Positions 1 to 64,000 of a DNA stretch of 64,000 bases are shown in pieces. The DNA is taken from the NCBI RefSeq assembly GCF_002494345.1, contig NZ_NXNI01000001.1, forward strand, positions 3,720,001-3,784,000. The letters are read 5' to 3'. Position 1 is the first letter of the stretch; the number at the start of each line of letters is the position of its first letter. The stretch comes from Natrinema ejinorense (lineage in GTDB: Archaea > Halobacteriota > Halobacteria > Halobacteriales > Natrialbaceae). The notes beneath the pieces are model-generated. The model saw nothing but the letters and a program-made list of their open reading frames with translations. It did not search any database and had not been told where the DNA came from. Position numbers and translations under genes: made by a program.

Positions 1-197
1 TCGACGCCCGCCGCCGCCGTGCGTTCGCGCAACTCGAGGCCGAGTTCGTACCGCGATCGGGCGGTCGTCTCCTTCTCGCGGAGTTGGACGGCGTCGATAC
101 CGCCGTCGATAGCCGCGTCGACGATCTCGAGTGTCGATCGGTCGCCCGACAGCGACGCCTGCGTGACCAGGTAGACCCGCCAATTCGAGGGATTCAC
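1..197 (-). CDS. thiE: Thiamine-phosphate synthase, N-terminal part (cut by window edge)
   Basis: Only about the first 65 codons are present. ThiE joins the pyrimidine (HMP-PP) and thiazole phosphate moieties to thiamine phosphate in the cytoplasm. The N-terminus contains NWRVYLVTQASLS followed by GGIDAVQLREK; the YLVTQ strand and the QLREK loop are the usual first elements of the ThiE TIM barrel, the latter part of the substrate site in characterised homologues. I chose the GTG start because the family begins only a few residues before the YLVTQ strand and no in-frame ATG lies near. Upstream is a long gene-free stretch, so it probably heads its own transcript. Confidence 0.88.
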   Translation of the reverse strand, partial: MNPSNWRVYLVTQASLSGDRSTLEIVDAAIDGGIDAVQLREKETTARSRYELGLELRERTAAAGV

Positions 198-643
198 GGC
201 CGAAACCAGTGGGTAATATCACTAAGTGGCTTCGATCGAGACGCCACACGACCGGACGGGGAGCCGAGAAGCGGTGGAAAAACGGATCGTTCTTTCGAGC
301 GGGATTACAGTTCGCGAGCTCGCTCGGCCCCAAAGAGGGTCGGGCCCATCCGTTGCCTCCGACTGTACTCCTGTGGTATCCACTGACAATCACTGCACAC
401 CTGACCGCATGACAGTGTCGTGGTTCGTGTGTCACTCGTTGCAGTGGCTACTATCCCGGGAACGAGTTCTAGAGCGGCCCGAACGGGCCGCGAGGCGACC
501 ACTGAGATAGCGTCGGTAGTCCCGTCTCACCGTCCTGCGCTCGAGTCCGTGCCCTTATTGGTATTTAGTCACATTGTTATCTACTAGTCCATCTATATTC
601 TCTACACCACAGATTTATATGGAGGATCGTGGTTGATATGTAT
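198..643. other. Gene-free interval holding one copy of the 80-bp palindromic repeat
   Basis: No open frame here has family-like sequence; the frames that exist run through the repeat at 374-453 on both strands. The right part, from about 555, is AT-rich and carries the promoter of the HTH gene, with a TATA-like TTTATAT near 613. The left part upstream of thiE contains TAATATC, a possible promoter for that gene. Confidence 0.6.
374..453. repeat. 80-bp palindromic repeat, family A, copy 1 (degenerate left arm)
   Basis: It aligns without gaps over 80 positions to the copies at 22667-22746 and 25773-25852. The right arm ends GCAGTGGCTACTA and matches copy 2 almost perfectly; the left arm (TGGTATCCACTGA) has drifted from TAGTAGCCACTGA. 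No coding potential. Confidence 0.75.
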
Positions 644-877
644 ATGATGAAACAAGACGCACGAACGACCGATCGACTCAGCCACGTCCCCGCAGAGCTC
701 GGCTCCGCACAGAGCAAGCTCGTCTACCTCACGCTCGAGGCAACCGGCGGGGCGACGGCGACGGATCTCACCGAACTCCTGAACATGCAGAAACTGTCCG
801 TTCTGAGCGTGCTGTCCTCGCTCGAGGGCGAGGATCTGATCGAGCAAAGCGAGTCCGAGTACGTCATCGCCAACTGA
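644..877 (+). CDS. Small winged-helix DNA-binding protein (MarR/TrmB-like)
   Basis: A 77-residue protein that is almost entirely one winged helix-turn-helix: SKLVYLTLEATGG, then ATDLTELLNMQKLSVLSVLSSL and a short wing ending EYVIAN. This size and layout match small haloarchaeal MarR/TrmB-like regulators; the DNA target and effector are unknown. Several starts are possible (GTG 629, ATG 638, 644, 647). A TATA-like TTTATAT near 613 predicts transcription from about 642, so a leaderless start at 644 or 647 fits best; the GGAGG at 621-625 would then lie outside the message. It is monocistronic, with rpl10e following 83 bp downstream. Confidence 0.75.
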   Translation: MMKQDARTTDRLSHVPAELGSAQSKLVYLTLEATGGATATDLTELLNMQKLSVLSVLSSLEGEDLIEQSESEYVIAN

Positions 878-960
878 GGGCCCGCTCAATCCCGCCCGAC
901 GCGGTGCTTCGAAGCCTTTATCCGCGCGGTGGGCCTCCGTTCTCGTAAGTAATCACAACC

Positions 961-1491
961 ATGTCAGACAAGCCTGCCTCCATGTACCGGGAGATCAGTA
1001 AGCCGGCCTACACGCGCCGCGAGTACATTACTGGCATCCCGGGTTCGAAGATCGCACAGCACAAGATGGGCGACGCCCAGGCGAACGCCGAGGACTACCC
1101 CGTCCAGATCAGCCTCATTACGGAAGAAGAGGTCCAGATCCGTCACGGTTCGCTCGAGGCCTCCCGCCTCTCGGCCAACCGGCACATGCTGAAAAACGCC
1201 GGCGAGAACAACTACAAGATGGTCCTGCGAAAGTTCCCCCACCACGTCATCCGGGAGAACAAGCAGGCGACGGGCGCGGGTGCAGACCGTGTTTCCGACG
1301 GGATGCGTCAGGCGTTCGGGAAGATCGTCGGCACCGCCGCTCGCATCGACGCCGGCGAGCGTATCTTCACCATCTGGTGTGACGTCGACGACGCCGAGTT
1401 CGCCAAGGACGCGCTTCGACGCTCCTACAACAAGATCTCGCCGCCGTGCCGCGTCGTCGTCGAGCGCGGCGAAGAACAGCTGATCGCCTAG
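961..1491 (+). CDS. rpl10e: 50S ribosomal protein L10e (uL16 family)
   Basis: 176 residues, full length for archaeal L10e, the uL16 counterpart that sits in the large subunit near the tRNA sites. The N-terminus ([20 protein letters not shown]), the [16 protein letters not shown] block near residues 82-97, the conserved [13 protein letters not shown] stretch and the [20 protein letters not shown]-terminal region are all typical. The gene stands alone between the HTH gene and a lipoprotein. Directly after the stop codon comes CCACCTTTTACTC, a pyrimidine- and T-rich run of the kind that ends haloarchaeal transcripts. Confidence 0.97.
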
Positions 1492-1870
1492 AAACCACCT
1501 TTTACTCTGCGCTCGTTTCGCGCCGGGAGCGGCGATGCCGCTCCACGGTGCGTTGTCGCTCGGTAAAAGCTGGACCAAAAGCACTCCTCCTTCCGTTCCC
1601 TCGTTCCTGATCGTCACTCGGTCACATCAGTCGTCGGCCCGCTCGTTCGTGCCTTCGGCACTCACTCGCGGTCGGTTCGGTCAACCGCCTGCCTTTCCCC
1701 GGATCGTGCGTCTCTCGCATCTGCTCGAGACGCACTCCCGGCCACGGAACATTCGGATACGTAAGCGGTCCGCACGTCTCCGTGCTGCATGCCGGATCAC
1801 GCCGGCATCAGTTTGTTTGGTGGCCAATCAGACGAAAAGAATAACGTGGGTTCGCTATGGCATATTACGT
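1492..1870. other. Hairpin-rich non-coding interval
   Basis: No plausible gene. It holds a T-rich run after rpl10e, an 8-bp stem with GAT loop at 1526-1544 (GGAGCGGC/GCCGCTCC), a GTGCC-TTC-GGCAC hairpin at 1649-1661, and several TTCG/CTCGC motifs. Base use is unlike the flanking genes. The style resembles the interval at 54756-55215. The end carries the promoter of the lipoprotein gene. Confidence 0.55.
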
Positions 1871-2479
1871 ATGGATCGCCGAGGAGTCCTCGCCGCCGGG
1901 GGAAGTCTGCTCGCGACGTCGGCCGCAGGATGTACCGCGTTCGAGTCCGAACCCGACGACGAAGCCCCGCCGGAACTGGTCGTCGAAGACGTTCGAGTTC
2001 CGGCGGTCGAGCACGTCGACGGCGACGTCGTTCCGCCCGTCGAGTCGATCGACGCGGACTCGGACCACGAGTTCGCCGCGACGTTCGAAAACGCCGGCGA
2101 CGACGGCGAGGCCGCGATTTCGCTGTACCTCCTCGAGGCGGACGACACCGACGGGGACGTCCTCACGGCCGGCGCTCCCGCTCGCGTGACCGTCGTCCAC
2201 TTCGCGGCGGGCGAACGGCGCGATGTCGTCGTCGACGACGTTTCGTCCGAGGGGTACGACGCCTACTTCCTCGAGGCGCAGATCGGGAGCGTCGAGGCGG
2301 ACGTCCGAAACGACGGCGAGGACGGGCTCGTCGAGGTCGCGCTTACGTCACCGGACGGCGAATCGACGGACGACCGGCGGACGCTCGAACTGGACGCTGA
2401 CGCGACCGAGACCGTCTCGTTCGACGGGCCGTTCATGCGGGAAGCGTACGATGTGCGAGCGAAGGCGGCCGACGAGTAG
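1871..2479 (+). CDS. Predicted Tat lipoprotein of unknown function
   Basis: 202 residues. The N-terminus MDRRGVLAAGGSLLATSAAG followed by Cys is a twin-arginine signal ending in a lipobox, so the mature protein should be folded before export and anchored by lipidation outside the cytoplasmic membrane. The mature part is strongly acidic and beta-rich, with phrases such as HEFAATFENAGDDGEAAISL and RDVVVDDVSSEGYDAYFLEA that resemble CARDB/Ig-like domains of haloarchaeal surface proteins. I chose the start at the ATG beginning the Tat signal; the same frame is open for 112 codons upstream, which I regard as chance. No operon partner. Confidence 0.8.
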   Translation: MDRRGVLAAGGSLLATSAAGCTAFESEPDDEAPPELVVEDVRVPAVEHVDGDVVPPVESIDADSDHEFAATFENAGDDGEAAISLYLLEADDTDGDVLTAGAPARVTVVHFAAGERRDVVVDDVSSEGYDAYFLEAQIGSVEADVRNDGEDGLVEVALTSPDGESTDDRRTLELDADATETVSFDGPFMREAYDVRAKAADE

Positions 2480-2567
2480 CGCCGGTGGTCGAGCCCTCCT
2501 CGTTTCGGTCCCGTTTTTCCACTAGCCACGAGACACCTTTTTCCCCATCTCCTCCCGAGTACCGCGT

Positions 2568-3434
2568 ATGATCGATCTCGCGGTCGCGAACGACCAGGAG
2601 ACGTTCGAGCGGATGGGGGAGCCGCTGGCCGAGCGGGGGATAGCGGTTCATCACGTACCCGTGCGCGAGCGCACGATTCCGCTCGATGAACCGCCGTGGG
2701 GGCCCGACGAGTACGACGTCGGCTTCGTCTATCCCGGCCGTCTCATGGAAGGCGGGGTCGCGGATGCCCTGCTCGAGATTCCGTGGCTCAACGACCACGA
2801 AGCGGTGTTGACCTCGCGCAACAAGGCCGAGGTGCTGGCACGACTCGAGCGGGCCGATCTGCCGGTCCCGAAGTCGGTCTACGTCTCGAACGACGTCGGC
2901 GAGACCGAACTTGTCGACGTCTTCGAGCGGTTCGAGCCGCCCGTCGTGGTCAAGCCCAACTCGACGACGCGGGGGGTGGGGGTCGCGAAGGCTCACGATC
3001 TGGATTCCTTTCTGGGGATCTGTGACTACCTCTCGCTGGTCCACGACTACCGGGCGACCGGCGACCAGTCCTTTCTCGTCCAGGAGTATCTCCCGAACGC
3101 GACCGATTATCGGGTGATGATACTCGAGGGCGAGTACGTCGGCGCGGTCGAGCGCAGATTGCCCGACGAGGCGGTGAGCGAGGGCCAGTGGAAGCACAAC
3201 GTCCACCGCGGCGCGGACGCGACCGGCGTCGACCTCCCCGACGCGTGGCGCGAGCTCGCCGAATCGGTCGCTGCCGAACTCGAGATCCCGTTTCTGGGCG
3301 TGGACGTACTCGAGACGGACGACCGGCTAGTGGTCAACGAGACGAACGCGCGACCGACGATCGACGAGGAAACGAAGTACGAACCGGACTTTTACGACCG
3401 ACTTGCGGCCGCGACCCGCACCGTTGGGGACTGA
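2568..3434 (+). CDS. RimK-like ATP-grasp ligase
   Basis: 288 residues. ATP-grasp enzymes use ATP to form an acyl-phosphate and then an amide bond; RimK relatives add glutamate or related amino acids to proteins or small molecules. Visible are the lysine-containing PVVVKPNSTTRGVGV strand (about residues 125-139), the LVQEYLP hinge, and the metal-binding end FLGVDVLE...VVNETNARPTIDEE. The N-terminal third (IDLAVANDQETFERMGEPLA) is a pre-ATP-grasp domain. The amino-acid donor and acceptor cannot be told from sequence. The TGA stop coincides with the start of a family B hairpin repeat, and hsp20 converges from the other side. Confidence 0.85.
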   Translation: MIDLAVANDQETFERMGEPLAERGIAVHHVPVRERTIPLDEPPWGPDEYDVGFVYPGRLMEGGVADALLEIPWLNDHEAVLTSRNKAEVLARLERADLPVPKSVYVSNDVGETELVDVFERFEPPVVVKPNSTTRGVGVAKAHDLDSFLGICDYLSLVHDYRATGDQSFLVQEYLPNATDYRVMILEGEYVGAVERRLPDEAVSEGQWKHNVHRGADATGVDLPDAWRELAESVAAELEIPFLGVDVLETDDRLVVNETNARPTIDEETKYEPDFYDRLAAATRTVGD

Positions 3435-3518
3435 GACGGTCTGTTGTACCCTTCTACCGGCGCAACCACAGGGCAGTTCGCGGTTGCGTCGGCACTGACG
3501 TCCAGTTGTCCGTATGAG
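3432..3518. repeat. 86-bp hairpin repeat, family B, copy 1
   Basis: It starts with the TGA of the RimK-like gene and reads TGAGACGGTCTG, ending TTGTCCGTATGAG. It shares ACGGT...CCGT outer arms, GCACTGACG, and an inner stem GGCGCAACC/GGTTGCGTC with the copies near 40469, 56474, 60133 and 62017. It lies between two convergent genes, so a terminator role is possible. Confidence 0.7.
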
Positions 3519-3556
3519 AAGACCGAAAACGAATCGGTTCGACCGCGACTGTCCGA

Positions 3557-3958
3557 TTACTCGAGACTGATATCGGAGGACTGTTCGGCCCGATCGAAGA
3601 CGACTTCGAGGACGCCGTTGTTGTAGGTCGCCGATGCGCTGTGTTCGTTGACGCGGGTCGGCAGCGAGACGCGTTCGTCGTACTGGCGGTGGTCGCTCTC
3701 CGCGGAAATCGTCAGGGTATCGCCGTCGCACTCGAGTTCGATGTTGTCCTTTTCGACGCCAGGGAGGTCGGCGACAACGCGGACCTCGTCGTCGGTCTCG
3801 TGGATGTCGACGTGGGTGTCCATGCCGAACCCGTTATCGACCGCACTCGAGGAGTTGAAATCGACGTTGGCATCGGCTCCGTTCATCATCTCGTTCATCA
3901 TTCGTTCGATCTCGCGAAACAGGTCGTCGAAGGGTTCGTCGCGGTCGTCTCGGCGCAT
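3557..3958 (-). CDS. hsp20: Small heat shock protein, Hsp20/alpha-crystallin family
   Basis: 133 residues. An ATP-independent chaperone that holds unfolding proteins. The alpha-crystallin domain spans roughly residues 45-125: VDIHETDDEVRVVADLPGVEK, NIELECDGDTLTISAE, a Val-Ser-Leu-Pro strand, then NGVLEVVF, the GVLEV motif that ends the domain. The N-terminal arm (FDDLFREIERMMNEMMNG) is Met-rich and amphipathic, as expected for substrate binding and oligomer formation. A C-terminal IXI motif is not clear; the tail ends SSDISLE. Single gene, reading away from GAPDH's 3' end. Confidence 0.93.
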   Translation of the reverse strand: MRRDDRDEPFDDLFREIERMMNEMMNGADANVDFNSSSAVDNGFGMDTHVDIHETDDEVRVVADLPGVEKDNIELECDGDTLTISAESDHRQYDERVSLPTRVNEHSASATYNNGVLEVVFDRAEQSSDISLE

Positions 3959-4058
3959 GGACGGGTGTAGGGTGGCGGGTGGGAAAAACTTTCTGTCGCT
4001 GCTATACGACCGGGAGCCGATCGTCGGCCGGCGTGGGGATCGTCGTCCGGGACAGTCA

Positions 4059-4082
4059 CTCGCTCGAGTCGACTCGAGCGAG
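4059..4082. terminator. Perfect 24-bp palindrome downstream of GAPDH
   Basis: CTCGCTCGAGTC joined directly to its reverse complement GACTCGAGCGAG, 12 bp per arm and no spacer. It lies 17 bp after the GAPDH stop and before hsp20, the position expected of a terminator or mRNA 3'-end structure. No T-run follows on the minus strand, so a factor site is also possible. Confidence 0.4.
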
Positions 4083-4098
4083 AGAGACGGAAGCGCGT

Positions 4099-5112
4099 CT
4101 AGAACCCGATCCCGAGCGTCTCGTTGGTCGTTTCGATGCTTTCCTCGGCGTCGGCAGCGCCGGTCACGGCACGAACGGCATCGACGTTCTCCGGGACGAC
4201 GTCGCTCTCCTGGTGAATGCCCTGGAACAGGTAACAGTCCCGGCCGACGGTCGAGACGGATTCCTCCCAGATGCAGTTCTCCCAGATGTCGCCGCGCGGT
4301 CGGCCCGCGTCCAGCGCGTACTCCTTGAGTTTGCCGCTGCCGTCGATGTCCATCCGCTCGGGGATCAGGAACAGGCGCGACTCGTCGGCGAACAGTTCGC
4401 GGACGTCGGCCGCGTCGACTTCCTCCTCCAACGTGACGTTGAGGCTGTGCATGTGCATCAGCGTCGCGGGCACCTTCATGCCGAGCGTATCGATATCGAG
4501 ATCGGTGAAGATGGTCTCGACGTCGGGACCGTGGTGGGAGGGAATCGTCACCGGATTCGGGAGGATGTCGTTGATCGGCCCACGCGAGGTCTGGCCGGGG
4601 TCGCCACCGCGACGGACGAGCGTCGCGCGGACCTTCTCGACGCCGTAGGCCTCCCGGAGCGGTGCGATGACGCGAGAGAGTCCGGTCGTGTTACAGGAGA
4701 CGACGCGCACGTGGTCTGCGTCGACGGCGTCCTCGAAGTTCGAGCGCGCGTTGAAGCTCACGTCGGTGAGGTCGGCGTCCTCGCCGCCCTGATAGAGCGC
4801 GGGCGTGTCGTACTCCTCGTAGAGTTCCTTGTTCTGCGCGCCGATCCCCGACGGCGTGGCGTCGACGACGACGTCCGCGTCGGCCACCAGGTCCTCGACC
4901 GGCCCCGCGATCTCGAGGCCGGCCTCGGCGAACAGTTCCTCGCGTTCTTCGACGGCCGCATAGAGGGCAAAGCCCTTCTCGATCGCTGTTTCGGCCTCGA
5001 AGTTCGGCCGCGTCTTCGCAACTCCCAGTACCTCCATGTCGGGCTGTTGCCGGACGGCGTCCGCGACGCGCTTGCCGATCGTGCCGTAGCCGTTGATGGC
5101 GACCTGTAGCAT
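4099..5112 (-). CDS. gap: Type II glyceraldehyde-3-phosphate dehydrogenase (archaeal)
   Basis: 337 residues, full length. It interconverts glyceraldehyde-3-phosphate and 1,3-bisphosphoglycerate with NAD(P)(H) in the cytoplasm; in haloarchaea this form usually serves gluconeogenesis (family knowledge). The Rossmann motif is at the N-terminus ([15 protein letters not shown]), [12 protein letters not shown] near residue 89 is characteristic of the archaeal enzyme, and the catalytic cysteine is in [12 protein letters not shown] near residue 140. [20 protein letters not shown] and [10 protein letters not shown] are further family blocks. A TATA-like GATTATCC on the minus strand at 5139-5146 puts transcription within a few bases of the ATG, so the message is probably leaderless. 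Confidence 0.96.
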
Positions 5113-5138
5113 ATACTCGGGAGTGAACCACCGAGCGG

Positions 5139-5146
5139 GATAATCG
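5139..5146 (-). promoter_or_regulatory. TATA box of the GAPDH gene
   Basis: On the minus strand the sequence is GATTATCC, centred about 28 bp upstream of the GAPDH ATG. This spacing is the normal one for a leaderless haloarchaeal gene. Confidence 0.5.
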
Positions 5147-5321
5147 TTTCGAGCCCTCGCAGCCGATTGTTACTCGGATCGGAGTTCAGGTCGCTCTCGA
5201 GACCGATCGCGGTATTCGTTCGTCCCTTCACTCGAGCGGGTTCCCTGCTTCGAGGCCGGCCGAGAACCCCTCCGCGGGACCGAAGGCAAGACATATCGGC
5301 TCGCTCACCACACACGCACGT

Positions 5322-6278
5322 ATGGTAGCACTTCGAGACGCGGCCGAGACAGCGGTTCGTCAGTGTCTGGGTCTGGAGGCGGGAGAGTCGTGTGCGGTCG
5401 TTACCGACGACGAGCGCGAACCCATCGGGGAGGCGATCTACGAGGTGGCGACCGAGATCACCGACGACGCCGTGCTCGTCCGCTATCCGCCGGGGGAGAC
5501 CCACGGTAGCGAGCCGCCGGCACCGGTTGCAGCTGCGATGGCCGGGGCCGACGTGGTGCTCGCGCCGACGACCAAGAGCCTGAGCCACACTCGGGCCCGA
5601 ACCGAAGCCAACGAGGCGGGCGCGCGGGTTGCGACGCTGCCCGGCATCACCGAGGACGTCTTCACGACCGGCCTCGACGCCGATTACGAGTCCATCGCGG
5701 CCCACTGCGAAGCGGTCCGCGAGCAGGTCGCCGACGCCGACGAGATTCGCGTCATCACCGACGCTGGAACTGATATTACCTTCGACGTTGGCGGACGGGA
5801 CTGGTTCTCGGACACCGGTATCGTCCACGAACCCGGTCAAATGTCGAACCTCCCGGCCGGCGAGGTATTCATCAGTCCCACGACCGCGGACGGAACGTTC
5901 GTCGTCGACGGGACGATGCGTCCCCACGGGCTGCTCGAGGAGGGCCACCGGCTCACGTTCGAGGTCGAGGACGGCCTCGTCACGCACATTTCCGACGACG
6001 AGATCCGCGAAACGGTCGAGAACGCTGCCGAAGCGGTCGGGGACGCCGCGTACAACCTCGCGGAACTCGGTATCGGGACGAACGTGGCGGTCACCGAACT
6101 CGTCGGCTCGGTCCTCCTCGACGAGAAGGCCGGTGGTACCGTCCACATCGCGATCGGCGACAACGCGGGCATCGGCGGCGAGACGGAAGCGCCGATCCAC
6201 CTCGACGGGATCGTTCGGGAGCCGACCGTCCTCGCCGACGGCGATCCCGTCGAACTTCCCCAGCCGGACGGTTCCTGA
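5322..6278 (+). CDS. M29-family aminopeptidase (thermophilic metalloprotease family)
   Basis: 318 residues, shorter than bacterial M29 aminopeptidases (about 370-410). A predicted cytoplasmic metallo-aminopeptidase that trims N-terminal residues from peptides. The metal-binding half is clear: NLPAGEVFISPTTADGTFVV, then GIGTN, VTELVGSVLLDEKAGGTVHI and IGGETEAPIHLDGIV, which hold the Glu, His and Asp ligands known from AmpS/PepS. The shortening is in the N-terminal domain. A TATA-like ACATAT at 5291-5296 lies 28 bp before the ATG, indicating a leaderless transcript. Unlinked to peptide transporters here. Confidence 0.85.
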   Translation: MVALRDAAETAVRQCLGLEAGESCAVVTDDEREPIGEAIYEVATEITDDAVLVRYPPGETHGSEPPAPVAAAMAGADVVLAPTTKSLSHTRARTEANEAGARVATLPGITEDVFTTGLDADYESIAAHCEAVREQVADADEIRVITDAGTDITFDVGGRDWFSDTGIVHEPGQMSNLPAGEVFISPTTADGTFVVDGTMRPHGLLEEGHRLTFEVEDGLVTHISDDEIRETVENAAEAVGDAAYNLAELGIGTNVAVTELVGSVLLDEKAGGTVHIAIGDNAGIGGETEAPIHLDGIVREPTVLADGDPVELPQPDGS

Positions 6279-6417
6279 TCGGTTGGGAGCGCCCGAAGGT
6301 TCGGCTCCGTTTTGTGTCTATCTCGAGGGGAAATTCCGTCTGTGTCGATCGATTAAATCTTCACCGTATGTGTGGGAACCTAGTGGTTTCAAGTGGTGAT
6401 AGTGTGAGTTCGGACCG

Positions 6418-6999
6418 ATGAGCGGAACGAAGGGATACGACATTCGGGGGATAGAGCTCACGGACGACCGATACACTGTCGAGCAGGGACTCGTTCGGAA
6501 CAAGTACAAAGCGCTCGACGTCGACGGGAACGTCGTTCTCAGGGGCAAACAGAAGATGCTCAAGATGAAAGAGGAGTTTCCGTTCGTCGACGCCGACGGC
6601 AACGAGGTGTTCACGGTGAAAGCCGGCGGCATCATCGATGTCGCAGGGAACTACGTGCTTTCAGACGCCGAGACCGGCGAGAATCTCGTTATTCTGGATA
6701 ACGACTACTCGCTGCTTCAGGACACCTGGAAGATTCGCGATGCGACCACGGAGGCGAAACTGGCCGAAATCAACTCCCGTGGTGCGATGGTGACGCTGGC
6801 CCGGAACATCGTTCCGTTCGGCGGCTGGATCCCGCACAAGTACGAAATCACGGATCAAGAGGGCGCTCACGTCGGCTCCATCGACGGGCAGTTCTCGCTG
6901 CGGGACCGCTACGAGATCACCATCGACGACGCCAGCACCGTCCCGAAAGAGCCCATCGTTGCAGCGGCGATGGTCATCGACGCGATTCAGGGGAACTAG
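6418..6999 (+). CDS. LURP-one-related (scramblase-like fold) protein
   Basis: 193 residues with the repeated beta-strand pattern of the LURP1/tubby-like family: YTVEQGLVRNKYKALDVDGN, KMLKMKEEFPFVDADGNEVF, DVAGNYVLSDAETGENLVIL, SLLQDTWKIRD and GSIDGQFSLRDRYEITIDD. The family forms a 12-stranded barrel around a helix, and the C-terminal helix (KEPIVAAAMVIDAIQ) is present. Homologues are common in haloarchaea; no biochemical role is established, and the relation to phospholipid scramblases is structural only. It stands alone between the aminopeptidase and a zinc-finger gene. Confidence 0.8.
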   Translation: MSGTKGYDIRGIELTDDRYTVEQGLVRNKYKALDVDGNVVLRGKQKMLKMKEEFPFVDADGNEVFTVKAGGIIDVAGNYVLSDAETGENLVILDNDYSLLQDTWKIRDATTEAKLAEINSRGAMVTLARNIVPFGGWIPHKYEITDQEGAHVGSIDGQFSLRDRYEITIDDASTVPKEPIVAAAMVIDAIQGN

Positions 7000-7164
7000 T
7001 GGCGGTCCACGCCTGCAGTCGACGGTTGGAACGAGACTAGTGTTCTCTTCCGTGTCGGCTATAGGGACGAACTGATTTCCAGGGCGTTCGACCCAGCAGT
7101 CGTTATCTGACCGGGAGTAGGACGGGTTCAATCGGCTTTTAGGTGCGTAGCGTGTACAGGGGGT

Positions 7165-7818
7165 ATGAGCGAACTACCGGATCGGGTTCCGACGCCCTGT
7201 CCTTCGTGCTCGCCGGACCTCGAGACGGTCCACGAGGTACTCACGGACGGCGGCGGTACCCTCACCGTTCGATGCAGCGAGTGTAGTCACGTCCACAAGA
7301 TCCACCCCGAACGCGAGAGCGAAGTCACGCTCGACGTCGTCGTCTCCCAGGGCGGGGAATCGTTCACGGCGAACGTCACCACGCCCGAGGACGAGACCAT
7401 CGAGGTCGGCGACGAGTTCATCCTCGAGACCGAGGAAGTCCTCTCGACGGTTCGCGTGACGAGTCTCGAACTCGGCGGGCAAAAACGAGTCGAGGAAGCG
7501 TCTGCCGACGAGGTCGAGACCGTCTGGACCCGCGAGGTCGACAACGTCGGGGTCAACGTGACCGTCCATCCACAGGACGGGTCACGGGAGGACAGCCGGA
7601 GCATCACGGTCCACGTTCCCGGCGACTACGAGTTCGAGGTCGGTGCCGTCGACTCCTTCGGCGACGACGAGTTCGAGATCGACGCCTTCGTCGTCCGCGG
7701 CGACGCCGACGGCTACCGACGGGATCGCTTCGATATGGAGGGGGATGCTGCCTTCGCGAAGGACATCAAGCGCGTCTACGCCTACGACGAACAGAGCAGC
7801 GCCTGGTCCGCCTGGTAA
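7165..7818 (+). CDS. HVO_0476-family zinc finger protein
   Basis: 217 residues. The N-terminus has two CxxC pairs (CPSCSPDL and CSECSHVH) forming a zinc ribbon over residues 12-45, followed by acidic beta-rich domains (VTLDVVVSQGGESFTANVTT, VTSLELGGQKRVEEASADE, VGVNVTVHPQDGS). The layout matches the haloarchaeal family named after HVO_0476, of unknown function; a nucleic-acid or protein-binding role is a guess. A GGCTTTTAGG stretch 27 bp upstream acts as TATA box for a leaderless start at this ATG. Confidence 0.82.
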   Translation: MSELPDRVPTPCPSCSPDLETVHEVLTDGGGTLTVRCSECSHVHKIHPERESEVTLDVVVSQGGESFTANVTTPEDETIEVGDEFILETEEVLSTVRVTSLELGGQKRVEEASADEVETVWTREVDNVGVNVTVHPQDGSREDSRSITVHVPGDYEFEVGAVDSFGDDEFEIDAFVVRGDADGYRRDRFDMEGDAAFAKDIKRVYAYDEQSSAWSAW

Positions 7819-7971
7819 TTTTCTCGGCTACACGCGGCGGGGTCCTCACAGGCCTGTACGCCTTCGAACCTGACGGCACCTAGACCCACTCTTTCCCGCG
7901 TACACGCGTCCGTGCTGTTCGTGTCGATTCACCCTCGAGGCAGCCGTTCGAAAGACGGTGACACTGACCGC

Positions 7972-8268
7972 TTACTGAACGTACAGCGAATATGCGATCA
8001 CGAGGAAGCCGGCCAAAACGAGCAGACTTTCGAGTAAAATTCCCGTTATGAGGAGGACGTCGAGCAGTTCGTACAACATACCGGCGAGTACTAACCCGAG
8101 CGTGACCAGACCGAAGCCGGCCGCGAGATAGCCCAGTGATCGCTGTCGGGTTCGACGATACGCCTTGAACGCGAAATACGTGATAAACCCACCCACCACG
8201 AGCACGAGGGTCTTGACGATCGTCAGCGCGAGTGTCATCCCCGTCGGACCGGCTGGAAGCGCGTTCAT
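7972..8268 (-). CDS. Small three-helix membrane protein (DUF7521-like)
   Basis: 98 residues from the ATG that overlaps the stop of the upstream HTH gene (ATGA). Three hydrophobic segments are evident: LALTIVKTLVLVVGGFITYF, SLGYLAAGFGLVTLGLVLAG and LLITGILLESLLVLAGFLVI, with a basic loop (KAYRRTRQR) after the first. The pairing of a tiny winged-helix regulator with a three-helix membrane protein is a recurrent haloarchaeal arrangement; the function is unknown. Overlap and same strand imply co-translation with the regulator. Confidence 0.78.
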   Translation of the reverse strand: MNALPAGPTGMTLALTIVKTLVLVVGGFITYFAFKAYRRTRQRSLGYLAAGFGLVTLGLVLAGMLYELLDVLLITGILLESLLVLAGFLVIAYSLYVQ

Positions 8269-8642
8269 GTTTCCTTTCGTACCTCCGACCACAGCTCTGC
8301 GAGCCGTTCGTCGGCAGTCCGGGCCGGCCGCTCGATCTGGACAGACAGCGATCGGTCCTCGTCTAACCCGAGCGTAATCTCGTCGAACGCGACCGAGTAC
8401 TTGCTCGCGTGATGCCCGTCCTGTCGAATCTCCGTCGACTCCTCGAGCAGCGTCGCTTCGGTCAACAACTCGAGTTTACGGTACAGCGTCGACTGGGGGA
8501 TCTCACACTGCTTCGATAGCTCGGCAGCAGTCATGGGTTCCTCGAGATTGCGAATAATCTCACGGCAGTCGGGATCGTCCAACGCAGCGCAGATCTCCTC
8601 CGCGGACGTCGTCGACTCCGAAGCGAACGGGTCCCGGACCAT
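8265..8642 (-). CDS. Winged helix-turn-helix regulator (ArsR-like)
   Basis: 125 residues. The DNA-binding domain is DDPDCREIIRNLEEPMTAAELSKQCEIPQSTLYRKLELLTEATLLEE (quoted in spirit; key parts AAELSKQCEIPQSTLYRKL), a winged helix of the ArsR/HTH_20 type, followed by a beta wing (KYSVAFDEITLGL) and a C-terminal helix. I chose the ATG starting MVRDPF because GATAAACC lies about 27 bp upstream, matching leaderless transcription; an ATG eight codons earlier falls between the TATA box and the transcript start. Its stop overlaps the start of the membrane protein gene, so it probably senses or controls a membrane-linked signal. Confidence 0.82.
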   Translation of the reverse strand: MVRDPFASESTTSAEEICAALDDPDCREIIRNLEEPMTAAELSKQCEIPQSTLYRKLELLTEATLLEESTEIRQDGHHASKYSVAFDEITLGLDEDRSLSVQIERPARTADERLAELWSEVRKET

Positions 8643-8934
8643 TCGTGTTCCCCTTACGACGCACATGGTTTATCGGCATCGATGCGTCTCCCGTCGCTCT
8701 CACTCGTCTAACACGAAGCCTTCTTGCGCGTGCGCGCTCGAGTGCGACACCACGCGGGTATCATCCGGCTCGACCGTACCTTCGAGGGTGGGATGACCGG
8801 CCGACCTCCGCCCGCGTAACATTCTCTCGCCGCCGAGCCGAATCGCTCGAGCAGCGGCTGCGTTTATTACTGTCATCGCGACGATTATCTCGTGGAAAAC
8901 CGTGCCATGGTATCGGGTTCCGATACGAGTCTCG

Positions 8935-9345
8935 TTCGACGGCCTTATATGTGAACCGGGCATTCGATTGTAATGCGAACGACGTGGCGCACCCGCCACG
9001 TTCCCTCCGGCCGCAACCCGGCACGGAGGTAGGCATCACATCCGCTCTCGGACAATCCGTCGGTTCGATCCGACGGCCTTATCCGTACTCGAGGGCTCCA
9101 CTATGGATGTGTTCGTGGCCGGAGAAACCGTCCACGACGATCCGGAGCCCTTATACGTGCCTGGGCGTTCAGTTGTGATCGTACATCCCGCCGCCGGATG
9201 CGGTTTTCGGCGCGGGATCGATCCGACGCCCTTATATGTACGAGGGCATTCGGATGTGAACACGAAGAACGTGTGATCGACGGGACGTTCAACTCGTTCC
9301 GTCATCCCGGATGGATCGAACCCAAAGGGGTTATGTACCCCGGAC
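8935..9345 (+). promoter_or_regulatory. rrn promoters: Array of five rRNA operon promoters
   Basis: Five sites share the pattern GATCCGACGGCCTTATATGT(A) with a following GGGC(A/G)TTC: TATA cores at 8945 (TTATAT), 9079 (TTATCC), 9151 (TTATAC), 9232 (TTATAT) and 9331 (TTATGT). Each has a TTCGA or GATC(C/G) element ten bases before the TATA core, the signature of haloarchaeal rRNA promoters. Spacing is 134, 72, 81 and 99 bp. Multiple tandem promoters ahead of rRNA are established for haloarchaea; which of these five is strongest cannot be told here. No gene lies in the interval. Confidence 0.8.
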
Positions 9346-9419
9346 GGCGTACGATTACATCCGCAAGAGATGAGGATTCCACCCCTGCGGTCCGCCGTAC
9401 AGATGGGATCTGATGTTAG

Positions 9420-9480
9420 CCTTGGTAGTTCGGTGACGCCCGATCGGTCGGCGATCGTTGTGTCATCGAACGTGGACCCA
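9420..9480 (+). other. 16S processing stem, upstream half
   Basis: CTTGGTAGTTC, GCCCGATCGG and ATCGAACG are complementary, in order, to segments of 11056-11113 downstream of 16S. The two halves would form the long helix around pre-16S rRNA that archaeal splicing endonuclease cuts at a bulge-helix-bulge. Confidence 0.75.
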
Positions 9481-9495
9481 TTATGTGTGAGTGTG
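9471..9495 (+). promoter_or_regulatory. Sixth rRNA-type promoter-like site, inside the processing leader
   Basis: CATCGAACGTGGACCCATTATGTGTG resembles the other five, with TATA core TTATGT at 9481. A transcript from here would start about 9507, after the upstream half of the 16S processing stem, and so could not be processed in the usual way. It may be a relic or a chance match. Confidence 0.35.
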
Positions 9496-9545
9496 TACTA
9501 ACATTCACCGCCAACAGACCCTCCCCTCACGGGGAGTAATATAGC

Positions 9546-11018
<1,473 letters not shown>

Positions 11019-11055
11019 ACAGACCGGGACTGGGGCGTCGCCCCAGCCCACCTTT

Positions 11056-11113
11056 GCAGTCCGCGTTCGATCGACCAGCGTCTGGCCGATCGGGCACCTT
11101 TGAACTACCAAGG
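11056..11113 (+). other. 16S processing stem, downstream half
   Basis: GCAGTCCGCGTTCGATCGAC...GCCGATCGGGC...GAACTACCAAGG pairs with 9420-9480. It marks the 3' boundary of the pre-16S excision unit and precedes tRNA-Ala. Confidence 0.75.
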
Positions 11114-11131
11114 TTAACGCTTTACATTCCT

Positions 11132-11151
11132 GTCGCGCCTGACGGCGCGAC
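11132..11151 (+). other. Hairpin in the 16S-tRNA spacer
   Basis: GTCGCGCC-TGAC-GGCGCGAC, an 8-bp perfect stem six bases before tRNA-Ala. Probably a spacer structure helping tRNA 5' processing. Confidence 0.45.
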
Positions 11152-11157
11152 GGGAGT

Positions 11158-11229
11158 GGGCCCATAGCTCAGTGGTAGAGTGCCTCCTTTGCAAGGAGGA
11201 TGCCCAGGGTTCGAATCCCTGTGGGTCCA
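11158..11229 (+). tRNA. tRNA-Ala (anticodon UGC)
   Basis: 72 nt. The acceptor stem GGGCCCA pairs with TGGGTCC including the G3-U70 wobble that is the identity signal for alanine. The anticodon stem CCTCC/GGAGG encloses the loop TTTGCAA with anticodon TGC. The T-arm is CAGGG-TTCGAAT-CCCTG. The discriminator is A and no CCA is encoded. A tRNA-Ala in the 16S-23S spacer is the standard arrangement in haloarchaeal rRNA operons. Confidence 0.98.
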
Positions 11230-11464
11230 TGTCTCGGAGGCCGATCGAATCGTGCCCCTTAAGTGGGGCAAACGACTTCGATCTAATCCGAACAACGAAC
11301 CGATGCACCACCTCGTGTAAACGCGGGTGGGAAGGGTTAATGCATGCCGCGTCTACGGCATGCAGATGAGACCGTGTGTACGTGTAGTCCAGGCGTCCAC
11401 TGGACCCGTTCCCGGGTCACTACGTGGTCGTAACTTCTGGTTACGACTGCCGATCCGATGAACG
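11230..11464. other. Spacer between tRNA-Ala and 23S
   Basis: No gene. It includes GCCCCTTAAGTGGGGC (a short hairpin at 11251-11266), ACTTCGATCTAATCCG near 11276, which could be an internal rRNA promoter, GCATGCCGCGTCTACGGCATGC (hairpin at 11342-11363), and the 23S processing stem. Confidence 0.5.
11379..11420 (+). other. 23S processing stem, upstream half
   Basis: ACGTGTAGTCCAG, GCGTCC, GGACCCGTTC and GTCAC are complementary in order to parts of 14402-14446. The long helix would enclose pre-23S rRNA and carry the splicing-endonuclease cut site. Confidence 0.78.
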
Positions 11465-14384
<2,920 letters not shown>

Positions 14385-14401
14385 TACATCGCATTGGATC
14401 C

Positions 14402-14446
14402 GTGACGCGAGAACGGGTCCGGACGCAAACTGGACTACACGTATAC
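14402..14446 (+). other. 23S processing stem, downstream half
   Basis: GTGACGCGAGAACGGGTCCGGACGC...CTGGACTACACGTATAC (position quoted, key blocks only) pairs with 11379-11420 over more than 30 positions with small internal loops. Confidence 0.75.
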
Positions 14447-14464
14447 TACGGTCTTGGACACACC

Positions 14465-14507
14465 GACCGATATTGGAATGACGACGGTTCGATTCCGTTG
14501 ATCGGCG
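14465..14507 (+). other. tRNA-like processing element upstream of 5S copy 1
   Basis: CCGAT at 14467 pairs with ATCGG at 14501, and between them GACGG-TTCGATT-CCGTT forms a T-arm with a canonical seven-base loop. The D and anticodon arms are absent. In Haloferax volcanii tRNase Z is known to make the 5S 5' end by recognising such a tRNA-like structure; the position directly before 5S fits that role. Confidence 0.65.
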
Positions 14508-14628
14508 TTACGGCGGCCACAGCGGCGAGGTACCTCCCGTACCCATCCCGAACACGGAAGATAAGCTCGCCTGCGTTACGGTGAGTACTGGAGTGGGCGA
14601 CCCTCTGGGAAACTCGTTTCGCCGCCAC
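14508..14628 (+). rRNA. rrf: 5S ribosomal RNA, copy 1
   Basis: TTACGGCGGCCACAGCGGCG at the start and GTTTCGCCGCC at the end close helix I (GGCGGC/GCCGCC). The internal CCCGTACCCATCCCGAACAC and GGGAAACTCG blocks are diagnostic. About 121 nt. Confidence 0.95.
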
Positions 14629-14651
14629 CACTCATATCGACCAATACGGTC

Positions 14652-14694
14652 GACCGATCGTGGTCTGACGGCGGTTCGATTCCGCCGATCGGCA
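14652..14694 (+). other. tRNA-like processing element upstream of 5S copy 2
   Basis: CCGATC at 14654-14659 pairs with GATCGG at 14687-14692; GGCGG-TTCGATT-CCGCC is a perfect T-arm. The discriminator-like A at 14694 is the last base before 5S, where tRNase Z would cut. Confidence 0.68.
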
Positions 14695-14815
14695 TTACAG
14701 CGGCCACAGTGGCGAGGTACCTCCCGTACCCATCCCGAACACGGAAGATAAGCTCGCCTACGTTTCGGTGAGTACTGGAGTGGGCGACCCTCTGGGAAAT
14801 TCGATTCGCCGCTTC
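14695..14815 (+). rRNA. rrf: 5S ribosomal RNA, copy 2
   Basis: Differs from copy 1 at about eight positions. The change of G to A near the 5' end is matched by C to T at the 3' end (AGCGGC/GCCGCT), keeping helix I paired, so this copy is likely functional. About 121 nt. Confidence 0.93.
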
Positions 14816-14825
14816 CATTCATTTC

Positions 14826-14853
14826 AACCCACACAGCAACTGCTGTGTGGGTT
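14826..14853 (+). terminator. rRNA operon terminator hairpin
   Basis: AACCCACACAGCA and TGCTGTGTGGGTT form a perfect 13-bp stem with a two-base spacer, followed by TTCGTATTTGTTT. It begins 11 bp after the second 5S gene and is the only strong hairpin there. Confidence 0.7.
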
Positions 14854-14934
14854 TTCGTATTTGTTTCGAGACAGCGACACACCGGTTGCTACTACGAGGT
14901 CTTCAAGAGGTAAAATAACCGCAACCGGATCGGT

Positions 14935-16281
14935 CTATACTAACTGGATGACGTTTCCGTTCGAAGTCACGTGGAGATCTCGTCCAAGCTTGTACCCCTG
15001 ATTGGTTGCCAGATCGACGTATCCCGAAAAGCCGCTCATGTTCTGGTGGGCTGGGATGACGTGCTCGGGTTGCAGTGCATCGAGCATCTCGTAGTGGCCC
15101 TCCTGACAGAGGTGACCGGAGACGTGGACATCGTCGTAGATCCGCGCTCCCTGCATGCGGAGTAGCTTTTCGGCCTGGTAGCGCTGGCCCTCGTTGGTCG
15201 GTTCCGGAATGACGCGAGCGGAGAAGACGACCTTGTCACCGTCCTCGAGTTCGTAGGGCGTTTCGCCACGACCCATCCGTGTGAGCGTTGCTCGAGGCTC
15301 ACCTTGATGGCCGGTGACGACGGGGAGGAAGTTCTCTTTCCCTTCGTTCATGATTCGCTCGAAGGTCTGTTCGATGGATTGACGGTAGCCGACCATTTCG
15401 ACGTCGGAGGGGAAGTCGACCCCGATCTGTTTTGCGGTACCGGAGTAGGTTTCCATCGAGCGGCCGAGGAGGATCGGTGTACGATCGATATCGCGAGCGA
15501 ATTCGATCAGCGATTTCACGCGGGCGATGTGACTTGAGAAGGTGGTGGCGACGATGCCGCCGTCGTAGTCCTCCATGCTGTAGAGGACGTCCCGGAGGTG
15601 TTCGCGGGCGACGTTTTCGGACGGCGTTCGGCCCTTCTTGTTGGCGTTGGTACAGTCCTCGATGTAACAGAGGACGCCCTCTCCCTCGCGGCCGATCTCG
15701 CGGAAGCGCTCCATATCGATCGGGTCGCCGATGACGGGCGTGTGGTCCATCCGTTTGTCGAGTCCGTAGACGACCGCGCCTTCGGGCGTGTGGAGGACCG
15801 GGTTGATTGCCTGGATAATCGAGTGGGTGACGTTGACGAACTCGAGTTCGACTGCGCCGGAGTCGCCGATCGACATCGTTTCGCCGGCGTCCATCGCGAC
15901 GAGCTCGTTTTCGGTATTGAACTTCCCCTCCTCCTCGAGTTCGCCCTTGACCAGTTCGAGGGTGAACGGCGTCGCGACGATGGGTGCGTCGTATCGGTGT
16001 GCGAGTTTGCTGATCGCACCGATGTGGTCGAGGTGGCCGTGAGTGGGGACGATCGCTTTGACGTCACCTTCGAGGTCGCTCATGACCCGGTCGTCGGGAA
16101 TGGCTCCCATATCGATCAGGTCGAGGCTGTGCATGCCTTCGGTTCGGATGTTGTCGTGGATCAGGACCTTCGACAGGTTCAGTCCCATGTCGAAGATCAC
16201 GATGTCGTCACCGGCGCGGACAGCCGTCATCTGTCGGCCGACTTCCTCGTAACCGCCAATCGTTGCAATTTCAATTTCCAT
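14935..16281 (-). CDS. rnj: Ribonuclease J (beta-CASP metallo-beta-lactamase RNase)
   Basis: 448 residues. RNase J degrades and trims RNA 5' to 3' in the cytoplasm using two zinc ions. The metallo-beta-lactamase motif THGHLDH (residues 80-86) supplies three His and one Asp; further blocks are [36 protein letters not shown], a beta-CASP insert ([53 protein letters not shown]) and a final [19 protein letters not shown] with HVIPAHQN. The C-terminal domain found in bacterial RNase J is lacking, as usual in archaeal forms. It converges on the rRNA operon, whose terminator lies 82 bp away. Confidence 0.93.
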
Positions 16282-16656
16282 AGCTGGGGCCGATCATAGC
16301 AGTCCTGTGGACAGTGTGTAGCCAGAACGGCTACTGGGGGGCATCTCGAAACGTGAGTACGTATCGATCACGTTGTGGGTGTGCCCTTCCACGCGTTGAC
16401 TGCAGGAATGTGCCGGAAACTGTGCCGGAGTCGATTCTGCAGCAGGCGTGGGGCTCCACTCGTCCGAATCGAACGGGGAGTCCCAACTGCGCCACGGACG
16501 GCGCCTATTTCGGTTAGTAGAATAACGACTCTCCCGACGTAAGTAGTTCTGGGTTTCACGGAGAGCGATGGCCACACGGCGAGCGGATCGGTCGGCAGTG
16601 GTACCGATCGGCCTGGCGGAACCCGGTATTCCGCGATCGGCGTTCAGTACCGTCGA
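16282..16656. other. Gene-free interval with a tRNA-like remnant
   Basis: No plausible gene on either strand. The minus strand at 16461-16502 reads CGTCCGTGGCGCAGTTGG then CGTTCGATTCGGAC, like a D-arm followed by T-loop without an anticodon arm. The remainder shows nothing clear; it should contain the RNase J promoter at the left end. Confidence 0.4.
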
Positions 16657-18585
16657 TCAGTCGTCGCTGGGTGCTGGTGCAGCACCATCGTCGGCACTGA
16701 CGCCCGTGCCCGGCCCGATATCGATTCCGAGGTCGTCGAGTTTCTCGTCTGGGACGACGCCGTCGACCCAGCCGCGGTGCTCGTAGTACTCCGCCTTCAT
16801 CTCGTCGAGTTCGCAGTACTCTCCCTCGCTGGCACCCTGGCCGCGGATGCCGTCCTCGAGGAACCGCGCTGGCAGCGAGTCGTCAGCCCCGTCGAAGCCG
16901 TTGAGGTTGTTGTAGTATCGCTCGAGGTTGTAGACGCGTTCGCCGGCCTCGAGGAGCTCTTCCTCGGTGACGTCGCGGCCGGTCATGCCGTTGTACTGCA
17001 GGACGTACTCCTCGATGCCTTCGGCGAAGGCGTTGAACTTGCAGATGTCGAACGAGTCGCTGATGGCGTGGAGGTCCTGGAACTGGGCGGTGAGTTCGCC
17101 CTTGCCCTCGTACTCGTAGGGGTCGACCTTCTCGGGAACGCCGAGGATTTCCGCGGCGGGCGTGTACCCACGCAGGTGACAGGCACCGCGGTTCGAAGTG
17201 GCGTAGCCGATGCCCATGCCTTTCATACAGCGCGGGTCGTAGGCGGCGATCGTCTGGCCTTTGACCGCAAGCGAGTTCTCGTGGGCGTCTTTCCGGTCGG
17301 CGACCCGGCGTGGCCCCTCGGCCAGCAGATCCGCGAACTCGTCCTCGCGGCGGGCGATCCGCTCGATCATGTCGATCATCGTCTCGGTGTCGCCCCACTC
17401 GAGTTCGCCGACGCCCTCGAGTTTGCCCTCCTCGGTCATCTCCATGGCCATCGCCATCATGTTGCCCGCGTCGATGGTGTCGAGGCCCATGTCGTTACAG
17501 CGCTCGAGCATGAGGGCGATCTTGTCGCGGTCGGTGTGGCCGGAGTTGGGGCCGAGGGCGTAGGCCGATTCGTACTCGTAGGACTCGGTCCGGACGTTCA
17601 TCTCCTCGCCTTTGTGCATCGCCGTCACTTCGACTTCCTTCTTGCAGGCGACCGGACAGGAGTGACAGGTCGGCTCGTCGACGAGGATGTTCTCGCGGAC
17701 GTTCTCACCGGAGACGCGCTCGGCGTCGATGTCGACGCCTTCGGCCTCGCGCATGCTCTTCGTCGACGTGTATTTCCCGTTCTTCGTCGGGAGGCCGTCC
17801 ATCTCTTCGCCGATGTTCATCAGGACGTTCGTGCCGTACATCGAGAGTCCGCCCTCGTTGGGTGCGGTGACCTCCGACTCCGTGATGGCCTGCATCGCCT
17901 GCTGGTGCCCCTCCTTGAATGTCTCCGGATCGGCCGGCTTCGGCATCTTCGTCGTGGATTTGACGACGACCGCTTTGAGGTTCTTCGACCCCATCACACA
18001 GCCGGTCCCGCCCCGGCCGGAGGCGCGATCGTCCTCGTTCATGATGCAGGCGTATTTGACCCCGTTCTCGCCGCCGGGGCCGATCCCCATGATGCTGAGA
18101 TTCTTCCCGTAGGAGCCCTCGACTTCGTTTTCGATCGCGTCCCGCGTCTCGTGAAAGCCGTTCCCCCAGAGGTGGGATGCGTCCCGAAGTTCGACCTCGC
18201 CGTCCTCGACGACGGCGTAGACCGGGTCGTCGGCCTGCCCTTCGAAGCAGAGGCCGTCGAAGCCAGCCCACTTGAGTCGGGCTCCCGACCAGCCGCCGTG
18301 GTGGCTGTCGGTGACGGTGCCGGTCAACGGCGACTTCGTACAGACGGCGATCCGGCCGCTCATGGTGACCTGTGTGCCCGACAGCGGCCCGTTCATGAAC
18401 GCGAGCAGGTTGTCGGGTTCGAGCGGATCGACGTCCGGCCCCTGGTCGAAAACGTACTTTACCCCCAGCCCCCGCGCACCGATATACTTCTTCGCGTCCT
18501 CGTCGTCGATCGACTCGTAGGCGACCTCCCCATCCGAGAGATCGATGCGGGCGACCCTGTCTTGAAATCCGCCGAGTTCAGTCAT
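16657..18585 (-). CDS. Tungsten/molybdenum aldehyde ferredoxin oxidoreductase family enzyme
   Basis: 642 residues, the normal size. These enzymes oxidise aldehydes to acids with ferredoxin as acceptor, using a bis-pyranopterin tungsten or molybdenum cofactor and one 4Fe-4S cluster. Cluster ligands are visible as C307, C310, C314 (TCHSCPVACKKE) and C515 (FDICKF). Family blocks include GARGLGVKYVFDQG at residues 36-49, PLTGTVTDSHHGGWSGARLK and RASGRGGTGCVMGSKNLKAV, which line the pterin site, and ATSNRGACHLRG. The C-terminal extension after residue 600 is acidic. No molybdopterin genes or MoaD-like partner are adjacent, and the substrate is not predictable from sequence. Confidence 0.94.
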   Translation of the reverse strand: MTELGGFQDRVARIDLSDGEVAYESIDDEDAKKYIGARGLGVKYVFDQGPDVDPLEPDNLLAFMNGPLSGTQVTMSGRIAVCTKSPLTGTVTDSHHGGWSGARLKWAGFDGLCFEGQADDPVYAVVEDGEVELRDASHLWGNGFHETRDAIENEVEGSYGKNLSIMGIGPGGENGVKYACIMNEDDRASGRGGTGCVMGSKNLKAVVVKSTTKMPKPADPETFKEGHQQAMQAITESEVTAPNEGGLSMYGTNVLMNIGEEMDGLPTKNGKYTSTKSMREAEGVDIDAERVSGENVRENILVDEPTCHSCPVACKKEVEVTAMHKGEEMNVRTESYEYESAYALGPNSGHTDRDKIALMLERCNDMGLDTIDAGNMMAMAMEMTEEGKLEGVGELEWGDTETMIDMIERIARREDEFADLLAEGPRRVADRKDAHENSLAVKGQTIAAYDPRCMKGMGIGYATSNRGACHLRGYTPAAEILGVPEKVDPYEYEGKGELTAQFQDLHAISDSFDICKFNAFAEGIEEYVLQYNGMTGRDVTEEELLEAGERVYNLERYYNNLNGFDGADDSLPARFLEDGIRGQGASEGEYCELDEMKAEYYEHRGWVDGVVPDEKLDDLGIDIGPGTGVSADDGAAPAPSDD

Positions 18586-18857
18586 GGTAAACGCTCGTTC
18601 TTATCTACGACCTCCAGGCTGTTAGTCGTTCCCAACCCCACGTAACCGAAACCGGTTGTACGAGCGGCGCTCCGGTCACTCGAAATACCGCGGGATGAGA
18701 CGGCAGTTAATTCTGGGGTACCTCCGGCTGAGTCCGGCAAGAACTGCAAAAGCGTAACCGTCATCGCTCACGCCGACCCGTCGGCCACGTCCCGTCGTCC
18801 ACTGGTCAATGTCGTCCCCAGCATGGCACTCCACGACCGTACTCCGGACGGTGCCGG

Positions 18858-19043
18858 CTACAGGAGGAGTGCGACCACCGCGAGGATGATAAAGATCAAC
18901 ACGAAGATCCGCGCGATCTCCATCGAGATACCGGCGACGCCACGGGCACCCACGGCAGCGGCAACGATTGCGAGGACGAAAAAGATGATCGCCCAGTACA
19001 GAAGTCCGCCGCCGGCCTGAAGCGGAGTTGCGAGCGTGAGCAT
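18858..19043 (-). CDS. DUF1328 small membrane protein
   Basis: 61 residues with two membrane helices: [20 protein letters not shown] and [19 protein letters not shown], joined by the short RGVAGISME turn. This matches DUF1328 (YtjA-like), of unknown function. The start is set by TATATAAA at 19067-19074, centred 27 bp upstream of this ATG (leaderless); a second ATG six codons earlier would not be in the transcript. It stands alone, with the Bat-like regulator ending 110 bp upstream on the same strand. Confidence 0.88.
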
Positions 19044-19066
19044 ACCGAATCGCTCCCACAACGAGA

Positions 19067-19074
19067 TATATAAA
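19067..19074 (-). promoter_or_regulatory. TATA box of the DUF1328 gene
   Basis: TTTATATA on the minus strand, centred 27 bp before the ATG. Confidence 0.6.
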
Positions 19075-19154
19075 CACCGGTGACCGTCCGAAACCGTTCC
19101 CGTGGCTAAGCCGTGACTACAGGTCTCGACCCGTGAACGTCGTCGAGCGACGGA

Positions 19155-21041
19155 TCAGGCGTCCCCCAGGAATGCCTGACACAGTTTCGCCTCGGCCGTC
19201 CGCAGGTGCTCGTGGAAGGTCGGCCGCGAGACGCCCATCGACTGGGCGAGCTCCTCACCGGTCGTCGGTCGGGGCCACTCGAAGTAGCCGCCGAGATAGG
19301 CTCGCTGTAACGCGCCGAACTGGCGGTCGGTCAGCGCCGCTTCGAGGCGAGCGGCGAACTCCTGGCGGGTTTCGGGGTCGCGCTCGCGCTGCCGGAACGA
19401 GAGGACGTCGGTTCCCGCGTACCGATCTTCGATCGCCTCGACGACCGAGCGAACGTCCGCCGAGCGGGGGATCTCCAGGGTGATGCGCGCTCGGCCGCTC
19501 TCGCTCTCGATGGCTTCCGTGCGGACGCCGCGCTCGGAGAGCCAGCCGACGAAGTCGTCGGCACCGGTCAGTTCGATCAGACACTCCTCGTCGCGCTCGA
19601 CGACGATGCTGCAGTCGACGTCGGACAGTCCGTCGACGGCAGCGACGATCTCGTCGGCGCTCGCGCCGGTGACGGTAAACAGCGACGCCGTCTCGTCGCC
19701 GGTTCGGTGGACCGAGCGGCGGTACTCCAGCCGACAGTCGGCGTCGGCCGAAAGCGCAACCGGTGGTAGGGTGCGATCCGTCAGGTCGAGTTCGACGGCG
19801 ACGACCGCGTCCGTTGCGAGCATTCGGCTCGTTTCACGGGCGTTGACTCCGCTGGCGACAGCGCGGGCGAGCGCGGAGAGGATGACGGTCTCCCGGTCGT
19901 CGACTGGACGGCTGCGATCCATACAGACCGTCAACACGCCGTACTCGATCCCGTTGTACGACAGCGGAAACGCAGCGTGAGTCGTCCCCTCGACCGTTTC
20001 GACGGTGCGGTCGTTCGTCGACAGCGTCCGTGCGACCGGGTGATCCCCGTCGGCCGGCAGCCCCTCGGGTGAGACGCCCGCGCTCGAGCGGACGTCTATC
20101 GCGCCGGTCGCAGGGTTGTGTTCGCCGATCCAGGCGCCCTCGTAGGCCTCTTCGGCGGCGATCCGGGCACAGACTTCGGCCTCGAGTTCCGAACGGTCGG
20201 TGGAGCCGGCGACGACGGAGGTGACGTCCTGGATCAACCCTTCGACGCGGTCGAGGATGTACTCGAGTTCATCGGTCCGTTGCTCGAGGGCGATTTCGGC
20301 TTCCTTGCGTGCGGTAACCTCGTTCTGGAACCCGACGTAGTTGGTCACGCGACCGTCTTCGTCCCGAACGGGGGCGATCGTCACCTCGTTCCAGAATTCG
20401 GTGCCGTCCTTGCGGTAGTTCTTGAGTTCGACGGTAACCGGCCGATCCTCGTCGATTGCCGCTGCCATCTCGGCGATGGCCTCCTCCTCGGAGTCCGGTC
20501 CCTGCAGGAACCGACAGTTCCGGCCCACGACCTCGTCGAAGTCGTAGCCGGTCATCTCCTCGTAGGCGGCGTTGACGTACACGAGCGGATTGTCCTCGAG
20601 GTCCGGGTCGGAAATAGTGATCCCGACGGGTGCCTCCTCGAGCGCGCGATCTTTGACTAGCCGATCGCTTACGCTCGTCGGTGCGGGCGACTCGTCGGTA
20701 TCGCTCCCGGAACCGGCCACGCCGCCATCGAACGTGATCGTTGCGCCGTTTGCCCCCCGATGAATCCGGACGCGTCCGCCGTCGTCGAAGTCGACCTGCC
20801 GGGCGGTACCGACCGTCGTTTCGTCGATCATCGTGTGGAGCCGGTCCCAGTGCGTGCCGAGTGCGGTTGCCGCATCCCGATCAGCGTCGCCGAGTTCGAA
20901 CGCGTCCTGGGCGGCTTCGTTCGCGTACGTGATCGTCCCCCCGGAAACCGCCACGACCGGATCGACGACGTGCTCGAGGGCCCGGACCGCCCCCGAAGCG
21001 TCCCCGATGGTGCCACCACGTTTCGTGTCGACATCGTCCAT
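19155..21041 (-). CDS. LOV-GAF-HTH regulator of the bacterio-opsin activator (Bat) type
   Basis: 628 residues from MDDVDTKRGG; the frame is open 35 codons further upstream but those residues lack family character and cross the divergent promoter. Domains: a short PAS-like segment (about 20-105), a second PAS of LOV type (about 133-245) with GRNCRFLQG, whose Cys176 is the flavin-adduct cysteine in LOV photoreceptors, and NYRKDGTEFWNEV and NYVGFQNEVT carrying the flavin-contacting Asn and Gln positions; a GAF domain (about 270-415, TTHAAFPLSYNGIEYGVLTV); a Bat-specific region; and a C-terminal HTH_10 (ALTDRQFGALQRAYLGGYFE, STGEELAQSMGVSRPTFHEHL in outline). Predicted cytoplasmic transcription regulator sensing blue light or redox. 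Confidence 0.92.
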   Translation of the reverse strand: MDDVDTKRGGTIGDASGAVRALEHVVDPVVAVSGGTITYANEAAQDAFELGDADRDAATALGTHWDRLHTMIDETTVGTARQVDFDDGGRVRIHRGANGATITFDGGVAGSGSDTDESPAPTSVSDRLVKDRALEEAPVGITISDPDLEDNPLVYVNAAYEEMTGYDFDEVVGRNCRFLQGPDSEEEAIAEMAAAIDEDRPVTVELKNYRKDGTEFWNEVTIAPVRDEDGRVTNYVGFQNEVTARKEAEIALEQRTDELEYILDRVEGLIQDVTSVVAGSTDRSELEAEVCARIAAEEAYEGAWIGEHNPATGAIDVRSSAGVSPEGLPADGDHPVARTLSTNDRTVETVEGTTHAAFPLSYNGIEYGVLTVCMDRSRPVDDRETVILSALARAVASGVNARETSRMLATDAVVAVELDLTDRTLPPVALSADADCRLEYRRSVHRTGDETASLFTVTGASADEIVAAVDGLSDVDCSIVVERDEECLIELTGADDFVGWLSERGVRTEAIESESGRARITLEIPRSADVRSVVEAIEDRYAGTDVLSFRQRERDPETRQEFAARLEAALTDRQFGALQRAYLGGYFEWPRPTTGEELAQSMGVSRPTFHEHLRTAEAKLCQAFLGDA

Positions 21042-21114
21042 GGTTGTTCCTACGGACGGCTGCCTAAGAACGGTTATGATTGGACGACAGGTACCCGTCG
21101 ACGAGCAGGCTAGA

Positions 21115-21146
21115 GTGTTATATAGTATCATGGTGTATAATAACAC
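21115..21146. promoter_or_regulatory. Palindromic operator-like site over the divergent promoter
   Basis: GTGTTATA at 21115 and TATAATAACAC ending at 21146 form an inverted repeat around a 14-base centre, ending on the base before the zinc-finger ATG. The TTATATA at 21118-21124 is also that gene's TATA box, centred 26 bp upstream of the ATG. A regulator bound here would block transcription of the zinc-finger gene and perhaps of the LOV-Bat gene. Confidence 0.5.
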
Positions 21147-21338
21147 ATGTCAGTGCAGAGATCACCGTTCGAGCGACTTCGAGAGAAGTTCGACGACTCG
21201 GAGCTTCGCTGCCCGGCGTGTGGGTACGTCGACACGGACGGCGGTTGGCGCGTCACTGCATCGGGCAGTCGGGTCCGATACCAGTTCGTCTGCCCGACCT
21301 GCGATGCCGTCGAGACGAGGGAACTCCGCCTCAAGTGA
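21147..21338 (+). CDS. HVO_0649-family zinc finger protein
   Basis: 63 residues with two CxxC pairs: RCPACGYVD near residue 22 and FVCPTCDAVE near residue 49, making a single zinc ribbon, plus a basic ending (RELRLK). The family is widespread in haloarchaea and unassigned. It is divergent from the LOV-Bat regulator gene with a shared 105-bp region containing the palindrome, so joint or mutual control is possible. Leaderless start. Confidence 0.85.
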   Translation: MSVQRSPFERLREKFDDSELRCPACGYVDTDGGWRVTASGSRVRYQFVCPTCDAVETRELRLK

Positions 21339-21531
21339 TCATCCGGGGTAACCGATGTCTCCGCCCGCCATGGGCCAGGCGTTCGAGGAGCGGACGCGAC
21401 GTTGATTTCCCCATCAACGATCGATTCAACGCTCGTAAACTCTTTTTTCCCGAGAAAACACGTTCTTGAGGACGCACAATCTCGTAACAGTCGGCCCGTT
21501 TTAGCCCGACAACGGCTGTACGTCGGCCCGT

Positions 21532-22632
21532 ATGGTTTCACAATCGCGAACACTCGGTGTCGCGTTCGTCGCGCTGTTGGTCGTTCTCGCGGGGGGTCCC
21601 GCCCTCGTCGGTGGCGCGACCACGGCCGCGGACGACGACGCCGGAGACATGAGCGACACGAGCGCAACGCTCGAGAACGTACAGGTCGGCACGCTCGAAC
21701 TCGAGAACGTGACGATCGAGAACGCGACGATCGACGAACTCACCGTCCAGCAACTGGAGGGACAGGGCGGTGAGGAGCTCCGACAGCAACTAAACGAGAG
21801 CGAATCCAACGGGGGCAATCAGTCCGCAGGGAACGAATCCGCGGGCGACCAAGCCTCCGGAGTACTGCTGTCGGATGTTTCCCTCGAGACGCTAGCACTC
21901 GAGAACGTTTCCATCGAGGAACTCGAGGATGGGAACGGCATGACCGGTGGCAACGAAACCGCCGCCGAAGGCGAGGACGCTGGCGAAAACGAGTCGTCGA
22001 CCGCCGGCGTCGCCCAGCTGGTCGAAGCCGAGTCCGACAACCTCACCGTCCAGAACATGACGATCGAGTCGATGACGACCGATCGGCTGACGATCAACGA
22101 TCTGACCGTCGAAGACGACGGCGGGGGAGTCCTCTCCGGCATCTCCGACTTCATCGGCGGGCTGTTCGGCGGCGACGGTGACGGCGGCGGCACGAACGAA
22201 ACCGCCGGTCAGAACGCCAGCATGCAGGAGGTCGAGGAGCTAACCGTCGAACAGTTCGACGTCGACGAGATCACGGTCGAGTCGATGACGATCGGCAGCC
22301 TCGAGAGTCAGGGAGACGGTGCCCAGACGGCCGAAAACGAGACCGAGAACGAAACCCTGACGACCGAAAACGAGACCCAGACGACCACGGGCGAGACGAT
22401 TCCGTTGCTCTCGGCTGGGTCGATGACGATCGACAACGTTTCTGCCGACACCGTTACGATCGGTGAATCCGAGGACATCCAGGAACTGCCCCGGCCATCG
22501 CCAGGTAACGAAACGGCGAACGAACCGATGAATGAAACGGCGAACGAAACGGCGAACGAAACGGCGAACGAAACGGCGAACGAAACGATGAACGAAACGG
22601 CGAACAAAAACGAAACGACGGCGCTCGGCTGA
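21532..22632 (+). CDS. Exported Asn-Glu-Thr repeat protein with beta-solenoid-like segments
   Basis: 366 residues. A Sec-type signal (SRTLGVAFVALLVVLAGGPA) is followed by an acidic, low-complexity protein. Recurring phrases (VGTLELENVTIENATIDELT, SLETLALENVSIEEL, DNLTVQNMTIESMTTDRLTI, SMTIDNVSADTVTIGES) have alternating hydrophobic residues every five or so positions, the look of a short-turn beta-solenoid. NxT/S sequons are very many, and the C-terminus is a run of NETA units from a 12-bp DNA repeat. It is probably an N-glycosylated surface or secreted protein. No membrane anchor is evident. Flanked downstream by repeat family A. Confidence 0.75.
   Translation: MVSQSRTLGVAFVALLVVLAGGPALVGGATTAADDDAGDMSDTSATLENVQVGTLELENVTIENATIDELTVQQLEGQGGEELRQQLNESESNGGNQSAGNESAGDQASGVLLSDVSLETLALENVSIEELEDGNGMTGGNETAAEGEDAGENESSTAGVAQLVEAESDNLTVQNMTIESMTTDRLTINDLTVEDDGGGVLSGISDFIGGLFGGDGDGGGTNETAGQNASMQEVEELTVEQFDVDEITVESMTIGSLESQGDGAQTAENETENETLTTENETQTTTGETIPLLSAGSMTIDNVSADTVTIGESEDIQELPRPSPGNETANEPMNETANETANETANETANETMNETANKNETTALG
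22507..22616 (+). repeat. 12-bp tandem repeat coding for NETA units
   Basis: About nine units of AACGAAACGGCG with a few ATG variants, in frame within the exported protein. Copy number is likely to vary between strains by slippage. Confidence 0.85.
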
Positions 22633-22666
22633 CCGAGACGAGTGGGGCGTTTCAACGATCCGTCTC

Positions 22667-22746
22667 TAGTAGCCACTGAAAGTCACTGCAGACCTGACTG
22701 CGTGACGGCGTTGCGGTCAGTGTGTCACTCGTTTCAGTGGCTACTA
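22667..22746. repeat. 80-bp palindromic repeat, family A, copy 2
   Basis: TAGTAGCCACTGAAA at the left and TTTCAGTGGCTACTA at the right are perfect 15-bp inverted arms. An inner arm (ACTGCG/TGCGGT) adds a second stem. It is 84 percent identical to copy 3 (67 of 80 by eye). Its left end is 34 bp after the exported protein, and its right end encodes the last residues and the stop of the Nudix gene. Confidence 0.88.
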
Positions 22747-23315
22747 TAGCCGCCGTCCGAGCCGCTCGACTCCTCGAACAACCGATAGTACGAGAGGGCG
22801 AGGACCGTCCGGCCGTCGCGGATCTCGCCGTCGGCCACCGCGTCGGTCAGGTCCGCGAGCGAGCGCTCGGTCACCCGAATGCTCTCGTTGTGATCGAGTT
22901 GCTGTTCGGCGGTCGGCCGGCAGCCACGAGCGACGAAGAAATGCAAGACGGCGTCGGCGATCCCGTTTGCCGGCTCGACGGTCACCAGTGGCTCGAGTTC
23001 GTCGGCTTCGTAACCGGTCTCCTCGGCGAGTTCCCGGCGTGCCGAGGCCTCGAGATCCTCGTCGTCCGGTTCGACCCCGCCGACGGGGAGCCCGCGGCTG
23101 ATCCGTGAGACGGCTTGTCGCCATTCCTCGATACAGACGACGGTTCCGTCGGGCGTAAACGGTAGGATACAGACGCTCGCGGGCTCCGAGAGGTAGTCGA
23201 ACTCCGATTCGGTCCCATCGGGGAGTCGAACGGACTCGTTAACGACGTCGAATCCCGGACAGGTGTAGGCTACTCGGCGCCCGCCGGTCTCCCAGGCGAG
23301 TGGGTCGGTTGGCAT
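22734..23315 (-). CDS. Nudix hydrolase (ADP-ribose pyrophosphatase-like)
   Basis: 193 residues. Nudix enzymes cleave nucleoside diphosphates linked to another group, for example ADP-ribose, with Mg. The Nudix box is complete: GVEPDDEDLEASARRELAEE followed by TGY, matching Gx5Ex7RExxEExG. LPVGGVEP before the box and EPANGIADAVLHFFVARGC after it resemble ADP-ribose pyrophosphatases. The start is the ATG of MPTDPLAW; an earlier in-frame ATG gives an unlikely extension. The final residues Ser-Ser-His and the TGA stop come from the family A repeat, suggesting that its insertion set the current 3' end. Confidence 0.87.
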   Translation of the reverse strand: MPTDPLAWETGGRRVAYTCPGFDVVNESVRLPDGTESEFDYLSEPASVCILPFTPDGTVVCIEEWRQAVSRISRGLPVGGVEPDDEDLEASARRELAEETGYEADELEPLVTVEPANGIADAVLHFFVARGCRPTAEQQLDHNESIRVTERSLADLTDAVADGEIRDGRTVLALSYYRLFEESSGSDGGYSSH

Positions 23316-23542
23316 AGCGGTCGGTACGGGGGTGAACGTCAAAAACGCCGCGTCATACACGGTCTCGAGCGTGGATTCCGTCGGCACTCTCGGAAACACG
23401 ACCGCTCGTCCGTTCTCACACGTCGACTGCCGTGGGACGCCACCGGCCGTCTCCTATGCGGTGCGTTCCGGTTGCGAGGTGCCCGTACCAGCCCTATAAC
23501 AAAGCCACGGCGTAGTGAAGGTCGTCATTCAGAGGGTGATCC

Positions 23543-23818
23543 ATGGATCAGCTAACTGGCTTCCAGCGTGACTTGTTGTACGTGATCGCAGGGAAAGACC
23601 GGCCGTCAGGGCAGGACATTCTCGACGACATCAATAGCTATATCGACCAGCCGGTCACCCACGGTCGGCTGTATCCGAACCTCGACACGCTCGTCGAGAA
23701 AGAATTCGTCGAGAAGGGCGCGCTCGATCGGCGGACGAACTACTACGCGCTGACGCCGAAAGGCCGACGCGCGCTGCAGCGCCGCCAGAAGTGGGTCGAC
23801 CAGTACGTCGACGTCTGA
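23543..23818 (+). CDS. PadR-family transcription regulator
   Basis: 91 residues, the minimal PadR form. The winged helix is DLLYVIAGKDRPSGQDILDDI, THGRLYPNLDTLVEKEFVEKG and the wing RRTNYYALTPKGRRALQRR, which is the PadR signature ending. Small PadR proteins dimerise and repress nearby genes; no target gene is apparent, and neither neighbour is a transporter. The protein lacks the C-terminal domain of larger PadR regulators. Single gene, reading towards the DUF7511 gene. Confidence 0.88.
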   Translation: MDQLTGFQRDLLYVIAGKDRPSGQDILDDINSYIDQPVTHGRLYPNLDTLVEKEFVEKGALDRRTNYYALTPKGRRALQRRQKWVDQYVDV

Positions 23819-23904
23819 CTTCTGGCCCTGTTCTCTCGCGCGTCGTTCACCGGGCTCCCGTCGCCGCCGGTCGAGATCGTACCGAGAACGCCTCGCAGCT
23901 GTCA

Positions 23905-24135
23905 TCAGCGGACATCGTCGAGATCGACGACGGCCTCGAAATCCACGGTCAGCCAGGCGTTTAGTTTCTCCTCGGTTGTTCCGTTGTGGGGGACGAACGT
24001 ACAGCGATCGTTGCCGGACTCGTAGCGAACGACGATGGCATCGAACGCCGCCGGGTCCGCCGGGTCGTTCCCGTCGGTGCCGGCGATACGGTCGTGGACG
24101 GTTCCATCGTCAGTTCTGTTCGGAGGGCCGTTCAT
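23905..24135 (-). CDS. DUF7511-type small haloarchaeal protein
   Basis: 76 residues. The core is FDAIVVRYESGNDRCTFVPH, then NGTTEEKLNAWLTVD and a short acidic end. The same pattern (strand, charged turn, FxPHG, a helix ending W(I/L)T) occurs in the protein at 37334-37525, so both belong to one family, DUF7511, of unknown role. I chose the ATG of MNGPPNR because the residues before it are Arg/Pro-rich and unlike the family. Confidence 0.7.
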   Translation of the reverse strand: MNGPPNRTDDGTVHDRIAGTDGNDPADPAAFDAIVVRYESGNDRCTFVPHNGTTEEKLNAWLTVDFEAVVDLDDVR

Positions 24136-24405
24136 AGGTGGTCCAGGCGAGCGCCGTCGCCACCTTCCCGTAGGCACAGACGGTACAAAACGGCTGCTAG
24201 TTCCGATATAGAACGCTCCCCTCCGGTGGGTACCGATCCGGATCCCCCTCGAGCCATCGAGTCGGGGCCGTAACGGAGTCGGACGGGGTACTAAACGGTC
24301 GAAACGACACCGTACACTCCCCGAGTCGGTGACAGCGATCCGTGTTCGCCGTCTCTGGGAACCGGTACACCGAGTTACACACCGCTGGCAGCCCGCAGCT
24401 ATGGA
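24136..24405. other. Interval with no convincing gene
   Basis: One 61-codon frame exists on the minus strand (24197-24382), but it lacks the acidic composition and third-position GC of real genes here. No repeat was seen. Confidence 0.4.
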
Positions 24406-25131
24406 CTAGTCGTCGAACTCGATCGTCTCGAGGTCGGCCTCGAGGTCCTCGACGTACTCGTTGAACGCAGCGACGAACGCGGGGACGTCCTCGGCGAGCC
24501 GTCGAACCTCGGGGGCCGGTGGCGGGCCGTACTGCGAAAGAAGGTAGATCCCGTCGGAGCCGCCGACTCGCAGGTAGGAGGCGACGTCACCGTCCCACTT
24601 CAGCTCCCAGCGGGTCCCCGAAACCGTCGTCGCGTAGGTGCCGTACTCGCCGTCGTACCGGTGCAGCTGGCTCGCGATCGCGTTGCCGACGTCGCGGATG
24701 CGGTCGACGATCCGATCCCGTTCGGCGACCAGTTCGGCCGTCGATTCGACCGCGGGGAACTCGTCGGTGACGCCCTCGAGGACTCCGTCGAACGACCGGA
24801 CGTACTCGTTGTAGGCCGCGACGAACGCCCCGTAGTCGTCCAGTGCCCGTTCGAGCGCGTCGGGTTCGGGTGGCTGTTTGCTCGAGACGACGTACGTCTC
24901 CGACCCGGATTTCGGGTCGAACTTGAGATACTGGACGTCGCCGCCCTCGTACTTGAGCGTCCAGCTCCCGCCGTCGGTACTGAACGTTTCCTGTCCGTAG
25001 TCGCCGCCCTGCAAGACGGCGAGTTCCCGCGCGATCTCGCCGGCGTGTGTCCGGACGCGAGCGGCCAACTCGTCTCGCCGCTGTGCGATCACGTCCGTTC
25101 CTTCGATGTCCGCCTCGAGTCCGTCGGTCAT
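24406..25131 (-). CDS. Conserved haloarchaeal protein with an internal duplication
   Basis: 241 residues of unknown function. Two copies of one domain follow each other. Copy one has QRRDELAARVRTHAGEIA, GGSWTLKYEGGDVQYLKF and DYGAFVAAYNEYV; copy two has ERDRIVDRIRDVGNAIAS, GTRWELKWDGDVASYLRV and DVPAFVAAFNEYV. Each copy has a helix, a beta-sheet with WxLKxxGxVxYL, a disordered PPxP stretch, and a closing FVAAxNEYV helix. There are no membrane segments or Cys motifs. A single-gene unit. Confidence 0.7.
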   Translation of the reverse strand: MTDGLEADIEGTDVIAQRRDELAARVRTHAGEIARELAVLQGGDYGQETFSTDGGSWTLKYEGGDVQYLKFDPKSGSETYVVSSKQPPEPDALERALDDYGAFVAAYNEYVRSFDGVLEGVTDEFPAVESTAELVAERDRIVDRIRDVGNAIASQLHRYDGEYGTYATTVSGTRWELKWDGDVASYLRVGGSDGIYLLSQYGPPPAPEVRRLAEDVPAFVAAFNEYVEDLEADLETIEFDD

Positions 25132-25352
25132 TGTCCACGAGAGGGACTGACCGCCAGTAACGGTTGTGAATCGAAATTACCGCGTCGGTAGAGACGGACG
25201 AGTGCGTGACGACGAACGGATGGGGCCCCTACCGGTGTCAGGAACGCCGAAATACGCGTCGCGGACGGCTTCACTGACCAGCACGATGTGGCCCACCAGC
25301 GCCTCGCCCTCGCCTCGAGTCGTGAGCGAACAGCCGTGAGTGGCCGATCGAA

Positions 25353-25628
25353 TCACTCGGATTCGTTGGTTTCGTTGGTCTCGTTCATTCCGGTCTCGTT
25401 AGTCGCGTTCGTTCCGGTTTCGTTGGTCTCGTTCATTCCGGTCTCGTTGGTCTCGTTTTCCATATCCTGACCGTTGCCGGTCCCCTCTTCGGCTTCGGTT
25501 TCGTTGTCTTCTTCGGTCCCACCGTTTCCGCCGCCCGGACCGCCACAGCCGGCAATGAGGGCGGTCGAGACCGCTGTCCCTGTTAGCGTCAGCATTCGCC
25601 TGCGAGTCGACGGCTCCTGTGCAGTCAT
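25353..25628 (-). CDS. Small Tat lipoprotein with NET repeats
   Basis: 91 residues from the ATG of MTAQEPSTRRRML. A twin-arginine signal (STRRRMLTLTGTAVSTALIA) ends at the lipobox GCGGPGGG, giving a lipid anchor. The mature part is only about 60 residues, Gly-rich and then NETNETGMNETNETGTNATN, a run of N-glycosylation sequons encoded by a 24-bp tandem DNA repeat. It probably forms a short glycosylated spike on the outer membrane face. The composition echoes the exported protein 3 kb upstream. Leader choice rests on the Tat motif. Confidence 0.8.
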   Translation of the reverse strand: MTAQEPSTRRRMLTLTGTAVSTALIAGCGGPGGGNGGTEEDNETEAEEGTGNGQDMENETNETGMNETNETGTNATNETGMNETNETNESE

Positions 25629-25772
25629 ACTGGTGGAGTCGCAGCCGATGTGCATAAGCTGTCAGCCGACATATGCGTGGTCGACGAGGCGTTCGGCACT
25701 ATCGGCGGTCGCTGTCCCTCGATCGGCCGAGACCGCATCGTCTCCGTTTCCGTACGATCGTAGTCAGCAGTC

Positions 25773-25852
25773 TAGTAGCAACTGAAAGTCATTGCACACC
25801 TGATCGCACGACAGCGTTGCGATCTGTGTGTGAATCGTTTCAGTTGCTACTA
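25773..25852. repeat. 80-bp palindromic repeat, family A, copy 3
   Basis: TAGTAGCAACTGAAA and TTTCAGTTGCTACTA are perfect arms; the eighth pair is A-T here and C-G in copy 2, a compensatory change. The inner stem GATCGCA/TGCGATC is also perfect. It lies 38 bp before the PPOX gene. Confidence 0.9.
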
Positions 25853-25890
25853 TCGTTTGGCAGTAGATACATCAATGGGGCTAGTGAACG

Positions 25891-26286
25891 ATGGACATGG
25901 CATCGATACCCGAAGAGTTCCACGACCTGTTCGAAAAGAAGACGTTCGCCCACGTCGCGACGTTAACCGAGGAGGGGCTCCCCCACGTTACGCCGGTATG
26001 GATCGACTACGACGCCGACGAGAACCGGCTCCTTGTCAACACCGAACGCGGCCGCCAGAAGGAGCGAAACGCTCAGCACAACTCCGGCGTCGGCGTCAGT
26101 ATGACCGACCCGGACGACCCCTATCGGCATCTCTCGGTGATCGGGGAAGTCGACGAGATAACGACCGCGGGTGCTCGAGCACATATCGACGAACTTGCCC
26201 TGCGATACATGGATACCGAGGAGTATCCGAACCCGATCGAGACGGAACGCGTCCTGCTGCGAATTCGGCCGGACCGCGTATTGTGA
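25891..26286 (+). CDS. PPOX-class pyridoxamine 5'-phosphate oxidase-like protein
   Basis: 131 residues with the split-barrel flavin fold: FHDLFEKKTFAHVATLTEEG, LPHVTPVWIDYDADENRLLV, NTERGRQKERNAQHNSGVGV and LSVIGEVDEIT. This matches the PPOX class that often binds F420 rather than FMN. The usual small ending (RVLLRIRPDRVL) is present. It may reduce or oxidise a small molecule; the substrate is unknown. ATG 25891 or 25897 are both possible. The acetolactate-synthase-like gene starts 69 bp downstream on the same strand, so they may be co-transcribed. Confidence 0.85.
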   Translation: MDMASIPEEFHDLFEKKTFAHVATLTEEGLPHVTPVWIDYDADENRLLVNTERGRQKERNAQHNSGVGVSMTDPDDPYRHLSVIGEVDEITTAGARAHIDELALRYMDTEEYPNPIETERVLLRIRPDRVL

Positions 26287-26355
26287 CGCGGAGCGTCCAC
26301 CCGGCGAAACGGCTCGAGCGCCGTTCCTATCGGATTTCTTGGAGGGGGACGATTA

Positions 26356-27963
26356 ATGGACAGCGGTGTGGTCGGGACGCCCATGCAGACGGCATCCGAC
26401 CTGCTCGTTAGCTGTCTCGAGGCCGAAGGCGTCGACCGCGTCTTCGGGGTTCCGGGCGAGGAGATCGAGGACCTGCTGTTCTCGTTGCGCGACTCCTCGA
26501 TTCGGTTCGTTCCGACGCGCCACGAACAGGGAGCCGCGTTCATGGCCGACGTTCACGGCCGCCTCACTGGGGAGGCGGGCGTCTGCTGCTCGACGCTCGG
26601 TCCCGGCGCGACGAACCTCATAACTGGCGTCGCCGACGCCCAACTCGACAAGAGTCCGGTCGTCGCGATCACCGGCCAGGGGAGTCGGGAGCGACTGCAC
26701 AAGGAGAGCCACCAGGCCCTGGATATCGTCGACGTCTTCGAGCCGCTCGTCGCGTGGAACTCCCAGATCGCCGAGCCCGAGATCACGCCCGAATCGGTGC
26801 GAAAAGCGTTCAAGACCGCCGAATACGAGAAACCGGGCGCGACTCACCTCGAGTTCCCCGAAGACGTCGCGAGCGAGGCCGTCGACGCCGACCCGATCCC
26901 GACTCGCGATCCGGTTCGGCGACCGGATCCGGACGCGGAGTCGGCCCGCCGGGCGGCGCGGCTGATCGAGGCCGCCGACCGCCCGATCGTCCTCGCGGGC
27001 AACGGCGCGGTACGGACTCGCACGTCGGAGCACATCCGCGCCATCGTCGATCGCGTCGGGATTCCGGTCGTCGAGACGTACATGGGAAAGGGCTCGATCT
27101 CCGACCGCGAGCCGGCCTCGCTGATGACGCTCGATTCGGGGCCCGAAGGCGAGGCCGAACTGGCGATCGAACGGGCCGACTGCGTCGTCGCCGTCGGCTA
27201 CGATATCGCCGAACACGATCCCGCGGGCTGGAACCCCGACCTCGAGAAGACGATCGTCCACGTCGATTACGAACCCGCAGAGGTGTATCGACACTACAAC
27301 CCGGACGTGGAGATCGTCGCCGACGTGGGCGCGGCGCTTTCCGCCATCGACGAGCGCCTGCCCGACGAGGCGTGTTCGCTGTGGTGTGGCGACCTCCACG
27401 ACCGGCTGCTCGAGGCAGTGACCGAGGCCCCGGCGGCGGACGATCCGGTGACGGTGAGAAACGCGTTGCCGCTGTTGCGCGAGACGATGGCCGACTCGGA
27501 CGTCCTCGTTTCGGACGTAGGCAGTCACAAGATGGCGATCGCCCAGTCGTTTCCGACCTACGAGCCGAATACGTGCGTGATCTCGAACGGCCTGGCGAGC
27601 ATGGGAATCGCCGTTCCGGGCGCGCTCGCGGCCGATCTGGCGGTCGATTCGAACGTGGTCGCTGGGACCGGCGACGGCGGTTTCATGATGAACGCGGCGG
27701 AACTCGAGACCGCGACGCGGCTGTCGTGTGGCTTCACGACCGTCGTCTTCGACGACGAGGATTACGGACTGATCTCCGAGAAGCAACGCGAGCATCGCGG
27801 CGAGCACGTCGGCACGGCGTTGACGACGCCCGATCTGGTGACGTTCGCCGAGAGCTTCGGCATCGAGGCCTATCGCCCCGACACGTGGGCCGAGATCGAG
27901 GCGGCGTTCGCCGAGGCCGTGCCCTCCGACGAGTTGGCGGTGATCCACGTCCGACTCGAGTGA
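26356..27963 (+). CDS. Thiamine-diphosphate enzyme, acetolactate synthase large-subunit-like
   Basis: 535 residues. The family condenses two pyruvates to acetolactate with thiamine diphosphate. The N-terminal domain has the catalytic Glu in RHEQGAAFMADVHGRLTG and GATNLITGVADA; the middle domain RPIVLAGNGAVR; the C-terminal domain has the diphosphate motif GTGDGGFMMNAAELETATRL. The Asn normally closing this motif is replaced in FDDEDYGLI, as in some haloarchaeal paralogues. GGAGGGG nine bases upstream supports the ATG at 26356. No regulatory small subunit or ilvC follows, so this is probably not the biosynthetic ilvB of the genome, and a catabolic role is possible. Confidence 0.87.
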   Translation: MDSGVVGTPMQTASDLLVSCLEAEGVDRVFGVPGEEIEDLLFSLRDSSIRFVPTRHEQGAAFMADVHGRLTGEAGVCCSTLGPGATNLITGVADAQLDKSPVVAITGQGSRERLHKESHQALDIVDVFEPLVAWNSQIAEPEITPESVRKAFKTAEYEKPGATHLEFPEDVASEAVDADPIPTRDPVRRPDPDAESARRAARLIEAADRPIVLAGNGAVRTRTSEHIRAIVDRVGIPVVETYMGKGSISDREPASLMTLDSGPEGEAELAIERADCVVAVGYDIAEHDPAGWNPDLEKTIVHVDYEPAEVYRHYNPDVEIVADVGAALSAIDERLPDEACSLWCGDLHDRLLEAVTEAPAADDPVTVRNALPLLRETMADSDVLVSDVGSHKMAIAQSFPTYEPNTCVISNGLASMGIAVPGALAADLAVDSNVVAGTGDGGFMMNAAELETATRLSCGFTTVVFDDEDYGLISEKQREHRGEHVGTALTTPDLVTFAESFGIEAYRPDTWAEIEAAFAEAVPSDELAVIHVRLE

Positions 27964-28146
27964 TCGATCGCTCGACCGTTCGGGATCCCGAACCGAAGCC
28001 GGCCCCATCGGCGCCCGAGGGCGAAGCGACTCGCGTTCCGAACCCGATAGCCTGGGCACGAACGTTACAGTCCTGGCCGATGCAGAGGTATAGAACGGCG
28101 TCGACGGCAGCGACATCGACGCTCCGATCGCGGGTTCGACGGATAG

Positions 28147-31100
28147 ATGCAGCGCTCACCGACGTACCGCACCAACCGCGGCCTGTTCTCGACGCGCTAC
28201 CTCGAGGAACGGCTGCCCGAGACGAACGCCTGGGACGCGGTCGACGAGGGCGAGCTTCGGGCGGCCTACGACGACCTCAGAACTCGATTGGCGGAGACGG
28301 AGGGGGCGTCGGCTCGAAGCGACGCCGCGCGAACCGAGCGGTTCGTCCGATCGGTGTTTCGGACCCTCGAAATCCCGTTTGCAGTCGACGAGGGCTCCGA
28401 TCGAACCGATCCGCGGCCCGACTACGGTTTCTTCCGCTCCGCGTCGGCGGCCCGCGCCGCGTCCGGTCGACGGCAGTCCGGCGGCGAGTTGTATGCGGAT
28501 GCGGTTGCCGTCGCTCACTCGACGCGATGGGGACGCCCGCTCGGTGGACACGCGAGCGGCGAGTGGACGCGCGCGTTCGATCCCAGCCATCGGCTCTCCG
28601 CGTCGTTCCGGGAGACGGCCACCGAGTGGGCCCTGCTCACCAACGGGAAACGGTGGCGGCTCTATCACGCGTCGACGGGCAGCCGGTTGGATGCCTACTA
28701 CGAGATCGACCTTCCGACGCTCCTGGAAACGGGCGATCTCGAGGCGTTCAGGTATTTCTACTGTTTCTTTCGCCACGAGGCGTTTCTCGAGGCTCCCGAC
28801 GGCGAGTCGTTTCTCGACGCGGCGGTCCGCGAGAGCGACGCGTTCGCACGCGAGCTCGTCGCGGCTCTCGAGGAAAACGCCGCCGAGGCGCTCGCGGTGC
28901 TCGCCGAGGGGTTCCGCCGGCACCCCGACAACGATCTCGGCGAGAGCGACCTCGAATCGCTTTTCGAGGGGGCGCTCGTCTACCTGTATCGTCTGTTGAT
29001 CGTCCAGTACGCCGAGGCGACCGGCCACGAACCGTTCGAAGCGACCGACGCGAGTGGTGAGCGATCGGGACGCCACAGCGCGCTCGAGCAGGTGATCGCC
29101 ACGGACCGTGACGACGGCACCTCGACTGACGGTGACTGCCAGCGCGCGCTCCAGTCGCGTCTGGACGACCTGTTTCGAACTATCGGTTCGGGGGCCCGAT
29201 CGCGTGAGGGGTCCGAGACGGCACTCTCCCCGCCGGCATATCCGGGCTGGCTGTTCCGCACTGCTCCCAGCGCGGATGACAGACAGGAACTGCGATTCCT
29301 CGCGACCCATTCGATCGGTGATGCCGCCCTCGAGCGGGTCGTCGAGTTGCTCACCCGACGGCCGGCTCCGGCCGGCGAGGGAACGACGACCATCGACTAC
29401 GCCTCGCTCGATGGACGCCACCTCGGGAGCCTCTACGAGCGGTTGCTCGAGTACGAACTCGCCCTCGCCGGGGAGTCGCTGACGCTCGAGGCAGCGGAGT
29501 ACGGAGCCACCGGGGTCGCCGCGAGCGTCGAAGCGGGCGAGGTGTACGTGACGACTGGCAGCGGCGACCGGAAGGCGACGGGGTCGTACTACACGCCCGA
29601 GCACGTCGTCTCCTACGTCGTCGAGCGGACGCTCGAGCCCCTCGTCGACGACGTCCGCGAGGAGACGCGGGCACGGGACGCTCCGGGCGAGCCCGGGTTC
29701 GCCGCGGCGTTTACCGACCGGCTCCTCGAGGTAACCGTGCTCGATCCGACGATGGGGACGGGCCACTTCCTGACACACGCCGTCGAGTTCCTCGCTCGGG
29801 AGCTCGTCGCCGCACACGCGACGCGGGCGGATCGTGAGGCCGTCGCCGACGAACGCGACGTTCACTGGGCGCGCCGAGCGGTCGCCTCGCGGTGTGTCTA
29901 CGGCGTCGACTGTGATCCGCTGGCGGTCGAACTGGCGCGGACGTCGCTGTGGCTGCGGACGCGTGGCGCTGGTGGCTCCCTCGAGTCACTCCAGCGCCAC
30001 TTGCAGACCGGGAACGCGCTCGTGGGAACCAGCCCCGATCGCGAGATCCCGCGTCCCGATCGCGAGCGGCCGGACGGCTGCGACAGCACGGCGATGGCGG
30101 GGGATTCGCCGGCGGGCGACGCGTGGAACCGGCGTCGAGACCGGCTCGAGGCGACGGCGAACGTCCGGACGGCACGCGAGTTCGGGCTGGACGGCGTTCC
30201 GGACGACGCCGTCGAACGGGTAGCGTCCGCGGTCGACGACGACGAGGCGTGGACCCGGCTCGCTGGCACGGGGTGGTTCCAAACGGCGCAGTCGTGGGCC
30301 GACATCGAACGGTGTTTTCACTGGCCGCTGGCGTTCCCGGAGGTGTGTGATGACGGCGGCGGGGCCGAAATCGGCGGAAGCGGGTTCGACGCGATCGTCG
30401 GGAATCCGCCGTGGGTCGCCACGGCGGGTCGGAGCGACACGAGCGCGAGCATGGGGACGGAGCTTCGATCCTATCTCGCCAGTACGTTCGAGGCCACCGA
30501 GAACCAGTTCGACCTCGCCGTCGCGTTCTACGAGCAGGCGATCCGGCAGTCCCACGACGGCCGCGTCGGCATCGTCGTCCCCGATTCGATCCTCACCCGC
30601 GAGGGGAACGAACCGATTCGGGAGTTCGTCCTCGAGAACGCGTCGCTGTCGCGAATCGTCCGGATCGGGACCGCGTTCCCGGACGCCGAAACGGGGGCGG
30701 TCGTCTGCATCAGCGGCGACGACGACGGCGGGGTCCGCTGTGCGGATGCGAGCGATCGGACGATGCTGGCGTCGCTTTCGTACACCGTGATTCCCGAGCG
30801 GGTTTTCGAACAGCGTGGTTCGACCCGGTTTCTGCTCTCCCTCGACGAGGAGGCGCGATCGATCCTGGAAACGGTCGACCGACGACCGCCGCTCGCGGCG
30901 TTCGCGACGGTTTCGCGGGGCGAAGAGAGTAGCAAGCGGGCCCCACATCTGTCCTCGAGTCAGCAGCGATCGGGGGACAGTCGGCCGATCGCACCCGGGA
31001 GCGCGGTGTGTCGCTACGGGATCGACGCGGACGACCTCCGCTATATCCGAGCGGCCGACGTCGCGAAAGACGAGGGGCAGTATCGCGGTCCGAAACTCGT

Positions 31101-32004
31101 CTTCAGACAGACCAGCGATTCGCTCGTCGGGACCTACGACGCGACCGACCTGGTCACGATCAAGTCGGCGTACACCATCCACACCGGATCGGGCTCGAGC
31201 GACGAACTCAAACACGTGCTCGGCGTGCTGAACTCGCCGCTGTTGAACTTCTATCACCACTACACGCACGCCGCGTACCGATCCGTCTTCCCCCAGATCA
31301 ACCAGTCGACGTTCGAAGCGTTTCCCATCGCGATCGAGGAGGGGCCGGATCCGGCACTCGTCGAGGCAGTCGACGACCGACTCGAGCGGACGGCCGAGCG
31401 ATCGGCGATCTCGCGGAACGTCCTCGACTATCTGGGACAGTACGAAGATGGCGCGTCACTGGGGTCCCTCTCGGGTTGTCGCCCCGTCGCGGGCGTCGGG
31501 GCGACCAAACTCGCCGCCACGACCACGGAGTGGGCCGATCTTCGACTCGGAACGATCGACGTGACAGCGGAGGGTCGGTCGATCGCGCTGTCGGCGAGCG
31601 TTCGATACAAACCCGACGAACGCGGTCTCGATACCGATCAGTGGGGGTACACGGAGACCGAGCCGATTCCGGCGCTCGAACTCGGTGGCAACGACGCCGA
31701 ACGGCGATTGCTCGTCGAGAGCTTCCTCCCCGCTGCCGTCGACAGGGCTCGTGGGTTCGCCGGGTTCAGAAAACCCGCGACCAAAACGATCTCGCCACTC
31801 GAGCGCCTCGAGGCGGTGAGACTCCCTCGCCTCGAGGACGTCGTGGACGGGCTACGCGCGTTCGGAGGGCGCCGCGCCCGCGCCCGACGACTGGACGAGC
31901 GGATCGCGGAACTCGATCGTCGGATCGCCGATCGGGTGTTCGATCTCTACGGGATCGCCCCCGAGAGCCGGGAACGGATTCGCCGCGAATTCGGGGGTCG
32001 CTGA
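28147..32004 (+). CDS. Eco57I/type IIG-like DNA adenine methyltransferase, nuclease motif degenerate
   Basis: 1285 residues. N-terminal region (to about 230) has the PD-(D/E)xK layout: RPDYGFF near residue 88 and AVAVAHSTRWGRPLG near residues 116-130, then WALLTNGKRWRLYH. In relatives the second motif is A(E/D)AKRWGRPL; here Asp/Glu and Lys have become His and Thr. Helicase-free linker, then YYTPEHVVSYV (residue about 480), motif I LDPTMGTGHF near 531 and motif IV GNPPW near 752, an N6-adenine methylase pair. The C-terminus has a TaqI-like specificity region with NSPLLNFYHHY and QINQSTFEAFPI. No partner restriction, specificity or BREX/DISARM genes flank it. Confidence 0.9.
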   Translation: MQRSPTYRTNRGLFSTRYLEERLPETNAWDAVDEGELRAAYDDLRTRLAETEGASARSDAARTERFVRSVFRTLEIPFAVDEGSDRTDPRPDYGFFRSASAARAASGRRQSGGELYADAVAVAHSTRWGRPLGGHASGEWTRAFDPSHRLSASFRETATEWALLTNGKRWRLYHASTGSRLDAYYEIDLPTLLETGDLEAFRYFYCFFRHEAFLEAPDGESFLDAAVRESDAFARELVAALEENAAEALAVLAEGFRRHPDNDLGESDLESLFEGALVYLYRLLIVQYAEATGHEPFEATDASGERSGRHSALEQVIATDRDDGTSTDGDCQRALQSRLDDLFRTIGSGARSREGSETALSPPAYPGWLFRTAPSADDRQELRFLATHSIGDAALERVVELLTRRPAPAGEGTTTIDYASLDGRHLGSLYERLLEYELALAGESLTLEAAEYGATGVAASVEAGEVYVTTGSGDRKATGSYYTPEHVVSYVVERTLEPLVDDVREETRARDAPGEPGFAAAFTDRLLEVTVLDPTMGTGHFLTHAVEFLARELVAAHATRADREAVADERDVHWARRAVASRCVYGVDCDPLAVELARTSLWLRTRGAGGSLESLQRHLQTGNALVGTSPDREIPRPDRERPDGCDSTAMAGDSPAGDAWNRRRDRLEATANVRTAREFGLDGVPDDAVERVASAVDDDEAWTRLAGTGWFQTAQSWADIERCFHWPLAFPEVCDDGGGAEIGGSGFDAIVGNPPWVATAGRSDTSASMGTELRSYLASTFEATENQFDLAVAFYEQAIRQSHDGRVGIVVPDSILTREGNEPIREFVLENASLSRIVRIGTAFPDAETGAVVCISGDDDGGVRCADASDRTMLASLSYTVIPERVFEQRGSTRFLLSLDEEARSILETVDRRPPLAAFATVSRGEESSKRAPHLSSSQQRSGDSRPIAPGSAVCRYGIDADDLRYIRAADVAKDEGQYRGPKLVFRQTSDSLVGTYDATDLVTIKSAYTIHTGSGSSDELKHVLGVLNSPLLNFYHHYTHAAYRSVFPQINQSTFEAFPIAIEEGPDPALVEAVDDRLERTAERSAISRNVLDYLGQYEDGASLGSLSGCRPVAGVGATKLAATTTEWADLRLGTIDVTAEGRSIALSASVRYKPDERGLDTDQWGYTETEPIPALELGGNDAERRLLVESFLPAAVDRARGFAGFRKPATKTISPLERLEAVRLPRLEDVVDGLRAFGGRRARARRLDERIAELDRRIADRVFDLYGIAPESRERIRREFGGR

Positions 32005-32147
32005 CTCCGGAACGGGCTGGGTCACGGTCGTCGACCGGCACGGACGGAAGGATTCTTCACCGGGTACACTTATACAGGGGGTATGCCCGAAACAGGATCG
32101 GTCGTGGCCACAGCACCGGCGAGTTCGCAAACGGATCGTGATACCCC

Positions 32148-34268
32148 GTGACCGACGATGCGGTGGCGGAGCTGGATCGACGAACGGTCCTCAGTGCGGT
32201 CGCCGGACTCGGTGGGGTCGCCGTTGCCGGCTGTTCGGCGTTCGAGCGGGAGACCGACGGGCAGACGACCCAGGTCGACGCGGACAGGGCTCGAGCGTTA
32301 GCGACGCGGTTCGCCCCGTCGTTCTATTTCGATACCCACGAGCCGTGGTTTCCGACGGATCCACGACCGTATAGCAGCGAACGCGACGGCGAGACGGTGG
32401 TCACTGGATTCGACGCCTTCGACGGCTACCACGAACGGTACAGTGATGGCGAGCCGCCGAACCCGACGGTGTTCTATCACGCCGTCGAGTACGAGGAGTC
32501 GCCGCTGGCAGTCGTCCAGTTCTGGTGTTACTCGGCGTTCGATCAGTTCACGACCAATTTCCACTGGCACGACTGGGAGGTACTTCACGTCTTCGTCGAT
32601 ACGGAGACCGAGGGGCCCCAACTGTACGTCGCCAGCTCCCACTCCCGAACCGTTCCCAACAACGAGTTTCTGGATCCCGAGCCCGACATGACGCCCCGAA
32701 TCCTCTCGGAACTGGGCTCGCACTCGAGTGCGCTTTCGGTCAACGACGTAGCCGACCGCTTCCAGCGGGTCGCCGTCGAGGACCTGCTCGCAGACATCAC
32801 GAACACGGCTCTCGAGGGGATCGAGGACCTCGCCGATATCCCGCTGGCCTACGGGCTGCCACGCGACGAGGGATCGACGCTTCCCTATCTCGTCCCGGAG
32901 TACGAGGGCCAACCGATATACGATCACGAGAAGTTGCCGTCCGTCACCCGCGAGTCGCTGATCACCGACGAGCTAACCGTCCGTTCGTTCGACGCACTGA
33001 CGTCACCGCCGACTGATCTCCCGGCGCGGGAAACTGGACTCGTCTTCCAGCACCGTGATCGGACGGGCGAGGCCGACATCGAGTACGAGCTGGTTCCGAG
33101 CGCCGATCTCGAGCATATCACGGCGTTTACCGGGCCACAGTTGAGCTTCGAGTTCTCGGTTCCGGATCAGGTCGAAGACGCCCTCGCTGGCCATCTCACG
33201 ACGACGGGGACGCCGTGGAGCCAGCCTCGCTACGAGAACCCGGCGGCGGACATCTCCGTCCCGACCCATCGAACGGCCCTGGCCGATCGGTACGATGCCA
33301 TCGGCGAGGCCGCACCGATCAACACCGTCGTCAGCCGCGTTACGGAAACGATCACGGCCGAGGACGCACCAGCCGACGAAGGCCTGACCACGACCGACAC
33401 GAGCCTCGAGGCGGTCGCCCTGCTCGAAAGCGATCCCGAGGCGGTCCCGACGTTCGGCGGCGTCGCCGTCGTACAGGGTGTTCCGGCCGGTGACCATCGA
33501 CTGACGGTCAACAGTGCCGGTCGCGCGCCACACAGCGAGCGAGTCTCCGTTTCGGCGGCCGGAACCACGACGGTTGCCGGCGTCGACGGCGAGATCCCGC
33601 TGGTCGCTCGCGACCGGGCGACGAAACTCGAGGTCGGCGACGAGACGGCGGCGACCGATCTCGCGGCGGTGGCCGTCGAAGACGATTTCGCCGGGCGACT
33701 GTACGAGTCGTCGGTCGACGGGAGCGACGCCGTTTACGTTCACGACGGCGGAGCCTACACGACCGAGGTTCGGGACGGCGACGACGCCATCGGGGCCTAT
33801 CGGGTCAACCCGGATCCCGGGGCCAAAGGGGCGGTTCGCATCGAGCGGCCGGAGACCGGGAAAGCCTCGCTCGCCGAGTTCGTGGTGGACGTCGCCGAGG
33901 AGACCAGGGCGGCGGTCGCGGCCCTCGGCGACGACGAAGCGGGTGGCAGTGGTCCGACCGACGATGACGACACAGCGGACGATGCCACCGACGAAAGCCG
34001 TGGCTCCTCGAACGCCGTCACCGGACTCGAGCGCGCTCTCGCGGCCGTGGTCGACGCTGCACGGCGAGCCGCCGAACGCGCACGCGATGGGGACCGAGGC
34101 AACGCCGACAGACAACTCGAGACCGTACTCGAGCGACTCGAGCGCGTGTCGGAGCGACTCGCCGAGGCCCGTGACGAGGTGCCCGAGTCGCTCTCGAACG
34201 CATCAGAGAACCGACTCGAGCAAGCGACACGCCGTTCCGAACAGGCGAAGGAAGCCACGAAACTCTAA
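32148..34268 (+). CDS. Large Tat lipoprotein with Vps62-like domain
   Basis: 706 residues from a GTG. The signal DRRTVLSAVAGLGGVAVAG ending in Cys is twin-arginine plus lipobox, so the protein is anchored outside the membrane. The next 200 residues (ALATRFAPSFYFDTHEPWF, NPTVFYHAVEYEESPLAVV, FWCYSAF, NFHWHDWEVLHVFVD, GPQLYVASSHSR) resemble the Vps62/DUF946 domain, whose function is unknown. The middle is beta-rich with an Ig-like segment (TFGGVAVVQGVPAGDHRL), and the end is a long amphipathic coiled coil (residues about 620-706). A 22-codon frame upstream overlaps by GTGA but is not predicted to be transcribed. Confidence 0.72.
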   Translation: MTDDAVAELDRRTVLSAVAGLGGVAVAGCSAFERETDGQTTQVDADRARALATRFAPSFYFDTHEPWFPTDPRPYSSERDGETVVTGFDAFDGYHERYSDGEPPNPTVFYHAVEYEESPLAVVQFWCYSAFDQFTTNFHWHDWEVLHVFVDTETEGPQLYVASSHSRTVPNNEFLDPEPDMTPRILSELGSHSSALSVNDVADRFQRVAVEDLLADITNTALEGIEDLADIPLAYGLPRDEGSTLPYLVPEYEGQPIYDHEKLPSVTRESLITDELTVRSFDALTSPPTDLPARETGLVFQHRDRTGEADIEYELVPSADLEHITAFTGPQLSFEFSVPDQVEDALAGHLTTTGTPWSQPRYENPAADISVPTHRTALADRYDAIGEAAPINTVVSRVTETITAEDAPADEGLTTTDTSLEAVALLESDPEAVPTFGGVAVVQGVPAGDHRLTVNSAGRAPHSERVSVSAAGTTTVAGVDGEIPLVARDRATKLEVGDETAATDLAAVAVEDDFAGRLYESSVDGSDAVYVHDGGAYTTEVRDGDDAIGAYRVNPDPGAKGAVRIERPETGKASLAEFVVDVAEETRAAVAALGDDEAGGSGPTDDDDTADDATDESRGSSNAVTGLERALAAVVDAARRAAERARDGDRGNADRQLETVLERLERVSERLAEARDEVPESLSNASENRLEQATRRSEQAKEATKL

Positions 34269-34410
34269 CGAGTCTCACTGGCGAGCGCAGTCCTCGAGAC
34301 CGACGATCCGCAGACCGCCGTCTACGAGAACTCGATCGTTGGCTACGCGTAACCCTGGGTACTTTCCCCATGGGTGTCGTTGACACAGTACATCGAGTGG
34401 ATCAATTTCA

Positions 34411-34629
34411 GTGACACGATCGAACGACGATAGAGAGAAGGCGGCCGGTATTTGTAACAACTGCGGTGAACTCTTCACGGTGTGGGCCCAGCAGGACGGG
34501 AGTATCCGACCGGTGAGCCCCCACAACGCCTGTTCGTGTGAGGCCCCGTCTCCACGGGTCGTCGACGAGAACGAAATCTTCGACGACGAGGTCTCCGGAG
34601 GGGAGGAGAGGAGGGATTCCGGCACTTGA
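34411..34629 (+). CDS. Small zinc-ribbon protein
   Basis: 72 residues from GTG. GICNNCGELFTVWAQQDGSI with SPHNACSCEAPSP gives four cysteines in CxxC and CxC arrangement, enough for one zinc site. The remainder is acidic and probably disordered. Similar small CNNCG proteins are frequent in haloarchaea, unassigned. No neighbour suggests a role. Confidence 0.6.
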   Translation: MTRSNDDREKAAGICNNCGELFTVWAQQDGSIRPVSPHNACSCEAPSPRVVDENEIFDDEVSGGEERRDSGT

Positions 34630-34934
34630 TCCAGTCGTCTCGTTCGATCCGAGTCGGGAACCGGACTGGCTCGGCCCAGAATCCCGGCAGCTAATTGGAC
34701 ACTCTCAGTGGGAATGCCTGTCCGTGACGGGCGATCGGCTGATCGAGACTGTACTCCCGAGTTCTCGTGTTACGACGTGGGAACAGCGGGCCGGCGCAGA
34801 TGGCGAACAGATGTGAGACGGTCGCGCTCACCACGTTCGCGCGCTGCGACTCGCGTGTGCGACTCTTTGTGGCTACAGTTTCCACGCACCGCAGACTCGT
34901 CGCTCCGTTCGTCGTCGTAAAATGCGGGAGAAAG
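34630..34934. other. Gene-free interval with a fragment of tRNA-Pro
   Basis: No supported gene. GGGCCGGCGCAGAT at 34788-34801 repeats 14 bases of the tRNA-Pro 3' end (34936-34949) in direct orientation, 148 bp away. Nothing else was recognised. Confidence 0.5.
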
Positions 34935-35007
34935 TGGGCCGGCGCAGATTCGAACTGCGGTTACGGCCACCCGAAGGCCGAAGGATACCAAGCTACCCCA
35001 CCGGCCC
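34935..35007 (-). tRNA. tRNA-Pro (anticodon CGG)
   Basis: 73 nt. The acceptor stem GGGCCGG pairs perfectly with CCGGCCC, with discriminator A. The anticodon stem CGGCC/GGCCG holds the loop TTCGGGT, anticodon CGG, reading CCG. The D-arm is GGGTAGCTTGGTATCC, and the T-arm CGCAG-TTCGAAT-CTGCG. No intron and no encoded CCA. This is the least common proline isoacceptor by codon use in many organisms but CCG is frequent in this GC-rich genome. Confidence 0.98.
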
Positions 35008-35110
35008 GCATGTCGAGTGTACGCGTCCGGTCGTTTAACGCTTCCGAAACCCACCGTCGGACCGCCCGAGGGGACGCCGATCCCTCGAGCCCAATCCCCC
35101 GGAAACACCC

Positions 35111-35713
35111 TCAAAACCGCTCGTAGCCGTCCGTATCGAGATAGTGGTGGACGACCGTGATCGCCTGATCCGCGTGCAGTAATTCGGGTCCGAGTCGAAG
35201 CCGCCGGTCGGCGAACGCCTCGAGGACCGTCGTTTCGTCGTCGCTGAAGTCACGGTGATCCGACAACACGAAGATCGGATCTGCGAGTGCGTCTTTCCCC
35301 ACGTCGACGACCGCCTCGCCGTCCTCGTGGAGCTGGACGATCGGCCCGTCGTCGGCGATTGCCTCGAGTGTGGCCTCGAACCCGCGACGGTAGAGTTCGA
35401 TCCCGGGGCTGGGTTCGGCGGGCAGTGCACCGATCGCGTCGTCGCGGTGCTCGAGGGCCGTGCGAACGAGCGCGGCGGTGCTTCGCTCGTCGGGATTGAG
35501 TCGCCGGAGGTCGCTCCCGTCGAAGGTGATCGTGAACTCGTCCTGGACGATCAGGTGGACGCGAACGGCCTCGCGGATCCCATGAGAGGTGACGAACGAC
35601 GCGGTGATCGACCGGCAGAGGGCGTCGAGACGGCCGGCACCGCCTGCGAGGTCGTCGAGCGAGAAGTTCCCGTCGGTGGGCACGTCGTGACCGATGAGTA
35701 CGAACTGGCGCAT
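35111..35713 (-). CDS. trmY: tRNA pseudouridine(54) N1-methyltransferase TrmY
   Basis: 200 residues, complete. TrmY transfers a methyl group from SAM to N1 of pseudouridine-54 in the T-loop of archaeal tRNA, acting after Pus10. The N-terminus MRQFVLIGHDVPTDGNFSLD is the signature start, followed by GRLDALCRSITASFVTSHGI, LHEDGEAVVDVG and the SPOUT knot end PIFVLSDHRDFSDDE. A gene for Pus10 lies 3.4 kb downstream, fitting the same modification path. It is next to tRNA-Pro on the same strand, about 100 bp apart. Confidence 0.95.
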   Translation of the reverse strand: MRQFVLIGHDVPTDGNFSLDDLAGGAGRLDALCRSITASFVTSHGIREAVRVHLIVQDEFTITFDGSDLRRLNPDERSTAALVRTALEHRDDAIGALPAEPSPGIELYRRGFEATLEAIADDGPIVQLHEDGEAVVDVGKDALADPIFVLSDHRDFSDDETTVLEAFADRRLRLGPELLHADQAITVVHHYLDTDGYERF

Positions 35714-35815
35714 AGGGACGCAACGGCGACGGTCGGAATAGCTCCCACGATTCGTCTCGAGCGGCTTCGACGCGTATAGTCCACGCTATATTGGGTGGAA
35801 CTGTAAATACTATCT

Positions 35816-36097
35816 GTGCTTAAAGTGCAGGGCGTCGCGGCCGTCGATGGGTGCTCGAGGAGCGACCGGGGACGGCCCTACGAGCAGGTCGAGACGGACG
35901 CGATGATCGACCTGTTCGAACACGCTGTCGCGAACGATCGAGACATCGATTTCGAGTTCACGGTCGACGACTATACGGTCGTCGTCACGAGTGAGGGGAC
36001 CGTCCCTGTCCCCGATGGCTCGTCCGGCACCGAACTCCGGTCGAGTGAGCGATCGAGGTCAAACGTTCGGTCGGCGCTCGAGGACGACCCGGGCTAG
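35816..36097 (+). CDS. Short HalOD1-like protein
   Basis: 93 residues from GTG. The central part, DAMIDLFEHAVANDRDIDFE and TVDDYTVVVTSEGTVPV, looks like the second half of the HalOD1 output domain (a helix ending in LF, then two beta strands with a GTV turn); the usual N-terminal helix is missing. The tail is Ser/Arg-rich. CTATATT at 35785-35791 is centred 28 bp before the GTG, supporting leaderless translation from it. The 3' end overlaps the convergent membrane gene by 39 bp. Could be a decayed HalOD1 gene. Confidence 0.5.
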   Translation: MLKVQGVAAVDGCSRSDRGRPYEQVETDAMIDLFEHAVANDRDIDFEFTVDDYTVVVTSEGTVPVPDGSSGTELRSSERSRSNVRSALEDDPG

Positions 36098-36610
36098 CCC
36101 GAGTCCGGGCGCACCGTCGCGGTACCAGCTCACGACGGCGACGGCAAAGAGACCGAACTGGACCCACTCGTAGGTACCCATCGCGTAGTAGTGGAGGATC
36201 GCATCGAAAATGCCGGCCACGGGGTCTTCGGGTGGCTGTTCGAGGATCGGCCACAGGAGATACGACGCGCTCGCGAACTCCCCCGAGAGGACGCCGGGTG
36301 GCACGTCCGCGCAGAGATGCGAGCAGTAGCCGGCGAGAAATGCCATGCCAACCGCACGGCGCTCGAGTCGACCCGCGATGGCGCGGACGAGCGGAACGAG
36401 GACGGCGACGACGAGAAGCGAGTGTGAGAGGGTTCGACCGCCGGGCAAGAGCCCGAAATTCCACGCGAGGGGTTTGTCGATCAGGTCGGGCGTCTGTGAG
36501 CCGATCGCGAGCGCGATCGTCGGGATGGCACGCGGGGGGCTATCGAATCGGCGATGGGTCACAGCCGTGTACAGGAGATAGGCGACGGCGAGGTGTCCCC
36601 AGGGCCACAT
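36059..36610 (-). CDS. Membrane-bound metal-dependent hydrolase (YdjM/DUF457 family)
   Basis: 183 residues from MWPWGHLAVAYLLY; the frame continues 25 codons upstream without family likeness. Hydrophobic segments include AVAYLLYTAV, TIALAIGSQTPDLIDKPLAW, LLVVAVLVPLVRAIAGRL, GMAFLAGYCSHLCADVPPG and VQFGLFAVAVVSWY. The conserved charged sites of the family are present: WGHLA, SQTPDLIDK, RTLSHSLL and AGYCSHLCAD, whose His and Asp residues are thought to bind metal in the membrane. Physiological substrate is unknown. Start selected by the WPWGHL motif. Confidence 0.82.
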   Translation of the reverse strand: MWPWGHLAVAYLLYTAVTHRRFDSPPRAIPTIALAIGSQTPDLIDKPLAWNFGLLPGGRTLSHSLLVVAVLVPLVRAIAGRLERRAVGMAFLAGYCSHLCADVPPGVLSGEFASASYLLWPILEQPPEDPVAGIFDAILHYYAMGTYEWVQFGLFAVAVVSWYRDGAPGLGLARVVLERRPNV

Positions 36611-36718
36611 CCTGCGGGCGTACAGCGGAGACGGACATAGGCGCTTCGACTCGAACGTCGGTGGCCACTGCATAGGCATGGCCAACCGTTTCCCCCGTCT
36701 CCCGTATGCAGTGACTAC

Positions 36719-36904
36719 ATGGCAAAATCAGAGCCCTCGCAGTCGGGCGGCGACCGACGGTTGCTCGCGATGCTCGAGGGGCGGTCCTGTCACCACTGTT
36801 CGGAGGGCGAACTCGAGCGGGCAAGCTACAAGGACAACAGGGCGGTCATCTGTGACAGCTGTGGGACGCCACGGGTACAGCTCTGGTCGGTCCCGCTCGA
36901 TTAG
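36719..36904 (+). CDS. HVO_A0556-family zinc finger protein
   Basis: 61 residues. LLAMLEGRSCHHCSEGELER and VICDSCGTPRVQLW give the CxxC...CxxC ribbon. This matches the HVO_A0556 small zinc-finger family of haloarchaea, unassigned. Its stop TAG overlaps the stop of the convergent gene (TTAG), leaving no spacer. Confidence 0.82.
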   Translation: MAKSEPSQSGGDRRLLAMLEGRSCHHCSEGELERASYKDNRAVICDSCGTPRVQLWSVPLD

Positions 36905-37059
36905 CGCTCGAACGCATCGATCCAGCCCTCACTACTGCGAACGGCACACCAGTCGCTGTGGGCGTCGTAACAGCGCGAATCCATTGACTTGCCACAGCGA
37001 CACCAGTGTTGTGCGTCGCCGGGAACGGATCGGTGACAGAGCGGACAGCGCGTTTTCAT
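36901..37059 (-). CDS. Small Cys-rich zinc-binding protein
   Basis: 52 residues from MKTRCPLCHRSVPGD. Cysteines at CPLC, CRCGKSMDSRC and WCAV plus His residues allow two zinc sites. The longer frame has 27 upstream codons without likeness to small zinc proteins. Unknown function; it probably acts by binding RNA, DNA or protein. ACTACGTAC near 37088 could be its TATA-like element. It converges on the HVO_A0556-type gene with overlapping stop codons. Confidence 0.65.
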   Translation of the reverse strand: MKTRCPLCHRSVPGDAQHWCRCGKSMDSRCYDAHSDWCAVRSSEGWIDAFER

Positions 37060-37136
37060 GTGGGTCGATACCACGGGACTGTACGTAGTGCTTTTCTGCG
37101 CACAACTGACCAGTTCCGGAGTGGACCGGAACCGGC

Positions 37137-37325
37137 TCACCGTGATCGCGATCCCGAGTAGTCGTGGCCGACGACGAGAGCGAGCGCGTGAAGCGCCAGC
37201 AGACCGACGAACAGCGACAGGCGACTGATCGAGTCGATTCCGGTGAGAATCACGGGGAGATAGACGACCGGCAACAGGGTTCCGATCCAGAATCCGGCGG
37301 CGGTGACGGAGTAGTGCAGACGCAT
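37137..37325 (-). CDS. Small two-helix membrane protein
   Basis: 62 residues with two hydrophobic segments (VTAAGFWIGTLLPVVYLPVIL and RLSLFVGLLALHALALVVGH in part) and a basic end. No family recognised. It starts 8 bp after the DUF7511 gene on the same strand and was probably formed as one transcript with it. Unknown function. Confidence 0.6.
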   Translation of the reverse strand: MRLHYSVTAAGFWIGTLLPVVYLPVILTGIDSISRLSLFVGLLALHALALVVGHDYSGSRSR

Positions 37326-37333
37326 CGTCGGAC

Positions 37334-37525
37334 CTATCGCATTGACTGGAGGTCGACGAACGAGTCGTCGTGGGCCGTGATCCAGTTGGTCATCAGTTCG
37401 TCCTCGCTAGCCCCATGCGGGAAAATCGCACACTCGTCGGGAGCGTTGTCGTTTTCGATCGTCACGTGATCGAGCTGGACAGTCGGTTCCTCGCTATCTG
37501 GCAGGTGAACGTCGGCATCGGTCAT
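37334..37525 (-). CDS. DUF7511-type small haloarchaeal protein
   Basis: 63 residues. VQLDHVTIENDNAPDECAIF, PHGASEDELMTNWITAHDDS and FVDLQSMR show the DUF7511 pattern also found at 23905-24135. It leads a two-gene unit with a small membrane protein. Unknown function. Confidence 0.78.
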   Translation of the reverse strand: MTDADVHLPDSEEPTVQLDHVTIENDNAPDECAIFPHGASEDELMTNWITAHDDSFVDLQSMR

Positions 37526-37757
37526 GGGGTATCAGGCGACGGATACTCGCGCCGGACACTGCTACCGGAGCCGATACCATTGTTATCGAGATGCTAATCC
37601 AACGATCCGGGGCGATAGGCCCCGGTTCCGTGCCGATTGCAGTCGGTCAACCGCACGAGCGAGACCGTGACGAGAACTGACGTGTACGAGCGTGCTACGA
37701 ACCGAACCGGGCGGAAATCGCTCCGAACGAGACGGCGTAACGACACGTTTCGACCGA

Positions 37758-38873
37758 TTATCTCGATATTGCCGGCCTGGAATCAAGCGTCAGTTCGCGT
37801 GTGATCGTCTCCCCGTCCCGTCGCAGACGAATCGTGACCGTGTCTCCGGGACTGGTCTCGAGTGCGAGATACGTCGCGAGTGCGTGATGGTCGGGGATCG
37901 GGTGCCCGTCCATCGCGAGGACGACGTCGCCGCCGACGGGGAGCGATTCGCCGCGTCGCTGGACGGTTCCTGTGGACGGCTGCAAGACACCGTCCGCACC
38001 GGAGCCGTCGACGACGTCCGTGACGATGACCCCTGTCGCCGCCTCGAGGTCGTTTGCTTCGGCGACGAGGCGGTCGACGGGTCTGTGTTCGATCCCCATA
38101 TCGGAGTGGTCGTACGAGCCGGTCTCGACGAGCGCCGGGATCACGCGTTCGGCGAGCGCCGCCGAGATCGCGAAGCCGATGTTGTCGCCGCCGCCGGAGT
38201 TGATCACCCCGACGACGTCGCCCTCGAGGTCGACGAGCGGACCGCCGCTGTTGCCGGGATTGACGGCGGCGTCGGTCTGGACGACGTTCGGGTAGGCGAA
38301 CTGCCGCTCGGGGAAGTCCAGCGTCCGGTCGACGCCACTGACGATTCCGGTCGACATCGTCCCCTCGAGCCCGTAGGGGTTGCCGACGGCGGCGACCTGC
38401 TGCCCGACGACGGGCCGTCGGTCGGTCAGGGAGAGCGGCGTCACCCCGTCGGGAACGTGGTCGACCTCGAGGACGGCCAGATCGCTGTGATAGTCGCGAC
38501 CGGCGAGCGTGGTGCTCGTCCAGTCGCCGGTGATGTACTGGAGGTCGGCCACCTCGCCGTCGGCGATGACGTGGTCGTTGGTGACGACGTGACGCTCGTC
38601 GTAGAGAAATCCCGACCCCTGCCCACGCCCCTCCGCGCCGGTAGCAGGGTCCTCGATACCGAACACGCGGACCTGGGTGACCGTTTCGATAATCGCGTTG
38701 TAGAGGTCCGTAAAGGCGGATCCCGCCGCGAGGTTCTCTCGGTCGATCGTATAGGACGAGTCACCCTCGATCGAACTGTCGACTCGGGGCTCGGCACAGC
38801 CGGCGACTGCACCGGCGAGCCCGGCGCTCGCGGCCGCGAGAAACGAGCGCCGACCCAGTCGGGAATCGTGCAT
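37758..38873 (-). CDS. htrA: HtrA/DegP-type serine protease, lipid-anchored
   Basis: 371 residues. A twin-arginine signal (LGRRSFLAAASAGLAGAVAG) ends at a lipobox Cys, so the protease works outside the membrane, degrading or refolding damaged exported proteins. The S1 triad is complete: VVTNDHVIADG (His), YHSDLAVLEVD (Asp) and AAVNPGNSGGPLVDLEG (Ser). A PDZ domain follows (residues about 260-360, GVIVTDVVDGSGADGVLQ, VVLAMDGHPIPDHHALATYL). Start taken at the Tat motif; the in-frame extension of 35 codons upstream is Arg-rich and without likeness. Confidence 0.93.
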   Translation of the reverse strand: MHDSRLGRRSFLAAASAGLAGAVAGCAEPRVDSSIEGDSSYTIDRENLAAGSAFTDLYNAIIETVTQVRVFGIEDPATGAEGRGQGSGFLYDERHVVTNDHVIADGEVADLQYITGDWTSTTLAGRDYHSDLAVLEVDHVPDGVTPLSLTDRRPVVGQQVAAVGNPYGLEGTMSTGIVSGVDRTLDFPERQFAYPNVVQTDAAVNPGNSGGPLVDLEGDVVGVINSGGGDNIGFAISAALAERVIPALVETGSYDHSDMGIEHRPVDRLVAEANDLEAATGVIVTDVVDGSGADGVLQPSTGTVQRRGESLPVGGDVVLAMDGHPIPDHHALATYLALETSPGDTVTIRLRRDGETITRELTLDSRPAISR

Positions 38874-39097
38874 GGTCGGGGGATAGGATCGAATCCATTT
38901 GAATCTCCGGACTCGGAGACGAGTCCGTGACCGTGCAGGCGACTGCTCGGCGGGAGGGCGTTCTCTCCCCGATCTCACAGCGGTCGCCGTGGCTACGCTC
39001 GCCCGCGTCCGAGGTATCCCGGTCGGCGGGTCCGGACAGCGACGGCCGCCCCGGCGAAGGGAAAACGTGTTACCCGCGGCTCCCCCACTCTCGAGAC

Positions 39098-40471
39098 ATG
39101 ATCACGGAAGACGCCCGCGCGTTGCTGGCGACCGGAGCCGTCTGTGACTCCTGTCTCGGGCGGCCCTTCGCCGAGCGGAGTTTCGGGCTGACCAACGCCG
39201 AACGCGGTCGGGCGCTACGGACGACGGTCGCGCTGGCCGACGACGAGGACTTCGAGCCCACCGATCCCGCGGATTGCTGGGTCTGTGAGGGGTATTGTGG
39301 CACGTTCGACGCCATCGCCGAGACGATCGTCGAGGCCCTCGAGGGCGTCGACTTCGCCACCTATCAGGTCGGCACACGGGTGCCGCCGCTGGTCGAGGAG
39401 AACGAGCGACTCTTCCGGGAGGACGCCGGCCTCGAGCCCGATGTCGGCGAGTCGATCAAGCGCGAAATGAACCGCGAAGTGGGACGACGCGTCGGTGCGA
39501 AAACGGACACCGAGGTCGACTTCGATCGGCCCGACGTCCTCGCCGTCGTCGATCTCGAGGGGTTCGATCCGCGCGAAACCCTCGAGTCGGGAACCGTCAC
39601 GAGCCACGCGGTCGACGTCCAGATCAACCCCGCGTTCGTCTACGGCCGGTATCGCAAACTCGAGCGCGACATCCCACAGACGGAGTGGCCCTGTCGGGAG
39701 TGTGGCGGCAGCGGGATCCAACTGGGCGACGGCGGCGAGGAGCCCTGCGAGTACTGCGGCGGCTCCGGGTATCTGTACGACACGAGCGTCGAACAGGTCG
39801 TTCGCCCCCACGTCGTCGCGGCCATGAACGGCGACGAGGGCACCTTCCACGGCGCGGGACGGGAGGACGTCGACGCCCGCATGCTCGAGGGCGGCCGGCC
39901 GTTCGTCCTCGAGGTGAAACGACCGAAGACGCGCGATCCCGATCCCGAAACGCTCGAGCGCGAGATCAACGAGGCCGCCGACGGGGCAGTCGAGGTCTCG
40001 GGGCTCCGGCTGGCGACCTACGAGATGGTCGAGCGCGTCAAGGAACACGACGCGAGCAAACAGTACCGGGCCGACGTCGAGTTCGCGGCGCCGGTCGACG
40101 AAGACGCCCTCGAGACGGCGCTCGCCGAACTCGAGGGGACGACCGTCGATCAGTACACCCCCGAACGAGTCGACCACCGGCGAGCCGGACTGACCCGCGA
40201 GCGGACGGTGTACGGGATCGGCGCCGATCTCCGCTCGCCGACCGAGGCCGAAGTCCGGATCCACGGTGAAGGCGGCCTCTACGTGAAGGAACTCGTCAGC
40301 AGCGACGACGGCCGGACCGAGCCGAGCCTGGCGGGCGTCCTCGAGACCGAGGCCGAAGTGACGGCACTGGACGTGACCGCCGTCGAAGGCGAAGACGAGC
40401 CGTTCGAACGCGAGGAGTACTTCCTGGACGAGCCACGCGACGACGGCGAGACGGCATCGGGAGACGCCTGA
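39098..40471 (+). CDS. pus10: tRNA pseudouridine synthase Pus10
   Basis: 457 residues. Pus10 converts U54 and U55 of the tRNA T-loop to pseudouridine. The N-terminal zinc-binding/THUMP part has CDSCLGRPFAE and WVCEGYC. The middle has the archaeal RYRKLERDIPQTEWPC motif leading to a zinc knuckle CRECGGSG...CEYCGGSG, which is longer than in methanogens. The catalytic Asp lies in GREDVDARMLEGGRPFVLEV. The start is the ATG of MITEDARALLATG; an upstream in-frame ATG (38927) gives no likeness. Its TGA coincides with the start of hairpin family B. TrmY, which acts on Pus10 product, is nearby. Confidence 0.94.
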   Translation: MITEDARALLATGAVCDSCLGRPFAERSFGLTNAERGRALRTTVALADDEDFEPTDPADCWVCEGYCGTFDAIAETIVEALEGVDFATYQVGTRVPPLVEENERLFREDAGLEPDVGESIKREMNREVGRRVGAKTDTEVDFDRPDVLAVVDLEGFDPRETLESGTVTSHAVDVQINPAFVYGRYRKLERDIPQTEWPCRECGGSGIQLGDGGEEPCEYCGGSGYLYDTSVEQVVRPHVVAAMNGDEGTFHGAGREDVDARMLEGGRPFVLEVKRPKTRDPDPETLEREINEAADGAVEVSGLRLATYEMVERVKEHDASKQYRADVEFAAPVDEDALETALAELEGTTVDQYTPERVDHRRAGLTRERTVYGIGADLRSPTEAEVRIHGEGGLYVKELVSSDDGRTEPSLAGVLETEAEVTALDVTAVEGEDEPFEREEYFLDEPRDDGETASGDA

Positions 40472-40554
40472 GACGGTTTCGCTGTCACTGGTTCCCGGCC
40501 TACCCCACCGCGGGTCGCGGCTGAGCCGGCACTGACCGACAGGAGTCCGTCTGA
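40469..40554. repeat. 86-bp hairpin repeat, family B, copy 2 (degenerate inner stem)
   Basis: TGAGACGGTTTCGCTGTC begins with the pus10 stop; CCGGCACTGACCGACAGGAG and GTCCGTCTGA close it. The outer arms pair as in other copies, but the inner stem has decayed. It lies between convergent pus10 and the small gene at 40595. Confidence 0.65.
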
Positions 40555-40594
40555 AACCCCCCGGTTCGGCCACGCGGCCTGCGCCGTCTCGCGC

Positions 40595-40894
40595 CTACGG
40601 TTCGGCGAGTTCGTCGACGACCGAGTCCTCGAGGTGGCGTTTGAGAACGCGGAAATCCGCCGCTCGCTTCCGACCCACCACCGCAGTCAGTTCCTCGAAC
40701 GTGATTTCGTCGTCGTAGTATGCGGCAGCGACCTCCTGCTCGAGCGCGCCGTCACGGACGCGTTCGAGGTAGTCTTCGAGCGCAGCGACGAGGAGCCCGG
40801 ACCGGCTCGCTCCGAGCGCAGTCGAGAGAACGCCCGCCGGCTCGAGGAGTCGAGTCGGGACATCGAGTTCGATTGCTTCCGTCTCCGAATTCAC
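40595..40894 (-). CDS. Small conserved haloarchaeal protein, ribbon-helix/UPF0175-like
   Basis: 99 residues from GTG. MNSETEAIELDVPTRLLEPA is followed by SRSGLLVAALEDYLERVRDG and ALEQEVAAAYYDDEITFEEL, TAVVGRKRAADFRVLKRHLE. The N-terminal strand and two helices, and the YYDxxITFEELxxxVGR helix pair, resemble DNA-binding antitoxin-like UPF0175 proteins; no toxin gene is adjacent. ATATTTATCC on the minus strand is 26 bp before this GTG, so the start is leaderless. It is divergent from rnhB with 93 bp between them. Confidence 0.7.
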   Translation of the reverse strand: MNSETEAIELDVPTRLLEPAGVLSTALGASRSGLLVAALEDYLERVRDGALEQEVAAAYYDDEITFEELTAVVGRKRAADFRVLKRHLEDSVVDELAEP

Positions 40895-40987
40895 GACACG
40901 CCGTTTCGCGCCCACGGATAAATATCGTGTGACACGTCCGGGACCGACAACGCAACGGTTTAGCACGCGGCGACGGATCCACGGAGT

Positions 40988-41659
40988 ATGCCATTCGGCG
41001 TCGACGAAGCCGGCAAGGGCCCAGCCCTGGGATCGATGTTCGCCGCGGCCGTCTTCCTCGAGGACCCGGCCGACCTCCCCGACGGAATCAGGGATTCGAA
41101 ACGACTCACGCCCGATCGACGCGACGAACTGGCGGCGATCCTGCGGGACGACGATGGGATCGCGGTCGGCGTCGCCGAAGTCACGCCGGCGCGGATCGAC
41201 GACCCCGAGACGGACATGAACTCGCTTGCGGTCGCAGCCCACGGGGAGGCGATCGAGGACGCCCTCGCGGAGTTCGAACGGGACGTCGCCACGAACGATC
41301 CGATAACGGGACTCTGTGACGCCTGCGACACCGACGCCGACCGGTTCGCACGCCGGGTCGCGGCGGCCTGCTCGCTCGAGTCGATCGCCGTCGACGCGCG
41401 TCACGGTGCCGACGACGAGTCGCCGCTGGTCGGCGCGGCGAGTATCGTCGCCAAGGTCGAACGCGACGCACACGTCGCCGCCCTCGCCGACGAGTACGGG
41501 GAGATCGGCAGCGGCTATCCGGGCGATTCGACCACCCGCGAGTTCCTCGCGGCGTACGTCGACGAACACCGCGAACTCCCACCGTTCGCACGCGAATCGT
41601 GGTCGACCTGCGAAGACGCGCTCGCCGCGGCCGAACAGACCGGCCTCGAGCAGTTTTAG
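40988..41659 (+). CDS. rnhB: Ribonuclease HII
   Basis: 223 residues. RNase HII cuts RNA in RNA-DNA hybrids and removes single ribonucleotides and primers. The N-terminus MPFGVDEAGKGPALG has the catalytic Asp-Glu pair at residues 6-7, followed by GIRDSKRLTPDRRDEL; the second half holds LCDACDTDADRFARRV and the catalytic Asp region DARHGADDESPLVGAASIVA with KVERDAH. The ending SWSTCEDALAAAEQTGLEQF is typical. Single gene reading towards the TRIC channel, 83 bp away. Confidence 0.95.
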   Translation: MPFGVDEAGKGPALGSMFAAAVFLEDPADLPDGIRDSKRLTPDRRDELAAILRDDDGIAVGVAEVTPARIDDPETDMNSLAVAAHGEAIEDALAEFERDVATNDPITGLCDACDTDADRFARRVAAACSLESIAVDARHGADDESPLVGAASIVAKVERDAHVAALADEYGEIGSGYPGDSTTREFLAAYVDEHRELPPFARESWSTCEDALAAAEQTGLEQF

Positions 41660-41742
41660 CGTCTGTCGTCCCCGTCGCGTCCCCGATGGAGCGCGCTGAC
41701 GATGCGTAGCGCTCAAGACGCTCGCTGGCCTTGACGAAACCA

Positions 41743-42396
41743 GTGGTACGAGAGGTGGCTGCAGCGCTGTTCGTCGATCCGTTCGCCGCGATGAACGCGA
41801 TCGGACTCGTCGCGTTCGCGCTGGTCGGGGCGACCAAGGCGATCCGCGAGGAGTTCGACCTGTTCGGCGTCACCGTCGTCGGACTCGTCACGGCGTTCGC
41901 CGGCGGCGCGACGCGAGACATCCTCGTCAATCGGGTGCCACTAGCGCTGCAGTCGCCGGTCGAGATCGCCCTCGGATTGGCCGGCGTGGCGCTGGCGATC
42001 GGCGTGAGCGTCGCCGTCGATTCGGCTGACGATCATCCGATTACGCTGCTCTCCGACGCCGTCGGACTCGCCGCGTTCGCCACGGCCGGTGCTATCGTCG
42101 CGACCGACGTCGGCGTCTCGGGGTTTGGCGTCGTCACGATCGCAACGATCAACGCCGTCGGCGGCGGTGCGTTCGCGGACATCCTGCTGGACCGATCGCC
42201 GTTCATTCTGCTCGAGGACTTCTATGCGAGTTGTGCAGTACTCGGCGGTGGGACCTACTGGGTGGTCGTCCTCCTGGGAGCCTCCGGGAGCGTCGCCGCG
42301 GCGATCTGTGCAGCGGTGACGGTCGGAACGCGCATCGCCGCCGTCACCTACGGCTGGCGGCTTCCGACGGCACAGGTGCTTCGGACGAGCGCGTGA
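41743..42396 (+). CDS. TRIC-type cation channel (UPF0126/YadS family)
   Basis: 217 residues from GTG (MVREVAAALFVD). The protein is a seven-helix membrane channel made of two repeated halves: AAMNAIGLVAFALVGATKAI, FGVTVVGLVTAFAGGATRDI and the second half AVGLAAFATAGAIVATDVGV, GFGVVTIATINAVGGGAFAD. The GGATRDI and GGGAFADI loops match the two glycine-rich pore signatures of TRIC proteins. The upstream codon TTG (41731) is an alternative start; GTG is preferred as TTG is rare in haloarchaea. Permeant ion unknown. Confidence 0.82.
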   Translation: MVREVAAALFVDPFAAMNAIGLVAFALVGATKAIREEFDLFGVTVVGLVTAFAGGATRDILVNRVPLALQSPVEIALGLAGVALAIGVSVAVDSADDHPITLLSDAVGLAAFATAGAIVATDVGVSGFGVVTIATINAVGGGAFADILLDRSPFILLEDFYASCAVLGGGTYWVVVLLGASGSVAAAICAAVTVGTRIAAVTYGWRLPTAQVLRTSA

Positions 42397-42421
42397 TCGA
42401 CGACCGAGAGCGGTTCCCGTT

Positions 42422-42766
42422 TCAGTTCGCACGCCAGAGCGCGTAGACGTAGCAGCCGACCCCGAGAAAGACCAGCAGCGACGAGAGCGCGTTGAGGGCT
42501 GCCGACCGCGTGACGACGGCACCGAAGGTGAACACGCCGCCGGCGACGAGACAGCCCGCAGCCACGGCCAGCACCGATCGCGGTTCGCGACGCTGACCGT
42601 ACAGCATCGCTCCCACGGCGATCGCGATGACGCCGAAGCCCAGTTCCGCAACGGTCGCCGCCAGCGGATCGTTCGTGATCGTGGCGTAGGCTATCACGAC
42701 GAAGTAGCCGACGATCAGGGCAGTGATCGCTCGAGAGCGCGCCGTCGATCCGGCAGTCACGTCCAT
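42422..42766 (-). CDS. Small four-helix membrane protein
   Basis: 114 residues, with hydrophobic segments ITALIVGYFVVIAYATIT, AATVAELGFGVIAIAVGAML, VLAVAAGCLVAGGVFTFGAV and ALNALSSLLVFLGVGCYVYAL. No charged motifs in the membrane and no family recognised. It lies convergent with the TRIC gene and 25 bp downstream of the CPBP protease stop, on the same strand as the lonB unit, so may be its last member. Confidence 0.65.
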   Translation of the reverse strand: MDVTAGSTARSRAITALIVGYFVVIAYATITNDPLAATVAELGFGVIAIAVGAMLYGQRREPRSVLAVAAGCLVAGGVFTFGAVVTRSAALNALSSLLVFLGVGCYVYALWRAN

Positions 42767-42791
42767 GACTCGATCAATCGGCTCCCATGCT

Positions 42792-43859
42792 TTAGCCTTC
42801 GAGGGTTTCGGCCCACTCGAGACCGATCCCTTCGTGGACGACGAACTCGAGGGCGTTGACGAGGTAGTGAGCGACGACGACGACCAGCAGGCTCCCGGTG
42901 ACGATGAAGACGACCGCGAGGACGAACCCGAGGAGGCCGGTGACGACGATCCCGATCGAGCCCTGCATGCCGTGGCCGAGCGCGAACGCGATCGACGAGC
43001 CGACCGCGAGCAGCCACGGCGAGAGGCCGAAGCCGGCGGCGGGGACGCCGATCAGCGCCGCCCGAAAGAGAAACTCCTCGAAGACGGCGATGATCGGGAG
43101 GACGCCGCCCAACAGGAGCAGCCAGTCGCCGGTCGAATCGGGCGCTAAGAGCTCCCGCAGGTCCTCGTCGTGATCGAAGCCGAGGTGGGTCGCCGCCGCC
43201 GCGGCGAGTTCGTTCCCGACGTAGACGACGACGCCGACCGCGATCCCCCAGCGCAGTCCCGTCTCGAGGGCCGATACGGAGGCGTCGATCCCCAGCGCCG
43301 ACGGCGGAATCGCCGTGTAGACCGCCGCGCCGAGTAACACGAGCGCGAACAGGCCCTGCGAGAAGGCCACGTTCGCCAGGACCATCCCGGTCGACAGCGA
43401 GTCCGGATCGACGTCCCGATCGAGCCGTCCCCGTCGATCGTCACCGAGAGCGGCGGTGGGGCCCTCCCTCGAGCCGTCGGAGGCAGTCGCGGGGTTGCGG
43501 TTGCTCTCGTCATCGGGGGTGTTAGTGCTGTTCGTGCGCTCATCACCGGTACCGTTCGTGCGGTGCGCTGGGTCGAGGGTCGACGACTGCTCCGCTGGCC
43601 GGACGGCTCGGTCGGACTCCCGGTTTTCAGGGACGGATCCGTCCCCGTCGGCATCGGCTGGTGGTTCGTGAGGTCGGGGGCTCGAGTCGGTGGGTGTGGC
43701 GTCGGAATCGGTCTCGAACGACGCGTCAGCCCGGGCCTCGGGCTCGTCGCTGGGGGCCGCGGGGCCGTCGCTAAACGCCGATTGGGTCAGATGCGATAAA
43801 ACGAGCAGCACTACGAGGACGACGCCCGTAATCCCGACGAACGTCGCCCACTGGGGCAT
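42792..43859 (-). CDS. CPBP-family intramembrane metalloprotease
   Basis: 355 residues. A first transmembrane helix (ATFVGITGVVLVVLLVLSHL) is followed by about 110 residues of acidic, Ser/Thr/Asp-rich linker, then multiple helices with the CPBP motif PIIAVFEEFLFRAALIG, SIAFALGHGMQGSIGIVVTG and VVVAHYLVNALEF. The EExxxR and HxxxN motifs supply the catalytic Glu and zinc ligands of this family. It begins on the base after the lonB stop with no spacer, so they form one transcript and may share a membrane-protein quality-control task. Confidence 0.88.
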   Translation of the reverse strand: MPQWATFVGITGVVLVVLLVLSHLTQSAFSDGPAAPSDEPEARADASFETDSDATPTDSSPRPHEPPADADGDGSVPENRESDRAVRPAEQSSTLDPAHRTNGTGDERTNSTNTPDDESNRNPATASDGSREGPTAALGDDRRGRLDRDVDPDSLSTGMVLANVAFSQGLFALVLLGAAVYTAIPPSALGIDASVSALETGLRWGIAVGVVVYVGNELAAAAATHLGFDHDEDLRELLAPDSTGDWLLLLGGVLPIIAVFEEFLFRAALIGVPAAGFGLSPWLLAVGSSIAFALGHGMQGSIGIVVTGLLGFVLAVVFIVTGSLLVVVVAHYLVNALEFVVHEGIGLEWAETLEG

Positions 43860-46046
43860 TTACTGTGGGCTGGGGTTCGAGCCGCCGGCGGAGCCGACGG
43901 TGCCCTGGTCGAACGCCGTCCCGGTGATCGACTTGAGCCGATCGACCAGCGAGTCCTTCTTGGGTTCGCCCATCAGGGCGACGTCGAGGACTTCGCTGAT
44001 GTTCGCACAGGGGATGATCTCGATCATCTCCTCGTACTCCTCTTCGATCATCACGTCCTGCTTGTTCGCTTCAGGGATGATGACCTTGGTACAGCCGGCC
44101 TTGGCGGCGGCTTCGATCTTGTGGGTGACCCCGCCGACCGGCAACACGTCGCCCCGAACCGACAGCGAGCCGGTCATGGCGACCGACTGGTCGACCGGGA
44201 TGTTCTCGAGGGCACTGATGACGGCGGTCGCCACCGTGATGGAGGCGGAGTCGCCGTCGACGCCCTGTTGCCCGGCCTGGACGAACTGGATGTGGATGTC
44301 CTTCTCCGAGAGATCGACGTCGGAGAACTTCTTGATGATCGCGGAGACGTTCTGGACCGATTCCTCGGCCATCTCCTGGAGTTTGCCGGTCGCGATCACT
44401 TGACCGCCACCCTGTGCGGGGGCGATTTCGGCCATGACCGGGAGCATGATACCCGAGTCCTCGCCCATGACCGCGAGGCCGTTGACGCGGCCCTCGACGC
44501 CGCCTTCGTTGACCTGCAGTTCGTAGTCCTTGCGGCGCTCGATGTAGTCGTCGGCGAGTTGCTGTTCGATCGAGCGCGAGCGTCGCTTGGCCTGCAAGAC
44601 GTCGTCCCGGGTGGTGTACTCCTTGTCCTCGGCGCGGGCGATGTCGCCGGCGACGCGGACCAGCCCACCGAGGCTGCGGAACAACAGCGTGAGGTGGTTC
44701 TTCCGGCCCGAACGGCGCTTGGCCTCGAGGATGACTTCCTCGACGGCGTCGTCGGTGAAGTGTGGCAGGCGGCCGTCGCGTTCGACCTCCTGGGCGATGA
44801 AGCGGGCGTACTTGCGCCGCATCTCGGGGGTGTCCTCGATGGTGTCGTCCATGTAGACCTCGTAGCCGTACCCTTTGATCCGGTTGCGGAGCGCGGGGTG
44901 CATGTTCTCCATGGCGTCGAGGTTCCCGGCAGCGACCATGATGAAGTCACAGGGGACGGGTTCGGTCTGGACCATCGCGCCCGAGGAGCGCTCGGACTGG
45001 CCCGTGATGGCGAACTCGCCTTCCTGGATGGCCGTCATCAGCTTCTGCTGGGTGCGGATGTCGAGCGTGTTGATCTCGTCGACGAACAGCACGCCCTTGT
45101 TGGACTTGTGGATCGACCCCGGCTCGACGCGGTCGTGACTCGGGGTCTCCATGCCGCCGGACTGGAAGGGGTCGTGACGGACGTCGCCCAGCAGTGCACC
45201 GGCGTGGGCACCGGTCGCGTCCTCGAAGGGCGCGACGCGCTGATCGCCGTTGTTGACGATCATGTTGGGCACCATCGCGTCCGAGCCACGACTGGTGTAG
45301 CGGAAGATCAGCCAGATGATCCCTGCCGCGAGGACGCCGAGCAGAATGCTGGCGGGGCTGAGGATCGCGTAGCCGATGACGACCGCGATGATGATCCACA
45401 TCAGGATCGAGCGCATCTGGTTGCGCTTGCGGGCCTCCTCCTTGTGGGCGTCGATGATCTGTTCGCCTTTCCCGGCGGGAACGGTGCGAACCTTCGGCTC
45501 GTTGCCGTCGTCGGGGTTGTGGTAGACTAAAACGTCCTGGAGATCCTCCTTGGGAAGCAGCTGACTCATCGCCTTCGCCAGCATCGACTTGCCGGTCCCC
45601 GGCGAGCCGATCATCATGACGTGTCGGCGCTGCTTGGCTGCTTTAATGATGATATCTCGTGCCTCGTCCTGGCCGATGACCTGATCGACGAGCCGATCGG
45701 GGACCTCGATGTCCTCGGTCGAATCGATCTTCAGACCGCCCAGAAGGTCGTCCTCGGCGATCTCCTCGTCGACCTCGACGCCGGGATCGACCTCGACCGT
45801 GCTCCCGAGGTCCTCGACGGTCTCGATGTCGTCGTCCTCGTCGTCGGACGGCGTCTCGAATTCGTCGATCGGGTCGTCCTCGTCGGAGGCCGGATCGAAG
45901 TCCTCGATCGGGTCGTCGACGTCGTTGTGGCGGTCACCGTCCTCCTCGAGCGGCGACCGGTCTCCCTGACGCTCGGGCTCGTTCTCGTCGGGGCGAGCGT
46001 CCGAAGCGTCTTCGGGAGGGTCGTCAACGTTCGTATCGTTACTCAT
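43860..46046 (-). CDS. lonB: Archaeal Lon protease (LonB), membrane-anchored
   Basis: 728 residues. An acidic N-terminal extension of about 110 residues precedes the AAA+ module: Walker A IGSPGTGKSMLAKAM at 146-160, two transmembrane segments at about 212-250 (MWIIIAVVIGYAILSPASIL and GVLAAGIIWLIFRY), which hold it at the membrane, and Walker B GVLFVDEINTLD. The C-terminal protease domain has the Ser-Lys dyad in GVDGDSASITVATAV (Ser600) and VGGVTHKIEAAAKAG (Lys643). LonB degrades misfolded and regulatory proteins such as phytoene synthase in Haloferax. A TATA box GTATATCAG at 46086 leaves a short leader. Confidence 0.97.
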   Translation of the reverse strand: MSNDTNVDDPPEDASDARPDENEPERQGDRSPLEEDGDRHNDVDDPIEDFDPASDEDDPIDEFETPSDDEDDDIETVEDLGSTVEVDPGVEVDEEIAEDDLLGGLKIDSTEDIEVPDRLVDQVIGQDEARDIIIKAAKQRRHVMMIGSPGTGKSMLAKAMSQLLPKEDLQDVLVYHNPDDGNEPKVRTVPAGKGEQIIDAHKEEARKRNQMRSILMWIIIAVVIGYAILSPASILLGVLAAGIIWLIFRYTSRGSDAMVPNMIVNNGDQRVAPFEDATGAHAGALLGDVRHDPFQSGGMETPSHDRVEPGSIHKSNKGVLFVDEINTLDIRTQQKLMTAIQEGEFAITGQSERSSGAMVQTEPVPCDFIMVAAGNLDAMENMHPALRNRIKGYGYEVYMDDTIEDTPEMRRKYARFIAQEVERDGRLPHFTDDAVEEVILEAKRRSGRKNHLTLLFRSLGGLVRVAGDIARAEDKEYTTRDDVLQAKRRSRSIEQQLADDYIERRKDYELQVNEGGVEGRVNGLAVMGEDSGIMLPVMAEIAPAQGGGQVIATGKLQEMAEESVQNVSAIIKKFSDVDLSEKDIHIQFVQAGQQGVDGDSASITVATAVISALENIPVDQSVAMTGSLSVRGDVLPVGGVTHKIEAAAKAGCTKVIIPEANKQDVMIEEEYEEMIEIIPCANISEVLDVALMGEPKKDSLVDRLKSITGTAFDQGTVGSAGGSNPSPQ

Positions 46047-46346
46047 AGAACTCTGTTCAGTACCTGATTCGAAGGGATTGGGACTGATATACTTTCTCCA
46101 TGCGGAGGATGGTGTCAGTTGCGGATACCGGGGGGAACAGCGGCCGTGGATGGGAATCAGCGCACAACACCGATCTCTTTAATACGATGTTACTATAATT
46201 GGAATATTCTGTTGAGTGATCAGTCTCGATCGAACACTGTCGGTGAGGGGTGGTAACTGATTATGTCCAGACACGAACGATGCGTCGACACCGCGACTCC
46301 TCGGAAACTCGCCACGCTTAAGCGCTGTGCCCGTACAGTGTCCGGC
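46047..46346. other. Divergent promoter region of lonB and nadM
   Basis: No gene. AAGTATATCAG on the minus strand near 46086-46094 serves lonB. An AT-rich stretch at 46185-46212 (TTTAATACGATG, ACTATAATTGGAATATTC) has no gene behind it. CGCTTAAGCG at 46315-46324 lies 27 bp before the nadM ATG and acts as its TATA element. Confidence 0.5.
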
Positions 46347-46865
46347 ATGACTCGGGGGTTCTATATCGGTCGGTTTCAGCCCTTTCACAATGGCCACCGG
46401 AGCATGGTCGAACAGATCGCCGCGGACGTCGACGAACTCGTCCTCGGAATCGGCAGCGCCGACGACTCGCATACCGTTCGGAACCCGTTTACCGCGGGCG
46501 AACGGATCATGATGATCACGAAATCGCTCGTCGATTACGATCTCGTCACGTACGCGGTCCCGATCGAGGACCTCGAGCGAAACTCGGTGTGGGTGAGCCA
46601 CGTCCAGAGCATGAGTCCCGACTTCGACGTCGCCTACTCGAACAACCCGCTGGTGATCCAACTCTTTCGTGAGGCCGATATCGACATCCGCCAGTCGCCG
46701 ATGTTCAACCGCGAGGTCCTCGAGGGGTCGGAGGTCCGCGAGCGGATGATCAACGATGGCGACTGGGAGTCGCTCGTCCCCGATGCCGTCGTCGAGGTCG
46801 TCGACGAGATCGACGGCCTCGAGCGCATCCAGATGGTCAGCGACTCGGACTCGAACGGGGAGTAG
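46347..46865 (+). CDS. Nicotinamide-nucleotide adenylyltransferase
   Basis: 172 residues. It joins NMN and ATP to NAD in NAD synthesis or salvage. MTRGFYIGRFQPFHNGHRSM has the nucleotidyltransferase HxGH motif (HNGH). DELVLGIGSADDSHTVRNPF is the second strand and the archaeal GSA loop, FTAGERIMMI the helix, SNNPLVIQLFREADI the NMN binding part, and LEGSEVRERM the ISxTxxR-like end. Start set by the GRFQPFHNGH motif and by the upstream TATA element. Position next to lonB and a SAM hydrolase matches Haloferax (recalled gene order HVO_0783 to HVO_0781). Confidence 0.94.
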   Translation: MTRGFYIGRFQPFHNGHRSMVEQIAADVDELVLGIGSADDSHTVRNPFTAGERIMMITKSLVDYDLVTYAVPIEDLERNSVWVSHVQSMSPDFDVAYSNNPLVIQLFREADIDIRQSPMFNREVLEGSEVRERMINDGDWESLVPDAVVEVVDEIDGLERIQMVSDSDSNGE

Positions 46866-46926
46866 CGGTCCATCCTCGGCGACGCCGAGGCGTATCGATT
46901 TTCACCGATCGTCTCGTAGGGCGATC

Positions 46927-47766
46927 ATGATCACCCTCGCGTCCGATTTCGGCACGCCGTATCCGGCGGCGATGAAGGGCGTCTTGTTGCAGCGAACGGA
47001 CGCCAGATTGGTCGACGTCGCACACGATTTCCCCCGGCAAGACGTCCGGACGGCCGCGTTCTGGCTTCGAGAGGTTTTGCCGTACTTCCCGCCTGCGACC
47101 CATCTCGTCGTCGTCGATCCCGGCGTCGGAACCGACCGGAAGGGCATCGTTCTCCGTGCCGGTGGGCACCTGCTCGTGGGCCCGGACAACGGCGTTTTGC
47201 TCCCTGCGGCTCGGCGGCTCGCGGGCGGGGCGGATCGACTCGACACGTTCGTGATCGACGAGCGGACGCTCGGCCCCGTCGAACCGACGACGGCCGTGGA
47301 ATCCGTCCGCGAGTCGGCGACGGATCGGCCACCGGCGAGTAACACGTTCCACGGACGGGACGTCTTCGCACCCGCCGCCGCCGGCGTTCACGAGGCCGAT
47401 ATCGACGCACTCGAGTCCCTCGAGTGGCTCGAGTCGGGATCAGTGGGCGTCGATCTCGAGCTTCCCCGAGCCGTCATCGAGAACGAGCGAGTGACGGGCG
47501 AGGTGGTGGTGGTCGACGGCTTCGGCAACGTCGTCACGAACGTTCCGGGTTCGTATCTCGACGGACGAGAACGGGTCGTCGCGAACGGGGCCATCGTTCC
47601 GGTGGGCGAGACGTTCGCAGCCGTCCCCGTCGGAGACCGACTCGCGACCGTCGGGAGCCACGGCTCCGTCGAACTCGACGTCAATCAGGGGCGTGGCGAC
47701 GAGGCCTTCGGCCTCGCGCCCGGCGATCGGGTCGTCCTCGAGCCCGCCAGCCCGTCCCCCAACTGA
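46927..47766 (+). CDS. S-adenosyl-L-methionine hydrolase (SAM hydroxide adenosyltransferase)
   Basis: 279 residues. The family (DUF62, related to fluorinase and chlorinase) adds water to SAM giving adenosine and methionine. Signature blocks: MITLASDFGTPYPAAMKG at the start with the SAM-binding Asp, VDVAHDFPRQDVRTAAFWL, THLVVVDPGVGT, LLVGPDNGVLLPAA, NTFHGRDVFAPAAAGV, VVVVDGFGNVVTNVP. The Asp-Arg-His triad expected in hydrolases is likely in the DVAHD and GRDVF segments. It follows the NMN adenylyltransferase by 61 bp on the same strand. Confidence 0.92.
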   Translation: MITLASDFGTPYPAAMKGVLLQRTDARLVDVAHDFPRQDVRTAAFWLREVLPYFPPATHLVVVDPGVGTDRKGIVLRAGGHLLVGPDNGVLLPAARRLAGGADRLDTFVIDERTLGPVEPTTAVESVRESATDRPPASNTFHGRDVFAPAAAGVHEADIDALESLEWLESGSVGVDLELPRAVIENERVTGEVVVVDGFGNVVTNVPGSYLDGRERVVANGAIVPVGETFAAVPVGDRLATVGSHGSVELDVNQGRGDEAFGLAPGDRVVLEPASPSPN

Positions 47767-47785
47767 CTCGGGCCGGTCGGGTCCG

Positions 47786-48157
47786 TCACCTCTCGGCCGG
47801 GACGACGGATCGCCGCGTCGGATCGATCTCGATTTCGCCGTCCGCACGCACCGTCACGGCACACTGTGAGAACCGAAAGGAGATCGACCCGTCACCGACG
47901 CGGGACTCGTCACCGCGCCAGTGAACGAAGAGCGCGTTCAGCGCGTCCGGTTCGACGCATTCCGAGAGCGCCTCGAGGTCGTCGGGTTCGACCCCCAGTA
48001 CCGACGAGACGGTCATGAGGAGTGCCGTGCTCACCGGTTCGTAGGCGCCGTCGTCACACCACGTGTGGTAGGTACCACGGTCGTCGTCGTAGTAGACCGT
48101 GCGACCGTTGGTGTCGGCGATCGGCGTCAGTGTCTCTCGCGGAGCGGTTCCGGACAT
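47786..48157 (-). CDS. HalOD1 output-domain protein
   Basis: 123 residues. TALLMTVSSVLGVEPDDLEA, SECVEPDALNALFVHWRGD and ISFRFSQCAVTVRADGEIEI make up the full HalOD1 domain (helix, helix ending LNALF, beta strands with RADGEI). Family members are thought to act as outputs of haloarchaeal two-component systems; none is adjacent. N-terminal part is TNGRTVYYDDDRGTYHTWCD, a short strand pair seen in many members. It converges on the SAM hydrolase with 19 bp between. Confidence 0.87.
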   Translation of the reverse strand: MSGTAPRETLTPIADTNGRTVYYDDDRGTYHTWCDDGAYEPVSTALLMTVSSVLGVEPDDLEALSECVEPDALNALFVHWRGDESRVGDGSISFRFSQCAVTVRADGEIEIDPTRRSVVPAER

Positions 48158-48282
48158 AATACATCTGACTACAATGTGTTAACACTTAACAGTGATGGCT
48201 AGTCGATATGGCCGCTGCTGGGGGATTTGGGTTCCCGTCGACAAAAAGGCGGTATTCGGGATCGATGCCGCGAACAGCGACG

Positions 48283-49860
48283 TTATTCGGCGGCGATGAC
48301 GTCGTCGATGCGGGCGATCATCGTGGCGGCTTCGGTCGCGCTCTCGATGGCTTCGCGTTTGACGTCGGCAGGATCGACGACGCCGTACTCGAAGGGATCG
48401 TCGATCGTGACCTCGTCGCCCTTGGTGATCAGGCCGGCCCGGCCCTCGGACTCGTGGGCGGCACGAAGGTCCACGAGCACGTCGATGGGATCGCGGCCGG
48501 TGTTGGCCGCGAGCGTCCGTGGGACGATGTCGACCGCGTCGGCGAAGGCCGTCACGGCGAGCTGTTTGCGACCCTCGATACCGGCGGCCTCCTCGCGGAT
48601 CTTGTCGGCGATCGCGATCTCGGTCGCGCCGGCACCGGGAACGACCTCGCCGGACTCGAGTGCGGTCGCGACGACGTCGAGTGCGTCACCGATAGCGCGC
48701 TCGAGTTCGTCGACGACGTGTTCGGTGCCCCCGCGGACGAAGACGGTGACCGTCTCGGCGGCCGCACCGCCTTCGACGAACGCGAGATCGTCGCCGCCGA
48801 AGGATTCGGTGTGGATCCGGTCGGCCGAGCCGAAGTCGGATTCCTCGAGATCGTCGAGGTCACCGACGCGGCGTGCGCCGGTCGCGGCGGCGACCTGTCG
48901 GGCGTCGCTGTCGCCCAGTCCCTCGAAGACGAGGATCCCCTCGTTGGCGAGGGCGTTGGCGACGCGGTCGGCGACGTCTTCGGTCGTGAAGACGACGTCG
49001 GCCCCGCTGTCGGCGACGGTCTCGGCGTAGCCCTGTAGTTCGCCCTCCTCGGCGTCGATCGCGGCGTTGAGCTGGTCGATCGAGTCGATGGCGTACTCGG
49101 CGTCGACGTCGCCCGTCTGGATGTCGAGTTCGACGTCCAGGATGGCGATCGACGCGTCTTCGACCTCGCTTGGCATGCCGTCGTGGGCGGGCTCTTCGTC
49201 GACGATGATGCCGGGGACGAGTTCGGTCGCGTTCGAGGAGGCGCCGACCTCCGTGTGGACGGTGACGTTGTCGCGTGCGACGCCCTCGTCAGTGTCGACG
49301 TGCTGGATCGCGTCGACGACCGTCTCGGCCAGCGTCTCGGCCGTGAGTCCGCCGGTGCCCTTGCCGGTCATGCTCGACTCGGCGACCTGGCGGAGAATTT
49401 CGTCGTCGACGTCGGCCTCGTCGACCTGCTCGGCGATCGCCTCGAGGGCGATCTCGCTGGCTTCGTGGTAGCCCTCGACGATCGTCGTCGCGTGGACGTC
49501 CTGCTCGATGAGGTCCTCGGCCTCGCCGAGCAGGTTGCCGGCGAGCACCGCTGCGGTCGTCGTTCCGTCGCCGACCTCCTCCTCCTGGGTGTCGGCGACC
49601 TCGACGATCATCTGGGCGGCGGGATGCTCGATGTCCATCTCGTTGAGGATGGTCGCCCCGTCGTTCGTGATGACGACGTCCCCGCCGGAGTCGACGAGCA
49701 TCTTGTCCATGCCGCGGGGGCCGAGTGTCGTCCGTACCGACTCGGCGACTGCCTTGCCGGCCATGATGTTGGACGACTGCGCGTCCCGACCCTGCGTTCG
49801 TTGACTGTCCTCGCTCATAATGAACATGGGCTGCCCACCCATGCGTCGCTGTTGTGCCAT
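48283..49860 (-). CDS. Thermosome (group II chaperonin) subunit, CCT3-like
   Basis: 525 residues. It builds a double-ring ATP-driven folding chamber. ATP site blocks: [24 protein letters not shown] with [23 protein letters not shown] (catalytic Asp in GDGTT), [12 protein letters not shown] and [18 protein letters not shown]. The length and a C-terminus that ends [11 protein letters not shown], lacking the Gly-Met-rich tail of other thermosome subunits, match the third Haloferax subunit (CCT3, about 524 residues), which also lies near lonB and nadM there. TTATATAG 37 bp upstream gives an 11-base leader. The short leader has GAGG as a possible ribosome binding site. Confidence 0.95.
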
Positions 49861-49892
49861 CGTTGATCCTCACTAACCATGTCGTCAGCACT

Positions 49893-49900
49893 TCTATATA
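49893..49900 (-). promoter_or_regulatory. TATA box of the thermosome gene
   Basis: TTATATAG on the minus strand, preceded by the purine-rich GGAAAGAA that serves as TFB recognition element. It is centred about 37 bp before the ATG. Confidence 0.6.
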
Positions 49901-50002
49901 ATTCTTTCCCTCCTACCGCCGCTCCGTCTTGCGATTGTCCGTGTGAACTATCACCAGGCTGGTGGTCGACGGGGCCAGTAGGGAAATATGGGTTGACGCG
50001 AA

Positions 50003-50842
50003 ATGACCCAGTGGATGCTGGAACTGGAACACCGATTTCGCGTCGTCGACGTCTCGGTGCGGTTGTCGCCGGTCGACGACAGCGACACCTCCCGCGGACT
50101 GACGATCACGCCGGACCGCCTCGAGCGGGAGATGCATCAGGCGGGCATCACCAGATCCATCGTCTTTCCGCCGTCACGAGCGGGGACGAGTTACGTCGCG
50201 CCGAACAACGGCGTCGCCAGACGCAGCGTCGACCGTCCGTTCGTCGCCTTCGCACGGATCAACGGTACCCAGACGCCAGGCCGGAACGCGACCGGACGCC
50301 TCCGGAACGCCGTTCGCCAGCGAACGGACCACCACACCTCTCCCAGCGACATCGAAAAGTACGCCTACGACGATCGGTTTCACGGATTCGTCCTCGACCC
50401 CACCGTCGACGGCTATCCCGACGACGACGTCCTCGCCGCCCTCGAGGACGTCGACCTGCCGGTGATCGTCCGCGGCGGCGTCGACGCGCCACCCGAAACG
50501 CTCGCGTCGCTGTTGCTCGGCCGCTCGTTCCCCGTCGTCGTCGGCCGCTTCGGCGGCCATCCGCTGAGCCAGCCGCTGATGAACGAGATGATCGACCTCC
50601 TCGGGGAGTACGACGACTGCTACCTCGAGACGAGTTTCGTCCGTTACCGCGAGCAACTCGAGCGGGCGCTCTTCGAACACCCCGATCGCGTCTTTTTCGG
50701 GAGCGGCGCGCCCGCCTGCCATCCCAACGTCGCAGTCATGGAGATCCTCACGCTCGACGTCTCGGGGGATCTGCTCCGCCGCGCCTTCTCCAAGAACGCC
50801 TGTCGCGTGATCGACGTGCTCACCCCCGATTCGGGGCCGTAG
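50003..50842 (+). CDS. Amidohydrolase-fold protein with altered metal site
   Basis: 279 residues. TIM-barrel protein of the amidohydrolase (PHP-like/Amidohydro_2) type: FRVVDVSVRLSPVDDS, RSIVFPPSR, FHGFVLDPTVDGYPDDD, LPVIVRGGVD, VVVGRFGGHPLSQPLMNEM and VFFGSGAPACHP with a terminal AFSKNACRVI. In active relatives the first strand is DxHxH and a later loop is FGSDxP; here those positions read DVSVR and FGSGAP, so several metal ligands appear lost. This suggests a non-catalytic or altered protein. It is divergent from the thermosome gene. Confidence 0.65.
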   Translation: MTQWMLELEHRFRVVDVSVRLSPVDDSDTSRGLTITPDRLEREMHQAGITRSIVFPPSRAGTSYVAPNNGVARRSVDRPFVAFARINGTQTPGRNATGRLRNAVRQRTDHHTSPSDIEKYAYDDRFHGFVLDPTVDGYPDDDVLAALEDVDLPVIVRGGVDAPPETLASLLLGRSFPVVVGRFGGHPLSQPLMNEMIDLLGEYDDCYLETSFVRYREQLERALFEHPDRVFFGSGAPACHPNVAVMEILTLDVSGDLLRRAFSKNACRVIDVLTPDSGP

Positions 50843-50941
50843 GGCTCCGTCGATCGGGACGGGGTCTCGAGGCGTTCGATTCGGATGTCGAACGCGTCCG
50901 CGACACCGGTATCGCGTCTCCGTTCGGAATCGATTCGGATA

Positions 50942-52321
50942 CTACCGGACGACCAGCACCCGCAGATCGTTCAGGTTCGTCCCGGTCGGCCCCGTGAGTA
51001 GGAGGGCATCTCGGGACGCGAGATACGGATAAACGTCGTTTTCCGCGAGGGCCACGCGAGCGTCGTCGGGGTCCGCGACGGTCGTCCCGTCGACGAGCGC
51101 GCCGGCCGCGTCGGTCGTGCCGTCGATCCCGTCGGTGTCGACCGCGGCGACAGTGATCTCGCCCCCGTTCTCGGGTTTGCCTCGGTTAGTGTCCCCGGTC
51201 CCGTTGTTCTCACTGCCCTCGTTCTCGAGTGCGAGCGCCGCGCTCGTCGCGAACTCCTGGTTGGGACCGCCCGCCCCGTCGCCCCGGACCGTCACCGTCG
51301 TCTCGCCCCCCGAGAGGATCACGGCCGGCGGCGAGATCGGCGTGCCCGTCGCCAGCGCCTCCTCGGCGACGGCGACGTGTGTCGTGGCCGCCTCGCGGGC
51401 CTCACCCCGAACGCGCGAGGAGAGCACGAGCGTCTCGTAGCCCCGGCCGGCTGCCGTTTCGCGTGCCGCCTCGAGGACGGTCATGCCATCGGCGACGACG
51501 TGGTTCGAGACGGTGTCGAACGCGGGATCGCCGGGGCTTGGCGTCTCGGCGATCTCGCCGGCCGTGCCGCGCTCGAGGCGGTCGACGACGGCGTCGGGCG
51601 CGTCGATCCCGTACCGCTCGAGGACCACGAGGGCGTCCTCGAACGTCGATTCGTCGGGCGCGACGGGTCCGCTGGCGATCACGCTCAGGTCGTTCCCGAC
51701 AACGTCGCTCAGGATCACCGAGGCGACCGTCCCGGGGGCGAGTCGGCGCGCCAGTTGGCCCCCCTTCAGCGCGGAGAGGTGCTTGCGGACCGCGTTGATC
51801 TCGTGGATGTCGGCCCCGCTGGCGAGCAAGCCGTCCGTGGTCGACTGGAGGTCCGCGAGCGACACTCCACTCGCGGGCGCGGGCATGAGTGCGCTGCCGC
51901 CGCCGGTGATCACCGCGAGGACGAGCGTGTCCTCGTCGACGGCATCGGCCGTCTCGAGCAGTTCGCGCGCGGCGTCGACACCCCGTTCGCTCGGCACCGG
52001 GTGGTCGCCCTCCCGAACGGTCACGTGATCGGTCTCGACGGGGTCGTCCGTGACGACGACGCCTCGATCGATCCGGTCGCCCAGGATTCCCTCGAGCGCG
52101 ACGGCGACGTGTGCCCCCGCGTTGCCGCCGCCGAGGACGACGATCTCCTCGTACTCGCGGCGGTCGTACGCTACGTCGCCGACGCGGAGGGTGTCGCCCT
52201 CGAGCGCCACGGCTTCGCGAACGACCGTTCGCGGATGGCCCGCCTCGATTCCGGTTTCGAGGCATTCGAGTGCGAGTCCGCGGGCTTCGCTCGATGCGAG
52301 GCGATCCCGGTCCTCGATCAT
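50942..52321 (-). CDS. Glycerate 2-kinase (MOFRL family)
   Basis: 459 residues. It phosphorylates glycerate to 2-phosphoglycerate using ATP, as in the glycerate branch of sugar catabolism. Blocks: VVLGGGNAGAHVAVALE (N-terminal nucleotide domain), VREGDHPVPSERGVDAA, LAVITGGGSALMPAPAS, INAVRKHLSALKGGQLA, ILSDVVGNDLSVIASGP, then the MOFRL domain VILSGGETTVTVRGDGAGGP, NQEFA and VAAVDTDGIDGTTDAAGA. Start set at MIEDRDRLASSEA; the 62 codons upstream in frame have no likeness. It converges on the amidohydrolase-fold gene. Confidence 0.93.
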   Translation of the reverse strand: MIEDRDRLASSEARGLALECLETGIEAGHPRTVVREAVALEGDTLRVGDVAYDRREYEEIVVLGGGNAGAHVAVALEGILGDRIDRGVVVTDDPVETDHVTVREGDHPVPSERGVDAARELLETADAVDEDTLVLAVITGGGSALMPAPASGVSLADLQSTTDGLLASGADIHEINAVRKHLSALKGGQLARRLAPGTVASVILSDVVGNDLSVIASGPVAPDESTFEDALVVLERYGIDAPDAVVDRLERGTAGEIAETPSPGDPAFDTVSNHVVADGMTVLEAARETAAGRGYETLVLSSRVRGEAREAATTHVAVAEEALATGTPISPPAVILSGGETTVTVRGDGAGGPNQEFATSAALALENEGSENNGTGDTNRGKPENGGEITVAAVDTDGIDGTTDAAGALVDGTTVADPDDARVALAENDVYPYLASRDALLLTGPTGTNLNDLRVLVVR

Positions 52322-52493
52322 ACTCGAGTGGACTACCGGGACCGAGTAAAACTCGCGGATTCGGGACGTGATTCGGTACGAACGGGCTCTTCGAGCAACC
52401 GGCTCTCTGCACGGGTTTGGCTGCCGATCCGCTCGTCGACGCCCGTTCGGTGGGATCGATGATCTTTTGAGCGACGGCCGTCTTCCGTCGGGC

Positions 52494-52889
52494 ATGGCAA
52501 GTTTCACTGTCGTTGTCGGCGACCCCGATTCGGGGTTGGCCCATCAGCTCGAGGCGGAAGAACAGGACGCGAACCGCTTTATCGGCAAGTCGATCGGCGA
52601 GGAGGTCGACGGCGGTGCCGTCGGACTCGACGGCTATACGCTCGAGATCACCGGCGGCTCCGACGAGGCGGGTCGCCCGCTCACCGACGAGGTCGCGGGG
52701 CCGAACCTGAAGGAAGTGCTGATGAAAGAAGAGCAAACGGGCTACAAGCCGTCCCGAGACGGCGAACGCCGTCGAATCACCGTCCGCGGCCGTGAAGTAT
52801 CGGCTGCCGTCGCGCAGATCAACGCCTCGATCGTCGACCGCGGCAGCACCGACGTCGACGAACTGCTCAGCGACGACGGCGACGAGTAA
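52494..52889 (+). CDS. rps6e: 30S ribosomal protein S6e
   Basis: 131 residues, complete. [20 protein letters not shown] and [36 protein letters not shown] and the basic [19 protein letters not shown] are hallmarks of archaeal S6e. It sits on the 30S subunit; haloarchaeal forms are shorter and more acidic than the eukaryotic protein. CTTTTGAG about 28 bp upstream acts as TATA element. The DUF7112 gene follows after 31 bp and probably belongs to the transcript. Confidence 0.97.
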
Positions 52890-52920
52890 GTCGCGTCGAC
52901 ATCCCTCCGATTCGTTTTCA

Positions 52921-53358
52921 ATGACTGACAGAATTGCGAGTGACCATCCCTCGGTGGAAACGGTCCGATCGACGTGTACGGAGACGGCCACGGGCGTCAA
53001 ACTCGAGGTCCCGGCCGACGATCGCTCGGCGTTTCCGACCGACGAGGTCGTCCGGATCGTCCTCGAGGGGACGGAACTGTTCGCGCGGGTCGAACGAGCG
53101 CTGACGGGCGAGGACCTGGCGATTCCGGGGATCTACGACACCCCGGATCTGGCCCGCGATCCCAGCGGCGGCACCGATCGACTCGCCGAGTGGACCGCGA
53201 CACAGGAGGTCCCGGCGGGCGGGTCGGTGCTGATCGACGTCGTCGAACCGGAGTTTCTCTACGGCGTTCGCGCGCCCGGCGAGACGACCTACTACGACGC
53301 CTACGAACCGCCAAGCGGGAGCCTGAGTGAGATCGCGAAGGACCTCGAGGACCGGTAA
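52921..53358 (+). CDS. DUF7112-like conserved haloarchaeal protein
   Basis: 145 residues. TDRIASDHPSVETVRSTCTE, TGVKLEVPADDRSAFPTDEV, VRIVLEGTELFARVERALTG and DLARDPSGGTDRLAEWT, VLIDVVEPEFLYGVRAPGET make a beta-rich soluble domain. It is a conserved haloarchaeal protein of unknown function that often follows rps6e. No membrane or Cys motif. Co-transcription with rps6e is likely from the 31-bp spacing. Confidence 0.8.
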   Translation: MTDRIASDHPSVETVRSTCTETATGVKLEVPADDRSAFPTDEVVRIVLEGTELFARVERALTGEDLAIPGIYDTPDLARDPSGGTDRLAEWTATQEVPAGGSVLIDVVEPEFLYGVRAPGETTYYDAYEPPSGSLSEIAKDLEDR

Positions 53359-53501
53359 GTTCGCCGTCCCCTGGTTCCGACAGCGACGGTGGTGATAGCC
53401 GGGCGCACCCGTGTACGGGATTCGGCGACACGATCGCGTTCGTCTCGCGGAACGGGACGCGAATACTGTCCTTTTTCCACTTCGAGCGCGAATCCGACTC
53501 C

Positions 53502-53939
53502 ATGAGTGACCCACGTGCGGAGTTTCTCGCGGGCGAGCGGCTCGACGATGTCGCGTTGTTTCTGGCCGATTCCTACGTCTCGGACGAGCGACTCGAGCAG
53601 TTCGGCGACCGCGTCGACGACGGCACGCTGATCGTGGTCGACGGCGAGCGCGGGCGCAACGCCTTCCAGGCGGCGACCGGAACCGGTGCGATGGAGTTCG
53701 CCAAGTCCGCGATGAGCAACGAAGGCGAGATCGCCGAGGATCTCACGGGCGGGCAGTGTCCGGCTGCCGGCGACGGGGGCCCCCACACGACCCAGTTCGT
53801 CTTCGCCTTCGCCGAGGGACGGAACGAGGAGGTCGGCGGGATCTACGCCGACGGTGCCGTCGTTCACGCGTATGCCCAGTGCACCTGCGGGACGGCGTTC
53901 TCGGACCGGTGGAACGTCACCGAAGTGGCGACACAGTAA
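53502..53939 (+). CDS. DUF5807 family protein
   Basis: 145 residues: RAEFLAGERLDDVALFLADS, TLIVVDGERGRNAFQAATG, GPHTTQFVFAFAEGRNEEVG and IYADGAVVHAYAQCTCGTAF with a short end. The CTCGTAF cysteine pair and GGQCPAAGDGG give three Cys residues, possibly a metal site. Conserved haloarchaeal protein without known role. It follows DUF7112 by 143 bp. Confidence 0.82.
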   Translation: MSDPRAEFLAGERLDDVALFLADSYVSDERLEQFGDRVDDGTLIVVDGERGRNAFQAATGTGAMEFAKSAMSNEGEIAEDLTGGQCPAAGDGGPHTTQFVFAFAEGRNEEVGGIYADGAVVHAYAQCTCGTAFSDRWNVTEVATQ

Positions 53940-54059
53940 GCAGCCGTTCGAACACTGCACCGAGAACGCCGCCGTTTCGCGAGCGATGACTCTCCCCCCG
54001 GCTGATACCGTCACCTGTCGGCCGTCCGCTTTTGGACGAGACTCGCGTACCCATACGGA

Positions 54060-54755
54060 ATGAGTTCGACCGAAACCCCGTACGAGACCGGGCGCGGGTT
54101 CGGTCTCTCGAGTCGCGAAGCGCGCGTGATCGGCGGCGCGAGCGTCCTGATGGCGATCAACGTCGCGGTGATGTACGCCGTCGCGGTGACGCCGCTCGCG
54201 TCGGTCAACGACTATCTGTTCGCGTTTCCGATCGTCGGTGTGATCGCCTACGGCGCGGCGATCATGGCCGGCCAGCTGGTCGCCGAGCGAGGCGTCGACC
54301 GTGGTGATATGGCGATCGCGTTCGTCGGGATGGTACTCTTGCAGTTGGCCTTCGGGGTCTTCGGAGCCGGCGTGTTGCGGTTCGTGCCGCGGGAGTCCCA
54401 GCCGACGATCCTCGCCGTAACGGCGGTCGTCGTCGCCGCAATGACAGCCCTGATCTCGGCGTACGTCTACGCCCGTTCGAAGACGTTCGAGCACTGGGGG
54501 TCTTACGCCAACTACGCGTTCATCGGTGGGATCATCGCCATCGCGATCGGGACGTTCGTCGCCCCGGTGTTACTCGTCGGCTTCGTCCTCGTCTTTCTGG
54601 GCTTTCTGCTCCGGCTGGGCTGGGAGATCTGGAAGGTCCGCGACCAGCGCAGCGCCTCGGTGGCGCTCCAGACGATCGGCGTCTACATCGCCGTCGCGGG
54701 CGTCTTCGTTCACGTCCTCCAGCTCGTGATGCGGTACTTCGCGTCTCGAGGGTAA
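54060..54755 (+). CDS. Haloarchaeal seven-helix membrane protein
   Basis: 231 residues. Seven hydrophobic segments, including VIGGASVLMAINVAVMYAVA, YLFAFPIVGVIAYGAAIMAG, MAIAFVGMVLLQLAFGVFGA, ILAVTAVVVAAMTALISAYV, YAFIGGIIAIAIGTFVAPVL, LLVGFVLVFLGFLLRLGWEI and GVYIAVAGVFVHVLQLVMRY. The pattern recalls the Bax-inhibitor-1/YccA type but the diagnostic motifs are not clear, so I leave function open. The last gene of the S6e-side cluster on this strand. Confidence 0.65.
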   Translation: MSSTETPYETGRGFGLSSREARVIGGASVLMAINVAVMYAVAVTPLASVNDYLFAFPIVGVIAYGAAIMAGQLVAERGVDRGDMAIAFVGMVLLQLAFGVFGAGVLRFVPRESQPTILAVTAVVVAAMTALISAYVYARSKTFEHWGSYANYAFIGGIIAIAIGTFVAPVLLVGFVLVFLGFLLRLGWEIWKVRDQRSASVALQTIGVYIAVAGVFVHVLQLVMRYFASRG

Positions 54756-55215
54756 GCGACGTTTCGGACCCGCAGTAGCGGAATCGTGGTGTCAAGCAGA
54801 CGTGTTGACGTGAGTGTCCTGCTATCGTGGCAACACGGAGGGGCCACAACCCTCCCCAACCGATTCGCTCGGTCATCCTTCCCTCGCTCATCCAGCGGAA
54901 GACGCGTCGCGTCTTCCGAGCAGTCGCTCGTTCCATCTGCTCACGGGTGCTTTGCACCCGTTCGCGTGGTATGCGGGACCGTTGGTCACGCACTACTCGC
55001 GACGACCCCGGACAGTGTCGTCTCCCGTCCTCATATCGTTCGGCCGGCCCGCTCACGGCTCGCTTCGCTCACCGTTCGTGCTCGAGGCGTTCCCGTCGGT
55101 CGCGCCTCGCCGACAGCGCGCGCCACCGCATACCGGTCGGTCAGCACGGAGTAATACGCCGTGGCACCGCTCCCGTTAGCCAGAGAAAAATCAGTACGGA
55201 CGCTTTTCGAACCGG
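54756..55215. other. Hairpin-rich non-coding interval
   Basis: No supported gene in 460 bp. CGGAAGACGC-GTC-GCGTCTTCCG (54896-54918, 10-bp stem), CGGGTGC-TTT-GCACCCG (54944-54960, 7-bp stem), and CGGCTCGCTTCGCTCACCG (55056-55074) follow one another. Many CTCGC/TTCG motifs. The base composition and codon-like bias differ from genes. Similar in style to 1492-1870. Possibly decayed coding or REP-like sequence. Confidence 0.55.
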
Positions 55216-56409
55216 TCAGTCCTCGCTTTCGTCGCCCTCGACGTCCTCGTCCGCGACGACCTCGCGGAACCCGTCGAGGATGACCTGCTTCGTCACCGCG
55301 CCGCGGGTCGTCCAGTGGTTCGCGTAGTCGAGCATGTCGTCGTAGATGTCGGGTTTACAACCCGCGGCTTTCGGGTGGCCGCCGCCGTTGACCTTCCCCG
55401 CGACCTCGTGGCACCGTTCGAACGCGTCGGTGCCCCGAATCGAGGCCGAGCCGGCAGGTTTGACGATGACCGACGCGTCGGCACCTTGCTCGCGCATCGC
55501 TTCGGCGACCTCGTTTTGCGAACAACGACCGTAGGTGATACCGACCGTGTAGCCGCCGATCTCGCGCAGTTCCGCCCGGCCGACCGCCTGCTCGATGAGC
55601 GCCTCCTTCTCGACGCGGCGCTCGGCGATGTAGTCGGTGACCCACTCGGGGAGGTCGACGCCGTACTCGCGGACGACCTCGACGTACTCCGCGGGGTCGG
55701 TCCAGTAGGCGTAGTCCGCTAGATCGTCGCTGCGGGGATCCTCCCGGAGCCAGAGGTCGTGATCCCGCGTCACCGCCGCGAGTTCCTCGTACATGGGTCC
55801 AAACTCGTACTCGAGCGAGCGGTAGACGACGTCGGCGCTGCACTCCTCCTCGGAGTCGCCGACGACGAGGTCGACGCCCGCGTCGCGAACCGCCGCCGCG
55901 ACGTCGTCGCCCCACTGGTGGTGATCGTACCAGGCGATCCCGTCGGCGGTCGCGAGCGCCGCGTCGAGTTCGTCCTCGACGTACTCGTAGCGGTCCGGCG
56001 CGAGGTCGCAGACGAAGACGTCGATTCCCGCGTCGCCGTACTCGGCGACGCGGGCCAGCGCGTCCTCAACGTCGTGGGGACTCGCGGGAACGAGCGCGAC
56101 GTTGTGTGGCGTCGGCTCGGGCTCTTCGAGGGGTTCGTCGCCCTCGTCCGGGCCGGCGGCTGGCTCCTCGTCGTTGGGCTCCGGGACGTTCTGGACGTCG
56201 TCGTAGGCCGCTCGAATCAGCGCGACGCAGGCCAGGCCGTCGGCGTCGGGATCCGCGATGACCGCGGCCTCGGCACCCTCGAGTGCGGCTTCGGTCTGCT
56301 GGTCCTCGAGGTCCTCCTCGAGCGTATCGGGAAGGAAGAAGCCGGTCCCCGGCAGCACTGACTTCCGAGCGAGCGACAGCTCGTCGCTCCGGATGAGTTC
56401 GTCGTACAT
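55216..56409 (-). CDS. DHH/RecJ-like phosphoesterase
   Basis: 397 residues. The DHH family hydrolyses phosphodiester bonds in DNA, oligonucleotides or cyclic dinucleotides with Mn. ADPDADGLACVALIRAAYDD holds motif I, CDLAPDRYEYVEDEL motif II and GIAWYDHHQWGDDVA the DHH motif; the C-terminal DHHA1 domain ends in VNGGGHPKAAGCKPDIYDD. Insertion with PEPNDEEPAAGPDEGDEP is acidic and low complexity. The start is the ATG of MYDELIRSDEL; 34 upstream codons show no likeness. Several archaeal relatives (GAN) act with the replisome or as RecJ; assignment open. Confidence 0.9.
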   Translation of the reverse strand: MYDELIRSDELSLARKSVLPGTGFFLPDTLEEDLEDQQTEAALEGAEAAVIADPDADGLACVALIRAAYDDVQNVPEPNDEEPAAGPDEGDEPLEEPEPTPHNVALVPASPHDVEDALARVAEYGDAGIDVFVCDLAPDRYEYVEDELDAALATADGIAWYDHHQWGDDVAAAVRDAGVDLVVGDSEEECSADVVYRSLEYEFGPMYEELAAVTRDHDLWLREDPRSDDLADYAYWTDPAEYVEVVREYGVDLPEWVTDYIAERRVEKEALIEQAVGRAELREIGGYTVGITYGRCSQNEVAEAMREQGADASVIVKPAGSASIRGTDAFERCHEVAGKVNGGGHPKAAGCKPDIYDDMLDYANHWTTRGAVTKQVILDGFREVVADEDVEGDESED

Positions 56410-56473
56410 GGTACGTGCTGGGTGACCGGCGGGGAAGTAATCGCCGGTATCGCGAGCCGATCGCGACCGGCGG

Positions 56474-56559
56474 TCGTACGGACTCCTGTCCGTCAGCGAC
56501 GGCGTCCCCACGAACCGCCCCGTGGTTGCGCCGACACGTCGGTACAGGGGACCGTCTCA
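56474..56559. repeat. 86-bp hairpin repeat, family B, copy 3
   Basis: TACGGACTCCTGTCCGTCAG and GGTACAGGGGACCGTCTCA pair as outer arms; the inner stem uses GGCGTCCCCAC/GTGGTTGCGCC. Reversed, it begins TGAGACGGTCCCC, with TGA being the stop of the USP gene at 56557. Confidence 0.7.
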
Positions 56560-57018
56560 GGCGTCGGCAGCGACCGCGTCCTCGCCGTCGCCTGCAGTCT
56601 CGAGTTGCCGGACCGTCAGGACGGGGACGGGCGACGTGCGGACGATCCGTTCGGCGACGCTGCCGAGCAGGAGCCGGTTCTCGCCGTGGCGGCCCCGGGT
56701 CCCGGTCGCGACGACATCGGCGTCGACCTCGCGGGCGTACTCACAGATTTCGACGGCGGGTCGGCCTTCGCGGGTCGCAGTCGTCACGTCCCCGTCCGCC
56801 CGTTCCGCGACGGTAGCCAGCGCGGCGTCGGCGGTCGTCTCGAGGGCGGTGCGGAGTTCGTCCCGGAGCTGCTGGGGTGAGGCGTCGACCTCGCTGGCGT
56901 CGATCACCGAGAGCGCGTGGACCTCGGCGTCGAACCGGGCGGCGAGATCGAGCGCGACGTCGACGGCCCGTTTCACGCTGTCGGACCCGTCGGTAGCAAC
57001 GACGACCGTATCGAACAT
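56557..57018 (-). CDS. Universal stress protein (UspA family)
   Basis: 153 residues. MFDTVVVATDGSDSVKRAVD has the DGS loop; VHALSVIDASEVDA the second strand; ADVVATGTRGRHGENRLLLG with GSVAERIVRTSPVPVLTV forms the ATP-binding GxGx-G(S) stretch. It belongs to the ATP-binding UspA type and probably acts as a stress-related nucleotide sensor. Stop TGA is the terminus of a family B repeat. It lies divergent from a second USP, with 114 bp between, so both share a promoter region. Confidence 0.93.
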   Translation of the reverse strand: MFDTVVVATDGSDSVKRAVDVALDLAARFDAEVHALSVIDASEVDASPQQLRDELRTALETTADAALATVAERADGDVTTATREGRPAVEICEYAREVDADVVATGTRGRHGENRLLLGSVAERIVRTSPVPVLTVRQLETAGDGEDAVAADA

Positions 57019-57132
57019 GGCAGTGGATTGCGCGTGCGGTCGCTTATACTGTTCTGTTCGGAAGCGGAGCGAACGGGTCTCCACTCGCGCCGGGAAGGGG
57101 GCTTTTTTGTCACGGGCCACCCACTGCCGCGT

Positions 57133-57591
57133 ATGGACGCCAGCGAGCCGTTTACCGTCGACACCGTCCTCGCACCGGTCGACGGAAGCGACGAGTCCGC
57201 CACCGCCGTCGAATACGCCGTCGCCGTCGCCGACCGCTACGACGCCTCCGTGCACGCGCTTTTCGTTCTCGGGCGTGGCGTCGTACGCGGGTTAGACGCC
57301 GGCATGGTCGACGAAACCGCCATCGCCGAGAACACACAGGACTTTTTCGACGACATCGGCAAGATCGCCGCCGATGCGGGCGTCTCGCTCACCACTTCCG
57401 TCGACGACGGCTTCTCGCAGACGCGGAAGACGCGCCACCCCGGCAACGTCGTCCTCGACACTGCCGACGAGATCGACGCCGACTTCATCGTCCTCCCCAG
57501 GGAACCCGTCACTCGAGCCGAAGCGGAGGTCCTCGAGAAGGCCGCCGAGTACGTCCTCTCGTACGCGAGTCAGCCCGTGCTGTCGGTCTGA
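57133..57591 (+). CDS. Universal stress protein (UspA family)
   Basis: 152 residues. VDTVLAPVDGSDESATAVEY, YDASVHALFVLGRGVVRGLD, ADFIVLPREPVTRAEAEVLE and AAEYVLSYASQPVLSV follow the Usp fold, but the GxGxxG nucleotide loop seen in the neighbour is replaced by PREPVTRAE, so ATP binding is doubtful. It starts near a divergent Usp gene. Its function may be regulatory through dimerisation. Confidence 0.9.
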   Translation: MDASEPFTVDTVLAPVDGSDESATAVEYAVAVADRYDASVHALFVLGRGVVRGLDAGMVDETAIAENTQDFFDDIGKIAADAGVSLTTSVDDGFSQTRKTRHPGNVVLDTADEIDADFIVLPREPVTRAEAEVLEKAAEYVLSYASQPVLSV

Positions 57592-57613
57592 TCGCTCAGC
57601 GAGTCCCGCCGTC

Positions 57614-58186
57614 TCACCCCGTCCCGAGTCGAATCGCCATCTCCTGTTCGAAGCTTTCGGTCCCGGTCGATTCGAAGCCGACCCGTTCGTAGAGGGCGAT
57701 CGCGGGGTTGTTCCAGCGTTCGACGGTCAGCCACACCCGCCTGATCCCGAGCTCGGCAGCGTGGCCCAGCAGGTTCTCGAGCAGCGTCGTCCCGATACCG
57801 GCCTGCTGGTAGGCCTGGAGGACGAAGATCGCGAGCTCCCACTCGATGTCCGCGTCGTGGCCGATCGCGGACGGATCGTCGGTGTCGGGAACGAGCATCG
57901 CGTGGGCGACCACGTCGCCGTCGTGGCGGGCGACGACGTTGATGCTGTCGTCGCCGATCGTCTCGAGCCAGTTGCGGATGCGCTCCTCGCCGGTCGGCGG
58001 AATTCCCTGTGCGCGGTCGGTCGGATCGAACTCGGTGTACATCTCGACGACGTCTCCGAGCGTCTCGTCGGTGAACGCCGACGGCGCTTGGATCTCGATC
58101 GATCGCCCCTCTCGATCCTCGATCGTCGTCGGCGGTGCGGGGAACGGACCGGACGGTTCGTCGGGATACTGACGCGATCCAGCCAT
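57614..58186 (-). CDS. GNAT-family N-acetyltransferase
   Basis: 190 residues. The GNAT acetyl-CoA fold: VVEMYTEFDPTDRAQGIPPT, INVVARHDGDVVAHAMLVP, ELAIFVLQAYQQAGIGTTLL (pyrophosphate loop Q-x-x-G-I/A-G) and LTVERWNNPAIALYERVGFE. Acetylation substrate is not predictable; RimI-like and small-molecule enzymes share this layout. It begins 2 bp after the stop of the Usp gene (58189-58560) and is the second gene of that transcript. Confidence 0.92.
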   Translation of the reverse strand: MAGSRQYPDEPSGPFPAPPTTIEDREGRSIEIQAPSAFTDETLGDVVEMYTEFDPTDRAQGIPPTGEERIRNWLETIGDDSINVVARHDGDVVAHAMLVPDTDDPSAIGHDADIEWELAIFVLQAYQQAGIGTTLLENLLGHAAELGIRRVWLTVERWNNPAIALYERVGFESTGTESFEQEMAIRLGTG

Positions 58187-58188
58187 CG

Positions 58189-58560
58189 TTATCGCACCAG
58201 CTTGACCGTCGTCGGTGCGTTCAACAGGACGAACTCGGTGATCGGGCCGAGCTGAATCTTCCCCATCGGGCTCAGGGTACCGCCGCCGATCACCAGCTGG
58301 TCGAACTCGCCTTGCTCGGCGTAATTGACCAGCGCGCTTCCGGGATCTCCCTCGAGTTTCTCGACCTCGACGTCGGTAATGTCTGCCTCCTCGAGCCGAT
58401 CGAGGGCCTGTTGATACATCGCTTCCTGTGAGCGCTTCGACTCCGGCTTGTCGACGACGACGATGGTAAGCTCGTCACCGACCTCGCGCGTCCGCTCGAT
58501 GGTCCGTCGGAGCGTCTTCACCGACTCGTCGCTGCCGCCCAGACCCAGCAACACGTTCAT
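58189..58560 (-). CDS. Short universal stress protein
   Basis: 123 residues from MNVLLGLGGSDESVKTLRRT. GDELTIVVVDKPESKRSQEA, ITDVEVEKLEGDPGSALVNY and FDQLVIGGGTLSPMGKIQLG, GPITEFVLLNAPTTVKLVR complete the Usp fold with the glycine loop GGGTLSPMGKIQLG. It is shorter than usual but keeps both halves. The start is the ATG of MNVLLG, with the first 31 in-frame residues upstream not matching the family. The GNAT gene follows after 2 bp. Confidence 0.9.
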   Translation of the reverse strand: MNVLLGLGGSDESVKTLRRTIERTREVGDELTIVVVDKPESKRSQEAMYQQALDRLEEADITDVEVEKLEGDPGSALVNYAEQGEFDQLVIGGGTLSPMGKIQLGPITEFVLLNAPTTVKLVR

Positions 58561-58704
58561 ACCCGTGACTGTGAGCCGATACACGAAAACGGTTGTGCCG
58601 ATTTCCGGGTTCGAACCCCCGTTTCCGTCCCCGCGGGTGGAACGCAATTGCATACGTTGCGCGTGACGACGCTGTTAAGAACGTGTAGTGAATAGGTCCA
58701 CGGA

Positions 58705-60135
58705 ATGAGTGATGCGGCGCTCGATGTCGTGGAGTTTCTGCTCACGACGAGCGTGTATTCGGACGACCGGACGCTAGACGAGAACGATCTCCCGCCGGCG
58801 TTCCGCCGGGTCTACTGGACCGGTGGCGTCGACGACGAAAGCGGAGGCGATGACGAGAGCGGCGGGAGTTCCCGCAAACCCGCCGGAATCAGTCGCCCGC
58901 TGTCGGTCACGACCACGACCGCGCGGGAGGCAACCGGCGTCGACCGCCCGTGGGAGGCCGTCGCCGATTTGATGTTCACCGAGCGCGACGAGTTCTCGGG
59001 CACGATCACCCTCGCCCAGCAAGACATGGCCGAGGAGTGGTTCGCCGAGCGCGTCGACGAGGACCGACTGCTCGAGAACCCGACGCTGGCGAAACACTTC
59101 GCGACCCACGAGGCCTACGAGTTCGACGTCTCCCACGAGGAGGCCCGCGAGCGCAACCGGCCGATTCAGGCCGACCGCGTCTGGATCGACGGCCTGCTCA
59201 ACGAGTACTTCGACGAGGAGGACGACGAGGAGATGCTCGACCTCGTGGAAGTCCGCGCGCCCGAGGAGGTCGATATGTCTCTCGACGACCTCGTGCTCAC
59301 GGAGGACCAGCAAAACGAACTCAACAAGATCTCGAAGGCGATCGAACACCGGGATTATCTCGCCGATATCGGCCTGCGAGAGATCGGGAAACTGCTGTTC
59401 GTCGGCCCGCCGGGAACCGGGAAGACGTCCACGGCACAGGCGCTGGCACAGGACATGGACCTCCCCTTCGTCGAGGTCAAACTCTCGATGATCACGAGCC
59501 AGTACCTGGGCGAAACGGCGAAGAACGTCGACAAGACGTTCGAAGTCGCGAAGCGACTGTCGCCCTGTATCCTCTTTATCGACGAGTTCGACTTCGTCGC
59601 CAAGACCCGTCGGAGCGACGAACACGCCGCGCTCAAGCGTGCGGTCAATACCCTCCTCAAGAGCATCGACAACATCTCGCTCATCGAGGACGACGTCTTG
59701 CTCATCGGGGCGACCAACCACCCCGACCAGCTAGACGACGCTGCCTGGCGGCGCTTCGACGAGATCATCAACTTCCCCAAACCCGACCACGGCATGCGGG
59801 CGGACATCCTCGGGCTCATCACGCGGACGATGGATATCGACGAGTTCGACCCACAGCTCATCGCCGAGGTCACCGAGGGACTGACCGGCAGCGACCTTCG
59901 GATGGTGCTTCGGGAAGCAGTGCTCGAGGCCTTAACCGAGGATCGGACGACGCTCACCCAGGAGGACCTCCTCGATGCCGTCGAGGAGTTCGAGGAGCGG
60001 GATACGCTGAAGAACATGGACATGATGGGGGGCGACCACGACGCGCTCGTCGCCGGCGGCGACCTCGACAAGGCCAGCGACGGCGGTCACTCCCACGATC
60101 ACGACCACGACCACGACCACGACCACGATCACTGA
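58705..60135 (+). CDS. AAA-family ATPase with His-Asp C-terminal tail
   Basis: 476 residues. The N-terminal 190 residues are a haloarchaea-specific domain (DVVEFLLTTSVYSDD, PWEAVADLMFTERDEFSGTI, LLNEYFDEEDDEEMLDLV). The AAA domain (about 225-430) has Walker A GPPGTGKTS at 234-242, Walker B CILFIDEFDFVAK at 288-300, sensor ATNHPDQLDDAAWRRFDEII and a C-terminal helical lid. The tail is Gly-His then eight His-Asp alternations, which would bind divalent metal. The cellular target is unknown; similar CDC48-like single-domain ATPases unfold or remodel proteins. It ends at the start of a family B repeat. Confidence 0.88.
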   Translation: MSDAALDVVEFLLTTSVYSDDRTLDENDLPPAFRRVYWTGGVDDESGGDDESGGSSRKPAGISRPLSVTTTTAREATGVDRPWEAVADLMFTERDEFSGTITLAQQDMAEEWFAERVDEDRLLENPTLAKHFATHEAYEFDVSHEEARERNRPIQADRVWIDGLLNEYFDEEDDEEMLDLVEVRAPEEVDMSLDDLVLTEDQQNELNKISKAIEHRDYLADIGLREIGKLLFVGPPGTGKTSTAQALAQDMDLPFVEVKLSMITSQYLGETAKNVDKTFEVAKRLSPCILFIDEFDFVAKTRRSDEHAALKRAVNTLLKSIDNISLIEDDVLLIGATNHPDQLDDAAWRRFDEIINFPKPDHGMRADILGLITRTMDIDEFDPQLIAEVTEGLTGSDLRMVLREAVLEALTEDRTTLTQEDLLDAVEEFEERDTLKNMDMMGGDHDALVAGGDLDKASDGGHSHDHDHDHDHDHDH

Positions 60136-60217
60136 TACGGTCGCCTGTCCGTCAGTGCCGCTGGGACCGGGACCGCCCTGCAGTCCCACCGGGAGAGCGG
60201 GACAGCAAACCGTATGA
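60133..60217. repeat. 86-bp hairpin repeat, family B, copy 4
   Basis: The left end begins at the TGA of the AAA ATPase: TGATACGGTCGCCTGTCC. Right arm GGGACAGCAAACCGTATGA. Inner stem GCTGGGACC/AGTCCCACC. In this copy the stop-codon end is the other terminus of the repeat compared with the rest. Confidence 0.72.
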
Positions 60218-60289
60218 ACCGTTCGACGAGGGACCACGTCTCGTCCGTCCGACAGCATCCTTTTCCACCCGCCGCCCGTTGCGGAACGT

Positions 60290-60685
60290 ATGCCAGACGA
60301 CCGGAACGTGTACGGCACCGAACTCGAGCCCTGCAGCACCGACCCACCCACGGGCTATCTGCGGGACGGCTGCTGTCGCCGGGTCGAGTCCGATCGGGGC
60401 CGACACGAACTCTGTGCCGTGATGACCGAGGAGTTTTTGCGGTTCAGCCGAGCGCAGGGCAACGATCTCACTACACCCAGACCGGAGTTCGAGTTCCCGG
60501 GTCTCGAGCCCGGCGACCGGTGGTGTCTCTGTCTCCCTCGGTGGGTGGAAGCGGCGGAGGCCGACTGCGCGCCGCCGGTCGTCCTCGAGGCGACTCACGA
60601 GGCGGTCTTACGCGACGTCGAGCCGGATCTCCTTCGGGAGCACGAGTACGACGGGCGCGTCGCCGAGGATTCCGAGACGGAATAG
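60290..60685 (+). CDS. DUF2237 family protein
   Basis: 131 residues. NVYGTELEPCSTDPPTGYLR and DGCCRRVESDRGRHELCAVM with TEEFLRFSRAQGNDLTTPRP are diagnostic; LEPGDRWCLCLPRWVEAA follows. Six conserved cysteines. The family is widespread in bacteria and archaea and without known role. The final VLEATHEAVLRDVEPDLLRE helix is typical. The ATG lies 73 bp after the family B repeat; promoter not identified. It reads towards a nucleotidyltransferase-like gene. Confidence 0.93.
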   Translation: MPDDRNVYGTELEPCSTDPPTGYLRDGCCRRVESDRGRHELCAVMTEEFLRFSRAQGNDLTTPRPEFEFPGLEPGDRWCLCLPRWVEAAEADCAPPVVLEATHEAVLRDVEPDLLREHEYDGRVAEDSETE

Positions 60686-60741
60686 GGACCGACACAGTCC
60701 GCGGGGAATACCCTTTATGCGACGGCTGTCAATCACCCCGT

Positions 60742-61071
60742 ATGAGCGAAAGCACACCAGGGGGGAACGCGGCGGATGCGTTCGCCAGCCGGGCGCGGAC
60801 CGAACACGGCGAGTCGATCCGGGAACTCGTCGTCTTCGGCGACGCCGTTCGGGGTGACGACCGCGGCGTGCACGCGTCCATGGAGGTATTGCTCGTCCTC
60901 GAGGAGGACGACGAGGAGATCGAGCGACGGCTCGAGGCACTCGCCGAGACCGTCGGGCTCGAGCACGGCGTCGTCTTCTCGGTCCACGTCCTCCCCGCCG
61001 ATCGGTTCGAATCGCAATCGGACCACCCGTTCATCCGAACGGCACTCGAGGAAGGGCACTCGTATGTGTAG
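60742..61071 (+). CDS. Degenerate minimal nucleotidyltransferase-like protein
   Basis: 109 residues. RELVVFGDAVRGDDRGVHAS and MEVLLVLEEDDEEIERRLEA look like the minimal nucleotidyltransferase (MNT) fold, GSxARG...SDVDLLV, but the catalytic Asp pair (DxD) is not kept and reads SME here, and GS has become GD. VFSVHVLPADRFESQSDHPF and IRTALEEGHSYV complete the usual C-terminal end. No HEPN partner follows. Probably inactive or diverged. The ATG lies 56 bp after DUF2237. Confidence 0.72.
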   Translation: MSESTPGGNAADAFASRARTEHGESIRELVVFGDAVRGDDRGVHASMEVLLVLEEDDEEIERRLEALAETVGLEHGVVFSVHVLPADRFESQSDHPFIRTALEEGHSYV

Positions 61072-61152
61072 GCGGCGACGAGTCGGCGGTTCGGGGTCCC
61101 GGCGATCGCTCGCTCTTCGCTCCCCGACCGCTCTCGGAGGGGCGACGTAAGG

Positions 61153-61977
61153 ATGCGGGTGAGCCTACTCGGGACCGGCGACACGACGGGGACGCCGACC
61201 GTCGGCTGCGACTGTGACACCTGTACCGCCGCACGCGAGCGCGGCGTCGAGCGCACGCGGTTCTCGGTCCACGTCGAGAACGAGCGGACCGAGGAGTCGC
61301 TGTTGATCGACTTCAGTCCCGATTTCCGGTACCAGTTCCTCCGCGACGAGGTCCCGTTGCCCGACGCAGCCGTCATCACGCACGTCCACTTCGATCACCT
61401 CGACGGCCTGGGCAACGTCTTTCGCGTGCTCGATTCCCTCGAGGTCTACGCGGCCGACGAGACCGATCCTCAGACGGGAAAGAGCGTCGCGGGGACGGTC
61501 CGTGACGATTATCACTATCTCGACCCACTCACCGTCGTTCCGACGACGCCACTGGAGACGGTCCGGATCTGCGGGCTCGACGTGACGCTGGTGCCCGTCG
61601 ACCACCCGCCGCTGGTCTGTTACGGACTCGCTGTCGAGGATCCGGTGACGGGCGCGAAACTGTCGCTCACGGGCGATACGAGCTACGACGTTCCCGAGGA
61701 GTCCCGCGCGGTGCTGGCCGACGCGGATCTCCTGCTTGCGGACGGAATCGTCCCGGCGAGCCTCTGCGAGTATCACCCCCTCGGCGGCCGCCACGAGGAC
61801 GCCGACGGCGTCCCCCGGACGTTCGGTACGAAACACATGACTCGAGAGGGCGCGCTCGGGCTGGCAGCGGAACTGAACGCCGAGCAGACGCGGCTGGTTC
61901 ATCTCGCACACTTTTACCCTGCCGACGAGGCGTTCGAGGAGCCACTGGCGATCGACGGCGAGCAGTACGTGCTATAG
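61153..61977 (+). CDS. PhnP-like metallo-beta-lactamase phosphodiesterase
   Basis: 274 residues. The start MRVSLLGTGDTTGTPTVGCD followed by CDTCTAARERG is the PhnP-type zinc-site motif, and the metallo-beta-lactamase motif is THVHFDHLDG. Other ligands sit in LTGDTSYDVPEE and GTKHMTREGALGLAAEL, LVHLAHF. PhnP opens 1,2-cyclic phosphates in the C-P lyase path and tRNase-type relatives; no other phn gene is near. Two bases of good spacing do not show an operon; the family B repeat lies 40 bp downstream. Confidence 0.9.
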   Translation: MRVSLLGTGDTTGTPTVGCDCDTCTAARERGVERTRFSVHVENERTEESLLIDFSPDFRYQFLRDEVPLPDAAVITHVHFDHLDGLGNVFRVLDSLEVYAADETDPQTGKSVAGTVRDDYHYLDPLTVVPTTPLETVRICGLDVTLVPVDHPPLVCYGLAVEDPVTGAKLSLTGDTSYDVPEESRAVLADADLLLADGIVPASLCEYHPLGGRHEDADGVPRTFGTKHMTREGALGLAAELNAEQTRLVHLAHFYPADEAFEEPLAIDGEQYVL

Positions 61978-62016
61978 ATTCACGGTTTCCGTTCGAGCGG
62001 TCGAGATTGGCGGCGC

Positions 62017-62101
62017 TCGTACGGTCTACTGTCCGTCAGTGCCGGTGGGACCGGGACCGTACTGTGGTCCCACCGGGCAATCGGGACGGCAAACCGTCTC
62101 A
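62017..62101. repeat. 86-bp hairpin repeat, family B, copy 5
   Basis: TACGGTCTACTGTCCGTCAG and GGGACGGCAAACCGTCTCA form the outer arms. The inner stem GGTGGGACC/GGTCCCACC is perfect over nine pairs. Reversed it begins TGAGACGGTTTGCCG, with TGA being the stop of the DUF5787 gene. It separates convergent genes. Confidence 0.78.
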
Positions 62102-63103
62102 GCCGAACCGATCGAGTCCCGACTGTCGTCGCCGCTTTCCGCTCGGCTCGGCCTCCCACGCGGTTCGGCGATCGCGCTCGGCCTCGAGGTCGACTCGAGA
62201 CTCGGACGCCGACGTCGGTTGGTATCCCGGACACGAGGACCCACACTCCGAGCCGGCGTCGACCACTCGGGCCTTCCACTCGCAGTAGGGAAGCGTCGCA
62301 CCGCTGGCGTCGTCCGGGCGGCAGGCCATACAGGCGGGGACGTCGTACGTTCGCCACCCCTTGCCGTAGGCCCGTTCGGCGATCCGTCGGCGGGTGCGAG
62401 CCTTCGCCTCGGGGGAGACGACCTCGATTTCGGTGCGGCCGGGGTGGGACTCGAGTGGCTCGATGCCGGGCTCGTCGACGGCCAACGGCGTCGGCTCGCG
62501 GAGCACCTCGATCTCGAGGGAGCCGCCCGCGTCCGCCCCGTCGCGGTGAACTCGCCAGACGCCGACTGCGTCGGGGATCCGGTTCAGGTGGGCGCGCGTC
62601 ACGTAACTCTCGGTCGCGAGGACGACCTCGTCGACCAGTCCGAGACTGACGTCCGTTCGCAACTGGGCCTCGAGGTCCCCCGGGCGGCCGAGGTCGGGTT
62701 TGTTCTCGATCCCGAGGAGTCGGTCGTACCAGTCGGGGTAGCGGGCGACCTGTCGGACGTACTCGCGGCTCCTGGTCGTGGTCGCGCCGTGGTCGCGTTC
62801 GAAGAAGCCGATCTCGACGGCCCGCTCCGTCGCGCTGCGGGCGCGCTCGGGGTGGCAGTCGAAGGCGTCCTTCCAGTAGCGGGCCCGTCCGGTGCCGACG
62901 GCCGAATCGATGGCCGCGTCGGGGATCGACTCGCTCGTGATCGCGACGCGGTCGGCGAATTCGGGGCCGGGTTCGACGCGGATGACATCGAGGATCCGCC
63001 CCCCTGGATCGGCGACGCTCCCGCCGAGTTGGCGCGCGACGATCCCCTCCTCGCGCTCCTCCAGGCGGGCGCACAGTTCGAGTTCGAACGCGAACTCCGA
63101 CAC
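62099..63103 (-). CDS. DUF5787 family protein, candidate nuclease-like fold
   Basis: 334 residues from GTG. The N-terminus EFAFELELCARLEEREEGIV holds a conserved FExxxC helix. WYDRLLGIENKPDLGRPGDL contains E-N-K in a strand after a conserved Asp/Arg stretch, then LRTDVSLGLVDEVVLATESY, resembling the (D/E)xK motif and following QxxDxxxG helix of restriction-type nucleases; this is my inference. A C-terminal cluster CMACRPDD, PYCEWKARVV and ECGSSCPGYQ has at least five Cys. GTG start is set by the EFAFELELC motif. The ArsR-like gene is divergent. Confidence 0.75.
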   Translation of the reverse strand: MSEFAFELELCARLEEREEGIVARQLGGSVADPGGRILDVIRVEPGPEFADRVAITSESIPDAAIDSAVGTGRARYWKDAFDCHPERARSATERAVEIGFFERDHGATTTRSREYVRQVARYPDWYDRLLGIENKPDLGRPGDLEAQLRTDVSLGLVDEVVLATESYVTRAHLNRIPDAVGVWRVHRDGADAGGSLEIEVLREPTPLAVDEPGIEPLESHPGRTEIEVVSPEAKARTRRRIAERAYGKGWRTYDVPACMACRPDDASGATLPYCEWKARVVDAGSECGSSCPGYQPTSASESRVDLEAERDRRTAWEAEPSGKRRRQSGLDRFG

Positions 63104-63262
63104 GGTCGTGATGAGGGTCGGCGGCGAAATAAGTCGTCGGGTCCGGTCGTCCTCGAGACGACCGGCGGACGCGCGATATCGCGGGTGAACGCCGATCGTG
63201 AGCGACCGCCCGGGATCGGCTCGAGGGAAAAACACTATTCGCTGGCAGGAGTGGGAGAGACC

Positions 63263-64000
63263 ATGAGCGGAGAACGGTCGGCGGCCGCGGTCTTCGGGCT
63301 CCTCTCCGACGAGACGCGGATCGACGTGCTTCGGGAGATCGCCATCGCCCAGGCCGAGCGCCCACACAGCGCCGGCCCGGCGGAGCTCTCCTTCTCGACG
63401 ATCTACGAGCGGGTCGACATCGACAACACGTCGAAGCTCTCCTACCACCTCGGCGAACTCGAGGGGCTGTTTCTGCGAAAGGGCGACGACGGCTACTCGC
63501 TGACACACGCCGGCGAACGGATCGTCCGGCTACTCTTGTCGGCAAACTACGGCGAGCCGGGGGGAGTCGGCGGGACGGCTGTCCGGGGATCGTGTCTGCT
63601 CTGTGGGGCGGCGTCCCTCGAAGCGTCCCTCGACAACCAGTTCCTGAAGATCGGCTGTCGCGACTGCGGGCGCGACATCGCGGGCTACGAGGTCACGCCG
63701 GCACAGGTCCGCGAGCGGTCCGCTTCGGCCGTCATCGACGCGCTCACCCATCGAATGGGGGCCCACTACCGGCAGGTTCGGGGCGGCGTCTGTCCGTCGT
63801 GTGCCGGGCGCGTGTCTCTCGAGGTGGTCGAGGCCGGCGAACCCGACGCCGATCCGTTCCACGCGATCGATCGGTGTGAGGAGTGTCTCCGATCGTACTC
63901 CGCCCCGTTGACGCTCCGATCGGCCTACCACCCCGAATCGGTCGCGTTCTGCTGGGAGCGGGGCGTCGACGTGCTCTCGAGCGCGCCCTGGGAACTGCTT
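63263..64000 (+). CDS. ArsR-like HTH regulator with zinc ribbon, 3' part cut off
   Basis: 246 codons are present before the window ends. VFGLLSDETRIDVLREIAIA, LSYHLGELEGLFLRKGDDGY and the wing form an ArsR/HTH_20-type winged helix. A zinc-ribbon pair follows (RGSCLLCGAASLEAS and IGCRDCGRDIAGYEVTP), then GGVCPSCAGRVSLEV and DRCEECLRSYSAPL, making two ribbons. This matches the haloarchaeal DUF7351-type regulators, of unknown target. It is divergent from DUF5787 with 159 bp between; regulation of that gene is possible. Confidence 0.88.
   Translation, partial: MSGERSAAAVFGLLSDETRIDVLREIAIAQAERPHSAGPAELSFSTIYERVDIDNTSKLSYHLGELEGLFLRKGDDGYSLTHAGERIVRLLLSANYGEPGGVGGTAVRGSCLLCGAASLEASLDNQFLKIGCRDCGRDIAGYEVTPAQVRERSASAVIDALTHRMGAHYRQVRGGVCPSCAGRVSLEVVEAGEPDADPFHAIDRCEECLRSYSAPLTLRSAYHPESVAFCWERGVDVLSSAPWELL

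Follow-up and report, generated by a model that had tools for sequence, protein, structure and literature searches.

Orphan DNA methyltransferases (MTases) are usually seen as leftovers of restriction systems, and the transition has rarely been caught with every stage present. In Bacillus subtilis, DnmA (M.BsuPY79I) is a functional orphan N6-adenine (m6A) methylase and a relic of a restriction-modification (RM) system; it recognizes the non-palindromic GACGAG and affects gene expression (PMC9973331). In haloarchaea, persistent orphan MTases include those specific for CTAG (HG1) and CATTC (HG4), and a "BREX-like" MTase (HG5, CTGGAG) persists in Haloterrigena (PMC10609329).

Here we describe a gene from Natrinema ejinorense that may represent a repeated version of this transition. 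It lies in a 64,000-nucleotide stretch of the genome (the window; contig NZ_NXNI01000001.1, positions 3,720,001 to 3,784,000; all coordinates below refer to the window and its forward strand, unless stated otherwise), where positions 28147-32004 form an intact, frameshift-free ORF of 1285 aa with an ATG start. Motif statistics, phylogenetic trees, dN/dS values, a fold model and the published methylome assignment of an ortholog support the view that the nuclease was lost and the methyltransferase retained. We estimate at roughly three in four the probability that the product is an orphan m6A methyltransferase, nuclease-dead and methylation-competent, made from a single-chain enzyme of the type IIG/DISARM DrmMI-like kind.

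Domain architecture and catalytic motifs

The protein has the Eco57I/TaqI_C architecture of an adenine DNA methyltransferase, with Pfam matches to Eco57I (1.7e-23), N6_Mtase and TaqI_C, and its top PADLOC models are DrmMI (1e-65) and also type IIG enzymes. The original prediction had read the methylase motifs as intact and the nuclease motifs as largely lost, and this reading was borne out. The motifs YYTP (motif X region, 29587-29598), DPTMGTGHF (SAM motif I, 29743-29769) and NPPW (catalytic motif IV, 30403-30414) are all intact. In the N-terminal restriction-endonuclease-like domain (aa 5-225, 28159-28821), which is predicted to be inactive, RPDYGFF with its PD motif (P91-D92, 28417-28422) and LTNGKRWRLYH (28636-28668) are both retained as quoted. 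The segment AHSTRWGRPL, where relatives read ADAKRW or VEAKQW, has H124-S125-T126 (28516-28524) in place of the catalytic (D/E)-A-K, and the NPxxQI block is reduced to DPSHRL, with R149 (28591-28593) replacing the conserved Gln of the NPSYQI or ASHQI found in relatives. The loss of the catalytic acid and Lys can be made more precise: the second acid, the Lys and the Gln are gone, and the first acid, D92 of the PD motif, remains.

An AlphaFold model of the N-terminal domain, of middling quality (pLDDT 68, pTM 0.74), shows two successive core beta strands, the first beginning with D92 and the second ending with H124-S125; R149 sits on the helix after them. Among known structures the domain most resembles the nuclease domain of DrdV, a type IIG enzyme (Z 7.7 over 125 residues), and it also matches EcoR124I HsdR (Z 5.7); both Z values fall below the caution line of Z 8 and are to be read with the profile matches of intact relatives, namely MmeI_N and HSDR_N. 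Foldseek with this domain returned nothing at E < 0.001, a PDB sequence search with it gave chance matches only, and the model of an intact N-terminal domain (L065) was poor (pLDDT 51). Overall, the modeling supports a nuclease-type fold that is kept, with an altered catalytic strand.

Loss of nuclease residues among relatives

We aligned 46 relatives, comprising 24 haloarchaeal proteins that share the target recognition region (TRD) of the window protein and 22 others, among which we counted L149, a protein with the same TRD. For L143, L150 and L151 the N-terminus is aligned with some uncertainty. None of the 24 same-TRD proteins has the catalytic Lys, all of the 22 others have it, and exactly the same split (0/24 versus 22/22) is seen for the Gln of NPSYQI, which is far beyond chance. 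Judged by these aligned motifs, the loss of nuclease residues is common to the whole clade and extends beyond the single strain. Several orthologs read D-V-R at the catalytic motif, less clearly dead than the H-S-T of the window protein, and some related members lack PD too, or even the entire N-terminus (L043), with the TRD still kept. An Arg occupies the place of the lost Gln in 21 of the 24 same-TRD proteins, on both of the backbones described below; the Gln-to-Arg replacement looks more like a repeated specific change than like random decay.

L149, a distant relative from another haloarchaeal family, combines the TRD of the window protein with PEYGLF, ADAKRW and NPSYQI; its nuclease motifs being intact, it may still cut. 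It is surrounded by PAS/histidine kinase genes (L149, 1862-16561). Among the relatives with other TRDs and intact motifs, some are plasmid-borne and some are found beside DISARM or helicase genes.

Phylogeny of the two backbones

Within the genus, the same-TRD proteins fall into two sets. Clade A (L031-L039, L126, L127), whose members are orthologs of the window protein with 48-62% identity, is present in 12 of the 29 genomes, and clade B (L040-L043), with a different N-terminus, in four; the remaining 13 have no same-TRD protein. A search of genome contigs with the single protein returned just four relatives, distant and intact. In trees built with quick searches, the C-terminal half places the 24 orphan proteins in one clan (support 97) with L149 adjoining, the TRD joins A, B and L149 in one clade (support 100), and both the N-terminus and the methylase core nest clade B among intact type-2 enzymes. 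A constraint of A and B (a group defined after inspection of the trees) to one origin was rejected (delta lnL 334, AU p 3e-26). The simplest reading of these trees is that one TRD was joined to two backbones, the nuclease then being lost in each; with the same TRD on the different backbone of clade B, the losses number at least two.

By sliding identity, cutting relatives of one type share ~70-90% identity in their backbones (aa 120-460) and 15-35% in their TRDs, whereas between clades A and B of the orphan group the TRD shows 44-63% identity and the backbones just 14-57% (aa 1-460). Selection is inverted: cutters conserve the nuclease and swap TRDs, whereas the orphan group conserves the TRD (~aa 761-1080, 30427-31386), its most conserved part, and lets the nuclease drift.

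Probable DNA target and possible role of the methyl mark

In the SMRT methylome of N. versiforme BOL5-4, GACGAAC (100% modified) was assigned to FEJ81_15005 and GAACAYC to FEJ81_15230, in gene-to-motif assignments termed putative by the study itself (PMC6696651). The ortholog of the window protein in this strain is L032 (genome G015), at 3,033,949-3,037,743 of the BOL5-4 chromosome. We related it to the published tags by locus-tag interpolation, anchored on the probable methylase genes for CTAG and CATTC and on the beginning of pNVE500; a PF00145 search in G015 yielded no CCWGG anchor gene. The interpolation places FEJ81_15005 within ~10 kb of L032, and 45 ORFs separate L032 from the next large Eco57I gene downstream (42-48 with minimum ORF lengths of 45-80 aa, and 39 with 100 aa), in agreement with the 45-gene tag difference. 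We infer that L032 is FEJ81_15005 and that its target is GACGAAC, modified as m6A, as for motifs of this kind. This mapping suggests that the nuclease-dead members probably still methylate, and by way of the N. versiforme ortholog the target of the window protein is probably GACGAAC or a close variant. CTGGAG, the HG5 site, was rejected as a candidate because it is missing from the N. versiforme motif list.

At least two losses around one TRD suggest that the methyl mark itself is useful. We tentatively propose that one recognition module may have been domesticated repeatedly, at least two backbones with the same TRD having each lost the nuclease and settled on haloarchaeal chromosomes; the mark (probably GACGAAC) would then be an epigenetic signal under selection in Natrialbaceae and certain other haloarchaea. 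An enzyme that only methylates could also be of benefit by protecting the chromosome from a restriction enzyme that recognizes the same site, as a kind of vaccine, and L149, with this very TRD and intact nuclease motifs in another family, may be such a cutter. We consider this rather unlikely, since L149 is the only such candidate cutter found among the ~390 genomes of the class searched by TRD and reads E instead of D at its first acid; moreover, the best plasmid matches to the TRD stay below 28% identity, and no TRD carrier was found in viral contigs. GACGAAC is also not depleted in carriers (observed/expected ~1.1, compared to ~1.2 in non-carriers), although these ratios do not discriminate and are uninformative on avoidance. 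An epigenetic or regulatory role akin to that of DnmA is favoured over protection from a cognate cutter.

Selective constraint and gene loss

Pairwise dN/dS of the nuclease domain is 0.24-0.87 in the orphan group versus 0.07-0.15 in intact pairs. The TRD (0.17-0.38) is the lowest domain in eight of the nine orphan pairs, a comparison for which the TRDs are too divergent in four of the five intact pairs. The methylase core is raised as well (0.24-0.61 in orphans versus 0.08-0.17 in intact relatives), so that constraint appears to be relaxed throughout, yet still purifying, with dN/dS below 1 for every domain in the orphan group.

Values raised over the whole protein could be those of a decaying remnant, a gene that no longer restricts, serves no selected function and is being lost from the genomes. 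The patchy distribution in the genus fits this scenario, and so does a deletion in the same-species genome G041, where the comparison of L152 with the window shows that the segment 28023-31877 is gone and that only ~127 bp of the 3' end of the gene is left as a scar; the gene is therefore dispensable. We nevertheless regard such decay as improbable, given purifying dN/dS in every domain with the TRD most constrained, the intact methylase motifs, the full-length ORFs in all 12 genomes of the genus with clade A and the fully modified motif (putatively) assigned to an ortholog. In addition, neighbourhoods are shared in four chromosomal settings: the site of the window gene is common to four other species, a second site occurs in seven more genomes, a third is that of clade B and a fourth is found in related genera. 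In G041 (at L152, ~9334-9343) the deletion spares just the last ~41 codons of the methylase gene.

Genomic setting

The upstream neighbour (26356-27963) encodes an acetolactate-synthase-like TPP enzyme, no restriction partner, and is conserved at loci both with and without the MTase; the downstream neighbour (32148-34268) encodes a 706-aa protein present in 11 of 12 checked genomes that have no same-TRD MTase. Elsewhere in the window, positions 9546-14817 hold an rRNA operon (16S, tRNA-Ala, 23S) followed by tandem 5S rRNA genes (14509-14630 and 14696-14817).

This setting bears on the possibility that the protein is a modification subunit served by the nuclease of another protein, in a BREX-, DISARM- or split MmeI-like arrangement. 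Split MmeI-like systems have been reported (PMC4752239), a complete DISARM locus contains one relative as its DrmMI, other relatives adjoin SNF2 helicases (the latter among same-backbone, other-TRD relatives, some of which are plasmid-borne), and PglX models give weak matches. On the other hand, none of the eight neighbours of the window gene matched a PADLOC model for defence genes, BREX models included, no drmA, drmB or other drm gene was found beside it among the neighbours profiled, and the genes flanking the MTase stay adjacent in genomes without it, which makes a partner nuclease very improbable. Membership in DISARM is ruled out by the genomic context, and membership in the BREX PglX family by a score (52.6 bits) well under the cut-off of 500 together with the lack of BREX neighbours. 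A plasmid relative in Halobacterium NRC-1 (NC_001869, NC_002608; 103476-109033) is apparently split by an ISH3-like transposase gene.

Least of all can we credit a nuclease still active via other residues, as some nucleases of the PD-motif fold are: PD and, in the model, a nuclease-like fold are retained, but the second acid, Lys and Gln are all missing, dN/dS of the domain is raised, and related members have lost PD too, or the whole N-terminus, while keeping the TRD.

Comparison with known systems

Our preferred reading is that a single-chain RM ancestor (type IIG or DISARM DrmMI-like) would have given rise to an orphan N6-adenine DNA methyltransferase. The N-terminal domain would have kept its fold, and with the second catalytic acid and the Lys missing the protein should not cut; with the methylase core and the TRD remaining it should add m6A, presumably on one strand of an asymmetric site. 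The original prediction, in which a type IIG enzyme may have become a pure methyltransferase, is supported as regards nuclease loss and methylase retention. As a name for the parent, "type IIG" alone is too narrow, because close relatives include DISARM DrmMI proteins.

This group brings together relatives that cut, a single same-TRD relative with intact motifs and two or more lineages in which the nuclease died independently; individual residues can be compared across all of them, and published SMRT data supply a candidate target. Selection on the methyl mark itself thereby becomes testable in an archaeal genus with carrier and non-carrier strains.

The window protein resembles type IIG enzymes of the MmeI/DrdV kind in being a single chain with an N-terminal restriction-like domain, an N6-adenine methylase core and a C-terminal TRD (the combination of core and TRD in one polypeptide typical of MmeI/Eco57I-like enzymes), and in the structural and profile matches of the N-terminal domain (DrdV for the window protein itself, MmeI_N for intact relatives). 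It differs from them in having no intact PD-(D/E)XK endonuclease motif, owing to H124-S125-T126 and R149, and in a TRD that is conserved rather than diversified. In DISARM, the likeness is to DrmMI, its best PADLOC match, and a homologue (L056) is part of a DISARM locus with drmA, drmB, drmC, drmMII and drmD-like gene models (PADLOC). The window gene has no DISARM neighbours, and the nuclease-like motifs lost here are intact in L056; DrmMI may itself be a nuclease. The L056 locus (1-15959), whose DrmMI reads PDYGFF, ADAKRW and NPSYQI, also has an AspBHI/HNH endonuclease gene embedded (L056, 4921-6042). For proteins annotated as type IIG or DrmMI, the nuclease motif needs to be checked before restriction is inferred.

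Several features of an orphan methyltransferase are seen here, namely intact methylase motifs, absence of an intact nuclease motif and absence of an adjacent cognate restriction gene (eight neighbours, PADLOC); methylation in vivo would be a further one, the N. versiforme ortholog being putatively assigned the fully modified GACGAAC. The closest functional parallel that we found, likened by description, is DnmA, another orphan m6A methylase from an RM relic; it differs in being bacterial and in its reported role in gene expression. HG5, also compared by description, is a PglX-like haloarchaeal MTase from a related named genus, and the window protein matches PglX weakly; the difference lies in its CTGGAG site, which is not among the N. 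versiforme motifs. HG1 and HG4 are likewise solitary methylases maintained in haloarchaeal lineages; unlike the window protein, they are type II enzymes of small size that carry no dead nuclease domain, and the distribution of the window gene is patchier. Overall, the window protein would belong to a known class, that of orphan methylases derived from RM enzymes, with the loss repeated around one TRD.
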